NCBI GenBank assembly: GCA_944392985.1 | Contig: CALXYL010000012.1 | Coordinates: 1 to 64,000, forward strand | Source: an uncultured Spirochaetaceae bacterium | GTDB taxonomy: Bacteria; Spirochaetota; Spirochaetia; Sphaerochaetales; Sphaerochaetaceae | Reading direction: 5' to 3' | Length of the DNA stretch: 64,000 nt | Position numbers and translations under genes: made by a program | Shown: positions 1-64,000 of the stretch, piece after piece | Position numbering within the stretch: position 1 is the first letter of the stretch | Layout: each line of letters opens with the position of its first letter | Notes under the pieces: generated by a model | Told to the model about the DNA's origin: nothing | What the model saw: only the letters and a program-made list of their open reading frames with translations | Database searches by the model: none

Positions 1-172
1 GTTCTTCACCGGATGGTGTTTCCTTTCGCATCCTAGGGAATAGAGGATTTGCCACATTCATCCTGCAGGACAAGCCTAGCAGGTTTTCTGGCGGAATACT
101 TTATAAATAATGAATTTCTATTCTTAAATCGGTATGAAAATAATCTGATGATAAAGGAAAGAAGGAAGGGAA

Positions 173-194
173 AAGGCCCGGCGGACCGGGCCTT
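173..194 (-). terminator. Rho-independent terminator of ackA
   Basis: A perfect 9-bp GC-rich stem (AAGGCCCGG / CCGGGCCTT) with a 4-base loop lies just after the ackA stop codon. On the minus strand it is followed by a T-rich stretch. The remaining bases 1-172 show no convincing gene. Confidence 0.8.
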
Positions 195-198
195 GTGA

Positions 199-1563
199 TC
201 AGCAGCCAGATGCAGAGCAGGCTGTCTTCTCAGGAGGAAGAGCGATGATCCTCTCCAGTTCAGGCTTCTTCTTCAGCTGCTCCTTCAGAGCGCGGGCCCT
301 TGCCTTGTTCACATAGCCCGGATCCTCGAAGGTGTAGTGGAAGTTCGTGTGGATGTCATATGTGCCATTCATCAGCGCATATGCATCCTCTGTCATGACA
401 AGCTCCTCGTCTGTCGGGATGACGAAGATCTTCACAGGGCTTTCATCCTTGGAGATGCAGGTTTCGGCATTGCGGCAGTGAGAGAGATCATTCTTCTCCT
501 TGTCGATCATGATTCCGAGGCTCTCAAGTCCTTCGCATGCGCCTTCCCTGATGTGCTCGCCCATCTCACCGACACCTGCGGTGAATACGATGGCATCCAC
601 GCGGCCAAGGAGCGCGGCATACGCGCCGATATACTTCTTGATCCTGTGGATCTCCATGCTGACGCCGAGCTGGGCCTTCTTGTCGCCATTCATGGCAGCC
701 TGGTGCACATCGCGCCTGTCAGACATTCCGCAGATGCCGACAAGTCCTGACTTCTTGTTGAGATATGTGTCCATATCCTGGGCAGTGAGGCCGGTGTTTG
801 TGCAGATATATGGGATGATAGCCGGGTCGATATCCCCTGAGCGTGATCCCATCACGAGGCCCTCAAGCGGGGTAAGGCCCATGGATGTCTCAACGCACAC
901 GCCATTCCTGACAGCGCATGCTGAGGCTCCGTTGCCGATGTGGAGGATGATGACATTCGTGTCCTTGTTCTCCTTCCCGAGAAGAAGTGCGGCGCGCTTT
1001 GCGCAGTAGAGATGGCTTGTTCCATGGAAGCCATAGCGGCGTACATTGTACTTTGTATACCACTCATATGGAACGGCATACATGAATGCCTCTTCCGGCA
1101 TTGTCTGATGGAATGCAGTGTCCATGACGATTGCATGGGGGACATTCGGCATCAGCTTCCTCGCCGCCTCGATGCCCATGATGTTGGCTGGCATGTGAAG
1201 CGGTCCAAGCGGGATGAGGGTCTTGAGCTGCTCGACGACCTCATCTGTGACAAGCGTGGACTTCTTGAAGAGCTCGCCGCCATGGAGAACACGATGACCT
1301 ACGGCTCCGATCTCCGAAAGGGACTTGATGCATCCGTACTTCTCATCGACAAGCATCTTGAGTATGAGTTCGATCGCTTCCTTGTGTGTCGGGGAAACGA
1401 AGCGCTCCTGATAGGTCTCCTTGCCGATTGACTTCTGCTCAATCGTGGAGTATTCGAGTCCGATGCGCTCGACAACGCCTACAGAGAGCACATCCTTCTG
1501 ATCCCAGTCATATACCTGGTACTTGGCAGATGAGCTGCCGCAGTTGAGAGTAAGTATAACCAT
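199..1563 (-). CDS. ackA: Acetate kinase
   Basis: Cytoplasmic kinase that interconverts acetyl phosphate and acetate with ATP formation, the final energy-yielding step of mixed-acid fermentation. The N-terminus [15 protein letters not shown] carries the ASKHA-fold phosphate-binding NxGSSS motif, and [10 protein letters not shown] and ILHIGNGAS are family signatures. The start was set at 1563 because an AGGAG sequence lies 8 bases upstream and the family begins here; an in-frame start at 1665 would add 34 unrelated residues. At 454 aa it is about 50 residues longer than the roughly 400-aa enterobacterial enzyme. The excess is a charged C-terminal tail ending CSASGC. It appears monocistronic, with a terminator directly downstream and no pta nearby. 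Confidence 0.96.
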
Positions 1564-1692
1564 ATTCAGATTCTCCTGATCCTTACAGGTGGAGAAGTTA
1601 TCAGAAAAACGAGGGAAAGTCACTATCCGCGTGGCATAGATGGGGAAACTGCGGTTTTTCACCATCCTTCCTGTTTTCCGGGAATATAAGGC

Positions 1693-2721
1693 ATGAGGAA
1701 ACTCCTTCTTCTGCTGCTTCCATTCTTCCTGTTCCCATTGCCGGCAGCTGAGCTGAGGCTCGCCCCCAACGGAAGCTCGTTCTCTTCCGGAATGGCCTCT
1801 TTTGATGCCGGAAGCGGACGTGCGTCGTTCAGGAGCGGCATCCTTTCCTATGGGGATATAGGGGCCGCGGGCATCGTCAGGAAGATTTCCGATCCATATT
1901 CACCACGGGGAAGCCTGAAGCCGGAGGTACAGGCGCCGGGAAAGGGCTCCAGCATGGATGGCTTTGTCATGGAAATAGGGCCCCTCAGCCTTGTCCTCTC
2001 TTCTGATGAGCGCTTCCTTTCGGGCTTCTTCCTCTCCTCCGATCCTTTCGGGATTGCCTTGCTGTATGCAGGAAGGGGAAAGGAGGATCATGTTTTCCAT
2101 CAGGACTGGACAGGAAACGCGGAGCATGAGGCTTATTATGCGGGACTGTCATTCGGCACAGGGCTGATGCATGCTGAGATCCTTGCTTCCCTCGCTCCTG
2201 AGACCGGTACAAAGGCATTCGCCTCCATTGGCATCTCCCATGACCGCTATTCACTCATCCTGTCTGCAGGAGGTCTGAATGCCCTCCTTCCGGATAGCAC
2301 CACCTCTGCCTTCGGCATCCGCGGCAGCTTCGGACGCGATGGCTTTACGCATGAGTTCTCCCTTGAATGGGGAGGGGTGCCGGTATTCAGCAATGAATTC
2401 AGGACGTTCAGCGCTTCAGCCGCTTCAGTGCTTAGCATCGGGGATGCGAAGCTGTATGCCTCGGCGGATGTGTCTTTCACAGCAAGGGGAAGGCGAAGCC
2501 ATGATGAGGTATTCCTTCTGATCCTCCCTTTCATCTCGCTTGGATATGAGACAGATGGCGGGTTCATAGCGGCTCTGGATGGCGGGCATTTCCGCGCCAT
2601 CTACAGGCGAGGGGAGGCTTCCGTCTCATTCATCATCGACATCAGGACGGAGAATGCCGGGATCAGCATCACTGTATCATCAGAGCTTGAGGCCACGCTC
2701 TCGCTCAGCCTGCTTCTGTGA
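1693..2721 (+). CDS. Exported protein of unknown function, possibly outer-membrane beta-barrel
   Basis: I do not recognise the family. The first 19 residues are a clear signal peptide ([19 protein letters not shown]), so the protein is exported. The mature part (about 323 aa) is rich in Gly, Ser and aromatic residues, has many short alternating hydrophobic strands and ends in strand-like [11 protein letters not shown]. Together these suit an outer-membrane or periplasmic beta-rich protein, but this is inference from composition. No lipobox or catalytic motif is visible. The 3' end overlaps the convergent murB-like gene by 17 bp. Confidence 0.6.
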
Positions 2722-3601
2722 ATTGACCGAGCATTGCAATCGATGTCTCAAGCTCGATTCCCAGCTTTTCCTTTACCTCCCGCTTCGCCCTTGTGATAAG
2801 CGCATGTATCTCAGCGGAGGTACAGCCAGGGTAGGTGAAGATCGTATTGCACTGATACTCGGAGAATCCTGCCCTTGTTCCATTCGGCCCAGTGAGTCCT
2901 GCCTTTCTGATCGCCTCTGCTGCGCTCATTTCCTGCGGGTCGCGGAATATCTCGCCGGAGAAGCGGCGGCAGGGCGGGATGAACATCCTCTCGACATATT
3001 CCTCCTTCCTCACCCGTGCTTCCGCAGAGGCCCTTGAGGGTGTCAGGGACAGCGCGATTGAGATGATTATCTCGCTCTCGCCGAACACGCTTGCCTGCTT
3101 CTGGAAGTATTCATGGAAGAATGGATGCCTTATTATCCTCCCATCCATCTGAAGGCAGTCAGCATAGAGGAAATACTCCTCGATCGAGCAGCCATTTGCT
3201 GAGGCATTCACCGCGATTGCGCCGGCGATCGTGCCAGGGATTCCCGCAAGGCGCTCCAGACCTATCAGATTATGCTCTATTGCGACATTGATTATATTGT
3301 CCAGGCTCTCCCCCGGAGCCGCGGAGAGGAGCGTTCCCCTGATTGATATGCCCTTCATACCCGCCGTCCGTATCACAAGGCCGGGAATGCCGCTGTCCGA
3401 GACGAGGATATGGGTTCCCGCTCCGATCACGGTAACCGGCAGGGAATGCCTGTATGCGAACTCAAGCGCATCCTGGATATCGATGATGCTCCTAGGTTCT
3501 GCATACATCTCGGCTTTTCCCCCTGTCGACAGCGAGGAATAGATGCTCATGTCCACATCGTGGGCGATGACAAGCCTTGTTTCTGGGCGGAAAGGAGTCA
3601 T
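2705..3601 (-). CDS. MurB-like FAD oxidoreductase with altered active-site residues
   Basis: Homologue of UDP-N-acetylenolpyruvoylglucosamine reductase, which makes UDP-MurNAc for peptidoglycan. The FAD-binding part is good: VIGAGTHILVSD (about residues 58-69) and LAGIPGTIAGAIAVNASANG match the PCMH-fold motifs. The C-terminal half aligns over its length, but the catalytic positions differ. The Ser of the usual GSxFKNP is Glu (GEIFRDP). The Arg of the usual YRxSxF motif is Gln (FQKQASVF). The SEKHxNF His is Gln (SEYQCN), and LExEV has become LETSI. It may work by altered chemistry, be a paralogue with another role, or be decaying. The start at 3601 has a weak ribosome site; Met at 3550 is an alternative. 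Family assignment is firm, activity is not. Confidence 0.75.
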   Translation of the reverse strand: MTPFRPETRLVIAHDVDMSIYSSLSTGGKAEMYAEPRSIIDIQDALEFAYRHSLPVTVIGAGTHILVSDSGIPGLVIRTAGMKGISIRGTLLSAAPGESLDNIINVAIEHNLIGLERLAGIPGTIAGAIAVNASANGCSIEEYFLYADCLQMDGRIIRHPFFHEYFQKQASVFGESEIIISIALSLTPSRASAEARVRKEEYVERMFIPPCRRFSGEIFRDPQEMSAAEAIRKAGLTGPNGTRAGFSEYQCNTIFTYPGCTSAEIHALITRAKREVKEKLGIELETSIAMLGQFTEAG

Positions 3602-3702
3602 GGAAGTATTGTGACAGCACCGCGTTGACTAGTCCAGTATCCTGTATCCAGGACTTCCTGCTTATCATGCAGATCTGCCGCTCATGCATAACAGGATGTT
3701 GC

Positions 3703-3738
3703 CTTATTATCCAAATATGGGTTTCTTACAATAATAAG
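3703..3738. promoter_or_regulatory. Inverted repeat and possible divergent promoters between murB-like and cysS
   Basis: CTTATTAT (3703-3710) and ATAATAAG (3731-3738) form an 8-bp inverted repeat in the 273-bp divergent intergenic region. A TACAAT -10-like box at 3727-3732 points toward cysS. On the minus strand TTATTG, a 17-base spacer and GATAAT point toward murB. The -35 matches are weak. Nothing else was seen in this intergenic region. Confidence 0.35.
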
Positions 3739-3874
3739 AGTGCTCCATATCTGCGGAATCTGGATTTTCGTGGAACAGCATCGGTGCAATGAGTGGCTTT
3801 CTTTCCATTGCTTCCTGCATGGCTGTTTCAAAAAGCCTCTTTTCAGCATAATATGACACTGCGAGGTGAGGACT

Positions 3875-5275
3875 ATGAAGCTATATAACACCATGTCGAG
3901 ACGCGTTGAGGATTTCGTACCCATTGTACCGGGGCAGGTCTCGATGTACTGCTGCGGCCCTACTGTCTACAATTTTGCTCATATCGGCAATCTCCGTACC
4001 TATATCTTCGAGGATCTTCTCCGCAGGACGCTGGAGAATGAAGGATACTCAGTCAAGCATGTGATGAACATCACGGATGTCGGGCATCTGACCGGAGATG
4101 GGGATGATGGTGAGGACAAGATGGAGAAGAGCGCCAGGGAAACAGGGCGCAGCGTATGGGATATCGCGGAATTCTACACAAAGGCATTCTTCCGCGATGA
4201 GGAAGCGCTTGGCATCCAGCGTCCGACAATCGTCTGCAAGGCAACTGACCATATCCAGGAGATGATCGATCTGATCAGGAGGCTGGAAGCTGGAGGCCAC
4301 ACGTATACAGCTGGCGGGAATGTCTATTTCTCCATAGATTCGATTGATGATTACGGCAAGCTCGCCCGTCTCAATCTCGATGACCTAAGAAGCGGAGCAA
4401 GGATCGAGATCGATTCCATGAAGCGCAATCCGAAGGATTTCGTGCTTTGGTTCACGAACTCGAAGTTCGCTGGACAGGCGATGACGTGGGATTCACCATG
4501 GGGAAGGGGGTATCCGGGGTGGCATATCGAGTGCTCCGCGATGTCCATGAAATACCTTGGTGAGCATTTCGATATCCATTGCGGCGGAATAGATGCGATC
4601 CCTGTGCATCATACGAATGAGATCGCACAGTCAGAGGCGGCGACGGGAAAGACCTGGGTGAACTACTGGTGCCATGGTGAGTTCCTGCTCATGGGGAATG
4701 CCAAGATGTCGAAGTCATCAGGAGGCTTCGTCACCCTCCCTGATCTTGAAGCAAAGGGCTATGATGCCCTCGATTACCGCTATTTCTGCCTTACAGGCCA
4801 TTACAGGAGCCAGCTGCGCTTCACCTTCGAGGCCCTTGATGCCGCCAGAAGCGCGAGAAAGGGACTGATGGACAGGATCGCTGAATGCAAGGCAGCTGCA
4901 TCGCCTGCATCTCAGCCTTCAGGCAAGGCCGAGGGCTATATGAAGGATTTCGACTCTGCAATGTCGAATGACCTCAGTGCCCCTCAGGCGCTCTCCATAC
5001 TGTGGAAGATGATGAAGGACCAGGATCTGTCCGACTCCGACCGCCTTGCCGCGGCATACCATATGGATAGGATCCTTGGGCTTGGGCTGGATAAGGCGGA
5101 AAGCAGGATGGCGACTGTTGGTTCAGAGGATGATCTTCGGCTGCTTGCTGAGAGGAATGAGGCGAGGAAGGCAAGGGATTTCAAGCGTGCTGATGAGATC
5201 AGGGATGAGCTTCAGAGGCGCGGATATTCTGTGAAGGACACACCGCAGGGCGCTGTTCTTGTGCCGAATGTGTAA
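3875..5275 (+). CDS. cysS: Cysteinyl-tRNA synthetase
   Basis: Class I aminoacyl-tRNA synthetase that charges tRNA-Cys. Visible landmarks are the zinc and active-site Cys in YCCGPTVYNFAHIGNL (including the HIGH-type HIGN), the other zinc ligands in WHIECSAMS and DIHCGGIDAIPVHHTNE, and the KMSKSSG loop. The C-terminal anticodon-binding helices end at residue 466, the normal length. The start is the ATG at 3875 because the AGGTGAGG ribosome site sits directly before it and the family begins MKLYNT; a GTG at 3866 lies inside that site. An ECF sigma factor starts 27 bases after the stop, so the genes are probably co-transcribed. Confidence 0.96.
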   Translation: MKLYNTMSRRVEDFVPIVPGQVSMYCCGPTVYNFAHIGNLRTYIFEDLLRRTLENEGYSVKHVMNITDVGHLTGDGDDGEDKMEKSARETGRSVWDIAEFYTKAFFRDEEALGIQRPTIVCKATDHIQEMIDLIRRLEAGGHTYTAGGNVYFSIDSIDDYGKLARLNLDDLRSGARIEIDSMKRNPKDFVLWFTNSKFAGQAMTWDSPWGRGYPGWHIECSAMSMKYLGEHFDIHCGGIDAIPVHHTNEIAQSEAATGKTWVNYWCHGEFLLMGNAKMSKSSGGFVTLPDLEAKGYDALDYRYFCLTGHYRSQLRFTFEALDAARSARKGLMDRIAECKAAASPASQPSGKAEGYMKDFDSAMSNDLSAPQALSILWKMMKDQDLSDSDRLAAAYHMDRILGLGLDKAESRMATVGSEDDLRLLAERNEARKARDFKRADEIRDELQRRGYSVKDTPQGAVLVPNV

Positions 5276-5302
5276 CCTTTTCCTGAACTGGGTGTTAATA
5301 AG

Positions 5303-5836
5303 ATGGAGATAAAGAGCACTGACCGGGATGACTTCAGGCGCATCTACGATGGGAATTATCATCTGATCATTCAGGTGATCATGCACATAGTGTATAACAT
5401 CGAAATCGCCGAGGATCTCACGCAGGAAGCGTTCGAGAGGTTCTATGTGAAGAACATGACCTTTCCCAGCGAGGATGATGCGCGGTACTGGCTGATCAGG
5501 GTAGCCAAGAACCTCGCGCTTAACCACATCCGGCGCAACAAGCGTGAGATCGAGCTGGTCGAGAAGGTCAGGCACGATCCTTCAGCCTCTGCCCAGACGC
5601 GCGATGCCGCGGCAAGTGCCGTGGAAGCTGACGAGAGGCGAGCTGTGAGGGCGGCTATCGAAAGCCTTCCTGAGAATCTCAGGCTGGTGATCCAGCTGAA
5701 GGAGTATTCCGGGCTGGACTACAGGTCGATAGCCAAGGTGCTTGGCATTTCCGAGACTAACGTGAAGGTGAGGGTGTACAGGGCCAGGAAGAAGCTGGAG
5801 GAGGCCCTTTCGACGGAGGATAGGGATGTGTATTGA
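5303..5836 (+). CDS. ECF-type RNA polymerase sigma factor
   Basis: A 177-aa sigma-70 family protein with only regions 2 and 4, the layout of extracytoplasmic-function sigma factors. Region 2 includes EDLTQEAFERFYVKNM. Region 4 is the helix-turn-helix around LDYRSIAKVLGISETNVK (about residues 138-155) followed by VRVYRARKKL. The next gene, overlapping by 11 bp, encodes a membrane anti-sigma factor with a zinc-finger motif, so this sigma is expected to be held at the membrane until a signal is received. The regulon cannot be read from the window. No own promoter is evident in the 27 bases after cysS. Confidence 0.9.
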   Translation: MEIKSTDRDDFRRIYDGNYHLIIQVIMHIVYNIEIAEDLTQEAFERFYVKNMTFPSEDDARYWLIRVAKNLALNHIRRNKREIELVEKVRHDPSASAQTRDAAASAVEADERRAVRAAIESLPENLRLVIQLKEYSGLDYRSIAKVLGISETNVKVRVYRARKKLEEALSTEDRDVY

Positions 5837-6371
5837 TTCGCAGATGCTGTCGGCATATCTGGATGGGGAGCTGCCTGAGCCGTATAGGTCCCAGGTGGAG
5901 GAGCATCTGGCTCATTGTTCGGCATGCAGGAAGCATCTTGAGGATATGAGGGCTCTTGAGAGGAAGATACTGTCCGCTGAGTTCCCGGAGGACGTAATGA
6001 TGAGGAACAAGGACAGTATCTACTCCTTCCTTGACAGGAAGTATTTTGAAAGCGGCAGGAAGGTCAGCTTCATAAGGCGCAGGCTTGAGGTCTCGATGCC
6101 GTCATTGATCACCGCGGCAGCTGCTGTTGTGTTCATCTTCATCGGTGGCTTCATGTTCTTCGGATCATCAGCCAGACAGACTGAGGATATCCTGCCATCC
6201 TTTGCGATGCAGGCGGACAGCAGCAATGTCCATTTTGTCTCCGATACCGCAAGCCTGGACAGTTTCTCCCTTGAGGAGATACTCCAGTACCTTGACAGCA
6301 AGGGGTATAACGTTGATATATCAATCAAGGGATTGCAACCTCTTCCTGCTTCCTCCGAGGCGGAAGAGTAA
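5826..6371 (+). CDS. Membrane-anchored anti-sigma factor with HCC zinc motif
   Basis: A 181-aa protein whose N-terminus has the ZAS-type motif H-x3-C-x2-C (HLAHCSACRKHL, about residues 28-39), typical of anti-sigma factors that clamp ECF sigmas. One membrane helix follows near residues 97-117 (LITAAAAVVFIFIGGFMFFG). The remaining roughly 60 residues would lie outside the membrane as a short sensory tail without a recognised domain. The start codon lies inside the end of the sigma gene, consistent with translational coupling and matched stoichiometry. Partner identity is inferred from adjacency and the motif. Confidence 0.87.
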   Translation: MCIDSQMLSAYLDGELPEPYRSQVEEHLAHCSACRKHLEDMRALERKILSAEFPEDVMMRNKDSIYSFLDRKYFESGRKVSFIRRRLEVSMPSLITAAAAVVFIFIGGFMFFGSSARQTEDILPSFAMQADSSNVHFVSDTASLDSFSLEEILQYLDSKGYNVDISIKGLQPLPASSEAEE

Positions 6372-6401
6372 GCATAGCCATTGGGGATTGGAAAATGGCA
6401 G

Positions 6402-6425
6402 GCAGGGCGAAAGTCCTGCTTTTTC
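6402..6425 (+). terminator. Terminator of the cysS-sigma-anti-sigma operon
   Basis: GCAGG and CCTGC form a 5-bp stem (extendable by a G-T pair) followed immediately by TTTTT, about 30 bases after the anti-sigma stop. Confidence 0.65.
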
Positions 6426-6482
6426 AGTTATATGAGAGGAAAGCTCCCAGCGCTGACGCCCCGGGAGCCTGCCTTCCTGTTT

Positions 6483-7940
6483 TCACATCCTCGAGTAGAG
6501 GTCCTTGTAGATCTCTGCTGATTTCGTCCAGGACCAGTCCTCTTCCATGCCGCGCTTCTGCATGTGATCCCAGAGCTCATGGCGGTTGTACCAGATCCAC
6601 TCAGCGTGCTTGATGCGGTCGAGAAGATCATCGCCTGAATAGTTGTGGAATGAGAATCCTGTTCCTGTGTCCTCATACTCGTTGAACGGCTTGACTGTAT
6701 CCTTGAGACCTCCTATCTCATGCACGATCGGCACCATGCCATAGCGCAGGGCGATCAGCTGGGTCAGACCGCATGGCTCGAATGCGGATGGGACGAGGAT
6801 TGCATCCGCGCCCGCATAGATCCTGTGGGCAAGGGGATCAGAGTAGGTGATCGCCGCCCGCACCTTGTCAGGATACTTCCCCTGATAATACCTGAACATG
6901 TTCTCGTAATACTGATTGCCCGTTCCAAGGACGATTATGTTGACATTCAGTGAGCATATCCTGTCCATCGCCTGGTCGATGATGTCCAGTCCTTTCTGAT
7001 CCGTGAGGCGTGAGACGATGGCGAGCGTAAGCACATCAGGATTCTCCGGCAGCCCCATTTCCTTCTGGAGCTCCACCTTGTTCTTCTTCCTCTTCGACTT
7101 CCTGTCGCGCACGGAGTAGTCGTTCCCTATGTTCTTATCCGTCTTAGGATTCCATGCCTTGTAATCGATGCCGTTGATGATTCCCCAGAGCCTTTCGTGG
7201 CGCCACTTCAGGATGTCCTCAAGTCCTTCGCCGAACTCCGGCGTCTGGATCTCCCAGGCGTAGCTGTTGCTTACGGTGGTGATGTAATCCGAATAGACAA
7301 GGCCGCCGCGCATCATCGTGCAGTTCCAGTCGTTCTTCGGGATCGACCTGTCCTGGTAGGGGCTTACAAGGAGCCCTGGCTCGAACACTTCATCCGGAAG
7401 CGCCGATACCCATTTGATATGCCCGACATCCCATTCGCCTTTGAAGCGGATGTTGTGGATGGTGAACACGGTCCTTATCCCGCGGAAGAAGGGATCGCCC
7501 TGGAATACGGTATTGAGGTAGACAGGGATCAGCGATGTCTGCCAGTCATGGCAGTGGATGATGTCAGGGCGGAATCCGATGAGCGGAAGCGCTGAGAGCA
7601 CAGCCTTTGAGAAGTAGGCAAACCGCTCCAGATCCTGATAGAGATCATAGTATGGCACGATTCCTGAGAAATACTGCTCATTATCGATGAAGTAGTATGT
7701 TATGCCATCATGTTCCAGGCGATGGACACCGACATAGATCCTGTTGTCCATCTGGAAATAATAGATGCATTCCATCCTGCTGCGCCATTCCTGCTTGATC
7801 GCATGGTAATTGGGCAGGATGACCCTTATGTCATATTCATTTCTGTCGAAAGCCTGCGGAAGGCTGCCTACGACATCTGCAAGCCCCCCTGTCTTCACAA
7901 ACGGCACGCACTCAGATGCCGCGAAGAGAATCTTCTTCAT
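6483..7940 (-). CDS. glgA: Glycogen synthase (ADP-glucose type)
   Basis: GT5 glycosyltransferase that elongates alpha-1,4-glucan from ADP-glucose. The N-terminal Rossmann domain opens with KKILFAASECVPFVKTGGLADVVGSLP, containing the KTGGL nucleotide-sugar-binding motif. The C-terminal domain has AIVSRLTDQKGLD and the acceptor/donor loop PSAFEPCGLTQLIALRYG. Length 485 aa is normal. The start is the ATG at 7940, which has GGAGG 5 bases upstream; the ATG at 7952 overlaps that ribosome site. No other glycogen gene is in the window. It is divergent from valS. Confidence 0.95.
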   Translation of the reverse strand: MKKILFAASECVPFVKTGGLADVVGSLPQAFDRNEYDIRVILPNYHAIKQEWRSRMECIYYFQMDNRIYVGVHRLEHDGITYYFIDNEQYFSGIVPYYDLYQDLERFAYFSKAVLSALPLIGFRPDIIHCHDWQTSLIPVYLNTVFQGDPFFRGIRTVFTIHNIRFKGEWDVGHIKWVSALPDEVFEPGLLVSPYQDRSIPKNDWNCTMMRGGLVYSDYITTVSNSYAWEIQTPEFGEGLEDILKWRHERLWGIINGIDYKAWNPKTDKNIGNDYSVRDRKSKRKKNKVELQKEMGLPENPDVLTLAIVSRLTDQKGLDIIDQAMDRICSLNVNIIVLGTGNQYYENMFRYYQGKYPDKVRAAITYSDPLAHRIYAGADAILVPSAFEPCGLTQLIALRYGMVPIVHEIGGLKDTVKPFNEYEDTGTGFSFHNYSGDDLLDRIKHAEWIWYNRHELWDHMQKRGMEEDWSWTKSAEIYKDLYSRM

Positions 7941-7959
7941 CTCACCCTCCATTTATACG

Positions 7960-7988
7960 ATTATACTCTCTCATTCCACGGTTTCCAA
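7960..7988 (-). promoter_or_regulatory. glgA promoter
   Basis: On the minus strand TTGGAA (7983-7988), a 17-base spacer and a perfect TATAAT (7960-7965) lie 20 bases before the chosen glgA start, giving a very short leader. Confidence 0.65.
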
Positions 7989-8015
7989 ACAAAATAACCC
8001 CGCTCTTCGGCTCAG

Positions 8016-8063
8016 TTGTTGGATTTCCCTGAATCTGATAAACTCCAGACGTTGGTCTGGAGG
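8016..8063 (+). promoter_or_regulatory. valS promoter-like boxes and a dyad covering the ribosome site
   Basis: CTCCAGAC (8043-8050), loop GTTG, GTCTGGAG (8055-8062) is a perfect 8-bp inverted repeat. Its right arm contains most of the valS Shine-Dalgarno GGAGG (8059-8063). TTGTTG (8016-8021), 17 bases and TAAACT (8039-8044) resemble a sigma-70 promoter that overlaps the left arm. If that promoter is used, transcription starts near the loop and the repeat acts as DNA operator. If an upstream promoter is used, the RNA hairpin would hide the ribosome site. Confidence 0.5.
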
Positions 8064-8067
8064 CGTT

Positions 8068-10719
8068 ATGAAGGCAGTCGAACTGGCAAGGAACTACGAT
8101 CCCAAGGATTTCGAGGAAAGGATATATGAGGAGTGGAAGGCGAAGAAGGAATTCGCTCCATCCGATTCAGACAAGGAGCACTTCTCCGTCGTCATGCCGC
8201 CACCGAATGTGACAGGCATCCTCCATATGGGACATGCCCTGAACAACAGCCTTCAGGACATCATCGTCAGATACTACAGGATGCTCGGACGTCCGACGCT
8301 CTGGGTTCCGGGTACCGACCATGCCGGTATCGCTACGCAGAATGTCGTCGAGAGGCAGCTGCAGAAGGAAGGGCTGAGAAGGCAGGATCTCGGACGGGAG
8401 AAGTTCGTCGAGCGCACCTGGCTTGTCAAGGAAAAGCACCATGACATCATAAAGAAGCAGCTGGAGAAGATGGGCTGCTCCTGCGATTGGGATCATGAGC
8501 GCTTCACGATGGACGAGGGGCTTTCCCGCGCTGTAAGGGAAGCATTCGTCACCCTTTATGAAAGGGGCCTGATCTACAAGGGCAAGTATCTTGTGAACTA
8601 CTGCCCCAAGTGCGGTACAGCGCTCGCTGATGATGAGGTCGAGTATGAGAACGTCCCCGGAAAGCTCTATGATGTGAGATATCCTTACGCCGATGGCTCT
8701 GGATACATCACAGTCGCTACGACAAGGCCCGAGACGATGTTCGGTGATACCGCTGTTGCCGTTAATCCCGCCGATGAGCGCTACACGGCAGTCGTGGGAA
8801 AGGAGCTCCTGCTGCCGCTTACTGACAGAAGGATACCAATCATCACAGACAGCTTCGTCGATATGGAATTCGGCACAGGCATGGTGAAGATCACACCGGC
8901 GCATGACCCGAACGACTGGGAGTGCGGACGCCGCCATAACCTGGAGGCGATCAACCTGCTCAATCCAGACGGAACTCTCAATGACAATGTCCCTGTGAAA
9001 TACCGTGGCATGCAGGCGGAGGAGGCGAGGAAGCTCGTCGTGGAGGATCTGGAGAAGGGCGGTTATCTTGTGAAGGTCACCGACCACAGCCATGATGTCG
9101 GCCATTGTTATCGCTGCCATACGACTGTCGAGCCCTATCTTTCTGAGCAGTGGTTCGTCAGCATGAAGAGCCTTGCTGACAAGGCGCTTCAGGCATGGAG
9201 GGATGGGGATATCGTGTTCTACCCGAAACGCTGGGAGAATACCTACGTCCATTGGATGGAGACGATCCGCGACTGGTGCATCTCCCGCCAGCTCTGGTGG
9301 GGCCATCGCATCCCCGTCTGGTACTGCAATGACTGCGGGAAGATGATCGTATCGCGTACCGATCCTGATGAGTGCCCTGACTGCCACAGCCATAGCCTTA
9401 GGCAGGATGAGGATGTGCTTGACACATGGTTCTCATCGTGGCTTTGGCCGTTCTCAACGCTTGGCTGGCCTGACAGGACACCGGATATGGAGCGCTTCTT
9501 CCCGACGAATACGCTCGTCTCAGCGTATGACATCATCTTCTTCTGGATCTCCAGGATGATCATGGCGTCAGAGGAGTTCATTGGAAAAGCGCCGTTCCAT
9601 GACATCGTGATCACAGGTCTTGTCAGGGATATCCAGGGCAGGAAGATGTCGAAGTCCCTTGGCAACGGCATCGATCCGATCGAGGTCATAGACAGGTATG
9701 GTGCGGATGCGATGAAGTTCACGCTCTGCTACCTCGCTGCGCAGGGACAGGATGTGATGATCGATATGGATTCATTCCGTCTTGGCTCACGCTTTGCGAA
9801 CAAGATCTGGAACGCGACGCGCTACCTCCTGATGAACATAGAGGGAAGGAATCTCGTTGAAGTTGAGCGCTCATCGATGACTGTCATGGACAGGTGGATA
9901 TACTCGCGCTTCAATGATGCCGCCAGGACAATTTCGGAAGCCATGGCTGGGTATCGCTTCAATGAGGCGGCACAGGCTATCTACTCATTCTTCTGGAATG
10001 ATTTCTGCGACTGGTATATCGAGGCATCCAAGGGCAGGCTCCTCCACGGAAGCGATGCGGAGAAGGATGTGCAGGTCTCGATCCTGATGGACATCCTTGA
10101 GAAGAGCATGCGCCTCATGCATCCGTTCCTCTCGTTCATCACTGAGGAGATCTACCAGAAGCTGCCCAACCATAAGGGTGATGTGATCTCATCATCATAT
10201 CCTCTCTATGATGCAGCGCTTTCAGATCCAGAGGCTGATTCCCTCGTATCGCTTCTCCAGGAAGCGGCACGCCTTGTGAGGGCGGCGCGCGCCGGCCTTC
10301 AGATCGCCCCTGAGAAGAAGCTCCGCGTTGTCATAAGGACAGCTGGCAGGACGCCTTCAGCAGCATTCATGGAAGAGGAGGCAGGACTCCTTGCGTCCTT
10401 CATGTCCGCATCCTCCATCACCGTCGATACAGATGGAAGCGAGGATATAAAGGGAGCGATGCCGGCGACAGGACCTGGATTCGAGGCATTCATCTTCGTC
10501 CGCGAGGCGATAGACGTGGAACAGGAGGTGAAGAGGCTGGAAGGGGAGATAAAGAAGAACGAGGCGCTTCTGGAAGGTACTATGAAGAAGCTCTCGAATG
10601 ATAACTTCCTCTCCCATGCCCGGGCCGAGGCTGTCGAGAAGGAGAAGTCCAAGAAGGCTGAGTTCGAGGATAAGATCCAGAAGGCAAGGGAGCATATAGA
10701 GCTTCTCAGGTCATTCTGA
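8068..10719 (+). CDS. valS: Valyl-tRNA synthetase
   Basis: Class I aminoacyl-tRNA synthetase, 883 aa. The catalytic HIGH-type motif is in PPPNVTGILHMGHALN (about residues 44-59) and the KMSKS loop is GRKMSKSLGNGIDP. The editing domain carries TTRPETMFGDTAVAVNP. Cys pairs in NYCPKCGTAL and in YCNDCGK / CPDCHS suggest zinc knuckles. The C-terminus is the family's tRNA-binding coiled coil (about the last 65 residues). The start at 8068 follows GGAGG by 4 bases and matches the family; longer frames upstream run through the glgA promoter region. Monocistronic, with a terminator downstream. Confidence 0.97.
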   Translation: MKAVELARNYDPKDFEERIYEEWKAKKEFAPSDSDKEHFSVVMPPPNVTGILHMGHALNNSLQDIIVRYYRMLGRPTLWVPGTDHAGIATQNVVERQLQKEGLRRQDLGREKFVERTWLVKEKHHDIIKKQLEKMGCSCDWDHERFTMDEGLSRAVREAFVTLYERGLIYKGKYLVNYCPKCGTALADDEVEYENVPGKLYDVRYPYADGSGYITVATTRPETMFGDTAVAVNPADERYTAVVGKELLLPLTDRRIPIITDSFVDMEFGTGMVKITPAHDPNDWECGRRHNLEAINLLNPDGTLNDNVPVKYRGMQAEEARKLVVEDLEKGGYLVKVTDHSHDVGHCYRCHTTVEPYLSEQWFVSMKSLADKALQAWRDGDIVFYPKRWENTYVHWMETIRDWCISRQLWWGHRIPVWYCNDCGKMIVSRTDPDECPDCHSHSLRQDEDVLDTWFSSWLWPFSTLGWPDRTPDMERFFPTNTLVSAYDIIFFWISRMIMASEEFIGKAPFHDIVITGLVRDIQGRKMSKSLGNGIDPIEVIDRYGADAMKFTLCYLAAQGQDVMIDMDSFRLGSRFANKIWNATRYLLMNIEGRNLVEVERSSMTVMDRWIYSRFNDAARTISEAMAGYRFNEAAQAIYSFFWNDFCDWYIEASKGRLLHGSDAEKDVQVSILMDILEKSMRLMHPFLSFITEEIYQKLPNHKGDVISSSYPLYDAALSDPEADSLVSLLQEAARLVRAARAGLQIAPEKKLRVVIRTAGRTPSAAFMEEEAGLLASFMSASSITVDTDGSEDIKGAMPATGPGFEAFIFVREAIDVEQEVKRLEGEIKKNEALLEGTMKKLSNDNFLSHARAEAVEKEKSKKAEFEDKIQKAREHIELLRSF

Positions 10720-10726
10720 AGCCGTG

Positions 10727-10752
10727 CCCCGTCCGCTTGTGGCGGGGTTTTC
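10727..10752 (+). terminator. valS terminator
   Basis: CCCCG pairs with CGGGG around an internal CC/GG pair, followed by TTTT, 8 bases after the valS stop. Confidence 0.75.
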
Positions 10753-10827
10753 CCTTGCCTTCCTGATAGGTGTAAAGTTCCTTCGTCATGGACAGGGTTG
10801 TTGATGTATAATCCTTCGGAGGAACGG

Positions 10828-11571
10828 GTGAAAGGCATGTATGATCTGGTTGTCATTGATGATGAAGCAGTAATCAGGGAGAGCATTGTCTCCCTGTTTC
10901 CCTGGCATGATCTGGGCTTCCATATTTCCCGCACCTTCGATAATGGTCTAAAGGCGATGGCCAGCATCTGCCAGACACCGCCTGACGCGATCCTCTCCGA
11001 TATAAGGATGCCGATGATGACTGGTCTTGACCTGCTGAAGGAGATCAATGCGAGGAAGCTCCGCGTGCCTGTCGTCCTTCTGAGCGCCTATGCGGATTTC
11101 TCCTATGCTCAGGAAGCCATAGGGTGCGGGGCTTTCGATTATATAGTCAAGCCTGTCTCAGTAAGGGAGATGAAGGATGTGTTCAGCCGTCTTTCCAAGC
11201 GTCTTGACCAGGGAAAAAGGATGACCCCAGCCCTTCCCGCGGATGATATCCGATCAGCATTCGGACAATACATCGCTGACAGCCTTGCCGACGCCTCCCT
11301 GCAGGAGTTCGCGGCCTCCTGCTCCATATCCTCCGAGGAGGCTGCTGAGCGCATCGAGCATGAATTCGGCATGCCTTTCAGGGCTCTTGTCCTGGAGATG
11401 CGCATGGAGAAGGCAACACAGATGCTTGGAGTGTTCGGCATGCGTGTTTCAGAGATCGCTGAAAGCCTTGGCTACTGCAATGTCGGGAATTTCACAAGGG
11501 CATTCAAGCAGTACCATGGGATAGGGCCGATGGAATGGCGGAGAAGGAAGAATGACGGTATTCATAGTTGA
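10828..11571 (+). CDS. Response regulator, receiver plus AraC-type DNA-binding domain (YesN-like)
   Basis: The N-terminal receiver domain has the acidic pair in VVIDDEAVIRES, the phospho-acceptor Asp in AILSDIRMP and the conserved Lys in DYIVKPVS. The C-terminal third is an AraC-type domain whose second helix-turn-helix is VSEIAESLGYCNVGNFTRAF. The start is set at GTG 10828 because GGAGG lies 5 bases upstream; ATG at 10837 or an upstream in-frame start at 10798 are alternatives. A second regulator and a sensor kinase follow with overlaps. By family precedent it activates sugar-import genes when phosphorylated, most likely the importer at 16.0-19.1 kb. Confidence 0.9.
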   Translation: MKGMYDLVVIDDEAVIRESIVSLFPWHDLGFHISRTFDNGLKAMASICQTPPDAILSDIRMPMMTGLDLLKEINARKLRVPVVLLSAYADFSYAQEAIGCGAFDYIVKPVSVREMKDVFSRLSKRLDQGKRMTPALPADDIRSAFGQYIADSLADASLQEFAASCSISSEEAAERIEHEFGMPFRALVLEMRMEKATQMLGVFGMRVSEIAESLGYCNVGNFTRAFKQYHGIGPMEWRRRKNDGIHS

Positions 11572-12223
11572 TGATGAGGCTTATATCAGGGAGAGCCTGC
11601 TGGAGCTTGTCAGGTGGAAGGATATCGGGGTGGACACAGTGAAGGCCTTTCCCGGTTCGCTTAGCGCATTGGAAGAGGCATCTGCATGCACGCCCGATGT
11701 CATCATCTCGGATATCAGGATGCCGGACATGGACGGGCTTGAGTTCGCTGCAAAGGTCGCCCGGATATGCCCTGAGACGCGTTTCGTGATTCTGACCGGC
11801 TATCCAGACTTCTCATATGCGAGGACGGCTCTGAGAAACGGCGTCATAAGGTACCTGGTGAAGCCCGTTTCCCCCGCGGTGATAGAAAGCACCGTTGCAG
11901 AGCTTTCCCATGGTCATGATGAGGAACCGGCGGTGAAGAGCATCAGCTGTCTTGTCCGGGGATACATCAGCCAGTACCTAGGCTCTGCCTCCCTTAACGA
12001 GGCCGCATCAAGCCTTGGAATGAGTCCCAATCATGTCGCTTCCGCGGTCAGGAAGGAGACGGGGATGACGTTCTCGCAGATCCTTCATGAGGAGAGGATG
12101 AGACGTGCTTCGGAGATGATCAGGAATGGAAGCAGCCGTAATGAAGCCATGGCTGCAGTCGGGTACTCCGATCCCAAGAGCTTCCGCAGGGCTTTCTCGG
12201 AGTATGAGGAAGGACGGGCATGA
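11552..12223 (+). CDS. Second response regulator with short AraC-type domain
   Basis: A 223-aa receiver-plus-AraC protein overlapping the previous gene by 20 bp. The receiver has FIVDDEAYIRES, phospho-acceptor Asp in VIISDIRMPDMDG and Lys in YLVKPVSP. The DNA-binding part (about residues 125-220) is shorter than a standard AraC domain, but both helix-turn-helix units can be traced (ASLNEAASSLGMSPNHVAS and NEAMAAVGYSDPKSFRRAF). Its coding start sits inside the previous gene and its stop overlaps the kinase start (ATGA), so all three should be made together. It could share the kinase with its neighbour or form mixed dimers; this is inference. Confidence 0.88.
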   Translation: MTVFIVDDEAYIRESLLELVRWKDIGVDTVKAFPGSLSALEEASACTPDVIISDIRMPDMDGLEFAAKVARICPETRFVILTGYPDFSYARTALRNGVIRYLVKPVSPAVIESTVAELSHGHDEEPAVKSISCLVRGYISQYLGSASLNEAASSLGMSPNHVASAVRKETGMTFSQILHEERMRRASEMIRNGSSRNEAMAAVGYSDPKSFRRAFSEYEEGRA

Positions 12224-14034
12224 GGCAGGGAGCATACTATGAGCCGGTGAGGCTGGTGAGACGGCATTTCCTGCGCACATTCCTCCATTTCATGATGATG
12301 AGCATCCTCCCGATGGCCTGTATCTTCCTTGCGTATTCGATCTACTACATCCCAAAGGAGAGCTCGAACATCGAGCGGAGCTCGCTCAATTCACTTTCTG
12401 GGTTGCAGGAGACGATATCATTGGTGTTCAACGATACGTCTAAGGTGACGAATATCCTCGATTCGATGAATGATATCGATGTGCTTCATCGGATGTTCTC
12501 CTCTCCAAGCCCGGGGCAGTTCGAGGATTATGATGAATTCTCCGTCTGCAAGCAGCTCGCGAACTACATGAATGCCATCGTCAACTCACGCACGTACATT
12601 GAGTCGATATATGTTTACTATCCCAACGGGAAGCATGCGTACCTTACGAACCAGATGAATATCTGGAACGATGAGACATCCCTCGATCCCGGATGGATGG
12701 AAAGCATCCCTGTCAACAGGCGCTACAGCATCTCCCGACGCAGGATACCAGGAAACAACTATGACACGCTGACGGTGATGGAACGGAGCAGCAGGGGCTT
12801 CTATGTCGCTGTGAATTTCGACATGCTTTTCTTCGAGAGGCTCCTGACAATGCTCAACCCTGTGGAAGGGCAGAGCATACTCCTCGTTGACAGGCTGGGC
12901 GATATACTCGCCGCGGAATTCGCTTCATCTGTCTCACGTGAGGACAGGGCACTTGTTGCGGAGAGCATCTCGGAGGCAGTTGAAGCGGCTTCGGGGATGA
13001 ATGTCAGCCGTGAGCTTTCCGGGTTCACTGTGTTCTTTGAGTACATGGATGATTTCGGCATCCTCTGCATCACTGCAATCGCCGACAGGGATCTGTTTTC
13101 CCATATCTACGATCTTCTGAGGATCATGGTTGTGGCAATCGCGCTTTGCAGCATAGCCTCTGTTGCTATATCGTTGGGGGAATCGTATTCAGTGACACGG
13201 CGGCTCAAGGAAATCGCGGATCTTTTCGACGATGCAAGGAAGGGCAGGGATACCCATGAGGGAAGGACCCGCGGGAATGATATCTACCAGTACATCTATG
13301 ACCATCTGATCAGGACGTTCATCAGGAATGAGTACACGAGGATCGCCCTTGATGAGAAGGAGATTGAGGCGAAGTATCTTGAGCTATCGGCCCTTCAGTA
13401 CCAGATAAATCCCCATTTCCTCTACAACTCCCTGCAGATGATAGATTTCGAGGTGCTGCGTGATGTAGGAAGGCCATGTGCGGCGAACAGCATGATCGAG
13501 GATCTTTCTCGCTTCCTGCAGTATTCTCTCCGGAATCCGGAGGCATCGGTAATGCTCTCGGCGGAGGTGGATGCAACCAAGCTGTACACGAACCTGATGA
13601 AGAGCAGGATGGGGGATCGCCTTGCATTCGAGTGGGAAATCGATGACGACGCAATGGATGTCGAGGTTCCGAAGCTGATCATCCAGCCGCTTGTCGAGAA
13701 CTCGATACAGCATGGCATGGCGGGTGATTCCTCCGATCTCTGCATAAGCATCACTGTCAGCGTGGAAGGAAAGTCCGTCCGTATCGCTGTCAGGGACAAT
13801 GGTTCCGGCGTATCGTCCTCCTCCCTTGCTGAGCTGAGGGGGAACCTTGTCTCGGATTCAGCAATGACAGAGAGCCATATCGGGCTGAGGAATGTGGTTC
13901 GCCGTCTCCGGCTGCGCTATGGTCAGTCATTCCAGTGTTCTGTTGACAGCACGGAGGGAAGGGGCTTCGAGGTGGTTTTCATCATTCCTGATGTGGAAAA
14001 TGCGGAGGAAGGCAGCGATGATGAATGGAATTGA
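12220..14034 (+). CDS. YesM-type sensor histidine kinase
   Basis: A 604-aa inner-membrane kinase of the His_kinase (PF06580) class. A membrane helix lies at about residues 20-43 and another at about 298-320, flanking an extracytoplasmic sensor domain of about 250 residues. The phosphorylated His is in YQINPHFLYNSLQM (about residue 398). The ATPase domain has the N-box QPLVENSIQHG (about 488) and DNGSGVSSSS. The start overlaps the second regulator's stop. In Bacillus the YesM/YesN family controls uptake genes for pectin-derived oligosaccharides; that precedent, not the sequence itself, suggests the ligand class. Confidence 0.92.
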   Translation: MRQGAYYEPVRLVRRHFLRTFLHFMMMSILPMACIFLAYSIYYIPKESSNIERSSLNSLSGLQETISLVFNDTSKVTNILDSMNDIDVLHRMFSSPSPGQFEDYDEFSVCKQLANYMNAIVNSRTYIESIYVYYPNGKHAYLTNQMNIWNDETSLDPGWMESIPVNRRYSISRRRIPGNNYDTLTVMERSSRGFYVAVNFDMLFFERLLTMLNPVEGQSILLVDRLGDILAAEFASSVSREDRALVAESISEAVEAASGMNVSRELSGFTVFFEYMDDFGILCITAIADRDLFSHIYDLLRIMVVAIALCSIASVAISLGESYSVTRRLKEIADLFDDARKGRDTHEGRTRGNDIYQYIYDHLIRTFIRNEYTRIALDEKEIEAKYLELSALQYQINPHFLYNSLQMIDFEVLRDVGRPCAANSMIEDLSRFLQYSLRNPEASVMLSAEVDATKLYTNLMKSRMGDRLAFEWEIDDDAMDVEVPKLIIQPLVENSIQHGMAGDSSDLCISITVSVEGKSVRIAVRDNGSGVSSSSLAELRGNLVSDSAMTESHIGLRNVVRRLRLRYGQSFQCSVDSTEGRGFEVVFIIPDVENAEEGSDDEWN

Positions 14035-15457
14035 CTGGACTAACTGCTCTCCTTGCGAGGCAGGAATCAGATCTGAGAGTATTTCCGAGGCACTTGATTT
14101 CCTGGAAAGCCATATGATCCCGATGCATTCCCTGCTCGTCATAAGGGGAGGGAAGGCTGCCGTTGAAGCATATTGGGAGCCATATCATGCCAGAACGCTG
14201 CACCGCATGTTCTCCGTGACGAAGAGCCTTGTCTCCCTTGCTGCTGGAGTTCTTGTGTCAGATGGCCGTATCTCCCTTGATGACAAGGTCCTGGATTTCT
14301 TCCTAGGGACTGCAGTCCCTGATCGCTTCCGAATCCTGACGCTCCGCCATATGCTGAGCATGCGCACATGCCATAGCCGTGCCTCGCATAAGCTGGTTCC
14401 CGGTTCAAGCTACACCGGTTCGTATTCCGACGACTGGGTTGGATCATTCTTCCGCACTATCGATGGCGATCATCAGCCTGGCACATTCTTCTCCTATGAT
14501 GATACGGCTGCCCATGTCGTTGGAGCGATCGTCGAGAAGGTTTCCAGAATGGATCTGATCTCCTTCATGAGAAGCACTTTCCTCAAGGATGTGTCATTCT
14601 CCCAGGATGCATACATCATGAAGGAGGGAACAGGTGTATCGAAGGGGAACTCCGGCCTGATGGCAAGGCCGCGTGATCTTGCGGAACTGGCGTACAGGGT
14701 CGGGAAGAGAAGCCTTCATGGCGTCTCTGGGGAATATATCGATGAGGCGCTTTCGTTCCAGGCTGACACTTCAGAAGGCACGCAGGACGGGGTATCTGCA
14801 TTCCGTCATGGCTATGGTTACTTCTTCTGGCTCATTGATGGAGGATGGGCGATGTATGGCAATGGCGGGCAGCTCGTCCTGTCCTACCCGGATGAGGATC
14901 TATTGGTTGTCACGACAGCCGACGTGCAGGCCATCCAAGGGGGCACTGGAAGCATAATGGATGCTGTCCAGATCATCAGGAAGGGAGTCGGGAACAAGGA
15001 AGTGGGTGATGAAAAAGCCCTGATGGATCGCATCAGCTCGCTTTCGCTGATCCATGTATCTGGTTCTCCGGTGCCTTCTGGGGCATGGCGATACGGATGC
15101 CTTTCCGCCGCTGTGGATGGTGGAAGCATTTCCATCAGCCTGGGAAAAGAAGAAGGTCGCATCTCCATCGTGCGTGGCTCCCATCGTATCGGGTTCATCT
15201 TCGGATACTGCAGGAATGCAGCAGGGCCTGTAGAGGGGATTGCCGGATACACTGCCGCGGCATCGGGAGCTTGGAAGGAAGATGATACATTGGTGATCCT
15301 TTCCCAGTTCATGGGAGAGGAGATCGGAAGCCTCTCGGTGAGGGTCTCGATCCAAGGGGAAATGATAACGGTGACATCGAAGCTCTGCGGAGAGCTCAGC
15401 TTCACAGGGTTCAGCTTCACAGCAGAAGGAGGGATGCAGGAATGGACGGAGGAATAG
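14018..15457 (+). CDS. Serine hydrolase of the beta-lactamase/esterase family (PF00144)
   Basis: A 479-aa protein with the SxxK active-site motif in RMFSVTKSLVSL (about residues 62-73), the second motif as SYDDT where YxN is more usual, and a later HGYGYFFWL region typical of family-VIII esterases and related hydrolases. There is no signal peptide, so it is predicted cytoplasmic, unlike true beta-lactamases. The last roughly 110 residues form an extra beta-rich domain. The start overlaps the kinase gene by 17 bp, and GGAGG lies 9 bases before it. Its place in a sugar-sensing operon suggests deesterification of imported oligosaccharides, but the substrate is unknown. Confidence 0.85.
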   Translation: MMNGIDWTNCSPCEAGIRSESISEALDFLESHMIPMHSLLVIRGGKAAVEAYWEPYHARTLHRMFSVTKSLVSLAAGVLVSDGRISLDDKVLDFFLGTAVPDRFRILTLRHMLSMRTCHSRASHKLVPGSSYTGSYSDDWVGSFFRTIDGDHQPGTFFSYDDTAAHVVGAIVEKVSRMDLISFMRSTFLKDVSFSQDAYIMKEGTGVSKGNSGLMARPRDLAELAYRVGKRSLHGVSGEYIDEALSFQADTSEGTQDGVSAFRHGYGYFFWLIDGGWAMYGNGGQLVLSYPDEDLLVVTTADVQAIQGGTGSIMDAVQIIRKGVGNKEVGDEKALMDRISSLSLIHVSGSPVPSGAWRYGCLSAAVDGGSISISLGKEEGRISIVRGSHRIGFIFGYCRNAAGPVEGIAGYTAAASGAWKEDDTLVILSQFMGEEIGSLSVRVSIQGEMITVTSKLCGELSFTGFSFTAEGGMQEWTEE

Positions 15458-15849
15458 GGAAGTACAGCAGCGAAAAGGCTGGATACAGCACGCTTTTCAG
15501 ATCATCGGGAACATGGAAGATCGCAGTGAGCAACGCACCTGCAAGGGAGGAGGTGCATAGCATCTCCAGGCATTTCCAGACAGATGAATCATTCATCCTG
15601 CTTGAAGGAGGAGGATATCTCATCACTGCGGAAGTCTCAGAGGATGGGATTTCTTTCCATGCAGAGCGCCTGGAGAGGAACACAGTGTACAACATCCCTC
15701 CATCGGTATGGCATGCCCATATGTGGGATGCCGGCACCAAAGTCCTCATTGTCGAGGACAGCGACACCGGAAGCTCCAATTCAGAGGAGAGGGAACTGAC
15801 GGAAGAGGAAGAATGCGAAATTTTATCTATGATTAAGATGGTTGAATAA
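15442..15849 (+). CDS. Small cupin-fold protein
   Basis: A 135-aa cytoplasmic protein with a single predicted cupin barrel: FQTDESFILLEGGGYLI in the first half and VYNIPPSVWHAHMWDAGTKV in the second. Only the WHAH histidines of the usual metal set are evident, so metal binding is uncertain. The acidic tail is SEERELTEEEE. The start overlaps the serine-hydrolase gene by 16 bp. Cupins beside sugar genes often isomerise or bind sugar acids, but I cannot assign a reaction. Confidence 0.7.
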   Translation: MDGGIGKYSSEKAGYSTLFRSSGTWKIAVSNAPAREEVHSISRHFQTDESFILLEGGGYLITAEVSEDGISFHAERLERNTVYNIPPSVWHAHMWDAGTKVLIVEDSDTGSSNSEERELTEEEECEILSMIKMVE

Positions 15850-15895
15850 GTATTTTGATGTATTAAAAATAAATTAGGAGAAGAATATCCTTGAC

Positions 15896-15932
15896 GGCAT
15901 ATGCGGGATCCTGCATATGCCTCTTTCTTTCT
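15896..15932 (+). terminator. Terminator after the regulator/hydrolase/cupin operon
   Basis: A perfect 9-bp stem (GGCATATGC / GCATATGCC) with an 8-base loop is followed by TCTTTCTTTCT. It separates the signalling operon from the importer operon, whose start lies about 100 bases downstream. Confidence 0.75.
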
Positions 15933-16028
15933 GTGTCCACACCGCATTGATGTGATAAATTTTAGTGTCTGGACGTACCTTGTAGGCACGCTGGGGGTGT
16001 AGGAACATAGCTTCAAAGGAGGACGACA

Positions 16029-17333
16029 ATGAGAAAAGCACTCTCTGTCGCAATGGTTATCGCGCTTCTGCTGTGCTCGTTCCAGGTATTTGCTGGCGGC
16101 GCGGGGGAATCATCATCGGATGATGGAGTAACGACAATACGTGTCGCTTGGTGGGGAGGAGACGCCAGGCATAAGGCAATGCTTGATATGATCGCAGCAT
16201 TTGAGGCTGAGAACCCTGATATCAAGGTGGAGCCTGAGTATTCTGCTTTCGCCCAGTATGGCGATAAGTTCTTCATCCAGCTGACATCGGGCGCGGCACC
16301 GGATGTAATGGCTGTTGACCAGCCGTGGTGCGCAACAGCGGTTCAGCAGGGAGATTTCTTCCTTGATCTTTCACCGTATGCTGAGCAGCTCCAGATCGAT
16401 ACATTCGATGACTACCTCATCGATAACTACAGCTACTTCAATGACAAGCTGCTGTTCCTGCCTATCGGAATCAATGGAATGGGCTCCCTTGTCGACACAG
16501 AGATCCTCTCCCAGTTCGGTTTTGACATCAACGATAAGGACTTCACATGGGATGATATGTTCGCTCTGGCGGAGAAGGTCCATGCGGCGAATCCTGACTG
16601 GTATCTCTGCTGCACGGATTCCAAGCAGGCGGCACTTTATTATGCAAGGGTCTATCTGAGGCAGCTTACCGGACGCCAGCTCATCAATGATGATGGAACG
16701 ATGGGATGCACGAGAGAGGAGCTTTCAGAGGCACTTGAGCTTGTCGACAGGTGCTATAAGGAGAACGTGTTCCAGCCAATCACGATAAGCGCTGTCTACA
16801 ACAACACGATGACGCAGAATCCTGACTGGCTCAACAGGAAGATGTTCATGATCCTCGGAAGGACATCCGTCATGACGGAGACAGCTTCCAGGCGTGAGAT
16901 CGATGGACACTATACGACAACCGGTTACGTCATGCCACAGCTTGAGGGCGGTGTCGAGTCCGGCATCGAGGTCCGCCCTGTCACGCTGTATGCAGTCAAC
17001 AAGGAGACCAGGAATCCTGATGCAGCTGTACGCTTCCTTGAATTCATGTTCACAACCGAAGCGGCTGCCAAGGCAATCGGTTCCAACTACTCAGTACCAG
17101 CGCGCGAGGAGAGCCGTGGTTACGTCGCTGATGTCCTTGATCCAAGCGCAATCGAGAATGTCGAGTATTCGCTCGCAAATGCAGGCAGCACTCTCAATGC
17201 ATGGTCTGGCAACTCAGAGGTAGAGGCGCTCTTCACCGAGATAATGGAGAAGATCGCATACGGCCAGTATGATTCAATGCTTGAAGCTGCTGATGAGATC
17301 ATCGAACGCATAGGGATGATCGTCACGAACTGA
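16029..17333 (+). CDS. Sugar ABC transporter, periplasmic binding protein (locus A)
   Basis: A 434-aa family-1 extracellular solute-binding protein. The N-terminus is a signal peptide that should be cut after VFA, leaving GGAGESSSDDG; there is no proper lipobox, as in many spirochaetal binding proteins. The mature protein begins with IRVAWWGGDARHKAMLDMI, typical of the YesO/MalE-like group. GGAGG lies before the ATG. A strong hairpin follows, then two permeases. Together with the YesM/YesN-type kinase upstream this resembles a Yes-type importer of plant-wall oligosaccharides; the ligand is inference. Confidence 0.92.
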   Translation: MRKALSVAMVIALLLCSFQVFAGGAGESSSDDGVTTIRVAWWGGDARHKAMLDMIAAFEAENPDIKVEPEYSAFAQYGDKFFIQLTSGAAPDVMAVDQPWCATAVQQGDFFLDLSPYAEQLQIDTFDDYLIDNYSYFNDKLLFLPIGINGMGSLVDTEILSQFGFDINDKDFTWDDMFALAEKVHAANPDWYLCCTDSKQAALYYARVYLRQLTGRQLINDDGTMGCTREELSEALELVDRCYKENVFQPITISAVYNNTMTQNPDWLNRKMFMILGRTSVMTETASRREIDGHYTTTGYVMPQLEGGVESGIEVRPVTLYAVNKETRNPDAAVRFLEFMFTTEAAAKAIGSNYSVPAREESRGYVADVLDPSAIENVEYSLANAGSTLNAWSGNSEVEALFTEIMEKIAYGQYDSMLEAADEIIERIGMIVTN

Positions 17334-17345
17334 CCTACTTTTCCG

Positions 17346-17373
17346 GGTGCGGGGGCAGTGATGCCTCCGTACC
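17346..17373 (+). promoter_or_regulatory. Intercistronic stem-loop after the binding-protein gene
   Basis: GGTGCGGGGGCA (17346-17357), loop GTGA, TGCCTCCGTACC (17362-17373): a 12-bp stem with two G-T pairs and no following U-run. It is likely to stabilise the upstream message or reduce readthrough so that binding protein exceeds permease. Confidence 0.55.
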
Positions 17374-17388
17374 ATCATAGGGTTCCAT

Positions 17389-18300
17389 ATGAAAAGCAAG
17401 ACTACAAAATCTCTCGCCCGCCAGAACCGGTGGGTTGGGTTCTTCTTCATTACTCCGTGGCTGATAGGATTCCTTGTCCTGCAGCTCTATCCGATACTGG
17501 CTACGCTCTTCTATTCATTCACGAACTACACATTCACGAATGATCCGTCATTCGTCGGCCTGAAGAACTACATCAGGATGTTCACCATCGACAAGCAGTT
17601 CCTTGAATCGATGAAGATCACAGGCCTTTATACTCTCATGGCCATACCCGCGAAGATCGCATTCGCGCTTATCATAGCGATGATCCTCAACCAGAAGGTC
17701 AGGGGAATCGGGGTCTACAGGGCACTGTACTACCTTCCTTCGATCCTCGGCGGCTCAGTTGCCGTCTCCGTCCTCTGGCGTGTCCTGTTCATGCATGACG
17801 GCATGATCAACCACATCATCGGCACAGTTGGGCTGGGCCCTGTGGACTGGCTTACGGATCCAGGCATCGCGCTGGGAACGCTGAGCCTTCTCCAGGTCTG
17901 GCAGTTCGGATCCTCGATGGTCATATTCCTTGCTGCCCTCAAGCAGATTCCGCGGGATCTTTATGAGGCTGCTGATGTCGATGGCGCTTCCTGGTGGCTC
18001 AAATTCAGGAAGATAACAGTTCCGCAGGTCTCTTCCGTCATCTTCTTCAATCTCATCATGCAGACTGTCCAGGCACTGCAGAACTTCACAAGCGCGTTCG
18101 TCATAACGAATGGCGGTCCGATGAAGAAAACCTACATCATCGGAATGAAGCTCTATGATGATGCCTTCAAATACTACAACGTCGGATATGCATGCGCAGA
18201 GTCCTGGGCACTCTTCGTCGTCATCATCGCGCTTACCGCACTTGTATTCAAATCTTCCGATGCGTGGGTTTACTACGCCGATGAGGGGGTGAGGAAATGA
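17389..18300 (+). CDS. Sugar ABC transporter permease, UgpA/LacF type (locus A)
   Basis: A 303-aa inner-membrane protein with six predicted helices (first around residues 19-41, FFFITPWLIGFLVLQLYPIL). The cytoplasmic EAA loop that docks with the ATPase is EAADVDGASWWLKFRKITVP. It pairs with the next gene, which overlaps by 4 bp (ATGA), to form the channel. No ATPase gene is present in the operon, so an ATPase encoded elsewhere must be used. Confidence 0.94.
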   Translation: MKSKTTKSLARQNRWVGFFFITPWLIGFLVLQLYPILATLFYSFTNYTFTNDPSFVGLKNYIRMFTIDKQFLESMKITGLYTLMAIPAKIAFALIIAMILNQKVRGIGVYRALYYLPSILGGSVAVSVLWRVLFMHDGMINHIIGTVGLGPVDWLTDPGIALGTLSLLQVWQFGSSMVIFLAALKQIPRDLYEAADVDGASWWLKFRKITVPQVSSVIFFNLIMQTVQALQNFTSAFVITNGGPMKKTYIIGMKLYDDAFKYYNVGYACAESWALFVVIIALTALVFKSSDAWVYYADEGVRK

Positions 18301-19148
18301 GGATATCCAACAAAGCAAAGAACGTAATCCGGCATATAGTGCTTATCGCTGTATGCTTCGTGCTCATCTATCCCGTTGTATTCATGTTCTTCGCCTCCTT
18401 CAAGGAGTCGAATGAGGTGTTCACCTCACTGAGCCTCTTTCCGGAGAAGTACAGGTGGGAGAACTACGTCAATGGATGGCAGGCTGGAGCTTCCGGCTCG
18501 ATAACATTCACCAACTACTTCCTCAATACATTTGCCCTCGTCATTCCCGTGGTATTCTTCACCATAGTCTCCTGCTCCCTTGTTGCCTATGGGTTCGCGA
18601 GGTTCAGCTTCCCGTTCAGGAAGATACTCTTCCCGGCGATGATCTCCACGATGATGCTTCCTAGCACAGTCATCATCATCCCGCGCTTCATGCTGTTCAA
18701 GAACCTGGGATGGCTCGACAGCTACCTGCCATTCTACGTGCCTGCGATCTTCGCCTGCTACCCGTTCTTCATCTTCCTCCTGATCCAGTTCATGAGGAAT
18801 ATACCGACATCATTCGATGAATCGGCGAAGATGGATGGCTGCAGCGCCATGATGATCCTCCGAAAGATCATCCTCCCGCTTCTCAAGCCCGCGATCTTCT
18901 CCGCTGGCCTTTTTCAGTTCATCTGGACGTGGGATGATTTCTACAACCAGCTCATCTTCATCAACTCGCCGCGCAAGTTCACAGTCGCGCTCGGTCTCCG
19001 CCTTGCTATTGATACATCCACCGAAACAGTGCAGTGGAATGAGGTCATGGCGATGTCGGTCTGCACCATAATCCCTCTCTTCATCATTTTCTTCGCATGC
19101 CAGAAATACTTTGTAGAGGGAATCACATCATCTGGCATAAAGGGGTGA
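18297..19148 (+). CDS. Sugar ABC transporter permease, UgpE/LacG type (locus A)
   Basis: A 283-aa inner-membrane protein of the MalG-like type. The N-terminal helix is around residues 12-33 (IRHIVLIAVCFVLIYPVVFMF in part). The EAA loop is ESAKMDGCSAMMILRKIILP, and the C-terminus ends in the family-typical YFVEGITSSGIKG. Start and stop are tightly linked to the previous permease (ATGA) and to the giant downstream gene (3-base gap). Confidence 0.94.
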   Translation: MRISNKAKNVIRHIVLIAVCFVLIYPVVFMFFASFKESNEVFTSLSLFPEKYRWENYVNGWQAGASGSITFTNYFLNTFALVIPVVFFTIVSCSLVAYGFARFSFPFRKILFPAMISTMMLPSTVIIIPRFMLFKNLGWLDSYLPFYVPAIFACYPFFIFLLIQFMRNIPTSFDESAKMDGCSAMMILRKIILPLLKPAIFSAGLFQFIWTWDDFYNQLIFINSPRKFTVALGLRLAIDTSTETVQWNEVMAMSVCTIIPLFIIFFACQKYFVEGITSSGIKG

Positions 19149-19151
19149 GGT

Positions 19152-22100
19152 ATGTTCGATAAAACCCTTCTTTTCAGGCTTTCCGGCTTTGATCCTGCTG
19201 TACCTGAGGTTCATAATGGCTCCGGTGAGCCGAACTTCCTCCGTTCTGTCGAATCCATCGACGATGAGAGGTTCGGCAAGGTTCTGAGATGCCATCCTTC
19301 CCAGCTTCTTGCCTATAGGGCTCCTGGAAATATCTATTCCGAAAGAGGCACGATCTCATTCTTCTGGAGGAGCAGGGAAGCGCTCGGGGAGACGGAATTC
19401 CCCCTTTTCAGAGTAGCCTTTGCCGATCATTCGAGCTGGGATGCGCTCTTTATCCGCATCGACTACAACGGGAGCGGCATCGATGCCTTTGCCACTGATA
19501 TCAATCTCTCAAGGCTCCGGCTGAGCCATCACTTCGATGTGCTTCCATCCCCTGATGAATGGATCCATATCATGTTCACCTGGGATGAGAATATCGGAGT
19601 GTCCCTCTTCGTCAACGGGGAATGCGTCGGGGAGATAAGGAAGAGGTCTCTTCTCTATGCGGGGCTCGACCAGTTCGGTACGCACTCGCGCATCATAAGC
19701 AATGCACAGGTCCAGTCGAGCTACAACTACATGAGGACCGGGGATTTCGCGGAGATCAGGATCTATGGCAGGATGCTTGGCTCAGAGGATGCAGCGCGCC
19801 TTGCAGCAGGGAAGGAGCCAGAGGTTTCCACAGATGGAATGAGGAGCCTTTCCGATCCTGCAGTCAGAGCTGAATGGGACAGCCGCTTCGGCTTTGACTG
19901 CCCTGCAGGGCCATACCATCTTACGCAGCGCTGCTATACCGTGCGCAAGGTCGAGATACATGAGGCGTATGACCATAAGCGCTGGTGGTGGAAGGCATGC
20001 GACGGGATCCGCGAGACGACATGGCCTGGCGTATACAATCGTTCCCGCCTTCCTGGTCGCCTTGACTACTTCGTGCTTCCTGACTGGGACTGCTACTCGG
20101 TATCGGGTAAGAAGATCACTTTCTTCACGCCCCGGGGCGAGGAGTTCAACTGCATTGCGATGTCTGGATCCGCCCATGGCATGATGCGCTTGCACACGAT
20201 CGGAGGGGAGACTCCTCTTGAAACGCGCAGGGAATCATCCGAAAGGAGCTTCCTCTGCCTTCCAGAGCCAATGAGGGAAGCCGCGATAGAGTTCGAGAAT
20301 GATGAAATCGAGGAACCGATTGGGGATATCTCGCTCTTTGATATCCATCCGGGGACTGTTCCGGCTGGAAGGGTGATCGAAAGCTATCATCTCACCTCTG
20401 CTGTTCCCGAAGGATATGAGGGCATCAATGCATTCATCAGAGGGCGCATGATGGAGGATGAGCGCTTCACTCTCTATCCCGGCTCTCCTGACAGGAACCC
20501 CTCTCTGCCACCGCTTCCATTCGTGAACATCGCGATCAGATACAGATCAGGGAGGGACAAGGGCCTTGACGGAGTGCTTGTCCGCCTGCCGGGTATAGGG
20601 AAGGGAGATGGGCTTTGCAAGGTCAATATCCAGGTCCGTGATCCCCTGTGGTGGTACCGTAATCTGATCAACGCCTCCTTCTCGATCAAGGAGGGCTCTG
20701 CAAAGGAAATCTTCCTCGATACAAGGGATCGCATACTTCCTGAGGGCGGGGTTCTGTACATGACGATTGCATCTTCCGAGGATCTTGATGCCTCATTTGT
20801 TTCCGGGCTTTCTGTGGACCTCGTGTTCAAGAGCAGGGAGGAGGCGAAGGCAGAGCATATTGCTGACAGGCTTACACAGGTCAGGGACAACTATGCCAAC
20901 CTCGTTGAGGAGAATCCCTCGGATGAGCGTTTCAATATGTTCCGCCGCTTCAAGGCGGATCTTGATGATCTTCTCGATGTTGATCCGGACAACAGGATTG
21001 CACAGGAATACAGATATGACAAATTCAAGGTGGAGGCGCCCTCGTTCGTCCAGAGCCAGTGTCCCGATAGCGTTCCACGCTGGGCATGGCGTCAGATTGA
21101 GTATATGGCGCGCGTCAAGCGCTTCCTTTCCTGGTGGATCGACAAGAGGCAGATTGGGAATGGTGAGTTCGGAGGAGGGCTTTCCGATGATGGTGATCTC
21201 ACAGCATGGTGGCCCGGTCCTGCAATCGCTGGATGCATGCCTGATAAGATCGCGCGCTCGCTGCGGACTGAGATGGAGGCGTTCTATGACCAGGGCATGT
21301 TCACGAATGGGCTCTGCTCCATACAGACGGATCAGCTGCACACCCTCGAGGAGGGGATCCAGGCCCTTGGTCAGTGCCTGACGCTCTTCCCTGATGATCC
21401 TCTTTACATCGAGAGGGCAATGGATAACTGCCGTGGTATAGGCTATGTCACAGGCTATACGGAGAAAGGGCATCGCCATTTCATGAGCGGCTACTACTCA
21501 GGAGTGCGCATCGCGATGGAGCATCCTTGGCGGTACAGTGCATCCGATTCGTTCCATGTGCTCCATCCCACGTATATGCTTGCGCGGTACAACGGATCCC
21601 CGAAGGCGAGGAAGCTGATCCTGGAGCTTGCGGATTCGATGCTCTGCCATTACTATGACGGACGCCTCCATGTGCTTGTCGATACTGTCGACGAGACGGA
21701 TCAGGTGCATGAGAGGACGAGGGAGTGGCCGCTCTTCTATGCTGCCTATGACCTTACAGGGGACAGGAAGTATCTTGAGCCGATTGATCCATCTCTATAT
21801 GCGCTGCCGCAGGACAGGCTCAAGGGAAAGGATCCTGAGGAATACACTGCAGATCGGTATGAAACACTTCTTCGCGATGCCGCGCTGAGGGAGTACATCA
21901 ATACCGACGGACAGCTCTGGGTGGATCGCTGTGTCATCGATATCTCCGCACTGCAGGAGGATAGATGCGGAGGAATTGCCCATATACGGTTCTCACTCTA
22001 TCCGAGGCACTTCATAAGATGGCGCTTCGATGAGGGGCAGGAGAGCGATGTCGCGATACTTGTGACAGAAGCTGATCCAACCCATCTTGTGTTCAGATCG

Positions 22101-22610
22101 TTCTGCCTTTCCGATTCCCCCGTGCATGCGGTGATGGTTCCTGACAACCTCAGGGAAGGCAGGTGGAGCATTACATCAGGAAGTGGGAAGGCCACTTTCG
22201 ATGCAAGGCGTTTCGGCCCCGGCGTGGATATTTCCTTCATGCCAGGATCCGATGAATACACGCTCAGCCTTGAAAAGGAGAAGGAGAGGAAGGAGCTTCC
22301 TGATCTAGCTATCTCGGCGAAGGATGTCATCATACGTCCCGACTGCATCCGCACCGTTGTCCATAACATCGGAGCAGTAGCGTCGGTCCGCACGCGCCTT
22401 GTGCTCAAGGATGCCTCCGGCAAGGAGCTGAGGCATAATCATATCCCGCCGATTGAGGCGCCCGTCGATCTCTATCCGAAGTCGATGGAGATACCTCTCT
22501 GGACGCGTGGCCTTGACCTGAAGGGCTGCACGATCGAAATCGATCCTGAGGGCGATGAGGAGGAGATCAGCAGGATGAACAACACAGTAAGGCTGGAGGA
22601 CGTGCTATGA
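19152..22610 (+). CDS. Giant cytoplasmic multidomain protein, putative glycoside hydrolase or lyase
   Basis: A 1152-aa protein without signal peptide or membrane helices. Residues 1-215 look like a LamG/concanavalin-type jelly roll (GTISFFWRS, WIHIMFTWDENIGVSLFVNG, AEIRIYGRML). Residues about 640-900 are helix-rich with many aromatic and acidic residues (NGEFGGGLSDDGDLTAWWPG), as in alpha/alpha-toroid lyases and hydrolases. Residues about 1048-1150 resemble a CARDB domain (VVHNIGAVASVRTRLVL and RMNNTVRLEDVL). The middle region (about 230-640) is unassigned. It lies 3 bases after the permeases and overlaps an isomerase gene, so it probably acts on the imported glycan. LamG and CARDB domains are normally extracellular, so a cytoplasmic location is odd. 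I do not know its reaction. Confidence 0.72.
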   Translation: MFDKTLLFRLSGFDPAVPEVHNGSGEPNFLRSVESIDDERFGKVLRCHPSQLLAYRAPGNIYSERGTISFFWRSREALGETEFPLFRVAFADHSSWDALFIRIDYNGSGIDAFATDINLSRLRLSHHFDVLPSPDEWIHIMFTWDENIGVSLFVNGECVGEIRKRSLLYAGLDQFGTHSRIISNAQVQSSYNYMRTGDFAEIRIYGRMLGSEDAARLAAGKEPEVSTDGMRSLSDPAVRAEWDSRFGFDCPAGPYHLTQRCYTVRKVEIHEAYDHKRWWWKACDGIRETTWPGVYNRSRLPGRLDYFVLPDWDCYSVSGKKITFFTPRGEEFNCIAMSGSAHGMMRLHTIGGETPLETRRESSERSFLCLPEPMREAAIEFENDEIEEPIGDISLFDIHPGTVPAGRVIESYHLTSAVPEGYEGINAFIRGRMMEDERFTLYPGSPDRNPSLPPLPFVNIAIRYRSGRDKGLDGVLVRLPGIGKGDGLCKVNIQVRDPLWWYRNLINASFSIKEGSAKEIFLDTRDRILPEGGVLYMTIASSEDLDASFVSGLSVDLVFKSREEAKAEHIADRLTQVRDNYANLVEENPSDERFNMFRRFKADLDDLLDVDPDNRIAQEYRYDKFKVEAPSFVQSQCPDSVPRWAWRQIEYMARVKRFLSWWIDKRQIGNGEFGGGLSDDGDLTAWWPGPAIAGCMPDKIARSLRTEMEAFYDQGMFTNGLCSIQTDQLHTLEEGIQALGQCLTLFPDDPLYIERAMDNCRGIGYVTGYTEKGHRHFMSGYYSGVRIAMEHPWRYSASDSFHVLHPTYMLARYNGSPKARKLILELADSMLCHYYDGRLHVLVDTVDETDQVHERTREWPLFYAAYDLTGDRKYLEPIDPSLYALPQDRLKGKDPEEYTADRYETLLRDAALREYINTDGQLWVDRCVIDISALQEDRCGGIAHIRFSLYPRHFIRWRFDEGQESDVAILVTEADPTHLVFRSFCLSDSPVHAVMVPDNLREGRWSITSGSGKATFDARRFGPGVDISFMPGSDEYTLSLEKEKERKELPDLAISAKDVIIRPDCIRTVVHNIGAVASVRTRLVLKDASGKELRHNHIPPIEAPVDLYPKSMEIPLWTRGLDLKGCTIEIDPEGDEEEISRMNNTVRLEDVL

Positions 22611-23401
22611 AGCTGTCATATACAACGCTCTCTGTGAAGGAAAGAAGCCTTGAGGAGGCTGTAGCTATTGCCAAGAGCCACCATCTTGATGGAATAGAGC
22701 TGCGCGGCATGGGAAACAGCCATATATCCGCAGAGTCATCCTTCTCGTACATTAGGGATGCGATCCATCTTCTGAAGGACAGCGGCCTGGAGGTTCCGTG
22801 CCTTACATCCTATGAGCATCTGGCACAGATTGATGGAAAGGGGGCGGGGAAGGAGGCTGACTCGCTTCTCCACACCATCGATCTTGCATCCTTCATAGGG
22901 GCAGGGAATGTCAGGGTGTTCATGGGTGCCCTTCCTCCCGGAGTGGAGATGGAAGCCGTGATGGACAATGTGCATTCCATAATGGAGCGCACAGCTGATT
23001 CCCCGGTCGGCATCATCATCGAGACCCATGACAGCGCACAGGATGGAAGGACGCTTTCCCGGATACTTGACGGAGCACCCGGATGCTATGGTGTTCTCTG
23101 GGATATAATCCATCCATGGATGATGGGTGAGGATTTCAGGGCGACCTGGCGATGTATCGGCAGCAGGGTCAGGCATATGCATATCAAGGATGTCAGGACA
23201 CGCCCTGAAGGCGGTTTCTATGACTATACTGCCATCGGTGACGGTATCATCCCCGTTTCCTCGATCGTCAGGCATGTCCTTGAGAATGGATATGATGGAT
23301 TCTTCTCGCTTGAATGGGAGCGGTCCTCCCCGGGCGCAGAGGGAATATCATTTGAGGACCAGCTCGGCTTGTATGCCGATTTCATGAGGAGCCTTGTATG
23401 A
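22607..23401 (+). CDS. Sugar phosphate isomerase/epimerase (AP-endonuclease-2 TIM barrel)
   Basis: A 264-aa single-domain protein of PF01261. Candidate metal ligands fall where the family places them: Glu in DGIELRGMG (residue about 29), Glu-His in GIIIETHDSAQDG, Asp-His in GVLWDIIHPW, His in RHMHIKDVR and Glu in GFFSLEWERS. Family members epimerise or isomerise ketoses and inosose-type compounds. It overlaps both neighbours by 4 bp (ATGA), between the giant protein and a diketogulonate-reductase homologue, so it likely handles an intermediate of the same pathway. Confidence 0.86.
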   Translation: MKLSYTTLSVKERSLEEAVAIAKSHHLDGIELRGMGNSHISAESSFSYIRDAIHLLKDSGLEVPCLTSYEHLAQIDGKGAGKEADSLLHTIDLASFIGAGNVRVFMGALPPGVEMEAVMDNVHSIMERTADSPVGIIIETHDSAQDGRTLSRILDGAPGCYGVLWDIIHPWMMGEDFRATWRCIGSRVRHMHIKDVRTRPEGGFYDYTAIGDGIIPVSSIVRHVLENGYDGFFSLEWERSSPGAEGISFEDQLGLYADFMRSLV

Positions 23402-24402
23402 GGGTAGCGTTTGAGGAGGCCAGAAAGGTCCTTGCTGAGAAGCTGGAGAAGCACGGAGTGCCTGCCTGGCAGGCGGAGAAAGTCGGATATGAGATGGCAA
23501 GGAATTCGCTTGAGGGCATCTATACCCATGGCCTTAACCGGTTTGAGCGGCTGGTGAGGAACATCGATGAGGGGATTGTCATTCCCGGAACGGAGCCTGA
23601 GCTGATCCATTCATTCGGTGCCATGGAGAACTACGATGGCAGGCTGGGCCTTGGGATCACGAACGCGCTTTTCTCCATGTCCCGCGCGATGGAGCTGGCC
23701 ACGGAGCACGGAGTGGGCATAGTCGCCCTCCGCAATACGAACCACTGGCTCCGCGCAGCAACGTATGGCTATCAGGCGGTAGAAGGCGGATTTGCGGCGA
23801 TGTGCTTCACCAATACGATTCCGAACATGCCTACATGGGGTGCCATTGACTCCCGTATCGGAAACAATCCATTCATGATGGCGTTCCCCAGGAGAAACGG
23901 CTCTCCGATCATTGTCGACTCGGCTATGTCACAGTTCTCATATGGTGCGCTTGAGCTTGCCAGGCTTGAGCACAGGACAATGCCCGTCGATGCAGGCTTT
24001 GACGAGAATGGAAGGCTCACAAAGGATCCTGATGCAGTCATCAGGACCAAGCGCATCATCCCTACAGGATACTGGAAGGGGGCGGCAATGTCCTTTGCCC
24101 TCGATATCTTCGCCTCTGCGCTGTCGATGGGTGCATCCGTGGCAGCCGTCGGACGTCTGGATGGCGATGAGCATGGTGTCAGCCAGTTCTTCATGGCGAT
24201 TGATTACAGGAAGATCTCAGATGAGGATGCAGTTGATGACATCGTCGAGGGAGCGATAGCGGATCTGAAATCCTCCATCCCATCTGATCCTGCGAGACCG
24301 ATCATCTACACAGGCGAGATGACCGGAAGGATAAGGGAGGAGAACCTGAAGGAAGGGATTCCCGCCGATGAGGGTGTCTGGCAACGCATCCTCTCCCTGT
24401 GA
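23398..24402 (+). CDS. dlgD: 2,3-diketo-L-gulonate reductase family dehydrogenase (YiaK/DlgD-like)
   Basis: A 334-aa NAD(P)H-dependent reductase of the LDH2/malate dehydrogenase fold. It matches E. coli YiaK closely along its length: THGLNRFERLV, the catalytic-His segment GIVALRNTNHWLR, WGAIDSRIGNNPFMMAFPR, DSAMSQFSYGALE and TGYWKGAAMSFALDI. YiaK reduces 2,3-diketo-L-gulonate to 3-keto-L-gulonate; here the true substrate may be another 2-keto or 2,3-diketo acid. It is the last gene of locus A, followed by a terminator. The family is firm, the exact substrate is inference. Confidence 0.88.
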   Translation: MRVAFEEARKVLAEKLEKHGVPAWQAEKVGYEMARNSLEGIYTHGLNRFERLVRNIDEGIVIPGTEPELIHSFGAMENYDGRLGLGITNALFSMSRAMELATEHGVGIVALRNTNHWLRAATYGYQAVEGGFAAMCFTNTIPNMPTWGAIDSRIGNNPFMMAFPRRNGSPIIVDSAMSQFSYGALELARLEHRTMPVDAGFDENGRLTKDPDAVIRTKRIIPTGYWKGAAMSFALDIFASALSMGASVAAVGRLDGDEHGVSQFFMAIDYRKISDEDAVDDIVEGAIADLKSSIPSDPARPIIYTGEMTGRIREENLKEGIPADEGVWQRILSL

Positions 24403-24407
24403 GGCAG

Positions 24408-24435
24408 TGGCTGGGCTTTGTCCCAGCCATTTTTA
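24408..24435 (+). terminator. Terminator of locus A
   Basis: TGGCTGGG / CCCAGCCA form an 8-bp stem with loop CTTTGT, followed by TTTTT, 5 bases after the dlgD stop. Confidence 0.85.
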
Positions 24436-24447
24436 CTGTCAATATTT

Positions 24448-24527
24448 CAAACATCAGTTTGTGTTGCAAAATAAATCAATGGTGTTGTTTTGAACACTTC
24501 TGAATGCGATTTTGTTTCAAAACAAAA
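24448..24527 (+). promoter_or_regulatory. Cluster of palindromes upstream of locus B, probable operators
   Basis: The AT-rich 209-bp region before the DUF1537 gene holds CAAAC-ATCA-GTTTG (24448-24461) and a perfect palindrome TTTTGTTT-CA-AAACAAAA (24510-24527), with a further TTTTGAACA in between. The TTTCA/TGAAA half-site theme recurs in the palindrome before the locus B regulator (33749-33763). Regulator binding is inference. Confidence 0.5.
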
Positions 24528-24611
24528 CATGATGTGATTTCTATCAAATTTTATTGGCTTTTCTGTTTCTGTAATGATAGTCTTTCCCTCAGAGAAGGAG
24601 AGAAATGTAAA

Positions 24612-25880
24612 ATGTCATGTTCTAATTTGAAACACAATACTCCTTTTCTTGCGGTCATCGCAGATGATCTTACTGGAGCTCTTGATACAGGGATCCAGTT
24701 TGCGAATGCAGGCGCAAGAACGATGACCATCACAAAAGCTGATCCTCGGAGCCTGAGCGAGTATCTGGACGAAGGCTATGAAGTGATATCAATAGACGCA
24801 TCAACGCGGCATCTGGATGGGGAAGCGGCTGCACGCATCGTTTCCTCTGTGGTGCAGCAATGCCGTGCGGCGGGAGTCCGGTATCTCTACAAGAAAACGG
24901 ATTCCGTGCTCAGGGGGAATATCTCCGAGGAGATCAGGGCCTTCATGGAAGCCGATGGCGTCAGCGTCCTTCCATATGTTCCGGCTTTCCCTGATCTGGG
25001 AAGGACTGTTGAGCATGGTGTGCTGTATGTCAATGGAAAGCCGCTGCTGTGCACTGAGCTTGGCTGTGATCCATTCGACAGGGTGAGGAGCAGCAAGGTC
25101 TCCGATCTCTTCACCCAATCCGATGTGTCAGTCAGGGACTCAGTGGATGCCGGATACCTTCCACCCTCTGAGGAGGGGGATGGGATCGTCATCTATGATT
25201 CGAAGGATAACGAGGATCTCGACAGGATCGCAGCGGGACTGCTTTCCTCCGGGTTCAGTGCATTTGCGGGCTGCGCAGGCTTTGCAGATGCCCTTTCACG
25301 TGTATTCCCGTTCCCGAAGAAGCAGGAGAGCAGAGTGAAGGTCGGGCTTCCTATGCTGATCATCTGCGGCAGCGTGAACGAGGTATCGAAAAGGCAGATC
25401 CAGCATGAAGAGGACTGCGGAACGGAGCGCATAAGGCTCAATGAGTCGATGCTTTCTGATCCATCATTCTTCGACAGCGATAAGGGGCAGGAAATCATCG
25501 GGAGCATAGCATCGGGACTTTCGATGAATGGTGCTGTGATCGTTGACACAGAGGGGGAGAGGGAAGGTGCATCGCTTTCGGAGACGAATCTTGGGAATGC
25601 AGTCTCATCATCCCTCGGGGAACTTGCTGTCCGGCTTCTTGCGTCTGTTGACGGACTTGGGCTCTTCATCATCGGCGGCGATACGATGCTCAGCTTCCTG
25701 GATAAGGCAGGAAGCTCCGAGATAGAGCCGATAGAGGAGATAGAGAAGGGAATCGTCCTTTCCGTTCTGCATAAGGACGGCAGGGCGGTTCCGGTGATTT
25801 CGAAATCAGGAGGGTTCGGAGGGGAGGATATCCTCACGAAGATCCTTGATAAATACAGGAAACAGGAGGTTTCAATATGA
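24612..25880 (+). CDS. Four-carbon acid sugar kinase (DUF1537 family)
   Basis: A 422-aa two-domain kinase. The N-terminal domain (PF07005) has FLAVIADDLTGALDTGIQFA and YLYKKTDSVLRGN, the acid-sugar-binding part. The C-terminal nucleotide-binding domain (PF17042) contains LFIIGGDTMLSFL and VISKSGGFGGEDIL. Known members phosphorylate D-threonate, D-erythronate or related acids at O4. A PdxA2-type dehydrogenase at the other end of the same operon supports that role. The start at 24612 is in frame with an AGGAG 11 bases upstream; the open frame runs further 5' through the operator region, which is unlikely to be coding. Confidence 0.92.
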   Translation: MSCSNLKHNTPFLAVIADDLTGALDTGIQFANAGARTMTITKADPRSLSEYLDEGYEVISIDASTRHLDGEAAARIVSSVVQQCRAAGVRYLYKKTDSVLRGNISEEIRAFMEADGVSVLPYVPAFPDLGRTVEHGVLYVNGKPLLCTELGCDPFDRVRSSKVSDLFTQSDVSVRDSVDAGYLPPSEEGDGIVIYDSKDNEDLDRIAAGLLSSGFSAFAGCAGFADALSRVFPFPKKQESRVKVGLPMLIICGSVNEVSKRQIQHEEDCGTERIRLNESMLSDPSFFDSDKGQEIIGSIASGLSMNGAVIVDTEGEREGASLSETNLGNAVSSSLGELAVRLLASVDGLGLFIIGGDTMLSFLDKAGSSEIEPIEEIEKGIVLSVLHKDGRAVPVISKSGGFGGEDILTKILDKYRKQEVSI

Positions 25881-27505
25881 AGAGGAAGGTTACTGCAATA
25901 TCCCTGGCTATCCTTCTTGCATTGCTGATGGTACTTGTTGGATGCAGCAAGGAGGAGACTCCGGCGTCATCCTCCAAGGCTTCTGCCTCAACAAGCACAG
26001 CAGTGGCTGCGGATACATCCACACAGGATGAGCCGAGGACCTATTCATGGTTCCTCAGGAGCCAGTTCATCACATGGCTCAGGGATCTGAAGTGGTATGA
26101 TGTCGCGGAGGAGAGGACGGGAATCCACGTCGATTACGTCGAGGGACCGCTTGAGCTCAATGACACATTCAACGAAGTCGACCAGCGTCTCGCATCCGGA
26201 ACGCTTCCAGATGGAACGATGCTCCGCCTCGCACAGGCAAAGGTCTATGGAGCGCAGGGCGCATTCGTGGATCTCAGGCCATACATCGAGAAATATGCTC
26301 CGAACATCCAGGCATACCTTGATGCAAACCCTGACTATGAAAGGCTCATCTCTTCCGATGATGGCGCTATCTACGCGATGATCAGGGAGTCCCCGGTCCT
26401 TGCTGACTTCATCGGATACAGAGCAGATCATTTCAGGGCTGTCGGCATTGATCCTGCTGAGGTCACGACTGTAGAGGATCTCACTGAGGCGATGCGCGCA
26501 CTCAAGGCGTACTATGGCAAGGACAACCCGAACTACTATCCGTTCAGCGGAAGGGAGAATGCTCCTACAAGATTCGCATACCTCTTTGATGCGGCTTCAT
26601 ATGCGGATGCGGAAGGATCCAGCGGTATCTACTACTCCCATGAGAAGGATTACAGCTTCGATATCAAGGCACCAAGGGCTTATGAGTGGATCCAGACGAT
26701 AAAGACCTGGTACGATGAAGGGCTCATCAATCCCAGCTGGATCGATGGAACGAACACCGAAGGCGACTGGGAGTCCCAGATGCTCAGCGGCAATGCCTCC
26801 CTCTTCCTTGACTTCTACAACAGGGCAGAGTGGTTCATGACCAATGGCGGTCCTGACAATGATCCTGATTTCGATATGCAGGTGCTCCCATGGCTCGTTG
26901 ATGACGAGGGCAACATCCTCAAGCAGACATCGGCACTCCTCTGGAGATCTGACAATGCTGTTGCGATCAACGCATCCTGCGACGAGGAAACCATCAGGAC
27001 AATCCTCGAGTTCATCGATTACTTCTATTCAGAGGAAGGCATGATCCTTGCCAACTGGGGTGTCGAGGGCGAGAGCTTCAAGACGAATGAGGATGGCTCC
27101 AGGGAGTTCATCGTTGACTATACCGCTGAGGAATCGAAGCCAGAAGGTACGAAGAAGTGGTCATTCCTCTCCGATAGGCAGACTGTCTGCAAGCCTGTTG
27201 ATCAGGAAGCATTCTACGCATGGAACACTCCGCTCATCGCAGAGGCAGCTTCCAGGTATCTTGTGCCTGAGGCCCTTCTTGCCCGCCCAGTCCTTGTATA
27301 CACGACGGAGCAGGAGCAGGAGCTTTCAAACCTTGTTGCCAGCGTTTATAACGCTGAGCTCGCAGGTCTCACCGGATTCATCGTCGGCAATACTCCGCTC
27401 AATGAAGAGACATGGAACGCATTTGTCGAGCAGATGGATGCGCTTGGACTCCAGAGGATCGAGGATATCCAGTACGAGGCGTACAAGACGACCTTCGGAC
27501 TCTGA
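25877..27505 (+). CDS. ABC transporter binding lipoprotein, LplA/YtcQ type (locus B)
   Basis: A 542-aa lipoprotein: the signal peptide ends in a lipobox at LMVLVGCSKEE with the lipidated Cys near residue 23, followed by a Ser/Ala-rich linker. The mature part is the long type of solute-binding protein (about 500 residues) found with LplB/YtcP permeases, which in Bacillus import rhamnogalacturonan or other complex oligosaccharides. GGAGG lies 7 bases before the ATG, which overlaps the DUF1537 stop. A GC-rich hairpin follows the gene. The ligand is not determinable from sequence. Confidence 0.92.
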   Translation: MKRKVTAISLAILLALLMVLVGCSKEETPASSSKASASTSTAVAADTSTQDEPRTYSWFLRSQFITWLRDLKWYDVAEERTGIHVDYVEGPLELNDTFNEVDQRLASGTLPDGTMLRLAQAKVYGAQGAFVDLRPYIEKYAPNIQAYLDANPDYERLISSDDGAIYAMIRESPVLADFIGYRADHFRAVGIDPAEVTTVEDLTEAMRALKAYYGKDNPNYYPFSGRENAPTRFAYLFDAASYADAEGSSGIYYSHEKDYSFDIKAPRAYEWIQTIKTWYDEGLINPSWIDGTNTEGDWESQMLSGNASLFLDFYNRAEWFMTNGGPDNDPDFDMQVLPWLVDDEGNILKQTSALLWRSDNAVAINASCDEETIRTILEFIDYFYSEEGMILANWGVEGESFKTNEDGSREFIVDYTAEESKPEGTKKWSFLSDRQTVCKPVDQEAFYAWNTPLIAEAASRYLVPEALLARPVLVYTTEQEQELSNLVASVYNAELAGLTGFIVGNTPLNEETWNAFVEQMDALGLQRIEDIQYEAYKTTFGL

Positions 27506-27509
27506 TGCT

Positions 27510-27539
27510 GCATGGCTGGCCGGGGCAGCCCGGCCATGC
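27510..27539 (+). promoter_or_regulatory. Intercistronic stem-loop after the locus B binding protein
   Basis: GGCCGGG-GCAG-CCCGGCC (27518-27535) is a perfect 7-bp stem, extended by GCAT/ATGC across a bulge. A short CTCTTTAT follows, so it may be a leaky terminator or an mRNA stabiliser that keeps binding-protein message in excess. Confidence 0.6.
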
Positions 27540-27564
27540 CTCTTTATAGGAATTGGTGGATGCT

Positions 27565-28527
27565 ATGAAAAGAAAGAATAATGATACAAGGCTTCTTCCT
27601 CCTGCAGGTCTCGGAGAGAGGCTCAGGCGGGATGTGCTTCTTAACTGGAGGCTCTATGTCCTCCTTCTTCCCGGCGTTGTGAGCCTGGTTCTGTTCAAGC
27701 TGTTTCCTGTGGCAGGAATGGTCATAGCATTCCAGGATTTCAGCGCTTTCCGCGGTATAACAGGGAGCACATGGGTCGGCCTTGAGAACTTCCAGCGGAT
27801 GTTCACTGACAAGTACATGCTGACGCTTATATCAAATACGGTGATCATCGCCATACTGTCGATTGTCTGCGTATTCCCGATACCGATCATCTTCGCACTG
27901 CTTCTCAATGAGGAGCGCTCCCGTGTCGTAAAGAACAGCGTTCAGTCGCTCAGTTTCCTGCCGTATTTCATCTCATCGGCGGTTATGGTCAGCATCCTTG
28001 CCACGATGCTCAACCCTTCCACGGGTATCGTCAATGTCATCATACGCCATTTCGGAGGGGATGCTGTGAACTTCATGGCTCGTCCTGAGTGGTTCCGGCC
28101 GCTTTATATACTCCTTCAGATCTGGCAGACATTCGGCTACAACGCAATCATCTACATTGCCGGCATAACGGCAATCAACCCTGAGCTCTATGAAGCTGCA
28201 GAGGTCGACGGATGCCAGCGCTGGGGAAAGATGATCCATGTCACTATTCCCGGTATCTCAACATCCATCATCACGATGCTAATCATCAGCATCGGTCAGA
28301 TCTTCACGGTCCAGACCGAGCGTATCATCCTTATGTACAACCCGAGCAACGCCGCGACATCGGATGTGATACAGTCCTATGTCTACCGCATTGCGTTCCA
28401 GTCGCTTGGGTTCCCCGATTACAGCTACGGTACGGCTGTCAATCTCGTCAAGTCAGTGCTTGCTTTCATCCTTGTCATCATCGCCAACAAGCTCGCTGAC
28501 AGATTCGCAGAGACAAGGGTCTTCTAA
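27565..28527 (+). CDS. ABC transporter permease, LplB/YtePtype (locus B)
   Basis: A 320-aa inner-membrane protein with six predicted helices, the first near residues 29-50 (LYVLLLPGVVSLVLFKLFPV). The EAA loop is EAAEVDGCQRWGKMIHVTIP. The C-terminal IANKLADRFAETRVF is typical of the LplB group. The ATG at 27565 was chosen; an in-frame TTG at 27553 is the alternative. It partners with the next permease and the LplA-type lipoprotein. Confidence 0.93.
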   Translation: MKRKNNDTRLLPPAGLGERLRRDVLLNWRLYVLLLPGVVSLVLFKLFPVAGMVIAFQDFSAFRGITGSTWVGLENFQRMFTDKYMLTLISNTVIIAILSIVCVFPIPIIFALLLNEERSRVVKNSVQSLSFLPYFISSAVMVSILATMLNPSTGIVNVIIRHFGGDAVNFMARPEWFRPLYILLQIWQTFGYNAIIYIAGITAINPELYEAAEVDGCQRWGKMIHVTIPGISTSIITMLIISIGQIFTVQTERIILMYNPSNAATSDVIQSYVYRIAFQSLGFPDYSYGTAVNLVKSVLAFILVIIANKLADRFAETRVF

Positions 28528-28538
28528 GGAGGCAGGCA

Positions 28539-29408
28539 ATGAGACGCAGAATAGGTGCATTCGATATCATAAACACGCTGATCCTATCCATTGTCGGGTT
28601 GGTCTGCATCGTCCCGTTCCTTTATACGTTCTTCATCGCGATCAGCGATGGGAAGTTCCTGATCCGGGGTGATGTCTCGTTCTTCCCGAAGGGAGTGAAT
28701 CTGCAGTCGTTCATCTACGTATTCACGAACCCTCGCTTCGACATAATGACAGGAGTGCGCAACAGCGCGATATACACGATCCTTGGAACGATCGTTTCCG
28801 TGCTGCTGACATATTCAACGGCGTACGTGCTGACAAGGCCGAGGATAAAGTGCCGCTACCTCATAATGTCGCTTTTCGTCCTGACATGGGTATTCGATGC
28901 CGGAATGATTCCCCGCTACATCGCCTACAGCTCGCTGGGTTTCATCGACAACATCTGGGTCATGATCATACCCGATGCCATCAATACGCAGTATCTGATC
29001 ATCACGAAGGCATACCTTGAGGGAATGCCGAAGGAACTGGAGGAGGCGGCCATCGTCGATGGTGCAAATGACTTCTCCATACTCTCGAAGATATTCATTC
29101 CGGTTACCAAGCCGATCATCGCGACGATTGCACTCTTCAATGGTGTCGCGATCTGGAACCAGTACCTTGTGCCTCAGATGTTCCTCAAGACGAAGGAGCT
29201 CAAGACGATCCAGCAGGTGCTTGCCAACGTGACAATCGGTACTGAGGGAACGACATTCGCCAACACAATCATAAATGGCATCTCGCTCAATCAGCAGAAC
29301 ATGAAGGCCGCCGCGATCATCATCGCCATGCTGCCTATCGTAATCGCATATCCATTCGTACAGAAATACTTCAGGAATGGAATCCTCATCGGTTCGGTGA
29401 AGGGTTGA
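28539..29408 (+). CDS. ABC transporter permease, YtcP type (locus B)
   Basis: A 289-aa inner-membrane protein. The first helix lies at about residues 10-32 (NTLILSIVGLVCIVPFLYTF in part), and the EAA loop is EAAIVDGANDFSILSKIFIP. The C-terminus YFRNGILIGSVKG is the family ending. AAGGAGG lies 5 bases before the ATG, 11 bases after the previous stop. As in locus A, no ATPase gene accompanies the permeases. Confidence 0.93.
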   Translation: MRRRIGAFDIINTLILSIVGLVCIVPFLYTFFIAISDGKFLIRGDVSFFPKGVNLQSFIYVFTNPRFDIMTGVRNSAIYTILGTIVSVLLTYSTAYVLTRPRIKCRYLIMSLFVLTWVFDAGMIPRYIAYSSLGFIDNIWVMIIPDAINTQYLIITKAYLEGMPKELEEAAIVDGANDFSILSKIFIPVTKPIIATIALFNGVAIWNQYLVPQMFLKTKELKTIQQVLANVTIGTEGTTFANTIINGISLNQQNMKAAAIIIAMLPIVIAYPFVQKYFRNGILIGSVKG

Positions 29409-29421
29409 AAGGAGGTTTTCA

Positions 29422-30594
29422 ATGAAGAGAAACGCTATCGCGCTCAATACGCTTACAACAGATGGAAGGCTGTATACCAATCCGATTACAGGTGCGCTGG
29501 AATCGCTGCTTCCGAATGAACCGTTCGCATCATGCCACGCGGTGGATCTGCTGGAACTGCCCAATGGGGATATCCTTGCAGCATGGTTTGCCGGTTCCAG
29601 GGAGGGTTATGCGGATATCAGCATCGTGCTCTCCCGCCTCGATAAGGGCTCAGACAGATGGACGGAGCCTGTGAAGGTATCGGATGACGAGACAAGGAGC
29701 GAGCAGAATCCTTCTCTCTTCCTTAAGGACGACGGTGAGATCTGGCTTGTATATACTGCACAGCTTTCGAGGACTCCCGAGACGAAGCCCAATTTCAGCC
29801 TCCAGTGCACTGCGGAGATACGTGTGAAGAAGTCCTTTGACAACGGCCATACCTGGTCAGCGACCGAGACGCTCTTCTCCCGTCCTGGCTCATTCTGCCG
29901 CCAGAAGATACAGAAGCTCTCCAATGGCCGCTGGATCTTCGGAAACTGGATCTGCTTCCCTGATGAGACGCGCAACGGAAGCAACATCACTGTGATGCAG
30001 ATTTCCGATGATGAAGGGAAGAGCTGGAGGGAGGTTGTCGTTCCTGAGAGCGCCGGGCGTGTGCACGCGAACATCCTTGAGATGGGTGAGGGGCATCTTG
30101 TGGCTCTCCTGAGGAGCCGCTTTGCTGACTTTGTATACCGCTCTGTCTCCAATGACAATGGCGATACATGGTCCGTGCCGGAGAGGACTGAGCTGCCGAA
30201 CAACAACTCCAGCATCTCCGCCATCCGCCTCCAGAGCGGAGCCATTGCCATGGTCTACAATCCAGTAGGGTTCAGCTATTCGTCGGACAAGACGCTCTGG
30301 CCTGACCAGCGCTGCCCGGTTGAGGTGGGTATCAGCGAGGACGAGGGAATGACATGGAACTTCCGCCGCATCGTCGAGAACGGTGAGGGATTCACAGGAC
30401 GCTGGAATGATATAAACAACAGGCGCTATGAGTATCCTGTCATGATGCAGTGCGCTGATGGAACCATTTCAATCGCCTATACATGGGGCGGAAGGAAGAA
30501 CATCAAGTATGTCGAGGTGACAGAGGACTGGATCAGGGGAGCGAAGGTCCTCAAGGGCGTTGATGGCGATCCCCAGGCTGTCAGGCATTATTGA
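29422..30594 (+). CDS. Sialidase-fold (BNR repeat) glycoside hydrolase, cytoplasmic (locus B)
   Basis: A 390-aa beta-propeller protein of the BNR_2/sialidase superfamily with four Asp-box motifs: SFDNGHTW, SDDEGKSW, SNDNGDTW and SEDEGMTW. No signal peptide is present, so it should act on oligosaccharides already taken up by the adjacent importer. Sialidase-fold enzymes usually remove terminal acidic 2-keto-3-deoxy sugars such as sialic acid, Kdn, Kdo or, in related propeller families, Dha. The next genes are an alcohol dehydrogenase and a DHDPS/NAL-family lyase, which suits release of a 3-deoxy-2-ulosonic acid. No NanE or NanK is nearby, arguing against ordinary sialic acid. Confidence 0.85.
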   Translation: MKRNAIALNTLTTDGRLYTNPITGALESLLPNEPFASCHAVDLLELPNGDILAAWFAGSREGYADISIVLSRLDKGSDRWTEPVKVSDDETRSEQNPSLFLKDDGEIWLVYTAQLSRTPETKPNFSLQCTAEIRVKKSFDNGHTWSATETLFSRPGSFCRQKIQKLSNGRWIFGNWICFPDETRNGSNITVMQISDDEGKSWREVVVPESAGRVHANILEMGEGHLVALLRSRFADFVYRSVSNDNGDTWSVPERTELPNNNSSISAIRLQSGAIAMVYNPVGFSYSSDKTLWPDQRCPVEVGISEDEGMTWNFRRIVENGEGFTGRWNDINNRRYEYPVMMQCADGTISIAYTWGGRKNIKYVEVTEDWIRGAKVLKGVDGDPQAVRHY

Positions 30595-30608
30595 TCGGAG
30601 GATGGGAC

Positions 30609-31760
30609 ATGCTTGCAAAATACAGCCTCAAGCTGCCTAAGGCAGTCTATGCAGGGGAGGAGGCGGTGGACAACCTCGCCGCAATCCTCCAGTCAGAGAA
30701 AGCGGAACGTGTCGTGCTCTTCACTGATAAGGGCATTGAAGCAGCGGGGCTCTGCAGCCTTGTCACGGAGCGGATCACGAAAGCCGATGCATCCTTTTCC
30801 ATCATCAACGATATCCCTGCTGAGCCGGAATACTCCGCTGTTCAGCGCATTGCTGACCGCATCGGGCCTGACTGCCCCATGATAATAGCCCTTGGCGGCG
30901 GGAGCGTGATGGATACGGCGAAGCTCGTCTCTGTGCTTTCCGGCTGCACTGTCCGTGATCTTCTCGGCAACCCCAGGCTGGGAAGGAAGAGGGCATGCAC
31001 GATAATGATCCCAACGACGGCAGGGACGGGAAGCGAGGCAACGCCTAATGCGATAGTAGCGGTTCCCGAGGATGAGCTGAAGGTCGGCATCGTCAATGAC
31101 AGCATGATCGCCGATTACGTTATACTCGATCCTGTCATGATCCAGAGCCTTCCACGGCACATCGCGGCTGCTACAGGTCTTGATGCGCTTGCCCACGCGA
31201 TAGAGTGCTATACAAGCCTGAAGGCGAATCCCTTCTCCGACACGTTCGCTCTCAAGGCGCTTGCCCTGATCATGGGGAATATCGAGAAGGCATGTGATGA
31301 CATCTCGGCAATCGAGGAGAAGAGGATGATGCAGATCGCGGCATTCTATGCGGGCATTGCAATCACAAGCTCGGGAACGACAGCGGTCCATGCCCTCAGC
31401 TATCCTCTTGGAGGAAGATTCCATATCGCGCATGGCGTGTCGAATGCGATCCTCCTTTCGCCTGTGATGCGCTTCAATATGCCATACTGCCTTGACAGGC
31501 TCGCATCTGCATATGATGCTTCCTTCCCTGAAGGGGAGAGGGATCTCAGCAGAGAGGAAAAGGCAGAGGCTGTCATAACGCGGCTTGAGGAGATCGTCCG
31601 CCATCTTGGTATCCCGCGTTCCCTCCGGGACTTCGGAATAAAGGATGAGGATATCGATTCTCTTGCTTCATCCGCGCTTGAGGTACAGCGCCTGCTTGTG
31701 AACAATGCGCGCCCTGTATCCCTGGAGGATGCCAGAAGCCTTTATCTTGGACTTATGTGA
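30609..31760 (+). CDS. Iron-containing alcohol dehydrogenase (locus B)
   Basis: A 384-aa group III metal-dependent dehydrogenase. The dinucleotide-binding segment is IALGGGSVMDTAKL. The metal ligands are the Asp and His of TGLDALAHAIECY and the two His in LGGRFHIAHGVSNAI. It interconverts an aldehyde and a primary alcohol using NAD(P). It lies between the hydrolase and the lyase genes, so reduction of the lyase's aldehyde product is the simplest role. The start at 30609 has GGAGG 6 bases upstream. A paralogue holds the same position in locus C. Confidence 0.92.
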   Translation: MLAKYSLKLPKAVYAGEEAVDNLAAILQSEKAERVVLFTDKGIEAAGLCSLVTERITKADASFSIINDIPAEPEYSAVQRIADRIGPDCPMIIALGGGSVMDTAKLVSVLSGCTVRDLLGNPRLGRKRACTIMIPTTAGTGSEATPNAIVAVPEDELKVGIVNDSMIADYVILDPVMIQSLPRHIAAATGLDALAHAIECYTSLKANPFSDTFALKALALIMGNIEKACDDISAIEEKRMMQIAAFYAGIAITSSGTTAVHALSYPLGGRFHIAHGVSNAILLSPVMRFNMPYCLDRLASAYDASFPEGERDLSREEKAEAVITRLEEIVRHLGIPRSLRDFGIKDEDIDSLASSALEVQRLLVNNARPVSLEDARSLYLGLM

Positions 31761-31767
31761 GGAAAAC

Positions 31768-32676
31768 ATGATTGACAGCAGCATGATCAAGGGCATCATC
31801 GTCCCAGTCGTGACACCGATGCACGATGATGGTTCAATAAACACGGAGGAGCTGAAGAGGCAGACGGAACGTCTTATCCAGGCCGGAGTCCATGGCGTTT
31901 TCGCCTTCGGAACAAACGGGGAAGGGTATATCCTTTCCTCGGAGGAGAAGAGGATTGCACTGAAGGCCGTGATCGAAGCAGCAGGAGGCCGTGTTCCTGT
32001 CTATGCAGGTACGGGATGCATATCCACGAAGGAGACTGTGGAGCAGAGCCTGATGGCGGAGGAGATGGGGGCTGATGTCCTTTCTATCATCACTCCTTCA
32101 TTCGCGGCGGCGAGCCAGAATGAGCTCATCGCCCATTACAGAAAAGTTGCCTCAGCTGTGCATCTTCCGATCGTTCTCTACAATATCCCGGCGAGGACGG
32201 GCAATAAGCTCACTCCCGATACAGTCGCTCACCTTGCGGAAGTGGAGAATATCGTCGGTGCGAAGGATTCCAGCGGGGATTTCGCCAACATACTCTCCTA
32301 TATTTCCGCTTCACACAGGGTCAACCCGGATTTCAGGATCCTCTCCGGCAACGACCGCCTCATAATCTGGACGCTCATTGCAGGTGGTTGCGGAGGGATT
32401 GCTGGATGCGCGAATGTGTATCCTAAGACGATAGCATCGATCTACAGCCTCTTCCTGGAGGGACGCATTGATGAGGCGATAGCTGCCAATGAGAGCATCG
32501 GATCATTCAGGGAATGCTTCAGATACGGCAATCCAAATACGATAGTGAAGAAGGCCGTGGAGCTTCTTGGCTATGGTGTCGGTCCATGCCGTGCGCCTTT
32601 CAATGGTCTTTCCGATGAGGCGGTTGAGGCCATAAGGAAGGTTCTTGAGGAGAACCGCAGGAAGGGAATGGAATGA
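31768..32676 (+). CDS. DHDPS/N-acetylneuraminate lyase family protein (locus B)
   Basis: A 302-aa class I aldolase-fold protein. Family landmarks are PVVTPMHDDGSIN, GTNGEGYILS (the carboxylate-binding motif), the catalytic Tyr in VLYNIPARTGNKL and the Schiff-base Lys in IVGAKDSSGDF (about residue 170). Members condense or cleave pyruvate with aldehydes, or dehydrate sugar acids. No lysine-pathway gene is nearby, and the neighbours point to cleavage of a 3-deoxy-2-keto sugar acid into pyruvate plus an aldehyde. The start at 31768 follows GAGGAAA; Met at 31783 is also possible. The stop overlaps pdxA2. Confidence 0.88.
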   Translation: MIDSSMIKGIIVPVVTPMHDDGSINTEELKRQTERLIQAGVHGVFAFGTNGEGYILSSEEKRIALKAVIEAAGGRVPVYAGTGCISTKETVEQSLMAEEMGADVLSIITPSFAAASQNELIAHYRKVASAVHLPIVLYNIPARTGNKLTPDTVAHLAEVENIVGAKDSSGDFANILSYISASHRVNPDFRILSGNDRLIIWTLIAGGCGGIAGCANVYPKTIASIYSLFLEGRIDEAIAANESIGSFRECFRYGNPNTIVKKAVELLGYGVGPCRAPFNGLSDEAVEAIRKVLEENRRKGME

Positions 32677-33740
32677 ACAGGCCGATAGTAGCGATAACAA
32701 TGGGTGATCCCGCGGGGAATGGGCCTGAGATAACAGTCAAGGCACTGCTGCATAAGGAGATATATGATTCAGTCCGTCCTTTGGTCGTGGGTGATGCGAG
32801 GGTTATCAGGAGGGCAGCTTCCTTTGTCGGGTATCCCGATGTTCCTGTACGTATCTGCCGCAGTGTCAGCGAAGCCGCCTTTGAATACGGTACGATCGAT
32901 GTGCTTCATGAGGATCTGCTGGAAGATCCTTCATCTTTCCCGGTTGGAAAGGTCAGCGCCGAGGGTGGCCGTGCGGCATTCCTGTCCGTGAAGAAGGCGA
33001 TAGAGCTTGCCATGAGGGGATCCGTCGATGCGACCTGTACAAACGCGCTTAACAAGGAGGCGCTGAACCTCGCGCTGCAGCAGAGCAGAGGATCCTTTTC
33101 CGACGGGCATACGCATTTCGATGGCCACACTGAGATATACGCCACTTACACAGGCACGAAGCACTATGCGATGATGCTTGTTCATGGGGATCTGCGTGTT
33201 GTCCATGTATCGACGCACTGCTCGCTGAGGGAAGCCTGTGACAGGGTGAGGAAGGAGCGGGTCGGGGAGGTGATCCGCCTTGCCTGGGATGCGCTTCGCT
33301 CCATCGGCATTGAGAAGCCGAGGATCGCTGTAGCCGGGCTGAATCCGCATTCAGGAGAGCATGGCCTTTTCGGGAGGGAGGAGATTGATGAGATCATTCC
33401 CGCTATCGAGGAGGCGGTGAAGGACGGCATCGATGCAGTCGGACCTGTACCCCCTGACAGCGTATTCCCTGAAGCTCTTGGCGGCTGGTATGATGCCGTT
33501 GTCGCGATGTACCATGATCAGGGGCATATCCCTGTTAAGACGGTTGGCTTCGTCTATGATAGGGAGCGCGGTGAATGGAAGGCTGTGGAAGGGGTGAATG
33601 TCACCCTTGGCCTGCCGATAATCCGCACAAGCGTGGATCATGGAACGGGATTCGCTCTCGCAGGAACAGGAAGAAGCAGTGAGCTGAGCCTTGTCAATGC
33701 TGTTCTTTTCGCTGCATCGCTTGCGCATAGAAGGAAATGA
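32673..33740 (+). CDS. pdxA2: PdxA2-type 4-phospho-acid-sugar dehydrogenase
   Basis: A 355-aa member of the PdxA family, with AITMGDPAGNGPEI at the N-terminus, metal ligands in HVSTHCSLREA and VAMYHDQGHIPVK, and the substrate segment AGLNPHSGEHGLFGREE. PdxA oxidises 4-phosphohydroxythreonine in vitamin B6 synthesis. PdxA2 proteins encoded with DUF1537 kinases instead oxidise 4-phospho-threonate or -erythronate, giving DHAP and CO2. The operon context favours the second role. It is the last gene of the operon (ATGA overlap with the lyase). Confidence 0.9.
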   Translation: MNRPIVAITMGDPAGNGPEITVKALLHKEIYDSVRPLVVGDARVIRRAASFVGYPDVPVRICRSVSEAAFEYGTIDVLHEDLLEDPSSFPVGKVSAEGGRAAFLSVKKAIELAMRGSVDATCTNALNKEALNLALQQSRGSFSDGHTHFDGHTEIYATYTGTKHYAMMLVHGDLRVVHVSTHCSLREACDRVRKERVGEVIRLAWDALRSIGIEKPRIAVAGLNPHSGEHGLFGREEIDEIIPAIEEAVKDGIDAVGPVPPDSVFPEALGGWYDAVVAMYHDQGHIPVKTVGFVYDRERGEWKAVEGVNVTLGLPIIRTSVDHGTGFALAGTGRSSELSLVNAVLFAASLAHRRK

Positions 33741-33748
33741 AATCTGCT

Positions 33749-33775
33749 GTTTCAGATTGAAACGTGTATTATAAT
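33749..33775 (+). promoter_or_regulatory. Palindrome and -10 box before the PrpR-like regulator
   Basis: GTTTCA-GAT-TGAAAC (33749-33763) is a perfect 6-bp inverted repeat lying where a -35 box would be. A perfect TATAAT follows at 33770-33775. The arrangement suggests a separate, autoregulated promoter for the regulator gene. Confidence 0.6.
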
Positions 33776-33794
33776 GCTTTAGAGGGGAACGCAG

Positions 33795-35564
33795 ATGAGA
33801 CGTGTCAGGGCTCTCGGCATAGCACCATATGATGGGCTTGCCATCCAGCTCAGGAATGAGGCAAGGAAGCGCAGTGATATCGATATCGATGTCTATACGG
33901 GAGACCTGGAGGATGGCGTGGCAATCGCTCAGCGCCGCTTCTCCGACGGGTATGATGTCATCATCTCGCGAGGAGGTACCGCAGAGCTCCTGGAGGCTAG
34001 GGGCTTCCCTGTAATAGACATCTCCATTTCCCTCTATGATATCCTCCGCTCGTTGCGGCTGGCAGATGATGCGAAGAAGAAATATGCGATAATAGGCTTC
34101 CCGACCATCACGAAGAATGCGGTGTTCCTCAAGGAAGTGCTTTCCAACGGCATGGATATCGAGGTCATAACGACTGGAAGCGCTGAGGAATCTGAGGAGG
34201 CGATGAAGCGCCTCAGGCAGGAAGGAGTCACGAATATCGTCTGTGATATGACGGGTGCAAGGATAGCCCGTACATACAAGCTGAACTTCATTCTGATAAA
34301 CAGCGCTTCTGAAAGCATCTCTGCCGCCCTTGATATGGCGGTGAAGCTCGGACGGCAGCACGTTGAGAGGAATGGCCTGATAAAGTCTTTCTTCGGAATC
34401 GTGGATGGCTGTCCCAATCCGATCGTGGTTTTCACGTCTGCAGGAATTGCGAATCCAGACAAGACCCGGGATATGCCGGAAGGCTTCCTGAATGCGATGA
34501 AGCAGAATGCCGCAGCACTGAAGCCTGGAGATGTGAGCAGCCTGGATTATGATGATTACGGTACGCTCTACAGCGCCATAGGCCGAAAGCTCGATGCTGG
34601 TGGCAATCCCATTGCCGCGTATTATATCCGCCGTACACGCTTTCCCTTCATCCTTGAGGAAAGCGGTATCTCTGTACGCAATTCACGCCGGGCGACCATT
34701 GAGTATGAGAAGAGCTTCTTTGCTGTGACGAATGCCTCCGCCCGGGAGATCGACATCCTCGATTCGTTTGCCGAAAGGGATTATCCGGTGATGATCATCG
34801 GGGAGCCTGGCACAGGGAAGGGGCCTCTTTCGCAGTACCTCTACATCTCATCAAAGCATTCGGGGGAGCCTCTTTATGATATTGACTGCGGCATTGCAGG
34901 AAAGAGGACACCTGAATTCATCAGGACGCTCTACCGCAATGCGCCAGAGCTGAAGGCTGTGTTCAATCTGAAGAACATCAGCGAGCTTGATGCCGACACA
35001 GTCGATGAGCTGATAGAGCTCAATGAGGAGTACAAGCTCGGATCCAGGGCGTATATCATTGCATCCGCGACGATACACAGAGCAGAGCCTCTTGTCGCTC
35101 CCTGCCTGAAGTTCATCAACCGCCTGCAATGCATGACGCTGACGACAACGCCTCTGAGGGAGCATATTGATGATATCGCGAGCATCGCGAATATCTATAT
35201 CAACTTCATCAACAGGACGCAGGGATCGAGCGTGCTGACGATCGACGAGAAGGCCTTTGAGATAATGCGCAGGCATGACTGGCCATACAACAACGATGAG
35301 CTTGCACGCATACTGCGAAGGCTGACGGCCTCTGCCGGGCATGATGTGATAACAGCAGATGATATGAGTGCAGCGATCGCAGAGGAGAAGAGGCTGTATG
35401 CCCCTGCCGAAAGGAGCTTCCGTTACGATGGCAGGAGCTTGAAGGAGATCGAGCGCGATATCGCCGAAGCGGTGCTTGAGGAAGAGGATGGCAACAGGAC
35501 GATCACTGCCAGAAAGCTCGGAGTCAGCCGGTCAACGCTCTGGAGGATGCTTCAGAACGAGTGA
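33795..35564 (+). CDS. PrpR-like regulator with degenerate sigma-54 AAA+ domain
   Basis: A 589-aa protein. Residues 1-190 are a PrpR_N-type ligand-binding domain (VIISRGGTAELLEARGFPVI). The AAA+ segment keeps Walker A (IIGEPGTGKG, about residue 336) and the TTPLREHIDDIA region. It has no GAFTGA loop, and the Walker B LDEI is replaced by FNLKNIS. The C-terminal Fis-type helix-turn-helix is TARKLGVSRSTLWRML. Without GAFTGA it should not activate sigma-54 polymerase, so direct control of ordinary promoters is more likely. It directly follows the locus B operon and probably senses a sugar acid or its phosphate. The stop overlaps the convergent decarboxylase by 13 bp. Confidence 0.85.
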   Translation: MRRVRALGIAPYDGLAIQLRNEARKRSDIDIDVYTGDLEDGVAIAQRRFSDGYDVIISRGGTAELLEARGFPVIDISISLYDILRSLRLADDAKKKYAIIGFPTITKNAVFLKEVLSNGMDIEVITTGSAEESEEAMKRLRQEGVTNIVCDMTGARIARTYKLNFILINSASESISAALDMAVKLGRQHVERNGLIKSFFGIVDGCPNPIVVFTSAGIANPDKTRDMPEGFLNAMKQNAAALKPGDVSSLDYDDYGTLYSAIGRKLDAGGNPIAAYYIRRTRFPFILEESGISVRNSRRATIEYEKSFFAVTNASAREIDILDSFAERDYPVMIIGEPGTGKGPLSQYLYISSKHSGEPLYDIDCGIAGKRTPEFIRTLYRNAPELKAVFNLKNISELDADTVDELIELNEEYKLGSRAYIIASATIHRAEPLVAPCLKFINRLQCMTLTTTPLREHIDDIASIANIYINFINRTQGSSVLTIDEKAFEIMRRHDWPYNNDELARILRRLTASAGHDVITADDMSAAIAEEKRLYAPAERSFRYDGRSLKEIERDIAEAVLEEEDGNRTITARKLGVSRSTLWRMLQNE

Positions 35565-36991
35565 CCGATTTCCTTGATCCTCCTGATGAGTGAGTCGATG
35601 TGATCATGGCCAAGAGCGGGGTTCAGGAGCGTGAACTTCAGTGCGACCATGCCCCGGAATACAGTCTGGCCTATGACGATTCCCTCCTTCAGAAGGGTTC
35701 TTCTTGTCTTTCTGTTCCTTTCATCCCCGCCTTTCAGTGCGAATACGACGGAGCTCAGCTCCGGTGCGATCGGAGCGATGAAATCCTCATCCCTGCTGAT
35801 CTCTGAGAAGAAGTATTCTGCATTGCCGATTGCTGTATCCATGATCTGCCGATAGCCGTCGCGGCCCCTCATGCGGAACGAGACGTAGACCTTGAGCGCA
35901 TCAAAGCGTCTTGTCGTCTGCATCGATTTCCCAACGAGGTTGATGTATCCATCCTCCTCATCCTCCTCCCTGTTGAGGTAATCAGCATGCAGCTCGAATG
36001 CAGATAGCGTGCATCGCTCCTTCACAAGCAGCGCTGATGCGCTGATGGGAAGCAGGAACATCTTGTGGAAGTCGATGGTGATGGAGTCCGCAAGGGAGAG
36101 GTCACCCAGCCGATGGCTGTATGAGGAGAGGACAGCCCCTGATCCATATGCCGCGTCAGCGTGGAGGAACATCCCGTGCCTGTCTGCTATTGCCCTCAGC
36201 TCCCCGATGCAGTCAATGCTTCCGAAATCAGTTGTTCCGATTGTTGCCACGATCATGAATGGGATCAGTCCATTAGCCTCATCATCACTGATGATCTGCT
36301 CCGCCTTGGCTGTGTCGATCCTTTCCAGGCCGTCAACCGGCAGCTTCACGACTGCATCGTATCCAAGCCCCATCATGTGCGCGCCTTTATCGAATGAGAA
36401 GTGAGATATCTCCGACGTGTATATGCGTATTCTGCGGTATTCCTCGGGCAGTCCATGCTTTTTGGTGTCCCATCCGAGCTTCTGCTGTATGAACCTGTCC
36501 CTGAGAGCCACAGCTGCTGAGATGTTGGACTGGCTTCCGCCTGATGTGAATACGCCATCGCTTCCGCTGCCGTATCCGAAGAGGCTGCAGAGCTGCTTGA
36601 TGGTCATTTCCTCGATCTCAGTGGCAGCTGGCCCCTGGTCCCAGCTGTCCATCGAGGAGTTGAATGCGGCGATGATCAGCTCAGCTGCAATCGACTCAAG
36701 CAGGGCAGGGGAATGGAGGTGAGGCATATAGGAAGGGGACCAGGTCCGCAGCATATGGGGCAGTATAGCCTCCCTGACGTTCCTGATCGTCTCATCCCAT
36801 CCACTGCCATGTTCCGGCAGCAGCTGCAGCTTTGCGATCTCCCTCCTCAGCTCATATGGGTCGATGCCTGAGAAGGCGGAATCATCGCTGAAAGAGGAAA
36901 GGATCGCCTCTGCTGCATCATGGATCATGCGGCGGAATGCATCCTTGTCATCCTCATGGCATGACAGCACCATCGGTTCAGATGAGCTCAC
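35552..36991 (-). CDS. ddc: PLP-dependent L-2,4-diaminobutyrate decarboxylase (group II)
   Basis: A 479-aa fold type I group II decarboxylase. The PLP Lys is in TIDFHKMFLLP, the Asp that contacts the pyridine nitrogen is in HADAAYGSG, and FTSGGSQSNISAAVALRDR is a family segment. Glutamate, tyrosine and diaminobutyrate decarboxylases look alike, but the partner aminotransferase directly upstream, overlapping by 14 bp, makes diaminobutyrate. The predicted product is therefore 1,3-diaminopropane. The GTG start at 36991 has AAGGA 8 bases upstream; ATG at 36973 is the alternative. No norspermidine genes are beside it. Confidence 0.85.
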   Translation of the reverse strand: MSSSEPMVLSCHEDDKDAFRRMIHDAAEAILSSFSDDSAFSGIDPYELRREIAKLQLLPEHGSGWDETIRNVREAILPHMLRTWSPSYMPHLHSPALLESIAAELIIAAFNSSMDSWDQGPAATEIEEMTIKQLCSLFGYGSGSDGVFTSGGSQSNISAAVALRDRFIQQKLGWDTKKHGLPEEYRRIRIYTSEISHFSFDKGAHMMGLGYDAVVKLPVDGLERIDTAKAEQIISDDEANGLIPFMIVATIGTTDFGSIDCIGELRAIADRHGMFLHADAAYGSGAVLSSYSHRLGDLSLADSITIDFHKMFLLPISASALLVKERCTLSAFELHADYLNREEDEEDGYINLVGKSMQTTRRFDALKVYVSFRMRGRDGYRQIMDTAIGNAEYFFSEISRDEDFIAPIAPELSSVVFALKGGDERNRKTRRTLLKEGIVIGQTVFRGMVALKFTLLNPALGHDHIDSLIRRIKEIGHSF

Positions 36992-38330
36992 TCTCGATTT
37001 CCTTTACAGCGGATGAGAAGATGGAGATCATCGTATCGATCTCATCATCTGTTACGTTCAGGGCGCAGAGACAGCGCATCACGCTTCCGTTGCGTCCACC
37101 TTTCTCCATTATGAGATGCTTCTCGAAGCACCTTCTCTGCACAGCCGCGCTTATCGTGCCGGAAGCCTCCGGGTGGCCCATTATATCCTTTTCCCCTCTG
37201 GGATCGATGAATTCGATGCCCTGCATCAGACCGCGGCCTCTGATATCGCCGATGATCGAGATCTCGGCCTTGAGGGATTCCATTGCCGCGCGGAGCTTTT
37301 CCCCTTTCCTCCTTACCTCACTGAGGAAAGCGGGGTCGGAGACCCTTTTAAGGACGACCGTGCCCGCTGCCATTGCAAGCTGGTTCCCTCGGAATGTGCC
37401 TGCATGGGCTCCTGCAGTCCATTTGTCGAGAGCCTTGTCATATACAACGACGCTCATCGGCTGGCTGCCGCCGATTGCCTTGCTCATCAGTATCGCATCC
37501 GGGATGATTCGGCTTTCCTGGAATGCGAACATGTCCCCGCTGCGCCCGATACCGCACTGTATCTCATCAACGATCAGCGGGATGCCGAGTTCCTTCGTGA
37601 CACGGCGCACCGTCTGCAGGAACGCAGGAGGAGCTGGGATGACACCTCCTTCTCCCTGGATCGGCTCGATTATGACAGCCGCGGGAAGCGGGATCCCGCT
37701 CTCCGGATCCTTGAGGACCCTCTCGAAATAGGCGGAGGCAGCAGCTGTTCCTGCATCTCCTCCAAGTCCGAACGGACAGCGATAAGAGTAGGGGTAGGGC
37801 ATGAACTGCACTCCTGGCATCAGACCCTGCACCTTTGATTTCGCGTTGAGATTGCCTGTCAGCGCAAGCGCGCCATGACCCATCCCATGGTAGCCGCCGC
37901 TGAATGCGATCACGCTCCCGCGCCCTGTGGCGGTCTTGCACAGCTTGATCGCCGCATCGACTGCATCCGTGCCGGAAGGAGAGCAGAACTGTATCCTGGC
38001 ATTTCCCTGCATCTCCTCTGGAAGTACGGAGAAGATGGTCTCGACGAACCTGTCCTTGACCGGTGTCGTGAGATCGAGGGTATGAAGAGGAGCACCTGAT
38101 CCGATGAGATCGATCATCGCCTGATTGACTTCGCTGTCATTATGCCCCAGGGCAAGCGTCCCTGCGCCGCAGAGGAAATCAAGGTATTCATTTCCCTCAA
38201 CATCCTCAACCCACACTCCCTTTGCCTTCTTCAGCGCAAATGGGAACTTCCTCGGATAGCTTCTTGCAGATGACTCAGTGTCATTCTGGCGCCCGATGAA
38301 CCACTCGTTTGTCAGGTTTCTCTCGTTCAC
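36978..38330 (-). CDS. dat: Diaminobutyrate-2-oxoglutarate aminotransferase (class III)
   Basis: A 450-aa class III PLP aminotransferase that makes L-2,4-diaminobutyrate from aspartate semialdehyde and glutamate. Landmarks are FCSPSGTDAVDAAIKL, SGGYHGMGHGALALTGN, the cofactor Asp in LIVDEIQCGIGRSG and the Lys in LMSKAIGGSQPMS. The RCPFG segment after residue 180 is common in Dat and EctB proteins. The ectoine genes ectA and ectC are absent, while the decarboxylase follows immediately, so the 1,3-diaminopropane route is preferred. The start is GTG at 38330, with GGAAAGAGA upstream. Confidence 0.88.
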   Translation of the reverse strand: MNERNLTNEWFIGRQNDTESSARSYPRKFPFALKKAKGVWVEDVEGNEYLDFLCGAGTLALGHNDSEVNQAMIDLIGSGAPLHTLDLTTPVKDRFVETIFSVLPEEMQGNARIQFCSPSGTDAVDAAIKLCKTATGRGSVIAFSGGYHGMGHGALALTGNLNAKSKVQGLMPGVQFMPYPYSYRCPFGLGGDAGTAAASAYFERVLKDPESGIPLPAAVIIEPIQGEGGVIPAPPAFLQTVRRVTKELGIPLIVDEIQCGIGRSGDMFAFQESRIIPDAILMSKAIGGSQPMSVVVYDKALDKWTAGAHAGTFRGNQLAMAAGTVVLKRVSDPAFLSEVRRKGEKLRAAMESLKAEISIIGDIRGRGLMQGIEFIDPRGEKDIMGHPEASGTISAAVQRRCFEKHLIMEKGGRNGSVMRCLCALNVTDDEIDTMISIFSSAVKEIESELI

Positions 38331-38365
38331 TCTCTTTCCGGTCCTTTCATTCCATGGATATCTGT

Positions 38366-38410
38366 CTGGCTAGGCCAGCCCTTCTTCGTTAAGTCTACCG
38401 GTCACCCGGT
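38366..38410 (-). promoter_or_regulatory. Possible dat promoter with palindromic operator
   Basis: ACCGG-TCAC-CCGGT (38397-38410) and CTGGC-TAG-GCCAG (38366-38378) are inverted repeats upstream of dat. On the minus strand TTGCAC, a 17-base spacer containing the first palindrome and CTTAAC form a weak promoter match. Confidence 0.35.
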
Positions 38411-38468
38411 GTGCAAGCGCAATGATAGCAGGGGAGGGGTATCTTGGCTAGATATATTCCTGAAATGG

Positions 38469-38493
38469 AAAAGGCGGCTTCGCTGAGCCGCCC
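38469..38493 (-). terminator. Terminator of the histone-H1-like gene
   Basis: GGCGGCT / AGCCGCC form a 7-bp stem with a 6-base loop. On the minus strand TTTTCC follows the stem. It is about 50 bases after the small gene's stop. Confidence 0.7.
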
Positions 38494-38543
38494 CTTTCCC
38501 TGCTTCACAGGATGCCTCCCTATTTTCCCTTTGCATCCTTCTA

Positions 38544-38726
38544 TCAGGCATTATCCGCAGTCTTGGATTCCTGGATTTCCTTCCTTCTTTCCTTGCAGAG
38601 CTTCGCAATCTCAGCAAGCGCCTTGCGTGCTCTGGCAGCAGATGCCTTCACGCCCTTCTCTTCAAAGCGCGTGCTTTCAGCTACATATGTGCTGAACTGC
38701 GAAACCAGCTCTTCATGAACAGACAT
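38544..38726 (-). CDS. Small histone H1-like DNA-binding protein
   Basis: A 60-aa, all-helical, Lys/Glu/Ala-rich protein. The segment EEKGVKASAARARKALAEI and following KLCKERRKEIQESK match the Hc1/bacterial histone H1-like pattern (KGNKAAxxRARK...KxRKE) known from Chlamydia and Bacteroidetes. Such proteins bind DNA without strong sequence preference and help compact the nucleoid. GGGAGG lies before the ATG. It has its own promoter, with an 11-bp dyad, and its own terminator. At this size the homology call rests on pattern resemblance. Confidence 0.72.
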   Translation of the reverse strand: MSVHEELVSQFSTYVAESTRFEEKGVKASAARARKALAEIAKLCKERRKEIQESKTADNA

Positions 38727-38733
38727 ACTGTAC

Positions 38734-38784
38734 CTCCCTGTGGTTCTAATAAATGAATTGTACCACAGGGAGTTTGAATTTCAA
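38734..38784 (-). promoter_or_regulatory. Promoter of the histone-H1-like gene with an 11-bp dyad
   Basis: On the minus strand TTGAAA (38779-38784), 16 bases and TACAAT (38757-38762) form a good promoter. Arms CTCCCTGTGGT (38734-38744) and ACCACAGGGAG (38762-38772) are perfect 11-bp inverted copies. One arm lies in the -35/-10 spacer and the other covers the ribosome site. Confidence 0.65.
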
Positions 38785-38819
38785 CAGAAATCGGCAAAAA
38801 TATTTAGATTGAGGGATTT

Positions 38820-39965
38820 TCATCTTATGAGACGGCCTTTCCACTCGAATCCCTTGCCGGAAAGGCTCCTGAAAAGGCCATGTATGTACATTGCAGAGAC
38901 CGCGATAAGCGTCAGCGAGCATGAGATGGAGATCAGTCCCGGCCATTTCGCAGTGCGGCATCCGATATACCATGCAGCATGGAACAGCACTGTCCCCACC
39001 AGAAGGCAGAGTGTCATGGGGGATAGGGATGTGAAGATGAGGAAGAGCACGGATGCGATGGGGGAGAGCGAAATATGCGAGAATATGATGACGACAGCGG
39101 TTGTCGGCAGAAGCGCGATGGGCTTTGGGGGTATGACGCCCACGATCGAGCGCTCGATGCCGCGGAAGGATTCACGGCCTGTCCTGTACATCCTGCATGA
39201 TGAATACCTTGAAAGGTCAATGAACGCGTACTTCCTGTGCTTCTTGACGAATAGGCGAACGATGCCGATATCATCGCACGTGCCATCGGCTATTCCTGCA
39301 TACCCGCCTGTCTCATCATATGCATCTTTTCTCATCATTATGAACTGGCCGATCGCAAATGAGGCGGCAGGGATGGGGAACCTGTAAACGAACCACTGCG
39401 GCACGAATGCATATGTCAGCATCATCGCGGCGACGCAGATACTTCCAGAGAATGTCTGGCAGAGCTCCTTCGGGAATCCTGAGATGATATCCAGCGAGTG
39501 GGCGCGCATTATGGAGTAGGCATGGGAGAGGCAGTCCGGGCTGTGGACGGTATCGGCGTCGGTACAGAGCATATACTCGCCCCTTGCGTGCGGGATGAGC
39601 TGCATCAGCGCATTGATCTTGCCGTTCTTTATGAATGGTTTTGAGGGATCGGTCTGGAATACCCTGATCCTCCCATCCTTCCTGCTGTATTCATCGAGTA
39701 TATCCTGCGTCCTGTCGGTACTCTGGTCATTTATGACAAGGATCTCAAGGTTCTGGTAATCCTGTGCAAGCATCGAATCCAGGAGCTTCCCGATGTTCCC
39801 TTCCTCATTGCGCGCAGGTATGACGACGGAGATCAGCGGGCCATCATTCCTGTCCTCCACCCTGTCGAGCTTCTTGAAATAAAGGAGGTTCAGCGTTATG
39901 TTCACGATCGCATACACGCCTAGGATCATCATCAATGAAGCATATATTCCAAGCCAGATATCCAT
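38820..39965 (-). CDS. Membrane-associated family 2 glycosyltransferase
   Basis: A 381-aa GT-A fold transferase. An N-terminal membrane helix (about residues 4-30) precedes the catalytic domain, which opens with ISVVIPARNEEGNIGKLL. The metal/UDP-binding DxD appears as CTDAD (about residue 138), and later acidic residues lie in DGTCDDIGIVR. Three or four hydrophobic helices follow from about residue 290. This layout is typical of enzymes that glycosylate lipid carriers, glycolipids or carotenoids at the inner membrane. No neighbouring envelope cluster identifies the acceptor. AGGAGG lies 7 bases before the ATG. Confidence 0.85.
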   Translation of the reverse strand: MDIWLGIYASLMMILGVYAIVNITLNLLYFKKLDRVEDRNDGPLISVVIPARNEEGNIGKLLDSMLAQDYQNLEILVINDQSTDRTQDILDEYSRKDGRIRVFQTDPSKPFIKNGKINALMQLIPHARGEYMLCTDADTVHSPDCLSHAYSIMRAHSLDIISGFPKELCQTFSGSICVAAMMLTYAFVPQWFVYRFPIPAASFAIGQFIMMRKDAYDETGGYAGIADGTCDDIGIVRLFVKKHRKYAFIDLSRYSSCRMYRTGRESFRGIERSIVGVIPPKPIALLPTTAVVIIFSHISLSPIASVLFLIFTSLSPMTLCLLVGTVLFHAAWYIGCRTAKWPGLISISCSLTLIAVSAMYIHGLFRSLSGKGFEWKGRLIR

Positions 39966-40057
39966 TTGCGTTCCTCCTGTACAATAGATTTATGCATGAT
40001 GAATGCTGTCCCGTAAAGCACTGATCTGTATTTCTGGACAGAATAGCCTATGTGGTC

Positions 40058-40777
40058 TCAACGATTCCTGGCATTCTCGGCGCGTGTTTCGGCCGCAGCT
40101 GGATCGAATGTGTAGATTGCCTCAGCCATATCAAGGTATGCGTCGCTTTCATCATACCGTCCAAGCTCCGAGAGGGCCATTGCCTTGCCGACAAGGAGCG
40201 AATAGCGGTCAAGACGGGAGATCCCTTCCATATCAGATTCGACTGAATCGAAGATCCTGAGCGCTTTTCTTGCGGAGCCCCCTGCTATCGGAGGAGTGTA
40301 GAGCAGTCTGAAGCCCTCCTGGATCGCGGCATAGAACTCATCAGGGAAGCGTCTGTACATCTCCTTCACCAGCCGGCTGTTCTCCATCCCCACACCGAGC
40401 TTATGGTCCACATAGTATTCGGAAGAGGTCGCATCAACCTCAGCAGCAAGGGCTTCCACTTCGCTTGCTTCCTCCCCGATGAGTCCAAGATACCTCATCT
40501 CCTCCTCAAGATGGGCGCGTGCCATGAAATCGTTGCCCATATCCTGATGGTAGCGGACCATGTGGTACTCCGCCCGTGAAAGGCAGACAGGATCATCCTC
40601 CGCGGCGACATATGCATCATAAGCGCTCTCCGCCTCCGCTTCGCTTCTTCCGTTTTTCACGGCATCGAGCATCGAAAGGAACAGCGGATCGGACTGCATC
40701 TGTGCAAATGAATCAGTATAGCCCCAGAGCGAGGCGGCAAGAAGCCAGATGGCAATGATCATTGGTGTCTTTCCCAT
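40058..40777 (-). CDS. Exported helical repeat protein of unknown function
   Basis: A 239-aa protein with an N-terminal signal peptide ending near SFAQM (residues 1-25). The mature part is acidic and all-helical, with TPR-like pairs such as YSLLVGKAMALSELGRYDESDAYLDMAE (residues about 200-225; only part is quoted as a repeat unit). A periplasmic protein-protein interaction role is likely, but the family is not recognised. It lies 9 bases downstream of the U32 peptidase gene and so is probably the third gene of the lon operon. Confidence 0.6.
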   Translation of the reverse strand: MGKTPMIIAIWLLAASLWGYTDSFAQMQSDPLFLSMLDAVKNGRSEAEAESAYDAYVAAEDDPVCLSRAEYHMVRYHQDMGNDFMARAHLEEEMRYLGLIGEEASEVEALAAEVDATSSEYYVDHKLGVGMENSRLVKEMYRRFPDEFYAAIQEGFRLLYTPPIAGGSARKALRIFDSVESDMEGISRLDRYSLLVGKAMALSELGRYDESDAYLDMAEAIYTFDPAAAETRAENARNR

Positions 40778-40786
40778 ATCATCTTC

Positions 40787-42010
40787 CTATTTCACAAGTG
40801 GGTTCTCTGAAAGGCGCCGGATGATATATCCCTCCTTCAGAGGTGCCTTTGTCCTGATGTATCCTTTCCTGCCGTGGTCCAGCTTCTCCGTTTCATTCAT
40901 ATCCCCTTCGAGGAGCGTTATGTCTGAGGCTGTAAGAAGCGGGATGTCCGGTCCGATGAATTCAAGGCCTTCGGCTCTTATCTGGTTGCGAATATCCACT
41001 TCATATATGCCATCACCGATGCATTTTCCTATGGATCCAAGGAAGAGGTAGTTCCTCTGGTAGCCATAGCTTGTTGGCCTTGATACATCGGAGGAGGCAT
41101 CAACAGGGCCTGATGAGAAGAAGAAGCCTGTCGTGTATTCCCTGTGGGATACATCGAAGAGATCCCTTCTGTACTTCTCGGCATCACTGGAGCCATCTAT
41201 GGCCTTCCTGTAGGCTCTGGTCACTATTGCGACATAGTAGATGGATTTCATCCTTCCCTCGATCTTCAGCGAGGAAAGTCCCGCCTCCTCAAGCTCCTTC
41301 ACATGGTCGATCATGCACAGATCCTTGGAGGAGAGGATCGTCGTGTATCCATCCTGCTCGCTGATGGGATAGTAGATCCCCGGTCTTTCCTCTTCCTCCA
41401 GTGCAAGGCGGTAATTCCAGCGGCATGTATGTGAGCAGTCACCTTGGTTGCCGCTTCTGCCTGCCAGATGAGCAGAAAGGAGGCAGCGTCCGGAGTAGGC
41501 CATGCACATCGCGCCATGGACGAATGCCTCAAGCTCTATCTCTGGCACGGCATCGTGTATGCGCCGTATGTCATCAAGGCTTGCTTCCCTTCCAAGGATC
41601 ACGCGGGAGAAGCCCATGCTTCGGTACATCCTCACGCTCTCAGAGTTCAGGCATGAAGCCTGCGTTGAGAGATGCAGTGTCCTGTCGGGGAAGTTCCTCT
41701 GCAGGAACGGCACGAGACCGATGTCCGAGATGATGAACGCATCAAACGGCCACGCCCTTATCTCATCAGCCATGCTCTGGATACGCTCCATGTCACGCTG
41801 ATGGAAGAGTATGTTCATCGTGCAGTAAAGGTGCTTGCCTGTCTTTTCCTTAAGGTCACGCACCTTCTCAATCTCCTCCTGGGAGAAGTTGCCGGCATTG
41901 CGGCGCAGCGAGAATTCCGTCATTCCCATGTACGCCGCATCCGCGCCATAGCTGAATGCTGTCTTCAGCTTCTCGTAGTCACCGGCCGGTGAAAGCAGCT
42001 CTATTGCCAT
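40787..42010 (-). CDS. U32-family peptidase / tRNA or rRNA hydroxylation protein
   Basis: A 407-aa TIM-barrel U32 protein. The signature is intact: EAFVHGAMCMAYSGRCLLS with further Cys in GDCSHTCRW, which together form the iron-sulfur site in RNA-hydroxylating members (TrhP, RlhA). The N-terminus is IELLSPAGDYEKLKTAFSYG. Length and layout are closest to TrhP-like proteins needed for 5-hydroxyuridine in tRNA, but peptidase or rRNA roles cannot be excluded. The start overlaps the end of lon by 10 bp. Confidence 0.85.
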   Translation of the reverse strand: MAIELLSPAGDYEKLKTAFSYGADAAYMGMTEFSLRRNAGNFSQEEIEKVRDLKEKTGKHLYCTMNILFHQRDMERIQSMADEIRAWPFDAFIISDIGLVPFLQRNFPDRTLHLSTQASCLNSESVRMYRSMGFSRVILGREASLDDIRRIHDAVPEIELEAFVHGAMCMAYSGRCLLSAHLAGRSGNQGDCSHTCRWNYRLALEEEERPGIYYPISEQDGYTTILSSKDLCMIDHVKELEEAGLSSLKIEGRMKSIYYVAIVTRAYRKAIDGSSDAEKYRRDLFDVSHREYTTGFFFSSGPVDASSDVSRPTSYGYQRNYLFLGSIGKCIGDGIYEVDIRNQIRAEGLEFIGPDIPLLTASDITLLEGDMNETEKLDHGRKGYIRTKAPLKEGYIIRRLSENPLVK

Positions 42011-44484
42011 CGCATCACCTTCTCGAATGCAGCCGCCTGCTTGAGAGCATCCCGCTCCTTCTCCTCCTCGGCCTTCTTCCTGCGTTCCTCCTGCAGAGCG
42101 GCAAGAAGGGGCTTTGACAGGCGCTTTGATGTCTCTTTGGGGAATGCGATCGCAATGACCTCGGATATATCCGAGACGGGGTGGAATATGACATCTCCCC
42201 TGACTGATCCATCGAGCTTCTCAAGATCGCTTCTGTTGCGTTCCGGGATGATGATCTCCTTGATGCCGTTGCGCCTTGCTGCGAGTATCTTCTCCTTCAG
42301 CCCTCCGATCGGCATCACGCGTCCTGTCAGCGTCAGCTCTCCTGTCATCGCGAGTCCCGGCTTGATGGTCTCGTCCCTATACATCGACCAGAGCGCCGTG
42401 AAGAGCGTGATTCCTGCAGAAGGCCCATCCTTCGGCACAGCGCCTTCCGGTATGTGGATATGGACTGTCTCCTCGTCGAAGAATGCAAGGTCAAGACCTC
42501 TCAGGTACGCCTCCTTCTTCAGGGATGACCACGCGATGGAGACAGATTCCTGCATTACGGAGCCAAGCTGGCCCGTGACCTTCAGATCACCCTTCATCGG
42601 CAGGGATTCCGCTTCTATCAGGAGGACGTCCCCTCCCATGCTTGTCCATGCAAGCCCTATCGCGGTGCCGCTCTTGTCAGCCTTCACGATATCATCAGCG
42701 GGGAAGAGAGGCTTGCCGAGATACTTCTGCACGCTGCGTCTGCTGATCCTTACAGGTAGCTTCAGCTCCTTGCCGTTCTCCAGTATCTCAAGAGCGACCT
42801 TCCTCATGATCTTGTCGAGGGCTTTCTCGTAATTGCGGACTCCCGCCTCTCTCGCATATTCCTCTGCGATGGTCGAGAGCGCCTTGCTGTCAAAGCGTAT
42901 CTCCTTTGTCGCGAGGCCGTTCTTCCTGAGCAGTCGCGGAACAAGGTAATCGTGTCCGATGTGTATCTTCTCCTCCGGCGTGTATCCCGAGAGCTCGATG
43001 ATCTCCATCCTGTCGAGAAGGGGCTCAGGTATCCTTGATGGATCATTCGCAGTGACTATGAAGAGCACGTTCGAAAGATCGTATGGCAGGTCGATATAGA
43101 AGTCCTGGAAGCTGGTGTTCTGCTCGGGATCAAGCACCTCGAGGAGCGCCGATGCAGGATCGCCCTGGAAGGATTCACCCATCTTGTCGATCTCATCGAT
43201 GAGGATGACAGGATCTGGAACTCCCACGGTCTTCATCGCCTGGATGATCTTTCCGGGCATCGCGCCCACATAGGTCCTTCTGTGGCCCTTGATCTCCGCT
43301 TCGTCCCTCATTCCACCGACACTGAACCGGAATATCCTCTTGTCCAGAGCCCTTGCGATTGAGTATCCGATCGAGGTCTTCCCGACTCCTGGAGGGCCGG
43401 AAAGGCAGATGATCGCGCCCTTGCCATTGCCTGCCTTGAGCCGTGAGGCGAGGAACTCCACGATCCTCTCCTTGACTTCCTTCATGCCATAGTGGTCATG
43501 CTCCAGGACGCTCTTCACCTTCTGGATGGAATAGTCAGGGGCCTTGTCCTCGAATGAGAAGGGCAGGGCAAGAAGGGTTTCGATGTAGAGCTTCGTCATC
43601 GCGTATTCCGGATTCATCGTCTCCAGTCCGGAGAGCTTGTCGAGCTCCTTGTCGACCTGCTGCCGGTATGCTTCTGGAAGCGGTGTGTTCCGGGCTTTCG
43701 TCCAAAGGTCATCATTGCTGCCCTTTCCACCGGATGCCCCGGGTTTCCCTGTGATCTCGGAAAGCTCGCTGTTGAGCGCCTTGATCTGCTCTCTCAGCAG
43801 CTGCTCCTTGTTGCGGTTCTTTATCCTGTCGTAGATCTCCTGCCTGATCTCATTCTCCTTGTCGAGTATGTCCTTCTCTGCAGCGATAAAGGACAGGAGC
43901 TTCTCGATCCTTGCCTTCGGATCCGTTGTCTCCAGCACTTCCTGGAGGAATGCGCCTGGGGCGTTTATCGAGGAGGCGGCATAGTATGAGAGCAGGGACG
44001 GGTCGTCGATGTTCGACACATTGACATCCGTTGCGAATGAGAAGAGATTCGACGACTGGCTGAGCGCTGTGATCGATTCACGCAGCAGCCTGACATAGCT
44101 GATTGCCTCTGTGCTGTCGAACGCTGTATCAGGCTCTTCCGTGAAATCAGCAGTGACAATCGACCCGTCGATGTATGTTCTCTCGATCCTCACACGCTGA
44201 AGGGTGGAGACGAATGCATGTATGCAGTTGTTCGGCAACCGGATGAACCTTGAGACCTTCGCAAGCGTTCCCACGTTCCTGAAGCCCTCATCGCGGTCCT
44301 GCAGAAGAGCGACGAAATAGCCATCGCCATCGATTACGCGCCCGATGGTCTGCACGTCCTGTGGCCTCCCGATAAGAAGGGTTGTGAATGTCTCAGGGAA
44401 AAGAGGCCGTTCAAGCAGTGGCAGTACGATTGCCCTGGTAGGCATTGCCTCATTGTTTTCCGCTGTGCTGATTATATTATCCAT
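42001..44484 (-). CDS. lon: ATP-dependent protease Lon
   Basis: An 827-aa cytoplasmic AAA+ protease. The N-terminal substrate domain starts near IVLPLLERPLFPETF. Walker A is GPPGVGKTS, Walker B is VILIDEIDKMG, and the catalytic Ser-Lys pair is in PKDGPSAGITLFTALWSMYR (Ser) and GGLKEKILAARRNGI (Lys). The C-terminus has a basic helical extension of about 40 residues (QEERRKKAEEEKERDAL). GAGG lies 6 bases before the ATG, and a good promoter is present upstream. The gene heads an operon with the U32 gene and an exported helical protein. Confidence 0.97.
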   Translation of the reverse strand: MDNIISTAENNEAMPTRAIVLPLLERPLFPETFTTLLIGRPQDVQTIGRVIDGDGYFVALLQDRDEGFRNVGTLAKVSRFIRLPNNCIHAFVSTLQRVRIERTYIDGSIVTADFTEEPDTAFDSTEAISYVRLLRESITALSQSSNLFSFATDVNVSNIDDPSLLSYYAASSINAPGAFLQEVLETTDPKARIEKLLSFIAAEKDILDKENEIRQEIYDRIKNRNKEQLLREQIKALNSELSEITGKPGASGGKGSNDDLWTKARNTPLPEAYRQQVDKELDKLSGLETMNPEYAMTKLYIETLLALPFSFEDKAPDYSIQKVKSVLEHDHYGMKEVKERIVEFLASRLKAGNGKGAIICLSGPPGVGKTSIGYSIARALDKRIFRFSVGGMRDEAEIKGHRRTYVGAMPGKIIQAMKTVGVPDPVILIDEIDKMGESFQGDPASALLEVLDPEQNTSFQDFYIDLPYDLSNVLFIVTANDPSRIPEPLLDRMEIIELSGYTPEEKIHIGHDYLVPRLLRKNGLATKEIRFDSKALSTIAEEYAREAGVRNYEKALDKIMRKVALEILENGKELKLPVRISRRSVQKYLGKPLFPADDIVKADKSGTAIGLAWTSMGGDVLLIEAESLPMKGDLKVTGQLGSVMQESVSIAWSSLKKEAYLRGLDLAFFDEETVHIHIPEGAVPKDGPSAGITLFTALWSMYRDETIKPGLAMTGELTLTGRVMPIGGLKEKILAARRNGIKEIIIPERNRSDLEKLDGSVRGDVIFHPVSDISEVIAIAFPKETSKRLSKPLLAALQEERRKKAEEEKERDALKQAAAFEKVMRWQ

Positions 44485-44511
44485 AGATTCCTCAATACTC
44501 TTTGTACGTTT

Positions 44512-44540
44512 AATTTAATTGGAAGGGGACGAAGCGGCAA
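44512..44540 (-). promoter_or_regulatory. lon promoter
   Basis: On the minus strand TTGCCG (44535-44540), a 17-base spacer and TAAATT (44512-44517) lie 28 bases before the lon start codon. Confidence 0.55.
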
Positions 44541-44558
44541 GAAGAAGGGGAGAGAATC

Positions 44559-46322
44559 TTGACGTGGGTGGCTTTGTTATGCAGACAATCAGGTATGGCA
44601 GGAACATGTAACTCATCCCATCCATGGGATGATCTGGATAGATACCGCGGCTCACTCCTCAAGGGAAAGTGGCCGACATTGCCTGAGCTTTTCAGGATCT
44701 CACAGGATATGTATGGCGGCAAGACCGCGTTCTCCGTTTTTCATGGGCATGAGAAGGTATGCATCTCATTTTCAGAGGCGCTTGAAACGATCAGGAGGGA
44801 GGCTGCGTACCTGAGGCGTATGGGTGTCAGGAAGGGTGACAAGGTGATGCTGATGGGCCGCAACAGCCCTGATTGGGCCCTGGCATACTTCGCTATCCCC
44901 GAATCAGATGCGATAGCGGTTCCGATGGATGCGCAGATGCGTGCTGATAAATGCGTGAGGCTCGCGAAGTTCGCGGATGTCAGGTTCATCATCGCCGATA
45001 CAGGGCTTCTCAGCGAGCTGGAGGCAGAGGACGGAGAGTGGTTCTCTTCCCTCCTTGGGGCGGCATCCCTTGAGAACGCTGGGAGATGGATGCGTCTTTC
45101 TGAGGCTGCAGATGAACCGGGCGCGCTTCCGACTGTGTCTGAGGATGATACAGCAGCGATTCTCTTCACATCGGGTACCACAGGCAATGAGAAGGGTGTT
45201 GTGCTGACGCATGCGAATATCACATCAGATGTCTATATGACTGTGAATGAGGTGAAGATGCTCAGCAGCAAGGATGTGACATACGCGCTTCTTCCTCTGC
45301 ACCACAGTTACTGCTGCACTGCCGTCCTTCTGGAAGCGGTGAGGATAGGCGCTGAATGCCTTTTCGGCCATGGTTTCGCCGTTTCGAGGATGCTTGATGA
45401 TATGAAGAGGGGAGGCGTGACTGTATTCATGGGCATCCCGATGCTATACAACAAGCTCCTTTCGGGAATCATGACCAAAGTCAGACAGCAGGGCAGGCTG
45501 AAGTATGCTGTCGTCAGATTCCTCATGGAGATCAACAGCATTGTCCACAAAGCCACGGGTGCATCCCCTCTCGCTCCGTTCTTCCGAAGCGCAATCACAT
45601 CCAAGGCAGGCCTGGATAAGGTAAGGCTCCTTATTTCCGGCGCCGGCCCGCTTTCATCGAAGGTCGTCTGGGCGTATCACGGGCTGGGGCTTGAATTCAT
45701 CCAAGGCTACGGGCTTACGGAGGCCTCTCCGATTGTCACGCTCAATCCCCCGGAGCATTTCAAGACAGCCTCAATCGGACATCCTCTTGCCTTCATTGAT
45801 CTTATCATTGCAGATAAGGATGAGGATGGAGTTGGCGAGATCCGCATCAAGGGGCCGAATGTCTGCAAGGGTTATTACAATGATCCTGAGAACACAGCTG
45901 CCCTCTTTGACAGGAATGGCTATATGAGAACAGGTGATCTCGGCTATATGGACAAGGATGGATACGTGTTCCTGAAGGGCAGGGCAAAGAACATCATCGT
46001 CACAGAGGGTGGAAAGAATGTCTTTCCCGAGGAGATCGAGGACATGTTCCAGCTCTATAGCGAGATCAGCCAGATCATGGTCAGGGGATACCAGAAGAAC
46101 CCAGGAGTGCCGGGTGAGGCTGTCGAGGCGGTTGTCTATCCTGATCCTGATCATTTCAAGGGTGCTTCCGATGAGGAAGTGAAGAACAGGATCGATTCAA
46201 TCGTCTCACAGGTCAACAAGGGCCTGGAGAGCTTCCAGAAGATCGAGCGCGTCACCATTGTCCCTTCCCCGATGGAGGAGACGACGACAAGGAAGATAAA
46301 GCGAGGTCAGGTCAAGGTATGA
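44559..46322 (+). CDS. Long-chain acyl-CoA synthetase (AMP-forming)
   Basis: A 587-aa ANL-superfamily ligase. The P-loop-like motif is ILFTSGTTGNEKG (about residues 204-216), followed by the A5 motif GYGLTEASPIVTLN, the A7 Asp in MRTGDLGYMDKDGYVFL, and the catalytic Lys region ETTTRKIKRGQ at the C-terminus. It activates fatty acids for lipid synthesis or degradation. The TTG at 44559 is the preferred start because AAGGGGAG lies 6 bases upstream; ATG at 44595 is the alternative and loses nothing conserved. It is divergent from lon. Confidence 0.92.
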   Translation: MTWVALLCRQSGMAGTCNSSHPWDDLDRYRGSLLKGKWPTLPELFRISQDMYGGKTAFSVFHGHEKVCISFSEALETIRREAAYLRRMGVRKGDKVMLMGRNSPDWALAYFAIPESDAIAVPMDAQMRADKCVRLAKFADVRFIIADTGLLSELEAEDGEWFSSLLGAASLENAGRWMRLSEAADEPGALPTVSEDDTAAILFTSGTTGNEKGVVLTHANITSDVYMTVNEVKMLSSKDVTYALLPLHHSYCCTAVLLEAVRIGAECLFGHGFAVSRMLDDMKRGGVTVFMGIPMLYNKLLSGIMTKVRQQGRLKYAVVRFLMEINSIVHKATGASPLAPFFRSAITSKAGLDKVRLLISGAGPLSSKVVWAYHGLGLEFIQGYGLTEASPIVTLNPPEHFKTASIGHPLAFIDLIIADKDEDGVGEIRIKGPNVCKGYYNDPENTAALFDRNGYMRTGDLGYMDKDGYVFLKGRAKNIIVTEGGKNVFPEEIEDMFQLYSEISQIMVRGYQKNPGVPGEAVEAVVYPDPDHFKGASDEEVKNRIDSIVSQVNKGLESFQKIERVTIVPSPMEETTTRKIKRGQVKV

Positions 46323-46378
46323 GGAAAGCCCTGGTTCTTGTCATGCTGGCAGTGTCAATCTGCAAGGCTGCAAGGTAA
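46319..46378 (+). pseudogene. Remnant of an exported-protein gene (signal peptide only)
   Basis: The ATG overlaps the acyl-CoA synthetase stop (ATGA) and opens a 19-codon frame, MRKALVLVMLAVSICKAAR, then a stop. The sequence is a plausible signal peptide, similar to other N-termini in this window, but no mature protein follows in any frame. It could also be a genuine tiny peptide. Confidence 0.35.
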
Positions 46379-46414
46379 GGGGATAGAGGCATGTTCCATG
46401 CAGATAGAGAATTA

Positions 46415-46443
46415 TTGATATTTCATCATGAAGGCTTTACGAT
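46415..46443 (+). promoter_or_regulatory. Promoter of the DUF4160-DUF2442 pair
   Basis: TTGATA (46415-46420), a 17-base spacer and TACGAT (46438-46443) lie just before the DUF4160 ribosome site at 46451. Confidence 0.5.
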
Positions 46444-46460
46444 ATTAATAGGAGATGCAG

Positions 46461-46721
46461 ATGCCGACGATTTCAATGTTTTACGGGATACTGATACGCA
46501 TGTTCAATACGAACGAACACAATCCTCCGCATTTCCACGCATACTATCAGGAGTATGAAGCATTATTCGATCTTGAAGGGAACCTTATTGAGGGCGAAAT
46601 GCCGAAAAGACAGATGAAGCTCATCGCAGCATGGACAGAACTGCATAAAGACGAACTGGAAGCGAATTGGAGACTTGCTGAAGAACATGAACAGCTTTTC
46701 AATATCGAGCCGCTTCGCTGA
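46461..46721 (+). CDS. DUF4160 domain protein
   Basis: An 86-aa protein that is essentially one DUF4160 domain: MPTISMFYGILIRM, then the hallmark HNPPHFHAYYQEYEALFDL. Function is not established. DUF4160 and DUF2442 genes commonly occur as adjacent pairs and have been suggested to be toxin-antitoxin-like, as here. The start is ATG 46461, with AGGAG ending 7 bases upstream; the ATG at 46455 sits too close to that site. The His-rich loop may bind metal (inference). Confidence 0.85.
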   Translation: MPTISMFYGILIRMFNTNEHNPPHFHAYYQEYEALFDLEGNLIEGEMPKRQMKLIAAWTELHKDELEANWRLAEEHEQLFNIEPLR

Positions 46722-46738
46722 TGCAAAAGGAGAAAGGC

Positions 46739-46990
46739 ATGCGCAAAAAACCAAAATGGTATGTTACCTCCGTTGTTCCAAGAGAAGATTACACCCTTCT
46801 TCTGACCTTTGCTGATGGCAAGAAGGGGATTTATGACTTCAAACCAAATCTTCAATATCCTGTCTATCAGAAACAACGGGATGTTGCCTTTTTCCTGCAG
46901 GCAAAAGCGGCTTATTCATCTGTGGTTTGGCCAAATGACAGCGATATTGATCCAGAATATTTATATAATGAATGTATTGTTTCTGAATAA
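46739..46990 (+). CDS. DUF2442 domain protein
   Basis: An 83-aa protein of the DUF2442 family: WYVTSVVPREDYTLLLTFADG, then KGIYDFKP and a C-terminal DIDPEYLYNECI segment. Members are small DNA-associated or antidote-like proteins encoded beside DUF4160, though direct evidence is limited. The start is ATG 46739 with AAGGAG 6 bases upstream; a start at 46721 overlapping the previous stop is less well supported. It is convergent with fucI, 214 bp away. Confidence 0.83.
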   Translation: MRKKPKWYVTSVVPREDYTLLLTFADGKKGIYDFKPNLQYPVYQKQRDVAFFLQAKAAYSSVVWPNDSDIDPEYLYNECIVSE

Positions 46991-47039
46991 ATATGATAGG
47001 AATACATGTTATTGCCTTATTAAAATGATATAAGAACAT

Positions 47040-47150
47040 CTCCTGTCGAACAGGAACACAAATGTAAGCCCGTAGTGGCTCGCAGACTGTGTCATCCGCA
47101 AGGCTGTCGAAGGTGCTGTTGTCAAGGTATACATTCTTTCGCTGTACCAT
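47040..47150. repeat. Possible dispersed repeat or gene remnant
   Basis: The 214 bp between DUF2442 and fucI hold no convincing gene. The segment is unlike the neighbouring AT-rich spacers and includes CCTTCGACAGCCTTGCGGAT and TGACACAGTC on the minus strand, which resemble short dispersed intergenic repeats seen in other bacteria. An open minus-strand frame here has no ribosome site or family match. Resemblance is by eye only. Confidence 0.3.
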
Positions 47151-47204
47151 TGATTCGCCTCTTGTGCAGCATTCCCCTGTCCATGGCCTTGCAGATCATC
47201 ACTA

Positions 47205-48992
47205 TCAGCGGTAAAGCGGTCCGTAAGCTGCACATGCCCTGTAGTCTGCGCCTTCCTTGTCCATTCCGAATGCGTTCCAGCATGCAGGACGGAATATCCT
47301 GTCTGAACTTACATTGTGCAGACAGACTGGTATCCGGAGCATTGAGCATAGGGTTATGACTTCATCGCCAACGTGTCCATAGCCGATAGCTCCATGGTTT
47401 GCTCCCCATGCATTCATCACTGAATATGCGTCCTTGAAACTGTCGGAATCGTTGACGCAAGGCGCGAACCATGTGCATGGCCATGTGTAATCAGTCCTCT
47501 TCCAGATCGCATCTGCAATATTATCTGGTAGAATGACTGAATAGCCTTCGGCAATCTGAGCAACGGGACCGATTCCTTTCACGATATTGATCCTTATCAT
47601 CGTAAGAGGCATTTCCGATACTGTAATGAAACGTGAGGAGAAACCGCCACCGCGGAAGTATCCAAGATCAGCGGGCGCCCATTCAGTTGCATTCAAGCAG
47701 CAGTTTATATCCTTTTCTGTCATTTCCCAGAACGGTTTGAAAACAGCTGTCCCTTCACTGTCCTTGACTGCTCCGCAGGCATCAAGGCAGCAAGCCCCTG
47801 AATTGATCAGGTGGATAAAACCATGCGCTTTTGCGGCTTTTCCTTGCAGGTCATAATCATATTCGGCTTTGATAGCACTATCGGTCCAGCATGTCCTTAC
47901 ATCGGCGAACATGACTGCGCGGTTTGTCAGCAGCTTAAGAAGAAGCATGCTGGCTGCATTGAGTGTGTCATTCTCTGTGGCAAGAATGGAAGTTTCCCTT
48001 CCTCCGTTCCAATCAAATGTTGAATTGAGGATCGCCTCCGGGAAATCGGTGTTTGGGTAGTTGTCAGTCCATTGGCGCTGTCCCTGGAATCCTGCGGCAA
48101 TAGCGTTATGCCCAAGGCTTTCCTCATAGAATCCCATTTCGCTGAGTTTTGGATTGCCTTGCATCAGATCCCTGATGATAAGCGCGCATTTCACAGTGAA
48201 GGCCCAATCCTTTTCCTTATCCTCTTTCGTTTTCTGCGCTTCTACTGGATTCTTGTCAAATCCTTCCCTGCAGTTTTTCCTGGTCCATGCGATAGCTTTC
48301 TCGAATTCATCATGGTCGAAGAGCCCCTTCTCAATCCTTCGCAGGACTTCTACTTCATCAATTGATTCAACACGCATCCCAAGGTATTCCTCGAAGAAAT
48401 CAGGATCAATCATTGAACCTGATATCCCCATGCACTGGGATCCGATCTGCAGGTATGATCTTCCTCTCATGCTTACCGCAGCTACTGCAGCTTTCGCGAA
48501 AAGGAGGATCTTTTCCTTCACATCCTCTGTCATTTCCGCGTCAGGTTTCTGCACGTCATGTCCATATATACCGAATGCGGGAAGCCCCTTGCGGGCATAT
48601 GCCGCGAGGACACAGGCGAGATAGACAGCCCCAGGTCTTTCCGTTGCATTGAGTCCCCAGACCGCCTTGATCGTCATAGGATCTGTATCCATTGTCTCAG
48701 AGCCGTAGCACCAGCATGGGGTAACGCTGAGTGTTATGGATACACCTGCTTTCCTGAACTCATCTGCACATGCCGCAGCTTCTGCAACCCGCCCAATGGA
48801 GTGGGAGGCAATAACGACCTTGACCGGCTTTCCGTCGGAAGTGCGAATGTTGTCCTCAAGGAGCCTCTTTGCACTTTCTGCCATTCCCATTGTCTGTGCT
48901 TCGAGGGAGCCTCTGACATCGAGCATTCCTTCCCTGGCATCGATTATCGGGCGGATTCCTATGACCGGTTCTATTCCTGCAGCTCTTTTCAT
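47205..48992 (-). CDS. fucI: L-fucose / D-arabinose isomerase
   Basis: A 595-aa ketol isomerase, the usual FucI length. It opens with GIRPIIDAREGMLDVRGSLE and contains the family segments SIGRVAEAAACADEF, TPCWCYGSETMD, LGHNAIAAGFQGQRQWTD and, near the C-terminus, WGANHGAIGYGHVGDEVITL. FucI proteins convert L-fucose to L-fuculose and equally D-arabinose to D-ribulose, using Mn2+. The start is ATG 48992 with GGAGG 7 bases upstream; longer frames lack a ribosome site. It lies 66 bases after the lacI-type gene. No fucK or fucA is present, but a PfkB kinase ends the divergent operon, which leaves D-arabinose as a candidate substrate. Confidence 0.95.
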   Translation of the reverse strand: MKRAAGIEPVIGIRPIIDAREGMLDVRGSLEAQTMGMAESAKRLLEDNIRTSDGKPVKVVIASHSIGRVAEAAACADEFRKAGVSITLSVTPCWCYGSETMDTDPMTIKAVWGLNATERPGAVYLACVLAAYARKGLPAFGIYGHDVQKPDAEMTEDVKEKILLFAKAAVAAVSMRGRSYLQIGSQCMGISGSMIDPDFFEEYLGMRVESIDEVEVLRRIEKGLFDHDEFEKAIAWTRKNCREGFDKNPVEAQKTKEDKEKDWAFTVKCALIIRDLMQGNPKLSEMGFYEESLGHNAIAAGFQGQRQWTDNYPNTDFPEAILNSTFDWNGGRETSILATENDTLNAASMLLLKLLTNRAVMFADVRTCWTDSAIKAEYDYDLQGKAAKAHGFIHLINSGACCLDACGAVKDSEGTAVFKPFWEMTEKDINCCLNATEWAPADLGYFRGGGFSSRFITVSEMPLTMIRINIVKGIGPVAQIAEGYSVILPDNIADAIWKRTDYTWPCTWFAPCVNDSDSFKDAYSVMNAWGANHGAIGYGHVGDEVITLCSMLRIPVCLHNVSSDRIFRPACWNAFGMDKEGADYRACAAYGPLYR

Positions 48993-49058
48993 CTCTGATT
49001 CCTCCTTTATCATCAGATGCGTTTCCTGGAAGTGGATAGGCCGTACCAAAGCATGGCT

Positions 49059-50090
49059 TCAGAGAAGGTCTTCCTCCCTGCTTTCCGGGATATTCTCCTT
49101 GAAATAGATATCAATCGGTATTTCGATTTTGGCGGTCCAGTCAGTCTTGCTTATCATGTATCGGTAAAGCTGGGATATGGCCATATATCCTTGGTACGCT
49201 GGACGCTGGCTTATTATGCAGTCGATACTGCCATTCCGTAAGGCTTCTGCATTCTCTTCAACAAGGTCAAAGCCTATGGCAATCACCTTGTCCTTCAATC
49301 GATTCTGAACCAGGTAGTTCCCGATGCGGTTGACAATACAGTTCACGCAGAAGATCCCTTTTATATCCTTATATCTTAAGAAAGAATCCTCCAAAGCCTG
49401 ATCGATATCGTCCAATGATTTCACATCTATGTAGACAATTGTGTTACGGCTGTCCTGCTGCATATTCTCCTTGAAGCCACGGGCCCTTTCGAAACTGTTG
49501 TATGCATCAGGATGGATCTGGAAAACCAGGAAGGTCCCAGTTTCCCTTGTTATGAGCTTCATCATCTTGGCGGCTGTGTATCCGCCTCTGTATGGATTCT
49601 GGGCAATGACGAATGCTGGCTTAAAGGAAGGGAAGGCGCTGTCAATGAAGGCAATCGGCTTGTCAATGTCCTTCAGCTGCAGTGCCGTCACATCCTTCAG
49701 GGGAAGAGGGGAGAGCAGATATGCATCGCAATCATGGGAACGCAGTTTGTCGAATGCCTCTAGGAATGCGTTTTCCTTATCCCTGTCAAAAAAGAAAGGA
49801 TATACGCTTACCCCGAATGATGATAGTTCGTTTATAGCTTTCTCGATTCCGGAATAAACCTGTCCCCAATATCCGAATTCTGAATCAAGATTCGGAATCA
49901 GCAAGCCGATTTTCATCGAGGTGCCGAGCTTGAGATTGCTTGCATACGCATTCCTCTTGTATCCGGACTCCTCGATTATCCTTTCGATTGTAGCCTTTGT
50001 TTTCTGGCTAACACCATTCCTATTGTTCAGCACCCTGTCGACAGTGCCTATTGATACATTTGCTGCTTTGGCGATTTCCTTTATTGTCAT
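49059..50090 (-). CDS. LacI-family transcriptional regulator (locus C)
   Basis: A 343-aa repressor. The N-terminal helix-turn-helix is MTIKEIAKAANVSIGTVDRVLNNR with hinge helix ASNLKL near residue 55; the rest is a periplasmic-binding-protein-like sensor domain (MKIGLLIPNLDSEFGYWGQV). ATG 50090 is the start; a TTG 6 bases earlier is less likely. It is transcribed with fucI and divergently from the locus C importer, so it probably represses both from the operator at 50242-50249 until a sugar binds. Confidence 0.92.
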   Translation of the reverse strand: MTIKEIAKAANVSIGTVDRVLNNRNGVSQKTKATIERIIEESGYKRNAYASNLKLGTSMKIGLLIPNLDSEFGYWGQVYSGIEKAINELSSFGVSVYPFFFDRDKENAFLEAFDKLRSHDCDAYLLSPLPLKDVTALQLKDIDKPIAFIDSAFPSFKPAFVIAQNPYRGGYTAAKMMKLITRETGTFLVFQIHPDAYNSFERARGFKENMQQDSRNTIVYIDVKSLDDIDQALEDSFLRYKDIKGIFCVNCIVNRIGNYLVQNRLKDKVIAIGFDLVEENAEALRNGSIDCIISQRPAYQGYMAISQLYRYMISKTDWTAKIEIPIDIYFKENIPESREEDLL

Positions 50091-50205
50091 ATTCAAAATC
50101 CGTTATCGTACACTCGGTATTATCTTTTGATTTTCTACAAAATTCAAGACAAATTTTTATGTAATTTCAAACAAATCCTATAGATAAAAATTCATAAAGT
50201 TTTTG

Positions 50206-50249
50206 TTGACGTGCGGCGTTGAATGATTGAGAATGAATTTACGTTAACG
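50206..50249 (+). promoter_or_regulatory. Locus C importer promoter and LacI-type operator
   Basis: TTGACG (50206-50211), a 17-base spacer and GAGAAT (50229-50234) form a promoter. The palindrome CGTTAACG (50242-50249), with a central CG flanked as in LacI-family operators, lies at the expected transcription start, an ideal repression site. Confidence 0.6.
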
Positions 50250-50284
50250 ATACCGAAACAAGAATGAGGAGTGGAAAACGACTG

Positions 50285-51187
50285 ATGGTAAGTAACCGTA
50301 CATTGAATAGGAAGCCGGGTTTCAATACCTGGTTGCCATATCTTCTCATATTGCCTGCTGTGGTTTTCCTTGTGACATTCCTCCTGTATCCGATGATCAG
50401 GGCGCTGATCAATAGTTTCTTCAATTACCAGAGAACAAAGCCTAAGCAGTATGGATTCATCGGGTTGGAGAATTACAAGGCTCTTTTCCAGGATGATGAT
50501 CTTCTTCCATCACTCCTGATCTCATTGAAATGGGTAGTTGTGGAAGTCGGACTTCAGACGGTGATAGGTCTTATGGCAGCCTTGCTTCTCAACAGGCGGA
50601 TGAAGCTGCAGGGGGTGCTTAGAACCGTCATATTCGTTCCATGGGCAATATCCGGGGTACTTACAGGAATCCTCTGGATGCTGATCTTCGATGACAATTT
50701 CGGATTGATCAACAATGTTTTCGAAATGTGGGGTTTGACGCCTCGGTCCTGGCTTGGCAATACATCGCTTGCATTTCCATCCGTTGTGATTGCTGAGCTC
50801 TGGCGCGGCATACCATTCCTTGCAATAACGATCCTTGCTGCTTTGCAGACTATACCGGATGAAGTCTATGAATCAGCAAAGATGGATGGAGCAAATCGAG
50901 CGACAGTCCTTTTCAGGATAACGCTTCCTCTTATCAAGGAATCGATCATGTATGCCACTCTTATGCGCTGCATATGGGCATTCCAGTCAGTGGATCTCAT
51001 TATGACAATGACAAATGGAGGTCCGTTGGGAGTAACGACAACATTTGCGCTCTATATGTATGAAACATCTGTGACAACAGGCAATTATGGATATGGAAGC
51101 ACCCTTGCAATGCTTTCCTTCTTGATTCTCATAGGTTTCACGATCGCTTATCTGAAAGCGAATTCCTATGGAATGGAGGACAACTGA
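50285..51187 (+). CDS. Sugar ABC transporter permease, UgpA type (locus C)
   Basis: A 300-aa inner-membrane protein. The first helix lies at about residues 17-38 (LPYLLILPAVVFLVTFLLYP), and the EAA loop is ESAKMDGANRATVLFRITLP. ATG 50285 is chosen; an in-frame ATG at 50264 has no ribosome site. It opens the long locus C operon. The stop is one base before the next start. The ATPase partner is not in the window. Confidence 0.93.
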   Translation: MVSNRTLNRKPGFNTWLPYLLILPAVVFLVTFLLYPMIRALINSFFNYQRTKPKQYGFIGLENYKALFQDDDLLPSLLISLKWVVVEVGLQTVIGLMAALLLNRRMKLQGVLRTVIFVPWAISGVLTGILWMLIFDDNFGLINNVFEMWGLTPRSWLGNTSLAFPSVVIAELWRGIPFLAITILAALQTIPDEVYESAKMDGANRATVLFRITLPLIKESIMYATLMRCIWAFQSVDLIMTMTNGGPLGVTTTFALYMYETSVTTGNYGYGSTLAMLSFLILIGFTIAYLKANSYGMEDN

Positions 51188-51188
51188 G

Positions 51189-52031
51189 ATGAAAACATCA
51201 TGGAAGGAGAAAACAATCAATATCTTTGTGATCTATATCCCGCTGATTGTGCTTGTATTCTTTGTCGTGACTCCGATTTTCTGGACATTGTCATTGTCAT
51301 TCAAGCACTCAAGCGATATTGTCAGCGAACATTTTACAATACTTCCAGATCCATTTACGCTTGAGAATTACACGAAATCGTGGTCGACGGGACGTATCTC
51401 GCAGTATTTCATGAATAGTGCGATCATCTCGATAAGTGCAGTCATCTGTGTGACCATCATTGTCATTTTGAATGGCTTTGCATTAAGCAGATTCCGTTTC
51501 CGTGGAAAGAATCTTTTCATGGTTTTCATGCTCATGACACAGATGCTGCCGAGGATCATCATCATCTCCCCACTGTACCTTCTGATGAGAGATCTTGGGC
51601 TTGTGGATAAGCTCGCTTCATGTATTATCGTTGAGATTGCAACTGCGATTCCGTTCCAGACGCTGCTGATGAAAGGGTTTATGAGCGGGGTGCCGAAGGA
51701 GATTGACGAAGCAGCAGAGATTGACGGCTGTACGAAGATGCAGACATTGTTCACTGTCATACTTCCTGTTATCGTTCCCGGTATCCTTACGGTCTTCTCA
51801 TTCGCATTCATCAATTGCTGGAATGAGTACCTCCTGCCATATACCTTCCTTTCATCGGGATCGAAGTTCCCGCTTTCTGTGGGGCTGCGCTATATGATCA
51901 CGCAGATGTCAATAGATTATGGCGGTCTTGCCGCCGGTGCTATTACGGCCATCATTCCACCGCTTTGCCTCTTTGGTTATGTACAGAGATATCTTGTGAG
52001 CGGAATGAGTGCTGGTGCTATCAAAGGCTGA
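51189..52031 (+). CDS. Sugar ABC transporter permease, UgpE type (locus C)
   Basis: A 280-aa inner-membrane MalG-like permease. The first helix is near residues 11-33 (IFVIYIPLIVLVFFVVTPIF), the EAA loop is EAAEIDGCTKMQTLFTVILP, and the C-terminal YLVSGMSAGAIKG is the family ending. GGAGG lies 8 bases before the chosen ATG 51189; a longer in-frame start at 51168 would overlap the previous gene. Confidence 0.93.
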   Translation: MKTSWKEKTINIFVIYIPLIVLVFFVVTPIFWTLSLSFKHSSDIVSEHFTILPDPFTLENYTKSWSTGRISQYFMNSAIISISAVICVTIIVILNGFALSRFRFRGKNLFMVFMLMTQMLPRIIIISPLYLLMRDLGLVDKLASCIIVEIATAIPFQTLLMKGFMSGVPKEIDEAAEIDGCTKMQTLFTVILPVIVPGILTVFSFAFINCWNEYLLPYTFLSSGSKFPLSVGLRYMITQMSIDYGGLAAGAITAIIPPLCLFGYVQRYLVSGMSAGAIKG

Positions 52032-52067
52032 TTTCCCTTCGGGGTTTGAAAACAAAAGGAGTAGGAA

Positions 52068-53372
52068 ATGAAGAAGCTGACTGCATTATTGGCTATCATG
52101 CTTGCAGCGGTCACACTGTTTGCCGCTGGCACAGGAGAGGACAAGGGTGGAGATTCGATGCGTCATGTCTCCATATGGATGGATGATATGACGGAAGACC
52201 GTCAGGATATGATGGAGGAAATCATTGCGGCCTTCGAAGCAAAGTATCCGGATATCAAGGTGGACTTTACAGGCCTTCCTGGGGATGCGACGGATAAGCT
52301 GATGCTTGGTTTTGAGGCAGGTACAGGTCCTGACATCCTCAATATCACTTCAAAGAATATCGCGACGTATATTGAGAACGGTTATGTCGTTGATATTACC
52401 GATATGTATGCTGAGCAGGGTAATGATGCCATCCTTGACAGCGCGATAGAATCCGCAACTTCTTTCGATCGCGATGGCGGAAGGCTTTATTATCTTCCTT
52501 CGGGAACAAACTTCTACTGCCTTTGGATACGCCCTGATTGGTTCGCGGAGAAGGGACTTGCCCTTCCTGAAACCTGGCCTGAATTCTTTGATGATGTAAA
52601 GGCGCTGACTGATAAGGATGCCGGAAGGTATGGAATTGCACTCAGAGGTGGTTCTGGTGCGGCAACGAATCTTGAAATGCTCATGTATTCTTATTCCGGT
52701 ATAACAAATTACTTTGATGAGAATGGACAGTGCACTGTCAATGACCCTCGCCATGTTGAGTTCTGCGAGCAGTATCTTGGACTCTACAATAACTATAGTG
52801 GAGAAGGAGATATTAATTATGGGTGGGGACAGCTGGCTGGTGCTTTCCAGACAGGGACCGCCGCGATTATCCAGCATAATACGGGATCTGCAGCAGATCA
52901 TTATAAGGTTTTCAATGGGGATCTTTCCAAGTTCGCTGCCCTTCCTTTCCCGAAGAGCCTTGAAGGGACAAGGGTTATGCAGCGCCTGAGCTGGGATGGA
53001 TTTGCGATCAATTCTTCCTGTGATGATGTCGATGCAGCATGGAAATTCGTCTATTTCATCTGCGCAGAGGAAGGCGCTGAGATCTATAATGAGAACATCG
53101 GGCTCCTTCCTTGTGTCGCCAGTATCCTCAATGATCCGGAGAGCTATGTAAATGATCCAGAGAAACCCTGGATGGCAACAGGTTCGGAAGTCATCCTCAG
53201 TCCCGATACGCTTTTCTATGATACACCGACTTATATGCCAAGCTATAGCTCAACGCTTACCAGCGAGATTGACGGTCTTGTTCAGGAGGCGATGGCTGGT
53301 AGGATCTCCTGCCAGGAAATGCTTGATGAATGGGCAGCTATCATGACAGAGCTTTATGCCGAGGAAGGCTGA
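52068..53372 (+). CDS. Sugar ABC transporter, periplasmic binding protein (locus C)
   Basis: A 434-aa family-1 solute-binding protein. The signal peptide (residues 1-18) ends at TLFA before AGTGEDKGG; it lacks a lipobox Cys. The mature domain includes EEIIAAFEAKYPDIKVDFTG, GTGPDILNI and WDGFAINSSCDDVDAAWKF. AAAGGAG lies 8 bases before the ATG. Here the binding-protein gene follows the permeases, unlike loci A and B, but a strong hairpin again follows it. Confidence 0.93.
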   Translation: MKKLTALLAIMLAAVTLFAAGTGEDKGGDSMRHVSIWMDDMTEDRQDMMEEIIAAFEAKYPDIKVDFTGLPGDATDKLMLGFEAGTGPDILNITSKNIATYIENGYVVDITDMYAEQGNDAILDSAIESATSFDRDGGRLYYLPSGTNFYCLWIRPDWFAEKGLALPETWPEFFDDVKALTDKDAGRYGIALRGGSGAATNLEMLMYSYSGITNYFDENGQCTVNDPRHVEFCEQYLGLYNNYSGEGDINYGWGQLAGAFQTGTAAIIQHNTGSAADHYKVFNGDLSKFAALPFPKSLEGTRVMQRLSWDGFAINSSCDDVDAAWKFVYFICAEEGAEIYNENIGLLPCVASILNDPESYVNDPEKPWMATGSEVILSPDTLFYDTPTYMPSYSSTLTSEIDGLVQEAMAGRISCQEMLDEWAAIMTELYAEEG

Positions 53373-53386
53373 TAGCTGAAAACTGT

Positions 53387-53412
53387 GCAGCTGGGTCCAT
53401 TGGACCCGCTGC
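53387..53412 (+). promoter_or_regulatory. Intercistronic stem-loop after the locus C binding protein
   Basis: GCAGC-T-GGGTCC-ATT-GGACCC-GCTGC forms an 11-bp stem with one bulged T. ATGCATCTTTCTTTAT follows, so partial termination is possible before the downstream catabolic genes. Confidence 0.6.
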
Positions 53413-53448
53413 ATGCATCTTTCTTTATAAAATCAGGAGAGCTTTCTT

Positions 53449-55359
53449 ATGTCTCATTACAAGGAAATCATGAAGGATGATCTCATCCGATGCCATGTTA
53501 CGAAAAAAGCCGACATCCGTTTTACTGACGGAGCCCTGCCTCACGCGATGGGAGTCACGAACATACAGATCATGCGATCAACTCAATGTGCCGAGACTTC
53601 GCCGGAGGGCTTGGGCTGGACATATGCCCATGCACCGAATATCGCTTATTTCCAAGGGGAACTGATGGTGCAGTATCTGGCAAATCCTGTAAGCGAACAT
53701 GAAGGGCATACAAGGGTTTTCCTGATCAGGTCATCCGACGGCCATCATTTTGGGAAGCCTGTGGAGATATTCCCCGCACAGGATTTCCCTACAGCCCCTT
53801 ATAATGGCGAAGGAAAGGAGCATCTCAAGGGGAAGATGACTCATAGCGTCATCCACCAGCGCATGTCATTCTATCTTGCAGAGAATGGCAGGATGCTGGC
53901 AATGGCATATTATGGAATATCTCCGACAGATCCACGTCTTACGCCGGAGCTTCCTCCCAAGGATAGTGTCAAGACATGGGATATGACTGATATCAGTCTC
54001 GTGATGCCAGGCAGCGGATATGGTGTCGGCAGGGCGATAAGGGAAATACATCATGATTTTTCCTTTGGTCCAATCTATTTCCTCCGTTATGATTCCAGCG
54101 GCGGGTACAGCAGGGAGAATGTCGACAACTTCCCATATTTCGAGGAATCAGATGATGAAGGTTTCAAGGAGGCATGCCATGATCTCCTGAAGGACCGCTG
54201 CGTGACGCAGCAGTGGTGGGAAGAGGAGCGCTTTGATCAGAGCGGTTTCTTCACCCTTCCGCCAGGAGAGGCTCCTTGCATATACACTCTTCCGGGAAAT
54301 GGCAAGGATAAGATCTGCATCATGAAGAATGCACTTGTCACGGTGAGTCATGATGGGGGAGAGACCTGGAGCGATGCAAGACGATCCCATACGCTCGAGA
54401 CTTCGACCGGTAAAGTATGGGGACAGAAGGTACGGACCGGATCCTATGTCATAGCATACAATCCAACAACTGATACTGCCCATCGATGGCCACTTGCTGT
54501 TGCAGAAGGGGAGAATGGACAGGATTTTGGAGATATACTATCAGTTCTGCCTATCGTTCCTGCTTGTAGGTATTCAGGCCGTCTGAAGAATCTTGGCCCG
54601 CAGTATATACGCGGAATAGGCGAATACAATCCACGTCCGGATGAAGATGCGTTCTATCTTACGTACAGCAATAATAAGGAGGATATATACGTAAGCAGGA
54701 TCTCTGTTCCTCTCAGGGCTCATGAAGAGAATGATATCAATGAGGATATGTCCTCTCTGTCATGGAAGGATATCGCAGCGAACTGGAACCTTCTTGTTCC
54801 ATCATGGGGCGGAATAGACCTCCATGATGGTGCTTTGGAGATGTGGGAGGATGATCCATATATATCCGCTATAGCAGAGAGGGCAATCAAGCCATCTGCA
54901 TTTTTTGAGGCAGAAATGGAGATATCCATCGACCAGGCGGTACCGGAAAGGGGACTTGCCATAGCATTCCAGGATGACAGCGGACGGGAACCCGCGAAAA
55001 TCATCGTCCATGGTGATGGGTACGTGAATTCCAGGGTTTTCGGATCAGAGCTGCATCTGCTTTCCTTCAATCCGGGTGATCGCATAAGGTGTCTGTTCAA
55101 TCTGGATTGCGTGAAGAATGAGATACGGGTGACGGTATCAGCAGGAGGAGAGACGTCATCAAAGCGGTGGCATTTTGATACAAGTGTCTGGAATCTGTCC
55201 CGTATCCAGTTCCGGACGAAGCATATACAGGTTGTCAATGATCATGAGACTTATCCGAAATGGGGAGATAAGGGCAATCTCGCTGGAGCTGATCATCATA
55301 TTGATATGCTTCGTGCCCGTATCTATTCGCTAAAGACAAGGGATCTTGATAAGACCTGA
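53449..55359 (+). CDS. Sialidase-fold hydrolase with C-terminal jelly-roll domain (locus C)
   Basis: A 636-aa protein without signal peptide. Residues about 50-440 form a predicted beta-propeller with Asp-box motifs (IRSSDGHHFGKP, VSHDGGETWSD) and a short-repeat content like the BNR families. Residues about 455-630 look like a concanavalin-type beta-sandwich (DLHDGALEMWED through LSRIQFRTKHIQVV). It is much longer than the locus B enzyme and only distantly similar, yet holds the same place before an iron alcohol dehydrogenase and a DHDPS-family gene. It is predicted to hydrolyse an imported acidic oligosaccharide in the cytoplasm; the substrate is inference. Confidence 0.75.
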   Translation: MSHYKEIMKDDLIRCHVTKKADIRFTDGALPHAMGVTNIQIMRSTQCAETSPEGLGWTYAHAPNIAYFQGELMVQYLANPVSEHEGHTRVFLIRSSDGHHFGKPVEIFPAQDFPTAPYNGEGKEHLKGKMTHSVIHQRMSFYLAENGRMLAMAYYGISPTDPRLTPELPPKDSVKTWDMTDISLVMPGSGYGVGRAIREIHHDFSFGPIYFLRYDSSGGYSRENVDNFPYFEESDDEGFKEACHDLLKDRCVTQQWWEEERFDQSGFFTLPPGEAPCIYTLPGNGKDKICIMKNALVTVSHDGGETWSDARRSHTLETSTGKVWGQKVRTGSYVIAYNPTTDTAHRWPLAVAEGENGQDFGDILSVLPIVPACRYSGRLKNLGPQYIRGIGEYNPRPDEDAFYLTYSNNKEDIYVSRISVPLRAHEENDINEDMSSLSWKDIAANWNLLVPSWGGIDLHDGALEMWEDDPYISAIAERAIKPSAFFEAEMEISIDQAVPERGLAIAFQDDSGREPAKIIVHGDGYVNSRVFGSELHLLSFNPGDRIRCLFNLDCVKNEIRVTVSAGGETSSKRWHFDTSVWNLSRIQFRTKHIQVVNDHETYPKWGDKGNLAGADHHIDMLRARIYSLKTRDLDKT

Positions 55360-55412
55360 TCAATCAGCAATGGAGGAGCTGGGCATAGTCTTGATTATGT
55401 CCGGCGTATCTG

Positions 55413-56594
55413 ATGGAAAGAACTGTGTATTATTCTCCTACTGAAGTGATTTTCGGAAAGGATGCTGAAAAGGCAGTTGGCAAGGGATTGAAACGTCTTG
55501 GAGCAAGGAAGGTCCTTGTTCACTATGGATCTTCCAGGATTGTTCAGAATGGTTTCCTTGGAACGGTGCTTTCGATGCTTGATGATGAGAGGATTTCCCA
55601 TATTGAGCTGGGAGGCGTTGTCTCCAATCCCCGACTCTCGCTTGTGCGGAAGGGAGCTTCCATCTGCCGTGAGAATGGCGTGGATTTCATTCTTGCAATT
55701 GGTGGCGGATCAGTAATCGATTCTGCAAAGGCCATAGGGTATGCCGCTGTGTATGATGGCGATATCTGGGATCTATATCTTAAGAAGGCTGTTCCAGAGC
55801 GTACATTGCCTGTCGGTGCTATCCTCACTATGGCCGCTGCCGGGTCTGAAATGAGCAACAGCTCTGTCATAACCAATGAGGAAGGAGCCTTGAAGCGAGG
55901 CTTGGGATCGGATGTATGCCGATTGAAGATAGCTTTTGAGAATCCCGAGCTTACGTACTCTCTTCCGCTTTATCAAACAGCATGCGGTATTGTCGATATA
56001 CAGATGCATACAATGGAAAGGTTCCTTTTCAAAGGAAATAGCCTGGATCTTACAGATAATCTAGCGATTGCATTATTGAGAACAGTAATGGAGGCCGCAC
56101 ATAAGGTAATGAAGAAACCTGATGATTACCAAGCGAGGGCTTCCATTATGTGGGCTTCTTCCCTTTCCCATAATGGCTTGATGGAAATGGGCAATGCGTC
56201 TGGAGGTGATTGGGCATCGCACTTCATTGAACACGAGCTCTCTGGTGAATTCGATGTTGCTCATGGTGCCGGGCTCGCTGTTATATGGCCGGCATGGGCG
56301 GAATATGTTAAAGACAGGATTCCTGATCGGTTTGCCCATCTCGGATATGGTGTTTTTGGATTCAATCCGTCGGATAGCATTCTGGAAGATGCCGAGAAGT
56401 CGATTATAGCATTCAGGGATTTCTTCCATGAAATCGGGATGCCTGTGCATCTTTCGGATATGGGAATCCATCTATCTGAAGAAATGATCAAAAAACTATC
56501 ACATAAAGCTACCTTCTTCGGAACTAAGAAAGTTGGTTCTGTGTTTCAGCTTGACGAGAGGGATGTCGCAGAAATCCTGCGGATTGCTGAGTAG
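55413..56594 (+). CDS. Iron-containing alcohol dehydrogenase (locus C)
   Basis: A 393-aa group III metal-dependent dehydrogenase of the butanol-dehydrogenase/YqhD-like subgroup. The dinucleotide segment is ILAIGGGSVIDSAKAIGY. Metal ligands are the Asp of CGIVDIQMHTMERF with its following His, and the His pair HFIEHELSG and FDVAHGAGLAV. NADPH use is usual for this subgroup. It is clearly a different subfamily from the locus B enzyme, which argues for independent recruitment to the same role rather than a recent duplication. The ribosome site is weak. Confidence 0.92.
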   Translation: MERTVYYSPTEVIFGKDAEKAVGKGLKRLGARKVLVHYGSSRIVQNGFLGTVLSMLDDERISHIELGGVVSNPRLSLVRKGASICRENGVDFILAIGGGSVIDSAKAIGYAAVYDGDIWDLYLKKAVPERTLPVGAILTMAAAGSEMSNSSVITNEEGALKRGLGSDVCRLKIAFENPELTYSLPLYQTACGIVDIQMHTMERFLFKGNSLDLTDNLAIALLRTVMEAAHKVMKKPDDYQARASIMWASSLSHNGLMEMGNASGGDWASHFIEHELSGEFDVAHGAGLAVIWPAWAEYVKDRIPDRFAHLGYGVFGFNPSDSILEDAEKSIIAFRDFFHEIGMPVHLSDMGIHLSEEMIKKLSHKATFFGTKKVGSVFQLDERDVAEILRIAE

Positions 56595-56603
56595 GAGGCA
56601 AGG

Positions 56604-57527
56604 ATGGAAAAGGTATATCACGGATGCTATCCGACAATGATCACGCCCTTTACAGAGGCTGGAAAGGTGGATTTCAAGGCAATAGCCGGACTTGTGGACT
56701 GGTACATACAGCATGGTGCGCATGGCATTTTCGCAGTTTGCCAGAGTTCTGAGATGTTCTTCCTTTCGCCACAGGAGAAGATTGATATTGCCAAGGCTGT
56801 GCTGGATGCAAATGCCGGAAGGGTCAGGATCGTGGCTTCAGGTCACACGTCAGATTCGCCGGAACAGCAGATTGATGAGCTGGGACACATGGCAGAGACA
56901 GGTGTTGAAGCTGTTGTCCTTGTTTCGAACAGGCTCGCAGGCAGGAATGATGGCGATGACGTGTTCATGAGTAACTTCAACAGGATATGCAATGCATTGC
57001 CTGATACGGTCTTTGGGCTTTATGAATGTCCATATCCTTTCCTCAAGCTGTTTTCCGATGATTTCCTGCGATTTGCTGTCAAGGAAAGAAAGCTCGTATT
57101 CGTGAAGGATGTCTCCGGCAGCGACGCTATCCAGAGACGTCGTGCTGAAATTGCAAAGGGATCAGATCTATCCCTGTTCAATGCTCACACGGATTCCGTT
57201 CTTCCATCACTCAGATATGGATATGACGGTTATAACGGAATCATGGCGAATTACCATCTTGATCTGTACCGCTGGCTTTATGACAATTTCAGGAAAGAGC
57301 CAGCTGTTTCAGAGGAGCTGCAGGATTACCTCAGTATCACAAGTATGGTTGAGGCCCGCTGTTATCCGGTAAGTGCAAAGTGGTTCCAGAATGAATACGG
57401 GGCAAGGATGAGCATCAATACCAGATCCCGTGATGTTTCCCTCCTTAATGAAGGAGGAATCAATGAGCTCCGGGCTATCTGGAGAACAACCGAATCGTGG
57501 CGGAAGCGTTTGGGAATTGCGATATGA
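56604..57527 (+). CDS. DHDPS/N-acetylneuraminate lyase family protein (locus C)
   Basis: A 307-aa class I aldolase-fold protein. The N-terminus PTMITPFTEAGKVDF is typical. The Schiff-base Lys is in VFVKDVSGSDA (about residue 169) and the catalytic Tyr in GLYECPYPF. The carboxylate-binding motif is CQSSEMFFLS where GTTGE is usual, so substrate recognition may differ from lysine-pathway enzymes. AGGAGG lies 6 bases before the ATG. The gene position suggests cleavage of a 2-keto-3-deoxy acid to pyruvate and an aldehyde. The stop overlaps the SGNH gene. Confidence 0.87.
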   Translation: MEKVYHGCYPTMITPFTEAGKVDFKAIAGLVDWYIQHGAHGIFAVCQSSEMFFLSPQEKIDIAKAVLDANAGRVRIVASGHTSDSPEQQIDELGHMAETGVEAVVLVSNRLAGRNDGDDVFMSNFNRICNALPDTVFGLYECPYPFLKLFSDDFLRFAVKERKLVFVKDVSGSDAIQRRRAEIAKGSDLSLFNAHTDSVLPSLRYGYDGYNGIMANYHLDLYRWLYDNFRKEPAVSEELQDYLSITSMVEARCYPVSAKWFQNEYGARMSINTRSRDVSLLNEGGINELRAIWRTTESWRKRLGIAI

Positions 57528-58159
57528 TCAAGTCAATCCTGTGCCTTGGTGATTCGAATACCTATGGAGTTGATCCATCTACTGGATCTCGTTTCCCGCG
57601 AGAGGAAAGGTGGACAGGTATCCTGCAGAGGATATTAGGTGATGGGTATTATGTCATAGAAGAGGGATATAATAGCAGAACCACCTCTTTCAATGATGCT
57701 TCTGACGAGATGAGAAGTGCAATCAGGATGATTCCTTTCATACTGAAGACCCACAGTCCCATTGATCTTGTTCTGATCATGCTCGGTACGAATGATCTCA
57801 AGACACAGTATTCTGTCTCTGCGAAGGTATCTGCTTATGCAATGAAGAAACTTGTTGAGTCAATCCGCAAGTGGTGCAGGGCAGAGGAAGTGGATATTCC
57901 CCAGGTGCTTATCATCTCTCCTATAATGATCGGAGATGGGATCGAAGAGAGTATTTATTGGGAAAATGACAAAACATCAATGCTGGAGGCGGAAAAGCTC
58001 CCAGCAGAATATGAAAGGGTTGCGGATATGCTGGGCTGTTCATTCTTTCCCGCCTCTTCCGTTGCTGAGCCAGGAGAGGACAGCCTGCATATGACAAAGG
58101 ATAGCCATCAGCGTTTTGCGGAAGCTATGGCTGTGGAAATCAGAAGGATCCTTGATTGA
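57524..58159 (+). CDS. SGNH/GDSL-family esterase
   Basis: A 211-aa serine hydrolase. Block I is ILCLGDSNTYG with the nucleophile Ser near residue 10, block III is LIMLGTNDLK, and the Asp-His of the triad lie in EDSLHMTKDSHQ. SGNH enzymes commonly remove acetyl groups from glycans. The lack of a signal peptide means it acts on internalised substrate. The start ATG 57524 overlaps the lyase stop (ATGA); the longer frame from 57497 is not needed. Acetyl removal before or after glycan cleavage is inferred from the operon. Confidence 0.9.
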   Translation: MIKSILCLGDSNTYGVDPSTGSRFPREERWTGILQRILGDGYYVIEEGYNSRTTSFNDASDEMRSAIRMIPFILKTHSPIDLVLIMLGTNDLKTQYSVSAKVSAYAMKKLVESIRKWCRAEEVDIPQVLIISPIMIGDGIEESIYWENDKTSMLEAEKLPAEYERVADMLGCSFFPASSVAEPGEDSLHMTKDSHQRFAEAMAVEIRRILD

Positions 58160-58179
58160 TTCAAATGGAGGATAAAGGT

Positions 58180-59238
58180 ATGCCAGACATGATGAAAGCT
58201 GTTGCGGCCATTGAAAAGGATAGGGTTGGAATCGTAGAGATCCCTGTACCTGTACCGGGGGATTATGAATGCCTTACGAAGATCACGTATTGTGGTATAT
58301 GCAATGGAACGGATCTCAAGCTGATAAGCAACAAAGTCGCAGATAAGGAGACTCCATATCCAACGATACTTGGACATGAAAGTGTCGGATTTATCGTTAA
58401 GACGGGTAGGAAAGTACGGAACTGGAAAGTCGGTGATCGAGTTGTGTCGCCTATAGGAACGGTTGATCCATCCTCTGGCTTCTCATCCAGCTTTGGGCAG
58501 ATGGCAGAATATGGTATTACCCATGATATCAAAGCCATGATGGAAGATGGTGTTCCGTTGGGGAAGCAGCCTCCGATTCCGACTTATCGTGGCAATCTGA
58601 TTCCTGATGGTGTTTCTTATCGTGATGCTGTCATGCTGCTTACTTTCAAGGAGAATTACAGTGCTCTTGTGAATTTTGGGCTGAAGCCTGGAATGGATGT
58701 TCTCGTAATAGGGGATGGGCCTGTTGCAATGGGAATTGCGTGCAGTGCCAAGGCTCAGGGAGCATGCCGGGTTTCATTGATTGGACATCATGATGATCGC
58801 CTTGAGCATATCAAGAACTGCATCCATGTCGATGATGCTTTCAATTCACAGAATACAGATCCTGTTGAGGCATTATCAGGGCACAGGTTCGATCTTGTTG
58901 TTGATGCTGTGGGTAATCTTGGGAATGCATGCAGGATGGCTTCCTTACTGAAGGATGGTGGAAAGCTAGGATTGTATGGCGTCCTATCAAGGGAGAAAGC
59001 GAATATGAATATATTTGATGTCCCAAACAATATCTCAATCCATACTCTCAACTGGCCATACCATGAGCATTGGGTAAACAAGGAAGTCTGCGACCTTGTT
59101 GTTAAGGGCGTACTTGTGCCTTCTCAGTATTACAGTCATGTACTACCTATGCAGGAAGCCGAAGCAGGTTTTGAGCTTGTCCGTGAAAGAAAAGCGTTCA
59201 AGGTCATTCTCCAGATGCCAGGAGTGACGGAGGAATGA
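58180..59238 (+). CDS. Zinc-type medium-chain dehydrogenase (locus C)
   Basis: A 352-aa MDR-superfamily alcohol/polyol dehydrogenase. The catalytic zinc ligands are the Cys of YCGICNGTD and the His-Glu of ILGHESVGF. The cofactor-binding motif is VLVIGDGPVAMGIA. The four-Cys structural zinc lobe of classical ADHs is not evident. It probably oxidises a sugar alcohol or sugar at a secondary hydroxyl. The start ATG 58180 has GGAGG 8 bases upstream; earlier in-frame starts at 58165 or 58156 overlap that site. Confidence 0.88.
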   Translation: MPDMMKAVAAIEKDRVGIVEIPVPVPGDYECLTKITYCGICNGTDLKLISNKVADKETPYPTILGHESVGFIVKTGRKVRNWKVGDRVVSPIGTVDPSSGFSSSFGQMAEYGITHDIKAMMEDGVPLGKQPPIPTYRGNLIPDGVSYRDAVMLLTFKENYSALVNFGLKPGMDVLVIGDGPVAMGIACSAKAQGACRVSLIGHHDDRLEHIKNCIHVDDAFNSQNTDPVEALSGHRFDLVVDAVGNLGNACRMASLLKDGGKLGLYGVLSREKANMNIFDVPNNISIHTLNWPYHEHWVNKEVCDLVVKGVLVPSQYYSHVLPMQEAEAGFELVRERKAFKVILQMPGVTEE

Positions 59239-59242
59239 GCTG

Positions 59243-59830
59243 ATGACTTTCACTGAACTTGCTATGAATACCAGAAGCTATAGGGGCTTTGACAGGATCT
59301 GCCGCCTTTCCCATGAAGAGCTGGAAGAGCTCGTGAAGGTAACAAGATACTGTCCTTCTAGCGGGAATATACAAGCCCTTCGCTTTCATATCAGTGAGGA
59401 TGAGGAGGAAGTATCCAGAATCCTTGGGAAGACTCGATGGGCCGGACGTATGAAAGAACCAAGGCTTCCCCATCCAGGCAAGGAGCCTACCAGTTTTATT
59501 TCCATCTGGGTTGATACAACGCTTGGTTATAATGATCAGGCTCTTGAGAAGGATGCAGGTATCGCCGCCTATGCTATTCTTTTAAGGGCAGTTGAAATGG
59601 GATTTGGAGGATGCATGCTGGGATGTCTTTCCGATAAAGTCATGCACGACCTTGTGAATGAGCCAGAATCAATGAAGTTCAAGCTCCTTGTAGCATTAGG
59701 AAAGCCGGATGAGACAATCGTCATCGAAGAGGCTCCAATTGGATATGTCACCAGGGATAGGTGTTATTATCGAGATGAAAATGATATTCATCATGTCTGG
59801 AAGCGCCCATATGAGGAATTGTTCATTTAA
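59243..59830 (+). CDS. Nitroreductase-family FMN protein
   Basis: A 195-aa single-domain nitroreductase. The N-terminal NTRSYRGFDRICRLSHEELEE and TRYCPSSGNIQALRF match the FMN-binding part, and VEMGFGGCMLGCLSD is the family's later cofactor-contact region. Members reduce quinones, nitro compounds or flavin-linked substrates with NAD(P)H. Its presence in a sugar operon, between a dehydrogenase and a kinase, is unexplained. GGAGG lies 9 bases before the ATG. Confidence 0.88.
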   Translation: MTFTELAMNTRSYRGFDRICRLSHEELEELVKVTRYCPSSGNIQALRFHISEDEEEVSRILGKTRWAGRMKEPRLPHPGKEPTSFISIWVDTTLGYNDQALEKDAGIAAYAILLRAVEMGFGGCMLGCLSDKVMHDLVNEPESMKFKLLVALGKPDETIVIEEAPIGYVTRDRCYYRDENDIHHVWKRPYEELFI

Positions 59831-59839
59831 GGAGCCAGA

Positions 59840-60769
59840 ATGAAAAGAATAGCGGTTATCGGTAGTTTCGTTGTTGATCTGATGGCTCGTACGCCTCATC
59901 TTCCCGTACCAGGCGAGACAGTGAAAGGTTCATTCTTCCGCATGGGACCAGGAGGAAAGGGATACAATCAGGCTGTTGCAGCTGCAAAAGCTGGAGGAAA
60001 TGTTTTCTTTTCAACCAAAACAGGAACGGACAGTTTTGCTGATATCCTTTCCGATTCGATGAAGGATTCTGGAATCAGCGACAGCTTGGTTTTCCATGAT
60101 AAGGACAATGGAACAGGTATTGCCCTCATTTCCGTTGATGAGGTGACCAGCCAGAATGAGATTGTCGTTGTTTCAGGTGCCTGCGGTACGATAACTGAGG
60201 AAGAGGTGAATCAGATGTTCCAGCATCTTGATGGGGTGGCGTATCTGCTTATCCAGCTGGAAATCAATCTTGATGCGATTGAGATGATTATTGAACGAGC
60301 TTATAGCAGGGGAATCAGAATCATACTCAATCCAGCCCCCGTCCAGCCTGTATCTGATGAAATTCTCTCCAGACTCTATGCAATCACTCCGAATGAGGTG
60401 GAAGCACAGATACTTTCCTCAATCGCCTATGATCAGCCATCTGATTGCTGTAGGATTGCAGACTACTTCATGGCTAGAGGTGTTCAGAATGCTGTAATCA
60501 CTCTTGGTAGCAGTGGAGTGTATGCAAAGACAGAAGAAGAGGAAAGGTTCTTAAGCAACTATAAGGATATTGCTGTGGTTGACACAACAGGTGCAGGAGA
60601 TGCATTCAGCGGTGGTCTCCTTACGGCATTAGGCAAGGGTTATGATTTTATGGATGCGGTGGAATATGCCAATGTCGTATCAAATCTCTCCGTGACGAGA
60701 ATCGGGACTTCCCCAGCGATGCCCAGCGCCGCGGAGATTGACGATTTCATCAGAACCCACAAAGGATAG
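59840..60769 (+). CDS. PfkB-family sugar kinase (ribokinase-like)
   Basis: A 309-aa ribokinase-fold kinase. Signature 1 is GPGGKGYNQAVAAAKAGG and signature 2 is VVDTTGAGDAFSGGLLTALG with the catalytic Asp. The start IAVIGSFVVDLMARTPHLPV is typical of ribokinases. It ends the locus C operon. With FucI as divergent partner it is a candidate kinase for D-ribulose or a related ketose, but ribokinase-like proteins vary in substrate and this is not proved. Confidence 0.9.
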   Translation: MKRIAVIGSFVVDLMARTPHLPVPGETVKGSFFRMGPGGKGYNQAVAAAKAGGNVFFSTKTGTDSFADILSDSMKDSGISDSLVFHDKDNGTGIALISVDEVTSQNEIVVVSGACGTITEEEVNQMFQHLDGVAYLLIQLEINLDAIEMIIERAYSRGIRIILNPAPVQPVSDEILSRLYAITPNEVEAQILSSIAYDQPSDCCRIADYFMARGVQNAVITLGSSGVYAKTEEEERFLSNYKDIAVVDTTGAGDAFSGGLLTALGKGYDFMDAVEYANVVSNLSVTRIGTSPAMPSAAEIDDFIRTHKG

Positions 60770-60817
60770 ATCTGACTGCGGGGTTGACGAAGAAGCGGGT
60801 TTAATTCTTTGATCTCC

Positions 60818-60846
60818 TTGTACTGAATGCTCCTGTATGCTAGATT
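60818..60846 (+). promoter_or_regulatory. Promoter of the ABC-F gene
   Basis: TTGTAC (60818-60823), a 17-base spacer and TAGATT (60841-60846) would start transcription near 60853, giving a leader of about 65 bases before the ABC-F start. Confidence 0.5.
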
Positions 60847-60865
60847 GCAGGAAACGGAGGCTGGA

Positions 60866-60892
60866 ATGTCATCAATCTACAAGAATAACTGA
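60866..60892 (+). CDS. Leader peptide upstream of ABC-F gene
   Basis: An 8-codon frame, MSSIYKNN, has its own GGAGG (60856-60860) with ideal 5-base spacing, and ends 25 bases before the ABC-F start. Leader peptides of this type sense ribosome stalling by antibiotics and control ABC-F, Erm and similar genes. Role here is inference from position and the pairing described for 60871-60908. Confidence 0.5.
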   Translation: MSSIYKNN

Positions 60893-60908
60893 GCGCTTGA
60901 TTTTCTTG
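60871..60908 (+). promoter_or_regulatory. Alternative RNA pairings over the leader peptide and ABC-F ribosome site
   Basis: ATCAA (60871-60875) can pair with TTGAT (60897-60901), and CAAGAA (60880-60885) with TTCTTG (60903-60908), which includes the first base of the ABC-F GGAGG (60908-60912). The two pairings cross and so exclude each other, as expected for translational attenuation. Confidence 0.4.
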
Positions 60909-60917
60909 GAGGTGATG

Positions 60918-62426
60918 ATGTTTCTGCATCTTGATCGTATTTCATTCTCATACCCTGGATCAGGGAATGTGCTGTTCTCTGATTTCTCCTTATCATTCTC
61001 AGATGGCTGGACTGTGATAGCTGGCGCGAATGGAACGGGAAAAAGCACGCTTGCTTCCATTGCAGCAGGGCTTATCGTTCCTGACTCAGGCAGCGTCAGG
61101 GCCGGCGGTGATGTGATTCTGTGCCCACAGGTGTTCACGGGTCTCTCTCCATATGACTGGAGCGATATCTTCTCTGGTGATAACCATGTCGGAAGGCTCA
61201 AATCTGCGCTTGCGCTTTCAGATAGCATGATAGAAAGGGAGGAGACGCTTTCAGGTGGGGAGAGGAAAAGACTGCAGCTGCTTGCGGCGCTCTCACATTC
61301 TCCTGGAATACTGATTCTCGATGAGCCAACCAACCATCTTGACTCATACAGCCGTGATCTTATGATCAACGCGCTTTGGTCATTCGATGGTCTTGGTGTG
61401 GTTGTTTCGCATGACAGGGCATTCTCTTCAGCTCTTTCGTCTCGGACAGTGCTTCTTTCACGCAGCAGCGATGGTGTTGCCGCTGAGGACATCCCTCTTC
61501 CCCTTCCACAGGCGCTGGATGAAAGCGATCGGAGGAGAAAGGCAGGACGAGATACATATGATGGGCTTCTTGCTGGTTTATCAGCGGAGAACAGGATAGT
61601 ACAGCGCCTAAGGGAAAGGAGCAGGGCAAAGCAGAAAGATCTGTCGAAGCGTGGAATAGACCGCAATGACCATGATGCCAAGGCCAGGATAGATAGCGCG
61701 CGCCTTACAGGCAAGGATGCTTCGCTTGATGGGGCCATGAGGAATCATATGTCGCATTCAGCTCAGCTCGAGGATAAGCTCAATTCTATCGGGAAGCCAC
61801 TTCTTAGGAAGGAGGGACTGTCGCTGATGGGAGGAATGCGCGTTCCGCTCCTCTCCTTTCCTGAGAGTGTCATCCAGCGTGGTGATTATTCGCTTTCCAT
61901 ACCTGCCCTTTCCATAGCACCTGGCTCCCATATCGCCATAAAAGGCAGGAATGGAAGCGGAAAGACCCTCTTCCTTGAAGCCTTCTACAGACACCTCGTC
62001 AGCCAGGGAAAGGATCGCTTCGTCCTCTATATTCCACAGGAAACCAGCGAGGAGGAGAAAGGACGCCTCCTCAGGGCTTTTGATTCGCTTGAGGATTATG
62101 AGAAGGGTGCTGTGCTTTCCGATATGTTCCGGCTGGGTTCAGAACCTGCAGCATTGTCCTCTTCATCATCCCCAAGTCCAGGAGAAATGAAGAAGCTCGC
62201 TCTTGCGCTGTCCCGGAGGGAGGGCCGCTCTGTATTGCTGATGGATGAGCCGACAAACCATCTGGATATAGTATCGATGCGGATACTTGAGAAGATGATC
62301 AGAGAGGACGGAAGGGACATGACAGTGCTTCTCGTAAGTCATGATGATGCCTTCCTTTCTGCCTGTACCGATCATGTCTGGCAGGTGGAGAGAACCGGCA
62401 ATTCAGGAAGGCTTCTGAGTTTCTAA
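60918..62426 (+). CDS. ABC-F subfamily ATPase, probable ribosome-protection type
   Basis: A 502-aa soluble protein with two ATPase domains and no membrane helices. The first has GANGTGKST, signature LSGGERKRLQL and ILDEPTNHLDS. The second has GRNGSGKTL, signature SPGEMKKLALALS and LLMDEPTNHLDIVS. A basic, helical linker (about residues 215-295) joins them. Length near 500 aa and the SPGE signature are closer to antibiotic-resistance ABC-F proteins (Vga/Lsa-like) than to EttA or Uup. The start is ATG 60918 because GGAGG ends 5 bases upstream. A leader peptide precedes it. Confidence 0.87.
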   Translation: MFLHLDRISFSYPGSGNVLFSDFSLSFSDGWTVIAGANGTGKSTLASIAAGLIVPDSGSVRAGGDVILCPQVFTGLSPYDWSDIFSGDNHVGRLKSALALSDSMIEREETLSGGERKRLQLLAALSHSPGILILDEPTNHLDSYSRDLMINALWSFDGLGVVVSHDRAFSSALSSRTVLLSRSSDGVAAEDIPLPLPQALDESDRRRKAGRDTYDGLLAGLSAENRIVQRLRERSRAKQKDLSKRGIDRNDHDAKARIDSARLTGKDASLDGAMRNHMSHSAQLEDKLNSIGKPLLRKEGLSLMGGMRVPLLSFPESVIQRGDYSLSIPALSIAPGSHIAIKGRNGSGKTLFLEAFYRHLVSQGKDRFVLYIPQETSEEEKGRLLRAFDSLEDYEKGAVLSDMFRLGSEPAALSSSSSPSPGEMKKLALALSRREGRSVLLMDEPTNHLDIVSMRILEKMIREDGRDMTVLLVSHDDAFLSACTDHVWQVERTGNSGRLLSF

Positions 62427-62507
62427 GCATCCTGCAGCATTGGAATATCATAGGAGAGGGGAGGTTCAGACTCTCTTGTGGATATTCTGAAAAAGCCTTG
62501 TTTCTTG

Positions 62508-62575
62508 GATCTGATTCAGATCAGAGGCTTGTCGTCGGGGCAATCATGCTTCGCCTCGCTGGATTTTGCTATACT
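62508..62575 (+). promoter_or_regulatory. Palindrome and extended -10 promoter before the GrpB-family gene
   Basis: GATCTGA-T-TCAGATC (62508-62522) is a perfect 7-bp inverted repeat. An extended -10, TGCTATACT (TATACT at 62570-62575), lies about 36 bases before the gene. No good -35 was seen. Confidence 0.4.
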
Positions 62576-62610
62576 GTCTGGATATACATAGGAAAATCGT
62601 GGAGAAGTCG

Positions 62611-63132
62611 ATGCATCTTGGACTTGAAAGAGGAAAAACGGAATTGCTCTCCCATGATAACGAAAGGGGATCTGCGGCAGAAAAGGCAATCAGGATCTTA
62701 TGGAAAGTCATTCCTGAGGCTAGGGATATCCAGCACGTAGGAAGTACAGCCATAGAATCAATAGATGCAAAGCCTATTGTGGATATAGCCGTATCGCTTG
62801 ATGATGTTCAATCAGTAACTTCACACATCGATGAATTGGCTGAATACGGGATATTTTACCGGGGAATTGATGTCCCCGAGCAGATTCTCTTCATAATAGG
62901 AGAGGGGAACATACGTACTCATCATATCCATATTGTGAAATGGCATGGGAAGGCATGGGATAACTATATGATTTTCCGTGACTATCTGAATTCCCATCCG
63001 GACAAAGCTGCTGAATATGAAAAGCTGAAGAAACAGCTTGCAGCTTCTTTCCCGGATAACCGTAGAGCCTATACGGAGGGAAAAGCTGGATTCATCGAGA
63101 AGATCATTGCTGAAGCCCGGGAACACTTCTGA
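62611..63132 (+). CDS. GrpB-family protein (UPF0157, nucleotidyltransferase fold)
   Basis: A 173-aa protein. The family core is IQHVGSTAIESIDAKPIVDI (about residues 45-64), a nucleotidyltransferase-like GS motif with paired acidic residues, followed by THHIHIVKWHGKAWDNYMIF. Biochemical function is not established; the family is often linked to CoaE or resistance-like nucleotidyltransferases. The start is ATG 62611 with GGAG 7 bases upstream; the frame is open further upstream through the promoter. Monocistronic. Confidence 0.87.
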   Translation: MHLGLERGKTELLSHDNERGSAAEKAIRILWKVIPEARDIQHVGSTAIESIDAKPIVDIAVSLDDVQSVTSHIDELAEYGIFYRGIDVPEQILFIIGEGNIRTHHIHIVKWHGKAWDNYMIFRDYLNSHPDKAAEYEKLKKQLAASFPDNRRAYTEGKAGFIEKIIAEAREHF

Positions 63133-63264
63133 ACATATCTTCGGTGATGTGTGACGGAAAGAGGCGGGGTAGTGATGCTCCGCCTCGCTCAGATTGAACT
63201 CGTAAGAGTGGCTGAAGAATCAGAACACACACCACATTGATTAACGATGAACTCAACCAATGGT

Positions 63265-63294
63265 TTGTTTAACTCAGAAGGCAAAACACATAAT
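63265..63294 (+). promoter_or_regulatory. Promoter of the XRE-family gene
   Basis: TTGTTT (63265-63270), 18 bases and CATAAT (63289-63294). AACTC occurs twice nearby (63251 and 63271) as a possible operator repeat. A GC-rich stem GAGGCGG / CCGCCTC at 63161-63186 after the GrpB gene may be a terminator but has no U-run. Confidence 0.45.
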
Positions 63295-63332
63295 ATTGAA
63301 ACCGGGGAACGGAAAGTTCCCTTGGAGAGCAA

Positions 63333-63944
63333 ATGATTGATCAGATAAAAACAGGAAAATTCGTCGCAGCCAAAAGAAAGGAGAAATCCCTTACTCAGGC
63401 TGAAGTTGCTGAGAGATTGGGTATAACAGACAGGGCTGTATCAAAATGGGAGAGGGGACTCGCCCTTCCTGATGCATCCATAATGCTGGATTTGTGCAGT
63501 ATTCTGGGTATCAGTATCACGGAACTGCTCACGGGAGAAGAGGCAATGGAAGAGGACTATAAGGTCAAAGCGGAAAAACTCATTCTTGAGATAAGGGAGA
63601 AGGAAGAGGAGAACAATAGGTATCTGCTCAGACTTGAGACAGTTATAGGTGTTCTTGCCACTGTCTCTGCCCTCACAATCATATTCACAGCGGCATTCCT
63701 GGCTCCAGGAACCGTACTTATGTCTTTCCTGGTTCTGATTGCGCTCTTGATACTCTTTGTAGGGATATACTTTGCATTGAACATCGAGCGGGATGCAGGA
63801 TACTACGAATGTAGATCCTGCCATCATAGATACGTTCCAGATTTCAGCCGTGTCGTCATGGCGATGCATATTGGAAGATCCCGTCTGATGAAATGCCCTG
63901 AGTGCGGAAAGAGGACATGGCAGAAGAAGGTTCTTTCAAGATAG
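63333..63944 (+). CDS. Membrane-anchored XRE-family regulator with C-terminal zinc ribbon
   Basis: A 203-aa protein in three parts. Residues 1-68 are a Cro/XRE helix-turn-helix (LTQAEVAERLGITDRAVSKW). Residues about 90-142 form two membrane helices (VIGVLATVSALTIIFTAAFL, then VLMSFLVLIALLILFVGIYF). Residues about 150-203 hold two CxxC pairs, YECRSCHHR and KCPECGKRTW, a likely zinc ribbon. The layout suggests a membrane-tethered regulator that may respond to envelope or metal signals. The remaining 56 bases of the window contain no gene. Confidence 0.85.
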   Translation: MIDQIKTGKFVAAKRKEKSLTQAEVAERLGITDRAVSKWERGLALPDASIMLDLCSILGISITELLTGEEAMEEDYKVKAEKLILEIREKEEENNRYLLRLETVIGVLATVSALTIIFTAAFLAPGTVLMSFLVLIALLILFVGIYFALNIERDAGYYECRSCHHRYVPDFSRVVMAMHIGRSRLMKCPECGKRTWQKKVLSR

Positions 63945-64000
63945 GTTTATCTTGTCCATGATCAGGCATGGAAATAATCAAGGATTGTTCCTGTAGGCGA

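Follow-up and report, generated by a model that had tools for sequence, protein, structure and literature searches.

We propose that locus B, an operon of an uncultured Spirochaetaceae bacterium, serves in the cytoplasm to catabolize a 3-deoxy-2-heptulosaric acid that arrives in ketosidic linkage; the acid is most likely Dha, a seven-carbon acid sugar of the plant pectin RG-II. A route from such a C7 ulosarate to DHAP is the best reading of the locus; the complete proposal falls just short of an even chance, and we hold Dha as the acid itself to be about evenly balanced. If right, locus B would provide a complete route for Dha use after its cutting from RG-II, the most complex pectin, with D-threonate as a testable intermediate, and would give a role to a large sialidase-like family of Clostridia and Spirochaetia that lacks annotation. 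The module would also serve as a genomic marker of RG-II scavenging, in a block common to many other gut bacteria besides this one. The literature searched yielded only reviews or unrelated papers and no Dha catabolic route. New relative to an earlier note on this DNA are the stereochemistry leading to D-threonate, the GH143-type neighbours, and the residue pattern of the aldolase.

Operon layout and proposed route

The window is the whole stretch analyzed, 64,000 nucleotides (positions 1-64,000 of contig CALXYL010000012.1, assembly GCA_944392985.1), within which locus B occupies 24612-33740. Its features are as follows.

24408..24435, + strand: intrinsic terminator closing the upstream operon (GGCTGGGCTTTGTCCCAGCC hairpin and T run, read from sequence)
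24513..24529, + strand: conserved operator-like site TGTTTCAAAACAAAACA, 99 bp 5' of the kinase
24612..25880, + strand: DUF1537 kinase for four-carbon acid sugars, probably acting on D-threonate (PF07005 and PF17042)
25877..27505, + strand: lipoprotein solute-binding protein (SBP), LplA type (lipobox LVGC; structural relatives)
27553..28527, + strand: ABC permease, LplB type (PF00528)
28539..29408, + strand: ABC permease, LplC type (PF00528)
29422..30594, + strand: BNR_2 sialidase-fold hydrolase, candidate cytoplasmic 3-deoxy-2-ulosarate glycosidase (PF13088, 198 bits)
30591..31760, + strand: iron-type alcohol dehydrogenase (Fe-ADH), candidate semialdehyde reductase (PF00465 and PF25137)
31768..32676, + strand: DHDPS-family pyruvate aldolase, candidate ulosarate aldolase (PF00701, 235 bits)
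32673..33740, + strand: PdxA2-type oxidative decarboxylase, predicted products DHAP and CO2 (PF04166; closest PDB entries)
33795..35564, + strand: PrpR_N/AAA-like/Fis regulator (PF06506 and PF02954)

The operon is real, and a check found each gene at its stated coordinates: kinase, ABC importer, BNR_2 hydrolase, Fe-ADH, aldolase, PdxA2, and then the regulator, with neighboring genes overlapping or at most about 55 bp apart. The terminator at 24408-24435 forms the boundary between locus A and locus B. Upstream of the kinase start, an in-frame ATG is also present at 24504; GGAG precedes 24612.

In the proposed route, the importer would take up a small acidic oligosaccharide, such as a Dha-GalA or Araf-Dha fragment, from which the hydrolase would release the acid. 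The DHDPS-family enzyme would cleave the acid to pyruvate and the four-carbon tartaric semialdehyde, which Fe-ADH would reduce to D-threonate; the DUF1537 kinase would then form D-threonate 4-phosphate, to be oxidized and decarboxylated by PdxA2 to DHAP and CO2. The genes, block conservation, active-site residues, operator, and neighbors are seen here and the D-threonate step of DUF1537/PdxA is family knowledge, while we infer in which order the first three steps run and which acid enters them. Conservation and residues both lend good support to the enzyme order suggested earlier (hydrolase, aldolase, reductase, tetronate kinase, PdxA2); the Dha part is supported as a candidate only.

Glucarate and galactarate are catabolized by GarL, GarR, and GarK via a 3-deoxy-2-ulosarate, which an aldolase splits into pyruvate and an acid semialdehyde ahead of a reductase and a kinase. 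Locus B may be the seven-carbon counterpart of this aldolase-reductase-kinase logic, although its acid would be one carbon longer, every enzyme family differs, and the end products would be DHAP and CO2. By Fischer analysis, cleavage of Dha followed by reduction leads to D-threonate, which is the assigned substrate of DUF1537/PdxA pairs; the earlier note had named threonate or erythronate. A xylo-configured heptulosarate likewise gives D-threonate, and Kdo gives D-arabinose.

Enzymes of the module

The kinase combines PF07005 and PF17042 and has a PdxA2-type dehydrogenase alongside, the two families that form the D-threonate pathway reportedly described by Zhang et al. in 2016 (a DUF1537 kinase, DtnK, with PdxA2). 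D-threonate models of NCBIfam rank first or second in each set for both proteins. The D-threonate kinase model is best for the kinase (183.7 bits, compared with 74 for the 3-oxo-tetronate kinase model), with both scores below the cut-offs (450 bits for the D-threonate kinase equivalog); PdxA2 reaches 325.4 bits against the D-threonate 4-phosphate dehydrogenase equivalog cut-off of 583. The closest PDB entries to PdxA2 are 2hi1, 4jqp, and 6e85 (D-threonate 4-phosphate dehydrogenase). The kinase-PdxA2 step invoked by the earlier note is indeed known for these families, and both locus B proteins are nearest to D-threonate enzymes. Locus B differs from the DtnK/PdxA2 pathway in that its input would come from hydrolase, aldolase, and reductase, not from uptake of free tetronate.

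The aldolase retains the Schiff-base lysine K166 and Y138 of the DHDPS/pyruvate-aldolase family, both invariant across 26 sequences, and R143 is invariant as well. In a bona fide DHDPS (DapA), the Thr pair of GTTGE and the tyrosines of TPYY form the proton relay; here GTTGE has become GTNGE and TPYY has become TPSF, with loss of proton-relay residues. The Arg in the YNxPxRT motif of DHDPS (locally YNIPART), which in DHDPS serves the semialdehyde carboxylate, is still present. Because of the altered residues, and because another gene of this genome matches DHDPS more strongly (334 versus 235 bits), we rejected a housekeeping DapA. The aldolase just passes the TIGR00674 cut-off (207.9 versus 206.15).

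A sialidase fold beside a member of the lyase superfamily could also point to a sialic-acid type module for Neu5Ac or KDN, with the DHDPS-family enzyme as N-acetylneuraminate lyase. We consider this barely credible: a NanA-type lyase was rejected on scores of 133.7 and 151.5 with NanA models, far under the cut-offs of 382 and 281, YNIPART is as in DHDPS, the locus has no ManNAc epimerase or kinase, and the DUF1537 kinase and PdxA2 would be left unexplained.

In Fe-ADH, D198, H202, H267, and H281 are invariant. The best solved relatives of the SBP are 5xs8, 5gub/5gx6-8, and AlgQ1/AlgQ2, and with AlgQ and similar binders nearest, the importer looks to be of the acidic-oligosaccharide type.

The hydrolase (390 aa, no evident signal peptide; model pLDDT 92) has the six-bladed sialidase fold, with the GH33 sialidase 1eus as best match (TM 0.70). 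Residues H39, E61, D65, H215, R231, R297, and Y338 are invariant, and of these Y338, R231, and R297 align with GH33. The GH33 set of a Tyr nucleophile with Glu partner and an Arg triad is incomplete, however, as H215 stands where the Glu would be (distant relatives have Gln) and the third Arg has no HMMER alignment, with H39 apparently there. GH181 sialidases carry Gln in place of Tyr and a CBM-like domain, and are inverting (PMC10067855); the hydrolase keeps Y338 and has no CBM domain in its 390 aa. It lacks PF24067 of GH143, and 5mqr is not among the profile matches listed; we did not class it as GH143 because a weak match to BT1020 (5mqr, E 0.036) was lost in the profile search. Neither canonical GH33 nor GH143 describes this enzyme.

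Conservation of the block across relatives

We compared 55 homologous loci, which belong to Spirochaetia, Lachnospiraceae, and Oscillospiraceae. In 39 of them, all four core genes (kinase, Fe-ADH, aldolase, PdxA) are found no more than about 10 kb from the hydrolase gene, and the gene set is therefore not a chance grouping. Contig ends interrupt most of the remaining 16; in three relatives with full flanks the hydrolase is present with the core not alongside. The locus L156 has hydrolase, kinase, and PdxA with no recognizable module-type Fe-ADH or aldolase. Importers vary (LplABC in 26 loci; elsewhere TRAP, or CitMHS with a Na/Ca exchanger), and all are suited to anionic substrates. DUF386, the YhcH family, occurs in seven relatives; YhcH opens Neu5Ac for the Neu5Ac aldolase (PMC8141875). 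The module thus parallels Neu5Ac catabolism (sialidase, YhcH anomerase, NanA aldolase) in its hydrolase, optional DUF386 anomerase, and DHDPS-family aldolase, but continues with the kinase and PdxA2 instead of amino-sugar steps.

DUF1537/PdxA2 pairs suffice alone for D-threonate, and locus B could accordingly combine two unrelated short routes, one for free D-threonate and one in which hydrolase, aldolase, and Fe-ADH act on another 2-keto-3-deoxy acid. In an example of the latter, the aldolase would yield pyruvate and glycolaldehyde or glyceraldehyde, the aldehyde then being reduced to the alcohol. Consistent with this, Fe-ADH is nearest to FucO-type reductases, and L165 has kinase and PdxA without Fe-ADH or aldolase. 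The four core genes nevertheless stay together across phyla in shuffled order, even without the hydrolase, and we regard two separate routes as improbable.

Hydrolase-free cores (aldolase, reductase, kinase, PdxA2) have TRAP, amidohydrolase, peptidase (M24), 2-hydroxyacid dehydrogenase, opp-type ABC, Gfo/Idh/MocA, or esterase genes as neighbors, and some hydrolase loci carry esterases, including feruloyl-esterase-like ones. RG-II does not explain these arrangements, and the hydrolase-free cores imply that the acid must also occur in other forms, bound or free. The core may thus act as proposed on another C7 ulosaric acid or one bound otherwise, with BNR_2 freeing one of several conjugates (elsewhere ester, amide, or glycoside); the xylo isomer would also fit. 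We consider this unlikely, though plausible, as GH143-type neighbors and RG-II loci favor Dha and we know of no other common natural 3-deoxyheptulosarate.

In 31 of 32 loci, the DNA upstream of the kinase contains an operator-like palindrome (at least 11 of 14 matches to the consensus TGTTTCAnnnTGAAACA), and the site in the window has a p of about 0.003 in a shuffled control. The regulator gene in relatives is mostly divergent from the kinase. GAFTGA, the motif of sigma54-dependent PrpR activators, is absent from the regulator in the window and from 27/27 homologues; with no -24/-12 site by pattern search either, sigma54 control of locus B was rejected.

RG-II neighbors and a second cluster in the window

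The known Dha hydrolase family is GH143, represented by the N-terminal half of BT1020 (GH142-GH143), a Bacteroides thetaiotaomicron protein for RG-II chain D. In one relative (L042) the gene directly 3' of the hydrolase gene is of the GH143/BT1020 type, and in another (L044) such a gene follows at 2.7 kb, although these genes are rare (9/246 and 3/297 sampled genomes); a further relative (L049) adjoins GH28, GH88/105, and GH43. Independent support for Dha comes from the stereochemistry, which yields D-threonate, and from the GH143-type genes and RG-II loci in the vicinity of relatives. A GH143-type gene is present in only 4/50 module genomes; given this weak co-occurrence, the link is used as adjacency evidence only.

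In Bacteroides, distant BNR_2 homologues form fusions with GH78 rhamnosidase, in one RG-II locus (L095) beside an apiosidase, DUF3826, and GH28. We count this RG-II setting in favor of the proposed route. Such fusions would also fit Rha-Kdo, and the hydrolase could conceivably free Kdo of RG-II chain C for cleavage to pyruvate and D-arabinose, leaving the kinase and PdxA2 with another role. This is quite improbable: the DUF1537/PdxA2 route cannot take D-arabinose, and module hydrolases differ from the GH78-fused proteins at H215/Q, S266/D, Q128/W, and Q161/N.

A homologue of the BT1020 N-terminal half also lies within the window, 20 kb away: the locus C protein 53449-55359, which has the GH143 features (PF24067 propeller / match to 5mqr 28-612). 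The earlier note does not mention this cluster. The locus B hydrolase belongs to another BNR_2 family whose profile does not match BT1020. Locus C, a second ulosonate-type cluster, might be the Dha cluster instead. It encodes, with the GH143-type hydrolase, its own Fe-ADH, a DHDPS-family aldolase, an MDR dehydrogenase, and a PfkB kinase. A doubtful further reading is two parallel RG-II modules, with locus B taking Dha via D-threonate to DHAP and locus C taking Kdo via D-arabinose to a pentulose phosphate; one small-genome spirochaete would then scavenge both diagnostic RG-II sugars in its cytoplasm. An L-fucose/D-arabinose-type isomerase gene lies near locus C.

Chemistry of the locus B enzymes

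We consider it fairly probable that the core of locus B (DUF1537 kinase, Fe-ADH, DHDPS-family aldolase and PdxA) converts a C7 ulosarate through D-threonate to DHAP; that Dha is its chief natural substrate is close to an even call, leaning slightly against. The locus is a new combination of enzyme families that are themselves known, and the literature searched for Dha catabolism yielded no Dha catabolic route. A 2016 study by Zhang and colleagues reportedly assigned to DUF1537/PdxA pairs the breakdown of D-threonate into DHAP and CO2, and the closest NCBIfam and PDB relatives of the locus B kinase and PdxA agree with a D-threonate role. Fischer analysis predicts D-threonate once Dha is cleaved and the aldehyde reduced; applied to Kdo, it also gave the expected D-arabinose. 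A xylo isomer would likewise yield D-threonate, so the configuration at C4 is not fixed by the stereochemical argument.

In DHDPS, the Arg of the YNxPxRT motif binds the carboxylate of aspartate semialdehyde. Module aldolases retain this Arg (R143) together with the Tyr and Lys of DHDPS (Y138 and K166), and carry GTNGE in place of GTTGE and TPSF in place of TPYY, a residue pattern expected of a shift from aspartate semialdehyde to a different four-carbon acid semialdehyde. A stronger DHDPS match exists elsewhere in the same genome, and the Fe-ADH retains all four metal ligands.

Conservation and regulation of the module

The genes that the earlier note had placed between 24612 and 33740 are present at those positions, densely packed on one strand. 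A hairpin and T run at 24408-24435 terminates the upstream operon, so locus B begins at the kinase. We count the following regulator as part of the unit because its homologues lie near the module (core plus BNR_2 hydrolase) in 37 loci, mostly divergent from the kinase.

33795-35564: PrpR_N/Fis regulator, last gene of locus B
24513-24529: window copy of the palindrome, TGTTTCAAAACAAAACA, upstream of the kinase

GAFTGA was absent from the AAA-like part of the regulator in 27 of 27 long homologues, which makes sigma54-dependent activation improbable. This probably sigma54-independent family adjoins a conserved TGTTTCAnnnTGAAACA palindrome; upstream of the kinase, 31 of 32 loci have a copy that matches at 11 or more of 14 positions.

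When 85,000 species genomes were scanned for the hydrolase, 55 loci proved close (47-72% identical in alignment A1); they come from Spirochaetales, Lachnospiraceae, Oscillospiraceae and Erysipelotrichaceae. In 39 of these, all four core genes are found within ~10 kb of the hydrolase gene; most of the other 16 end at contig ends, and three with complete flanks (L049, L061, L089) have the hydrolase and lack the core. Gene order varies, as does the importer (LplABC in 26 loci; elsewhere either TRAP or CitMHS paired with a Na/Ca exchanger), so it is function that holds the block together. In four loci (L077, L081, L082, L087) the module is accompanied by feruloyl/PHB-type esterases as well as by a CitMHS transporter and a Na/Ca exchanger, a combination that suggests import of a metal-carboxylate complex and export of calcium.

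The hydrolase and sources of the acid

The hydrolase model is a propeller (pLDDT 92) whose closest folds are GH33 sialidases (TM 0.70). In sequence alignment, R231, R297 and Y338 match the sialidase Arg, Arg and Tyr. These three, with H39, E61, D65 and N96, are common to the hydrolase and its distant relatives (R358 in most), which differ at the module-specific H215, Q161, Q128 and S266. From fold and aligned residues, we read the hydrolase as a putative ketosidase-like enzyme for 2-keto-3-deoxy acids. It falls outside canonical GH33, GH181 and GH143, and H215 occupies the position of the sialidase Glu partner.

Several settings point to RG-II. In CAZy, the N-terminal half of BT1020 belongs to GH143, the Dha hydrolase family. 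GH143 has been linked to RG-II debranching (PMC7922503). In locus L042, a BT1020-type gene (PF24067; product 39% identical to the window's own) begins one base past the hydrolase stop, and in L044 another lies 2.7 kb downstream of the hydrolase gene. Such genes are uncommon: in the samples taken, 3 of 297 genomes of the spirochaete class carry one and, in L042's order, 9 of 246. The hydrolase gene of L049 is grouped with GH28, GH88/105 and GH43. The locus B SBP is closest to AlgQ and related binders; the ligands of 5gub-type proteins are unsaturated acidic disaccharides. A DUF386 gene occurs in seven loci; the DUF386 family includes YhcH, which opens Neu5Ac ahead of the aldolase that acts on it (PMC8141875).

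Distant BNR_2 domains are fused to GH78 alpha-L-rhamnosidase in Bacteroides (L094-L096). The L095 fusion adjoins an apiosidase, GH95, GH28 and a DUF3826 protein, an apparent RG-II locus resembling BT1012-BT1021. By analogy with BT1020, which joins an arabinofuranosidase to a Dha hydrolase for chain D, these fusions would suit chain C and are candidate Rha-Kdo enzymes.

Not all of the evidence fits. A GH143-type gene is present in only 4 of 50 module genomes, and in Spirochaetia the core commonly occurs with no hydrolase gene; its neighbours there are TRAP, opp-type ABC, Gfo/Idh/MocA, M24 peptidase, aminotransferase, amidohydrolase or 2-hydroxyacid dehydrogenase genes.

L163, L164, L166, L169, L171, L174, L175, L177, L178: hydrolase-less core loci

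These varied neighbours, and the feruloyl-esterase-like genes of some hydrolase loci, suggest that the acid probably reaches cells in several forms; RG-II may be just one of its sources.

Loci C and A

47205-60769: locus C, second keto-deoxy-acid type cluster in the window

Locus C encodes a fucose isomerase, LacI regulator, ABC importer, GH143-type protein (matching 5mqr 28-612, E 6.5e-84), GDSL esterase, MDR dehydrogenase, nitroreductase and PfkB kinase, with a distant Fe-ADH and DHDPS-family enzyme of its own. GH143-type genes adjoin or lie near DHDPS-family genes in the window, L116, L118, L119 and L140, supporting ulosonate or ulosarate substrates for the GH143-type family. Locus C could be a Kdo (D-arabinose) route or a second Dha route; judged by sequence, either of loci B and C may serve Dha and the other Kdo. 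In L118 and L119, two DHDPS-family genes with mandelate racemase-like and 2-hydroxyacid dehydrogenase genes between them come after the GH143-type gene, a layout that predicts a different downstream route from the GH143 product.

Locus A (16029-24402) holds an ABC importer, a 1152-aa LamG protein and a xylose-isomerase-like TIM barrel; its YiaK-type 3-dehydro-L-gulonate 2-dehydrogenase passes the NCBIfam cut-off (377.8 vs 316).
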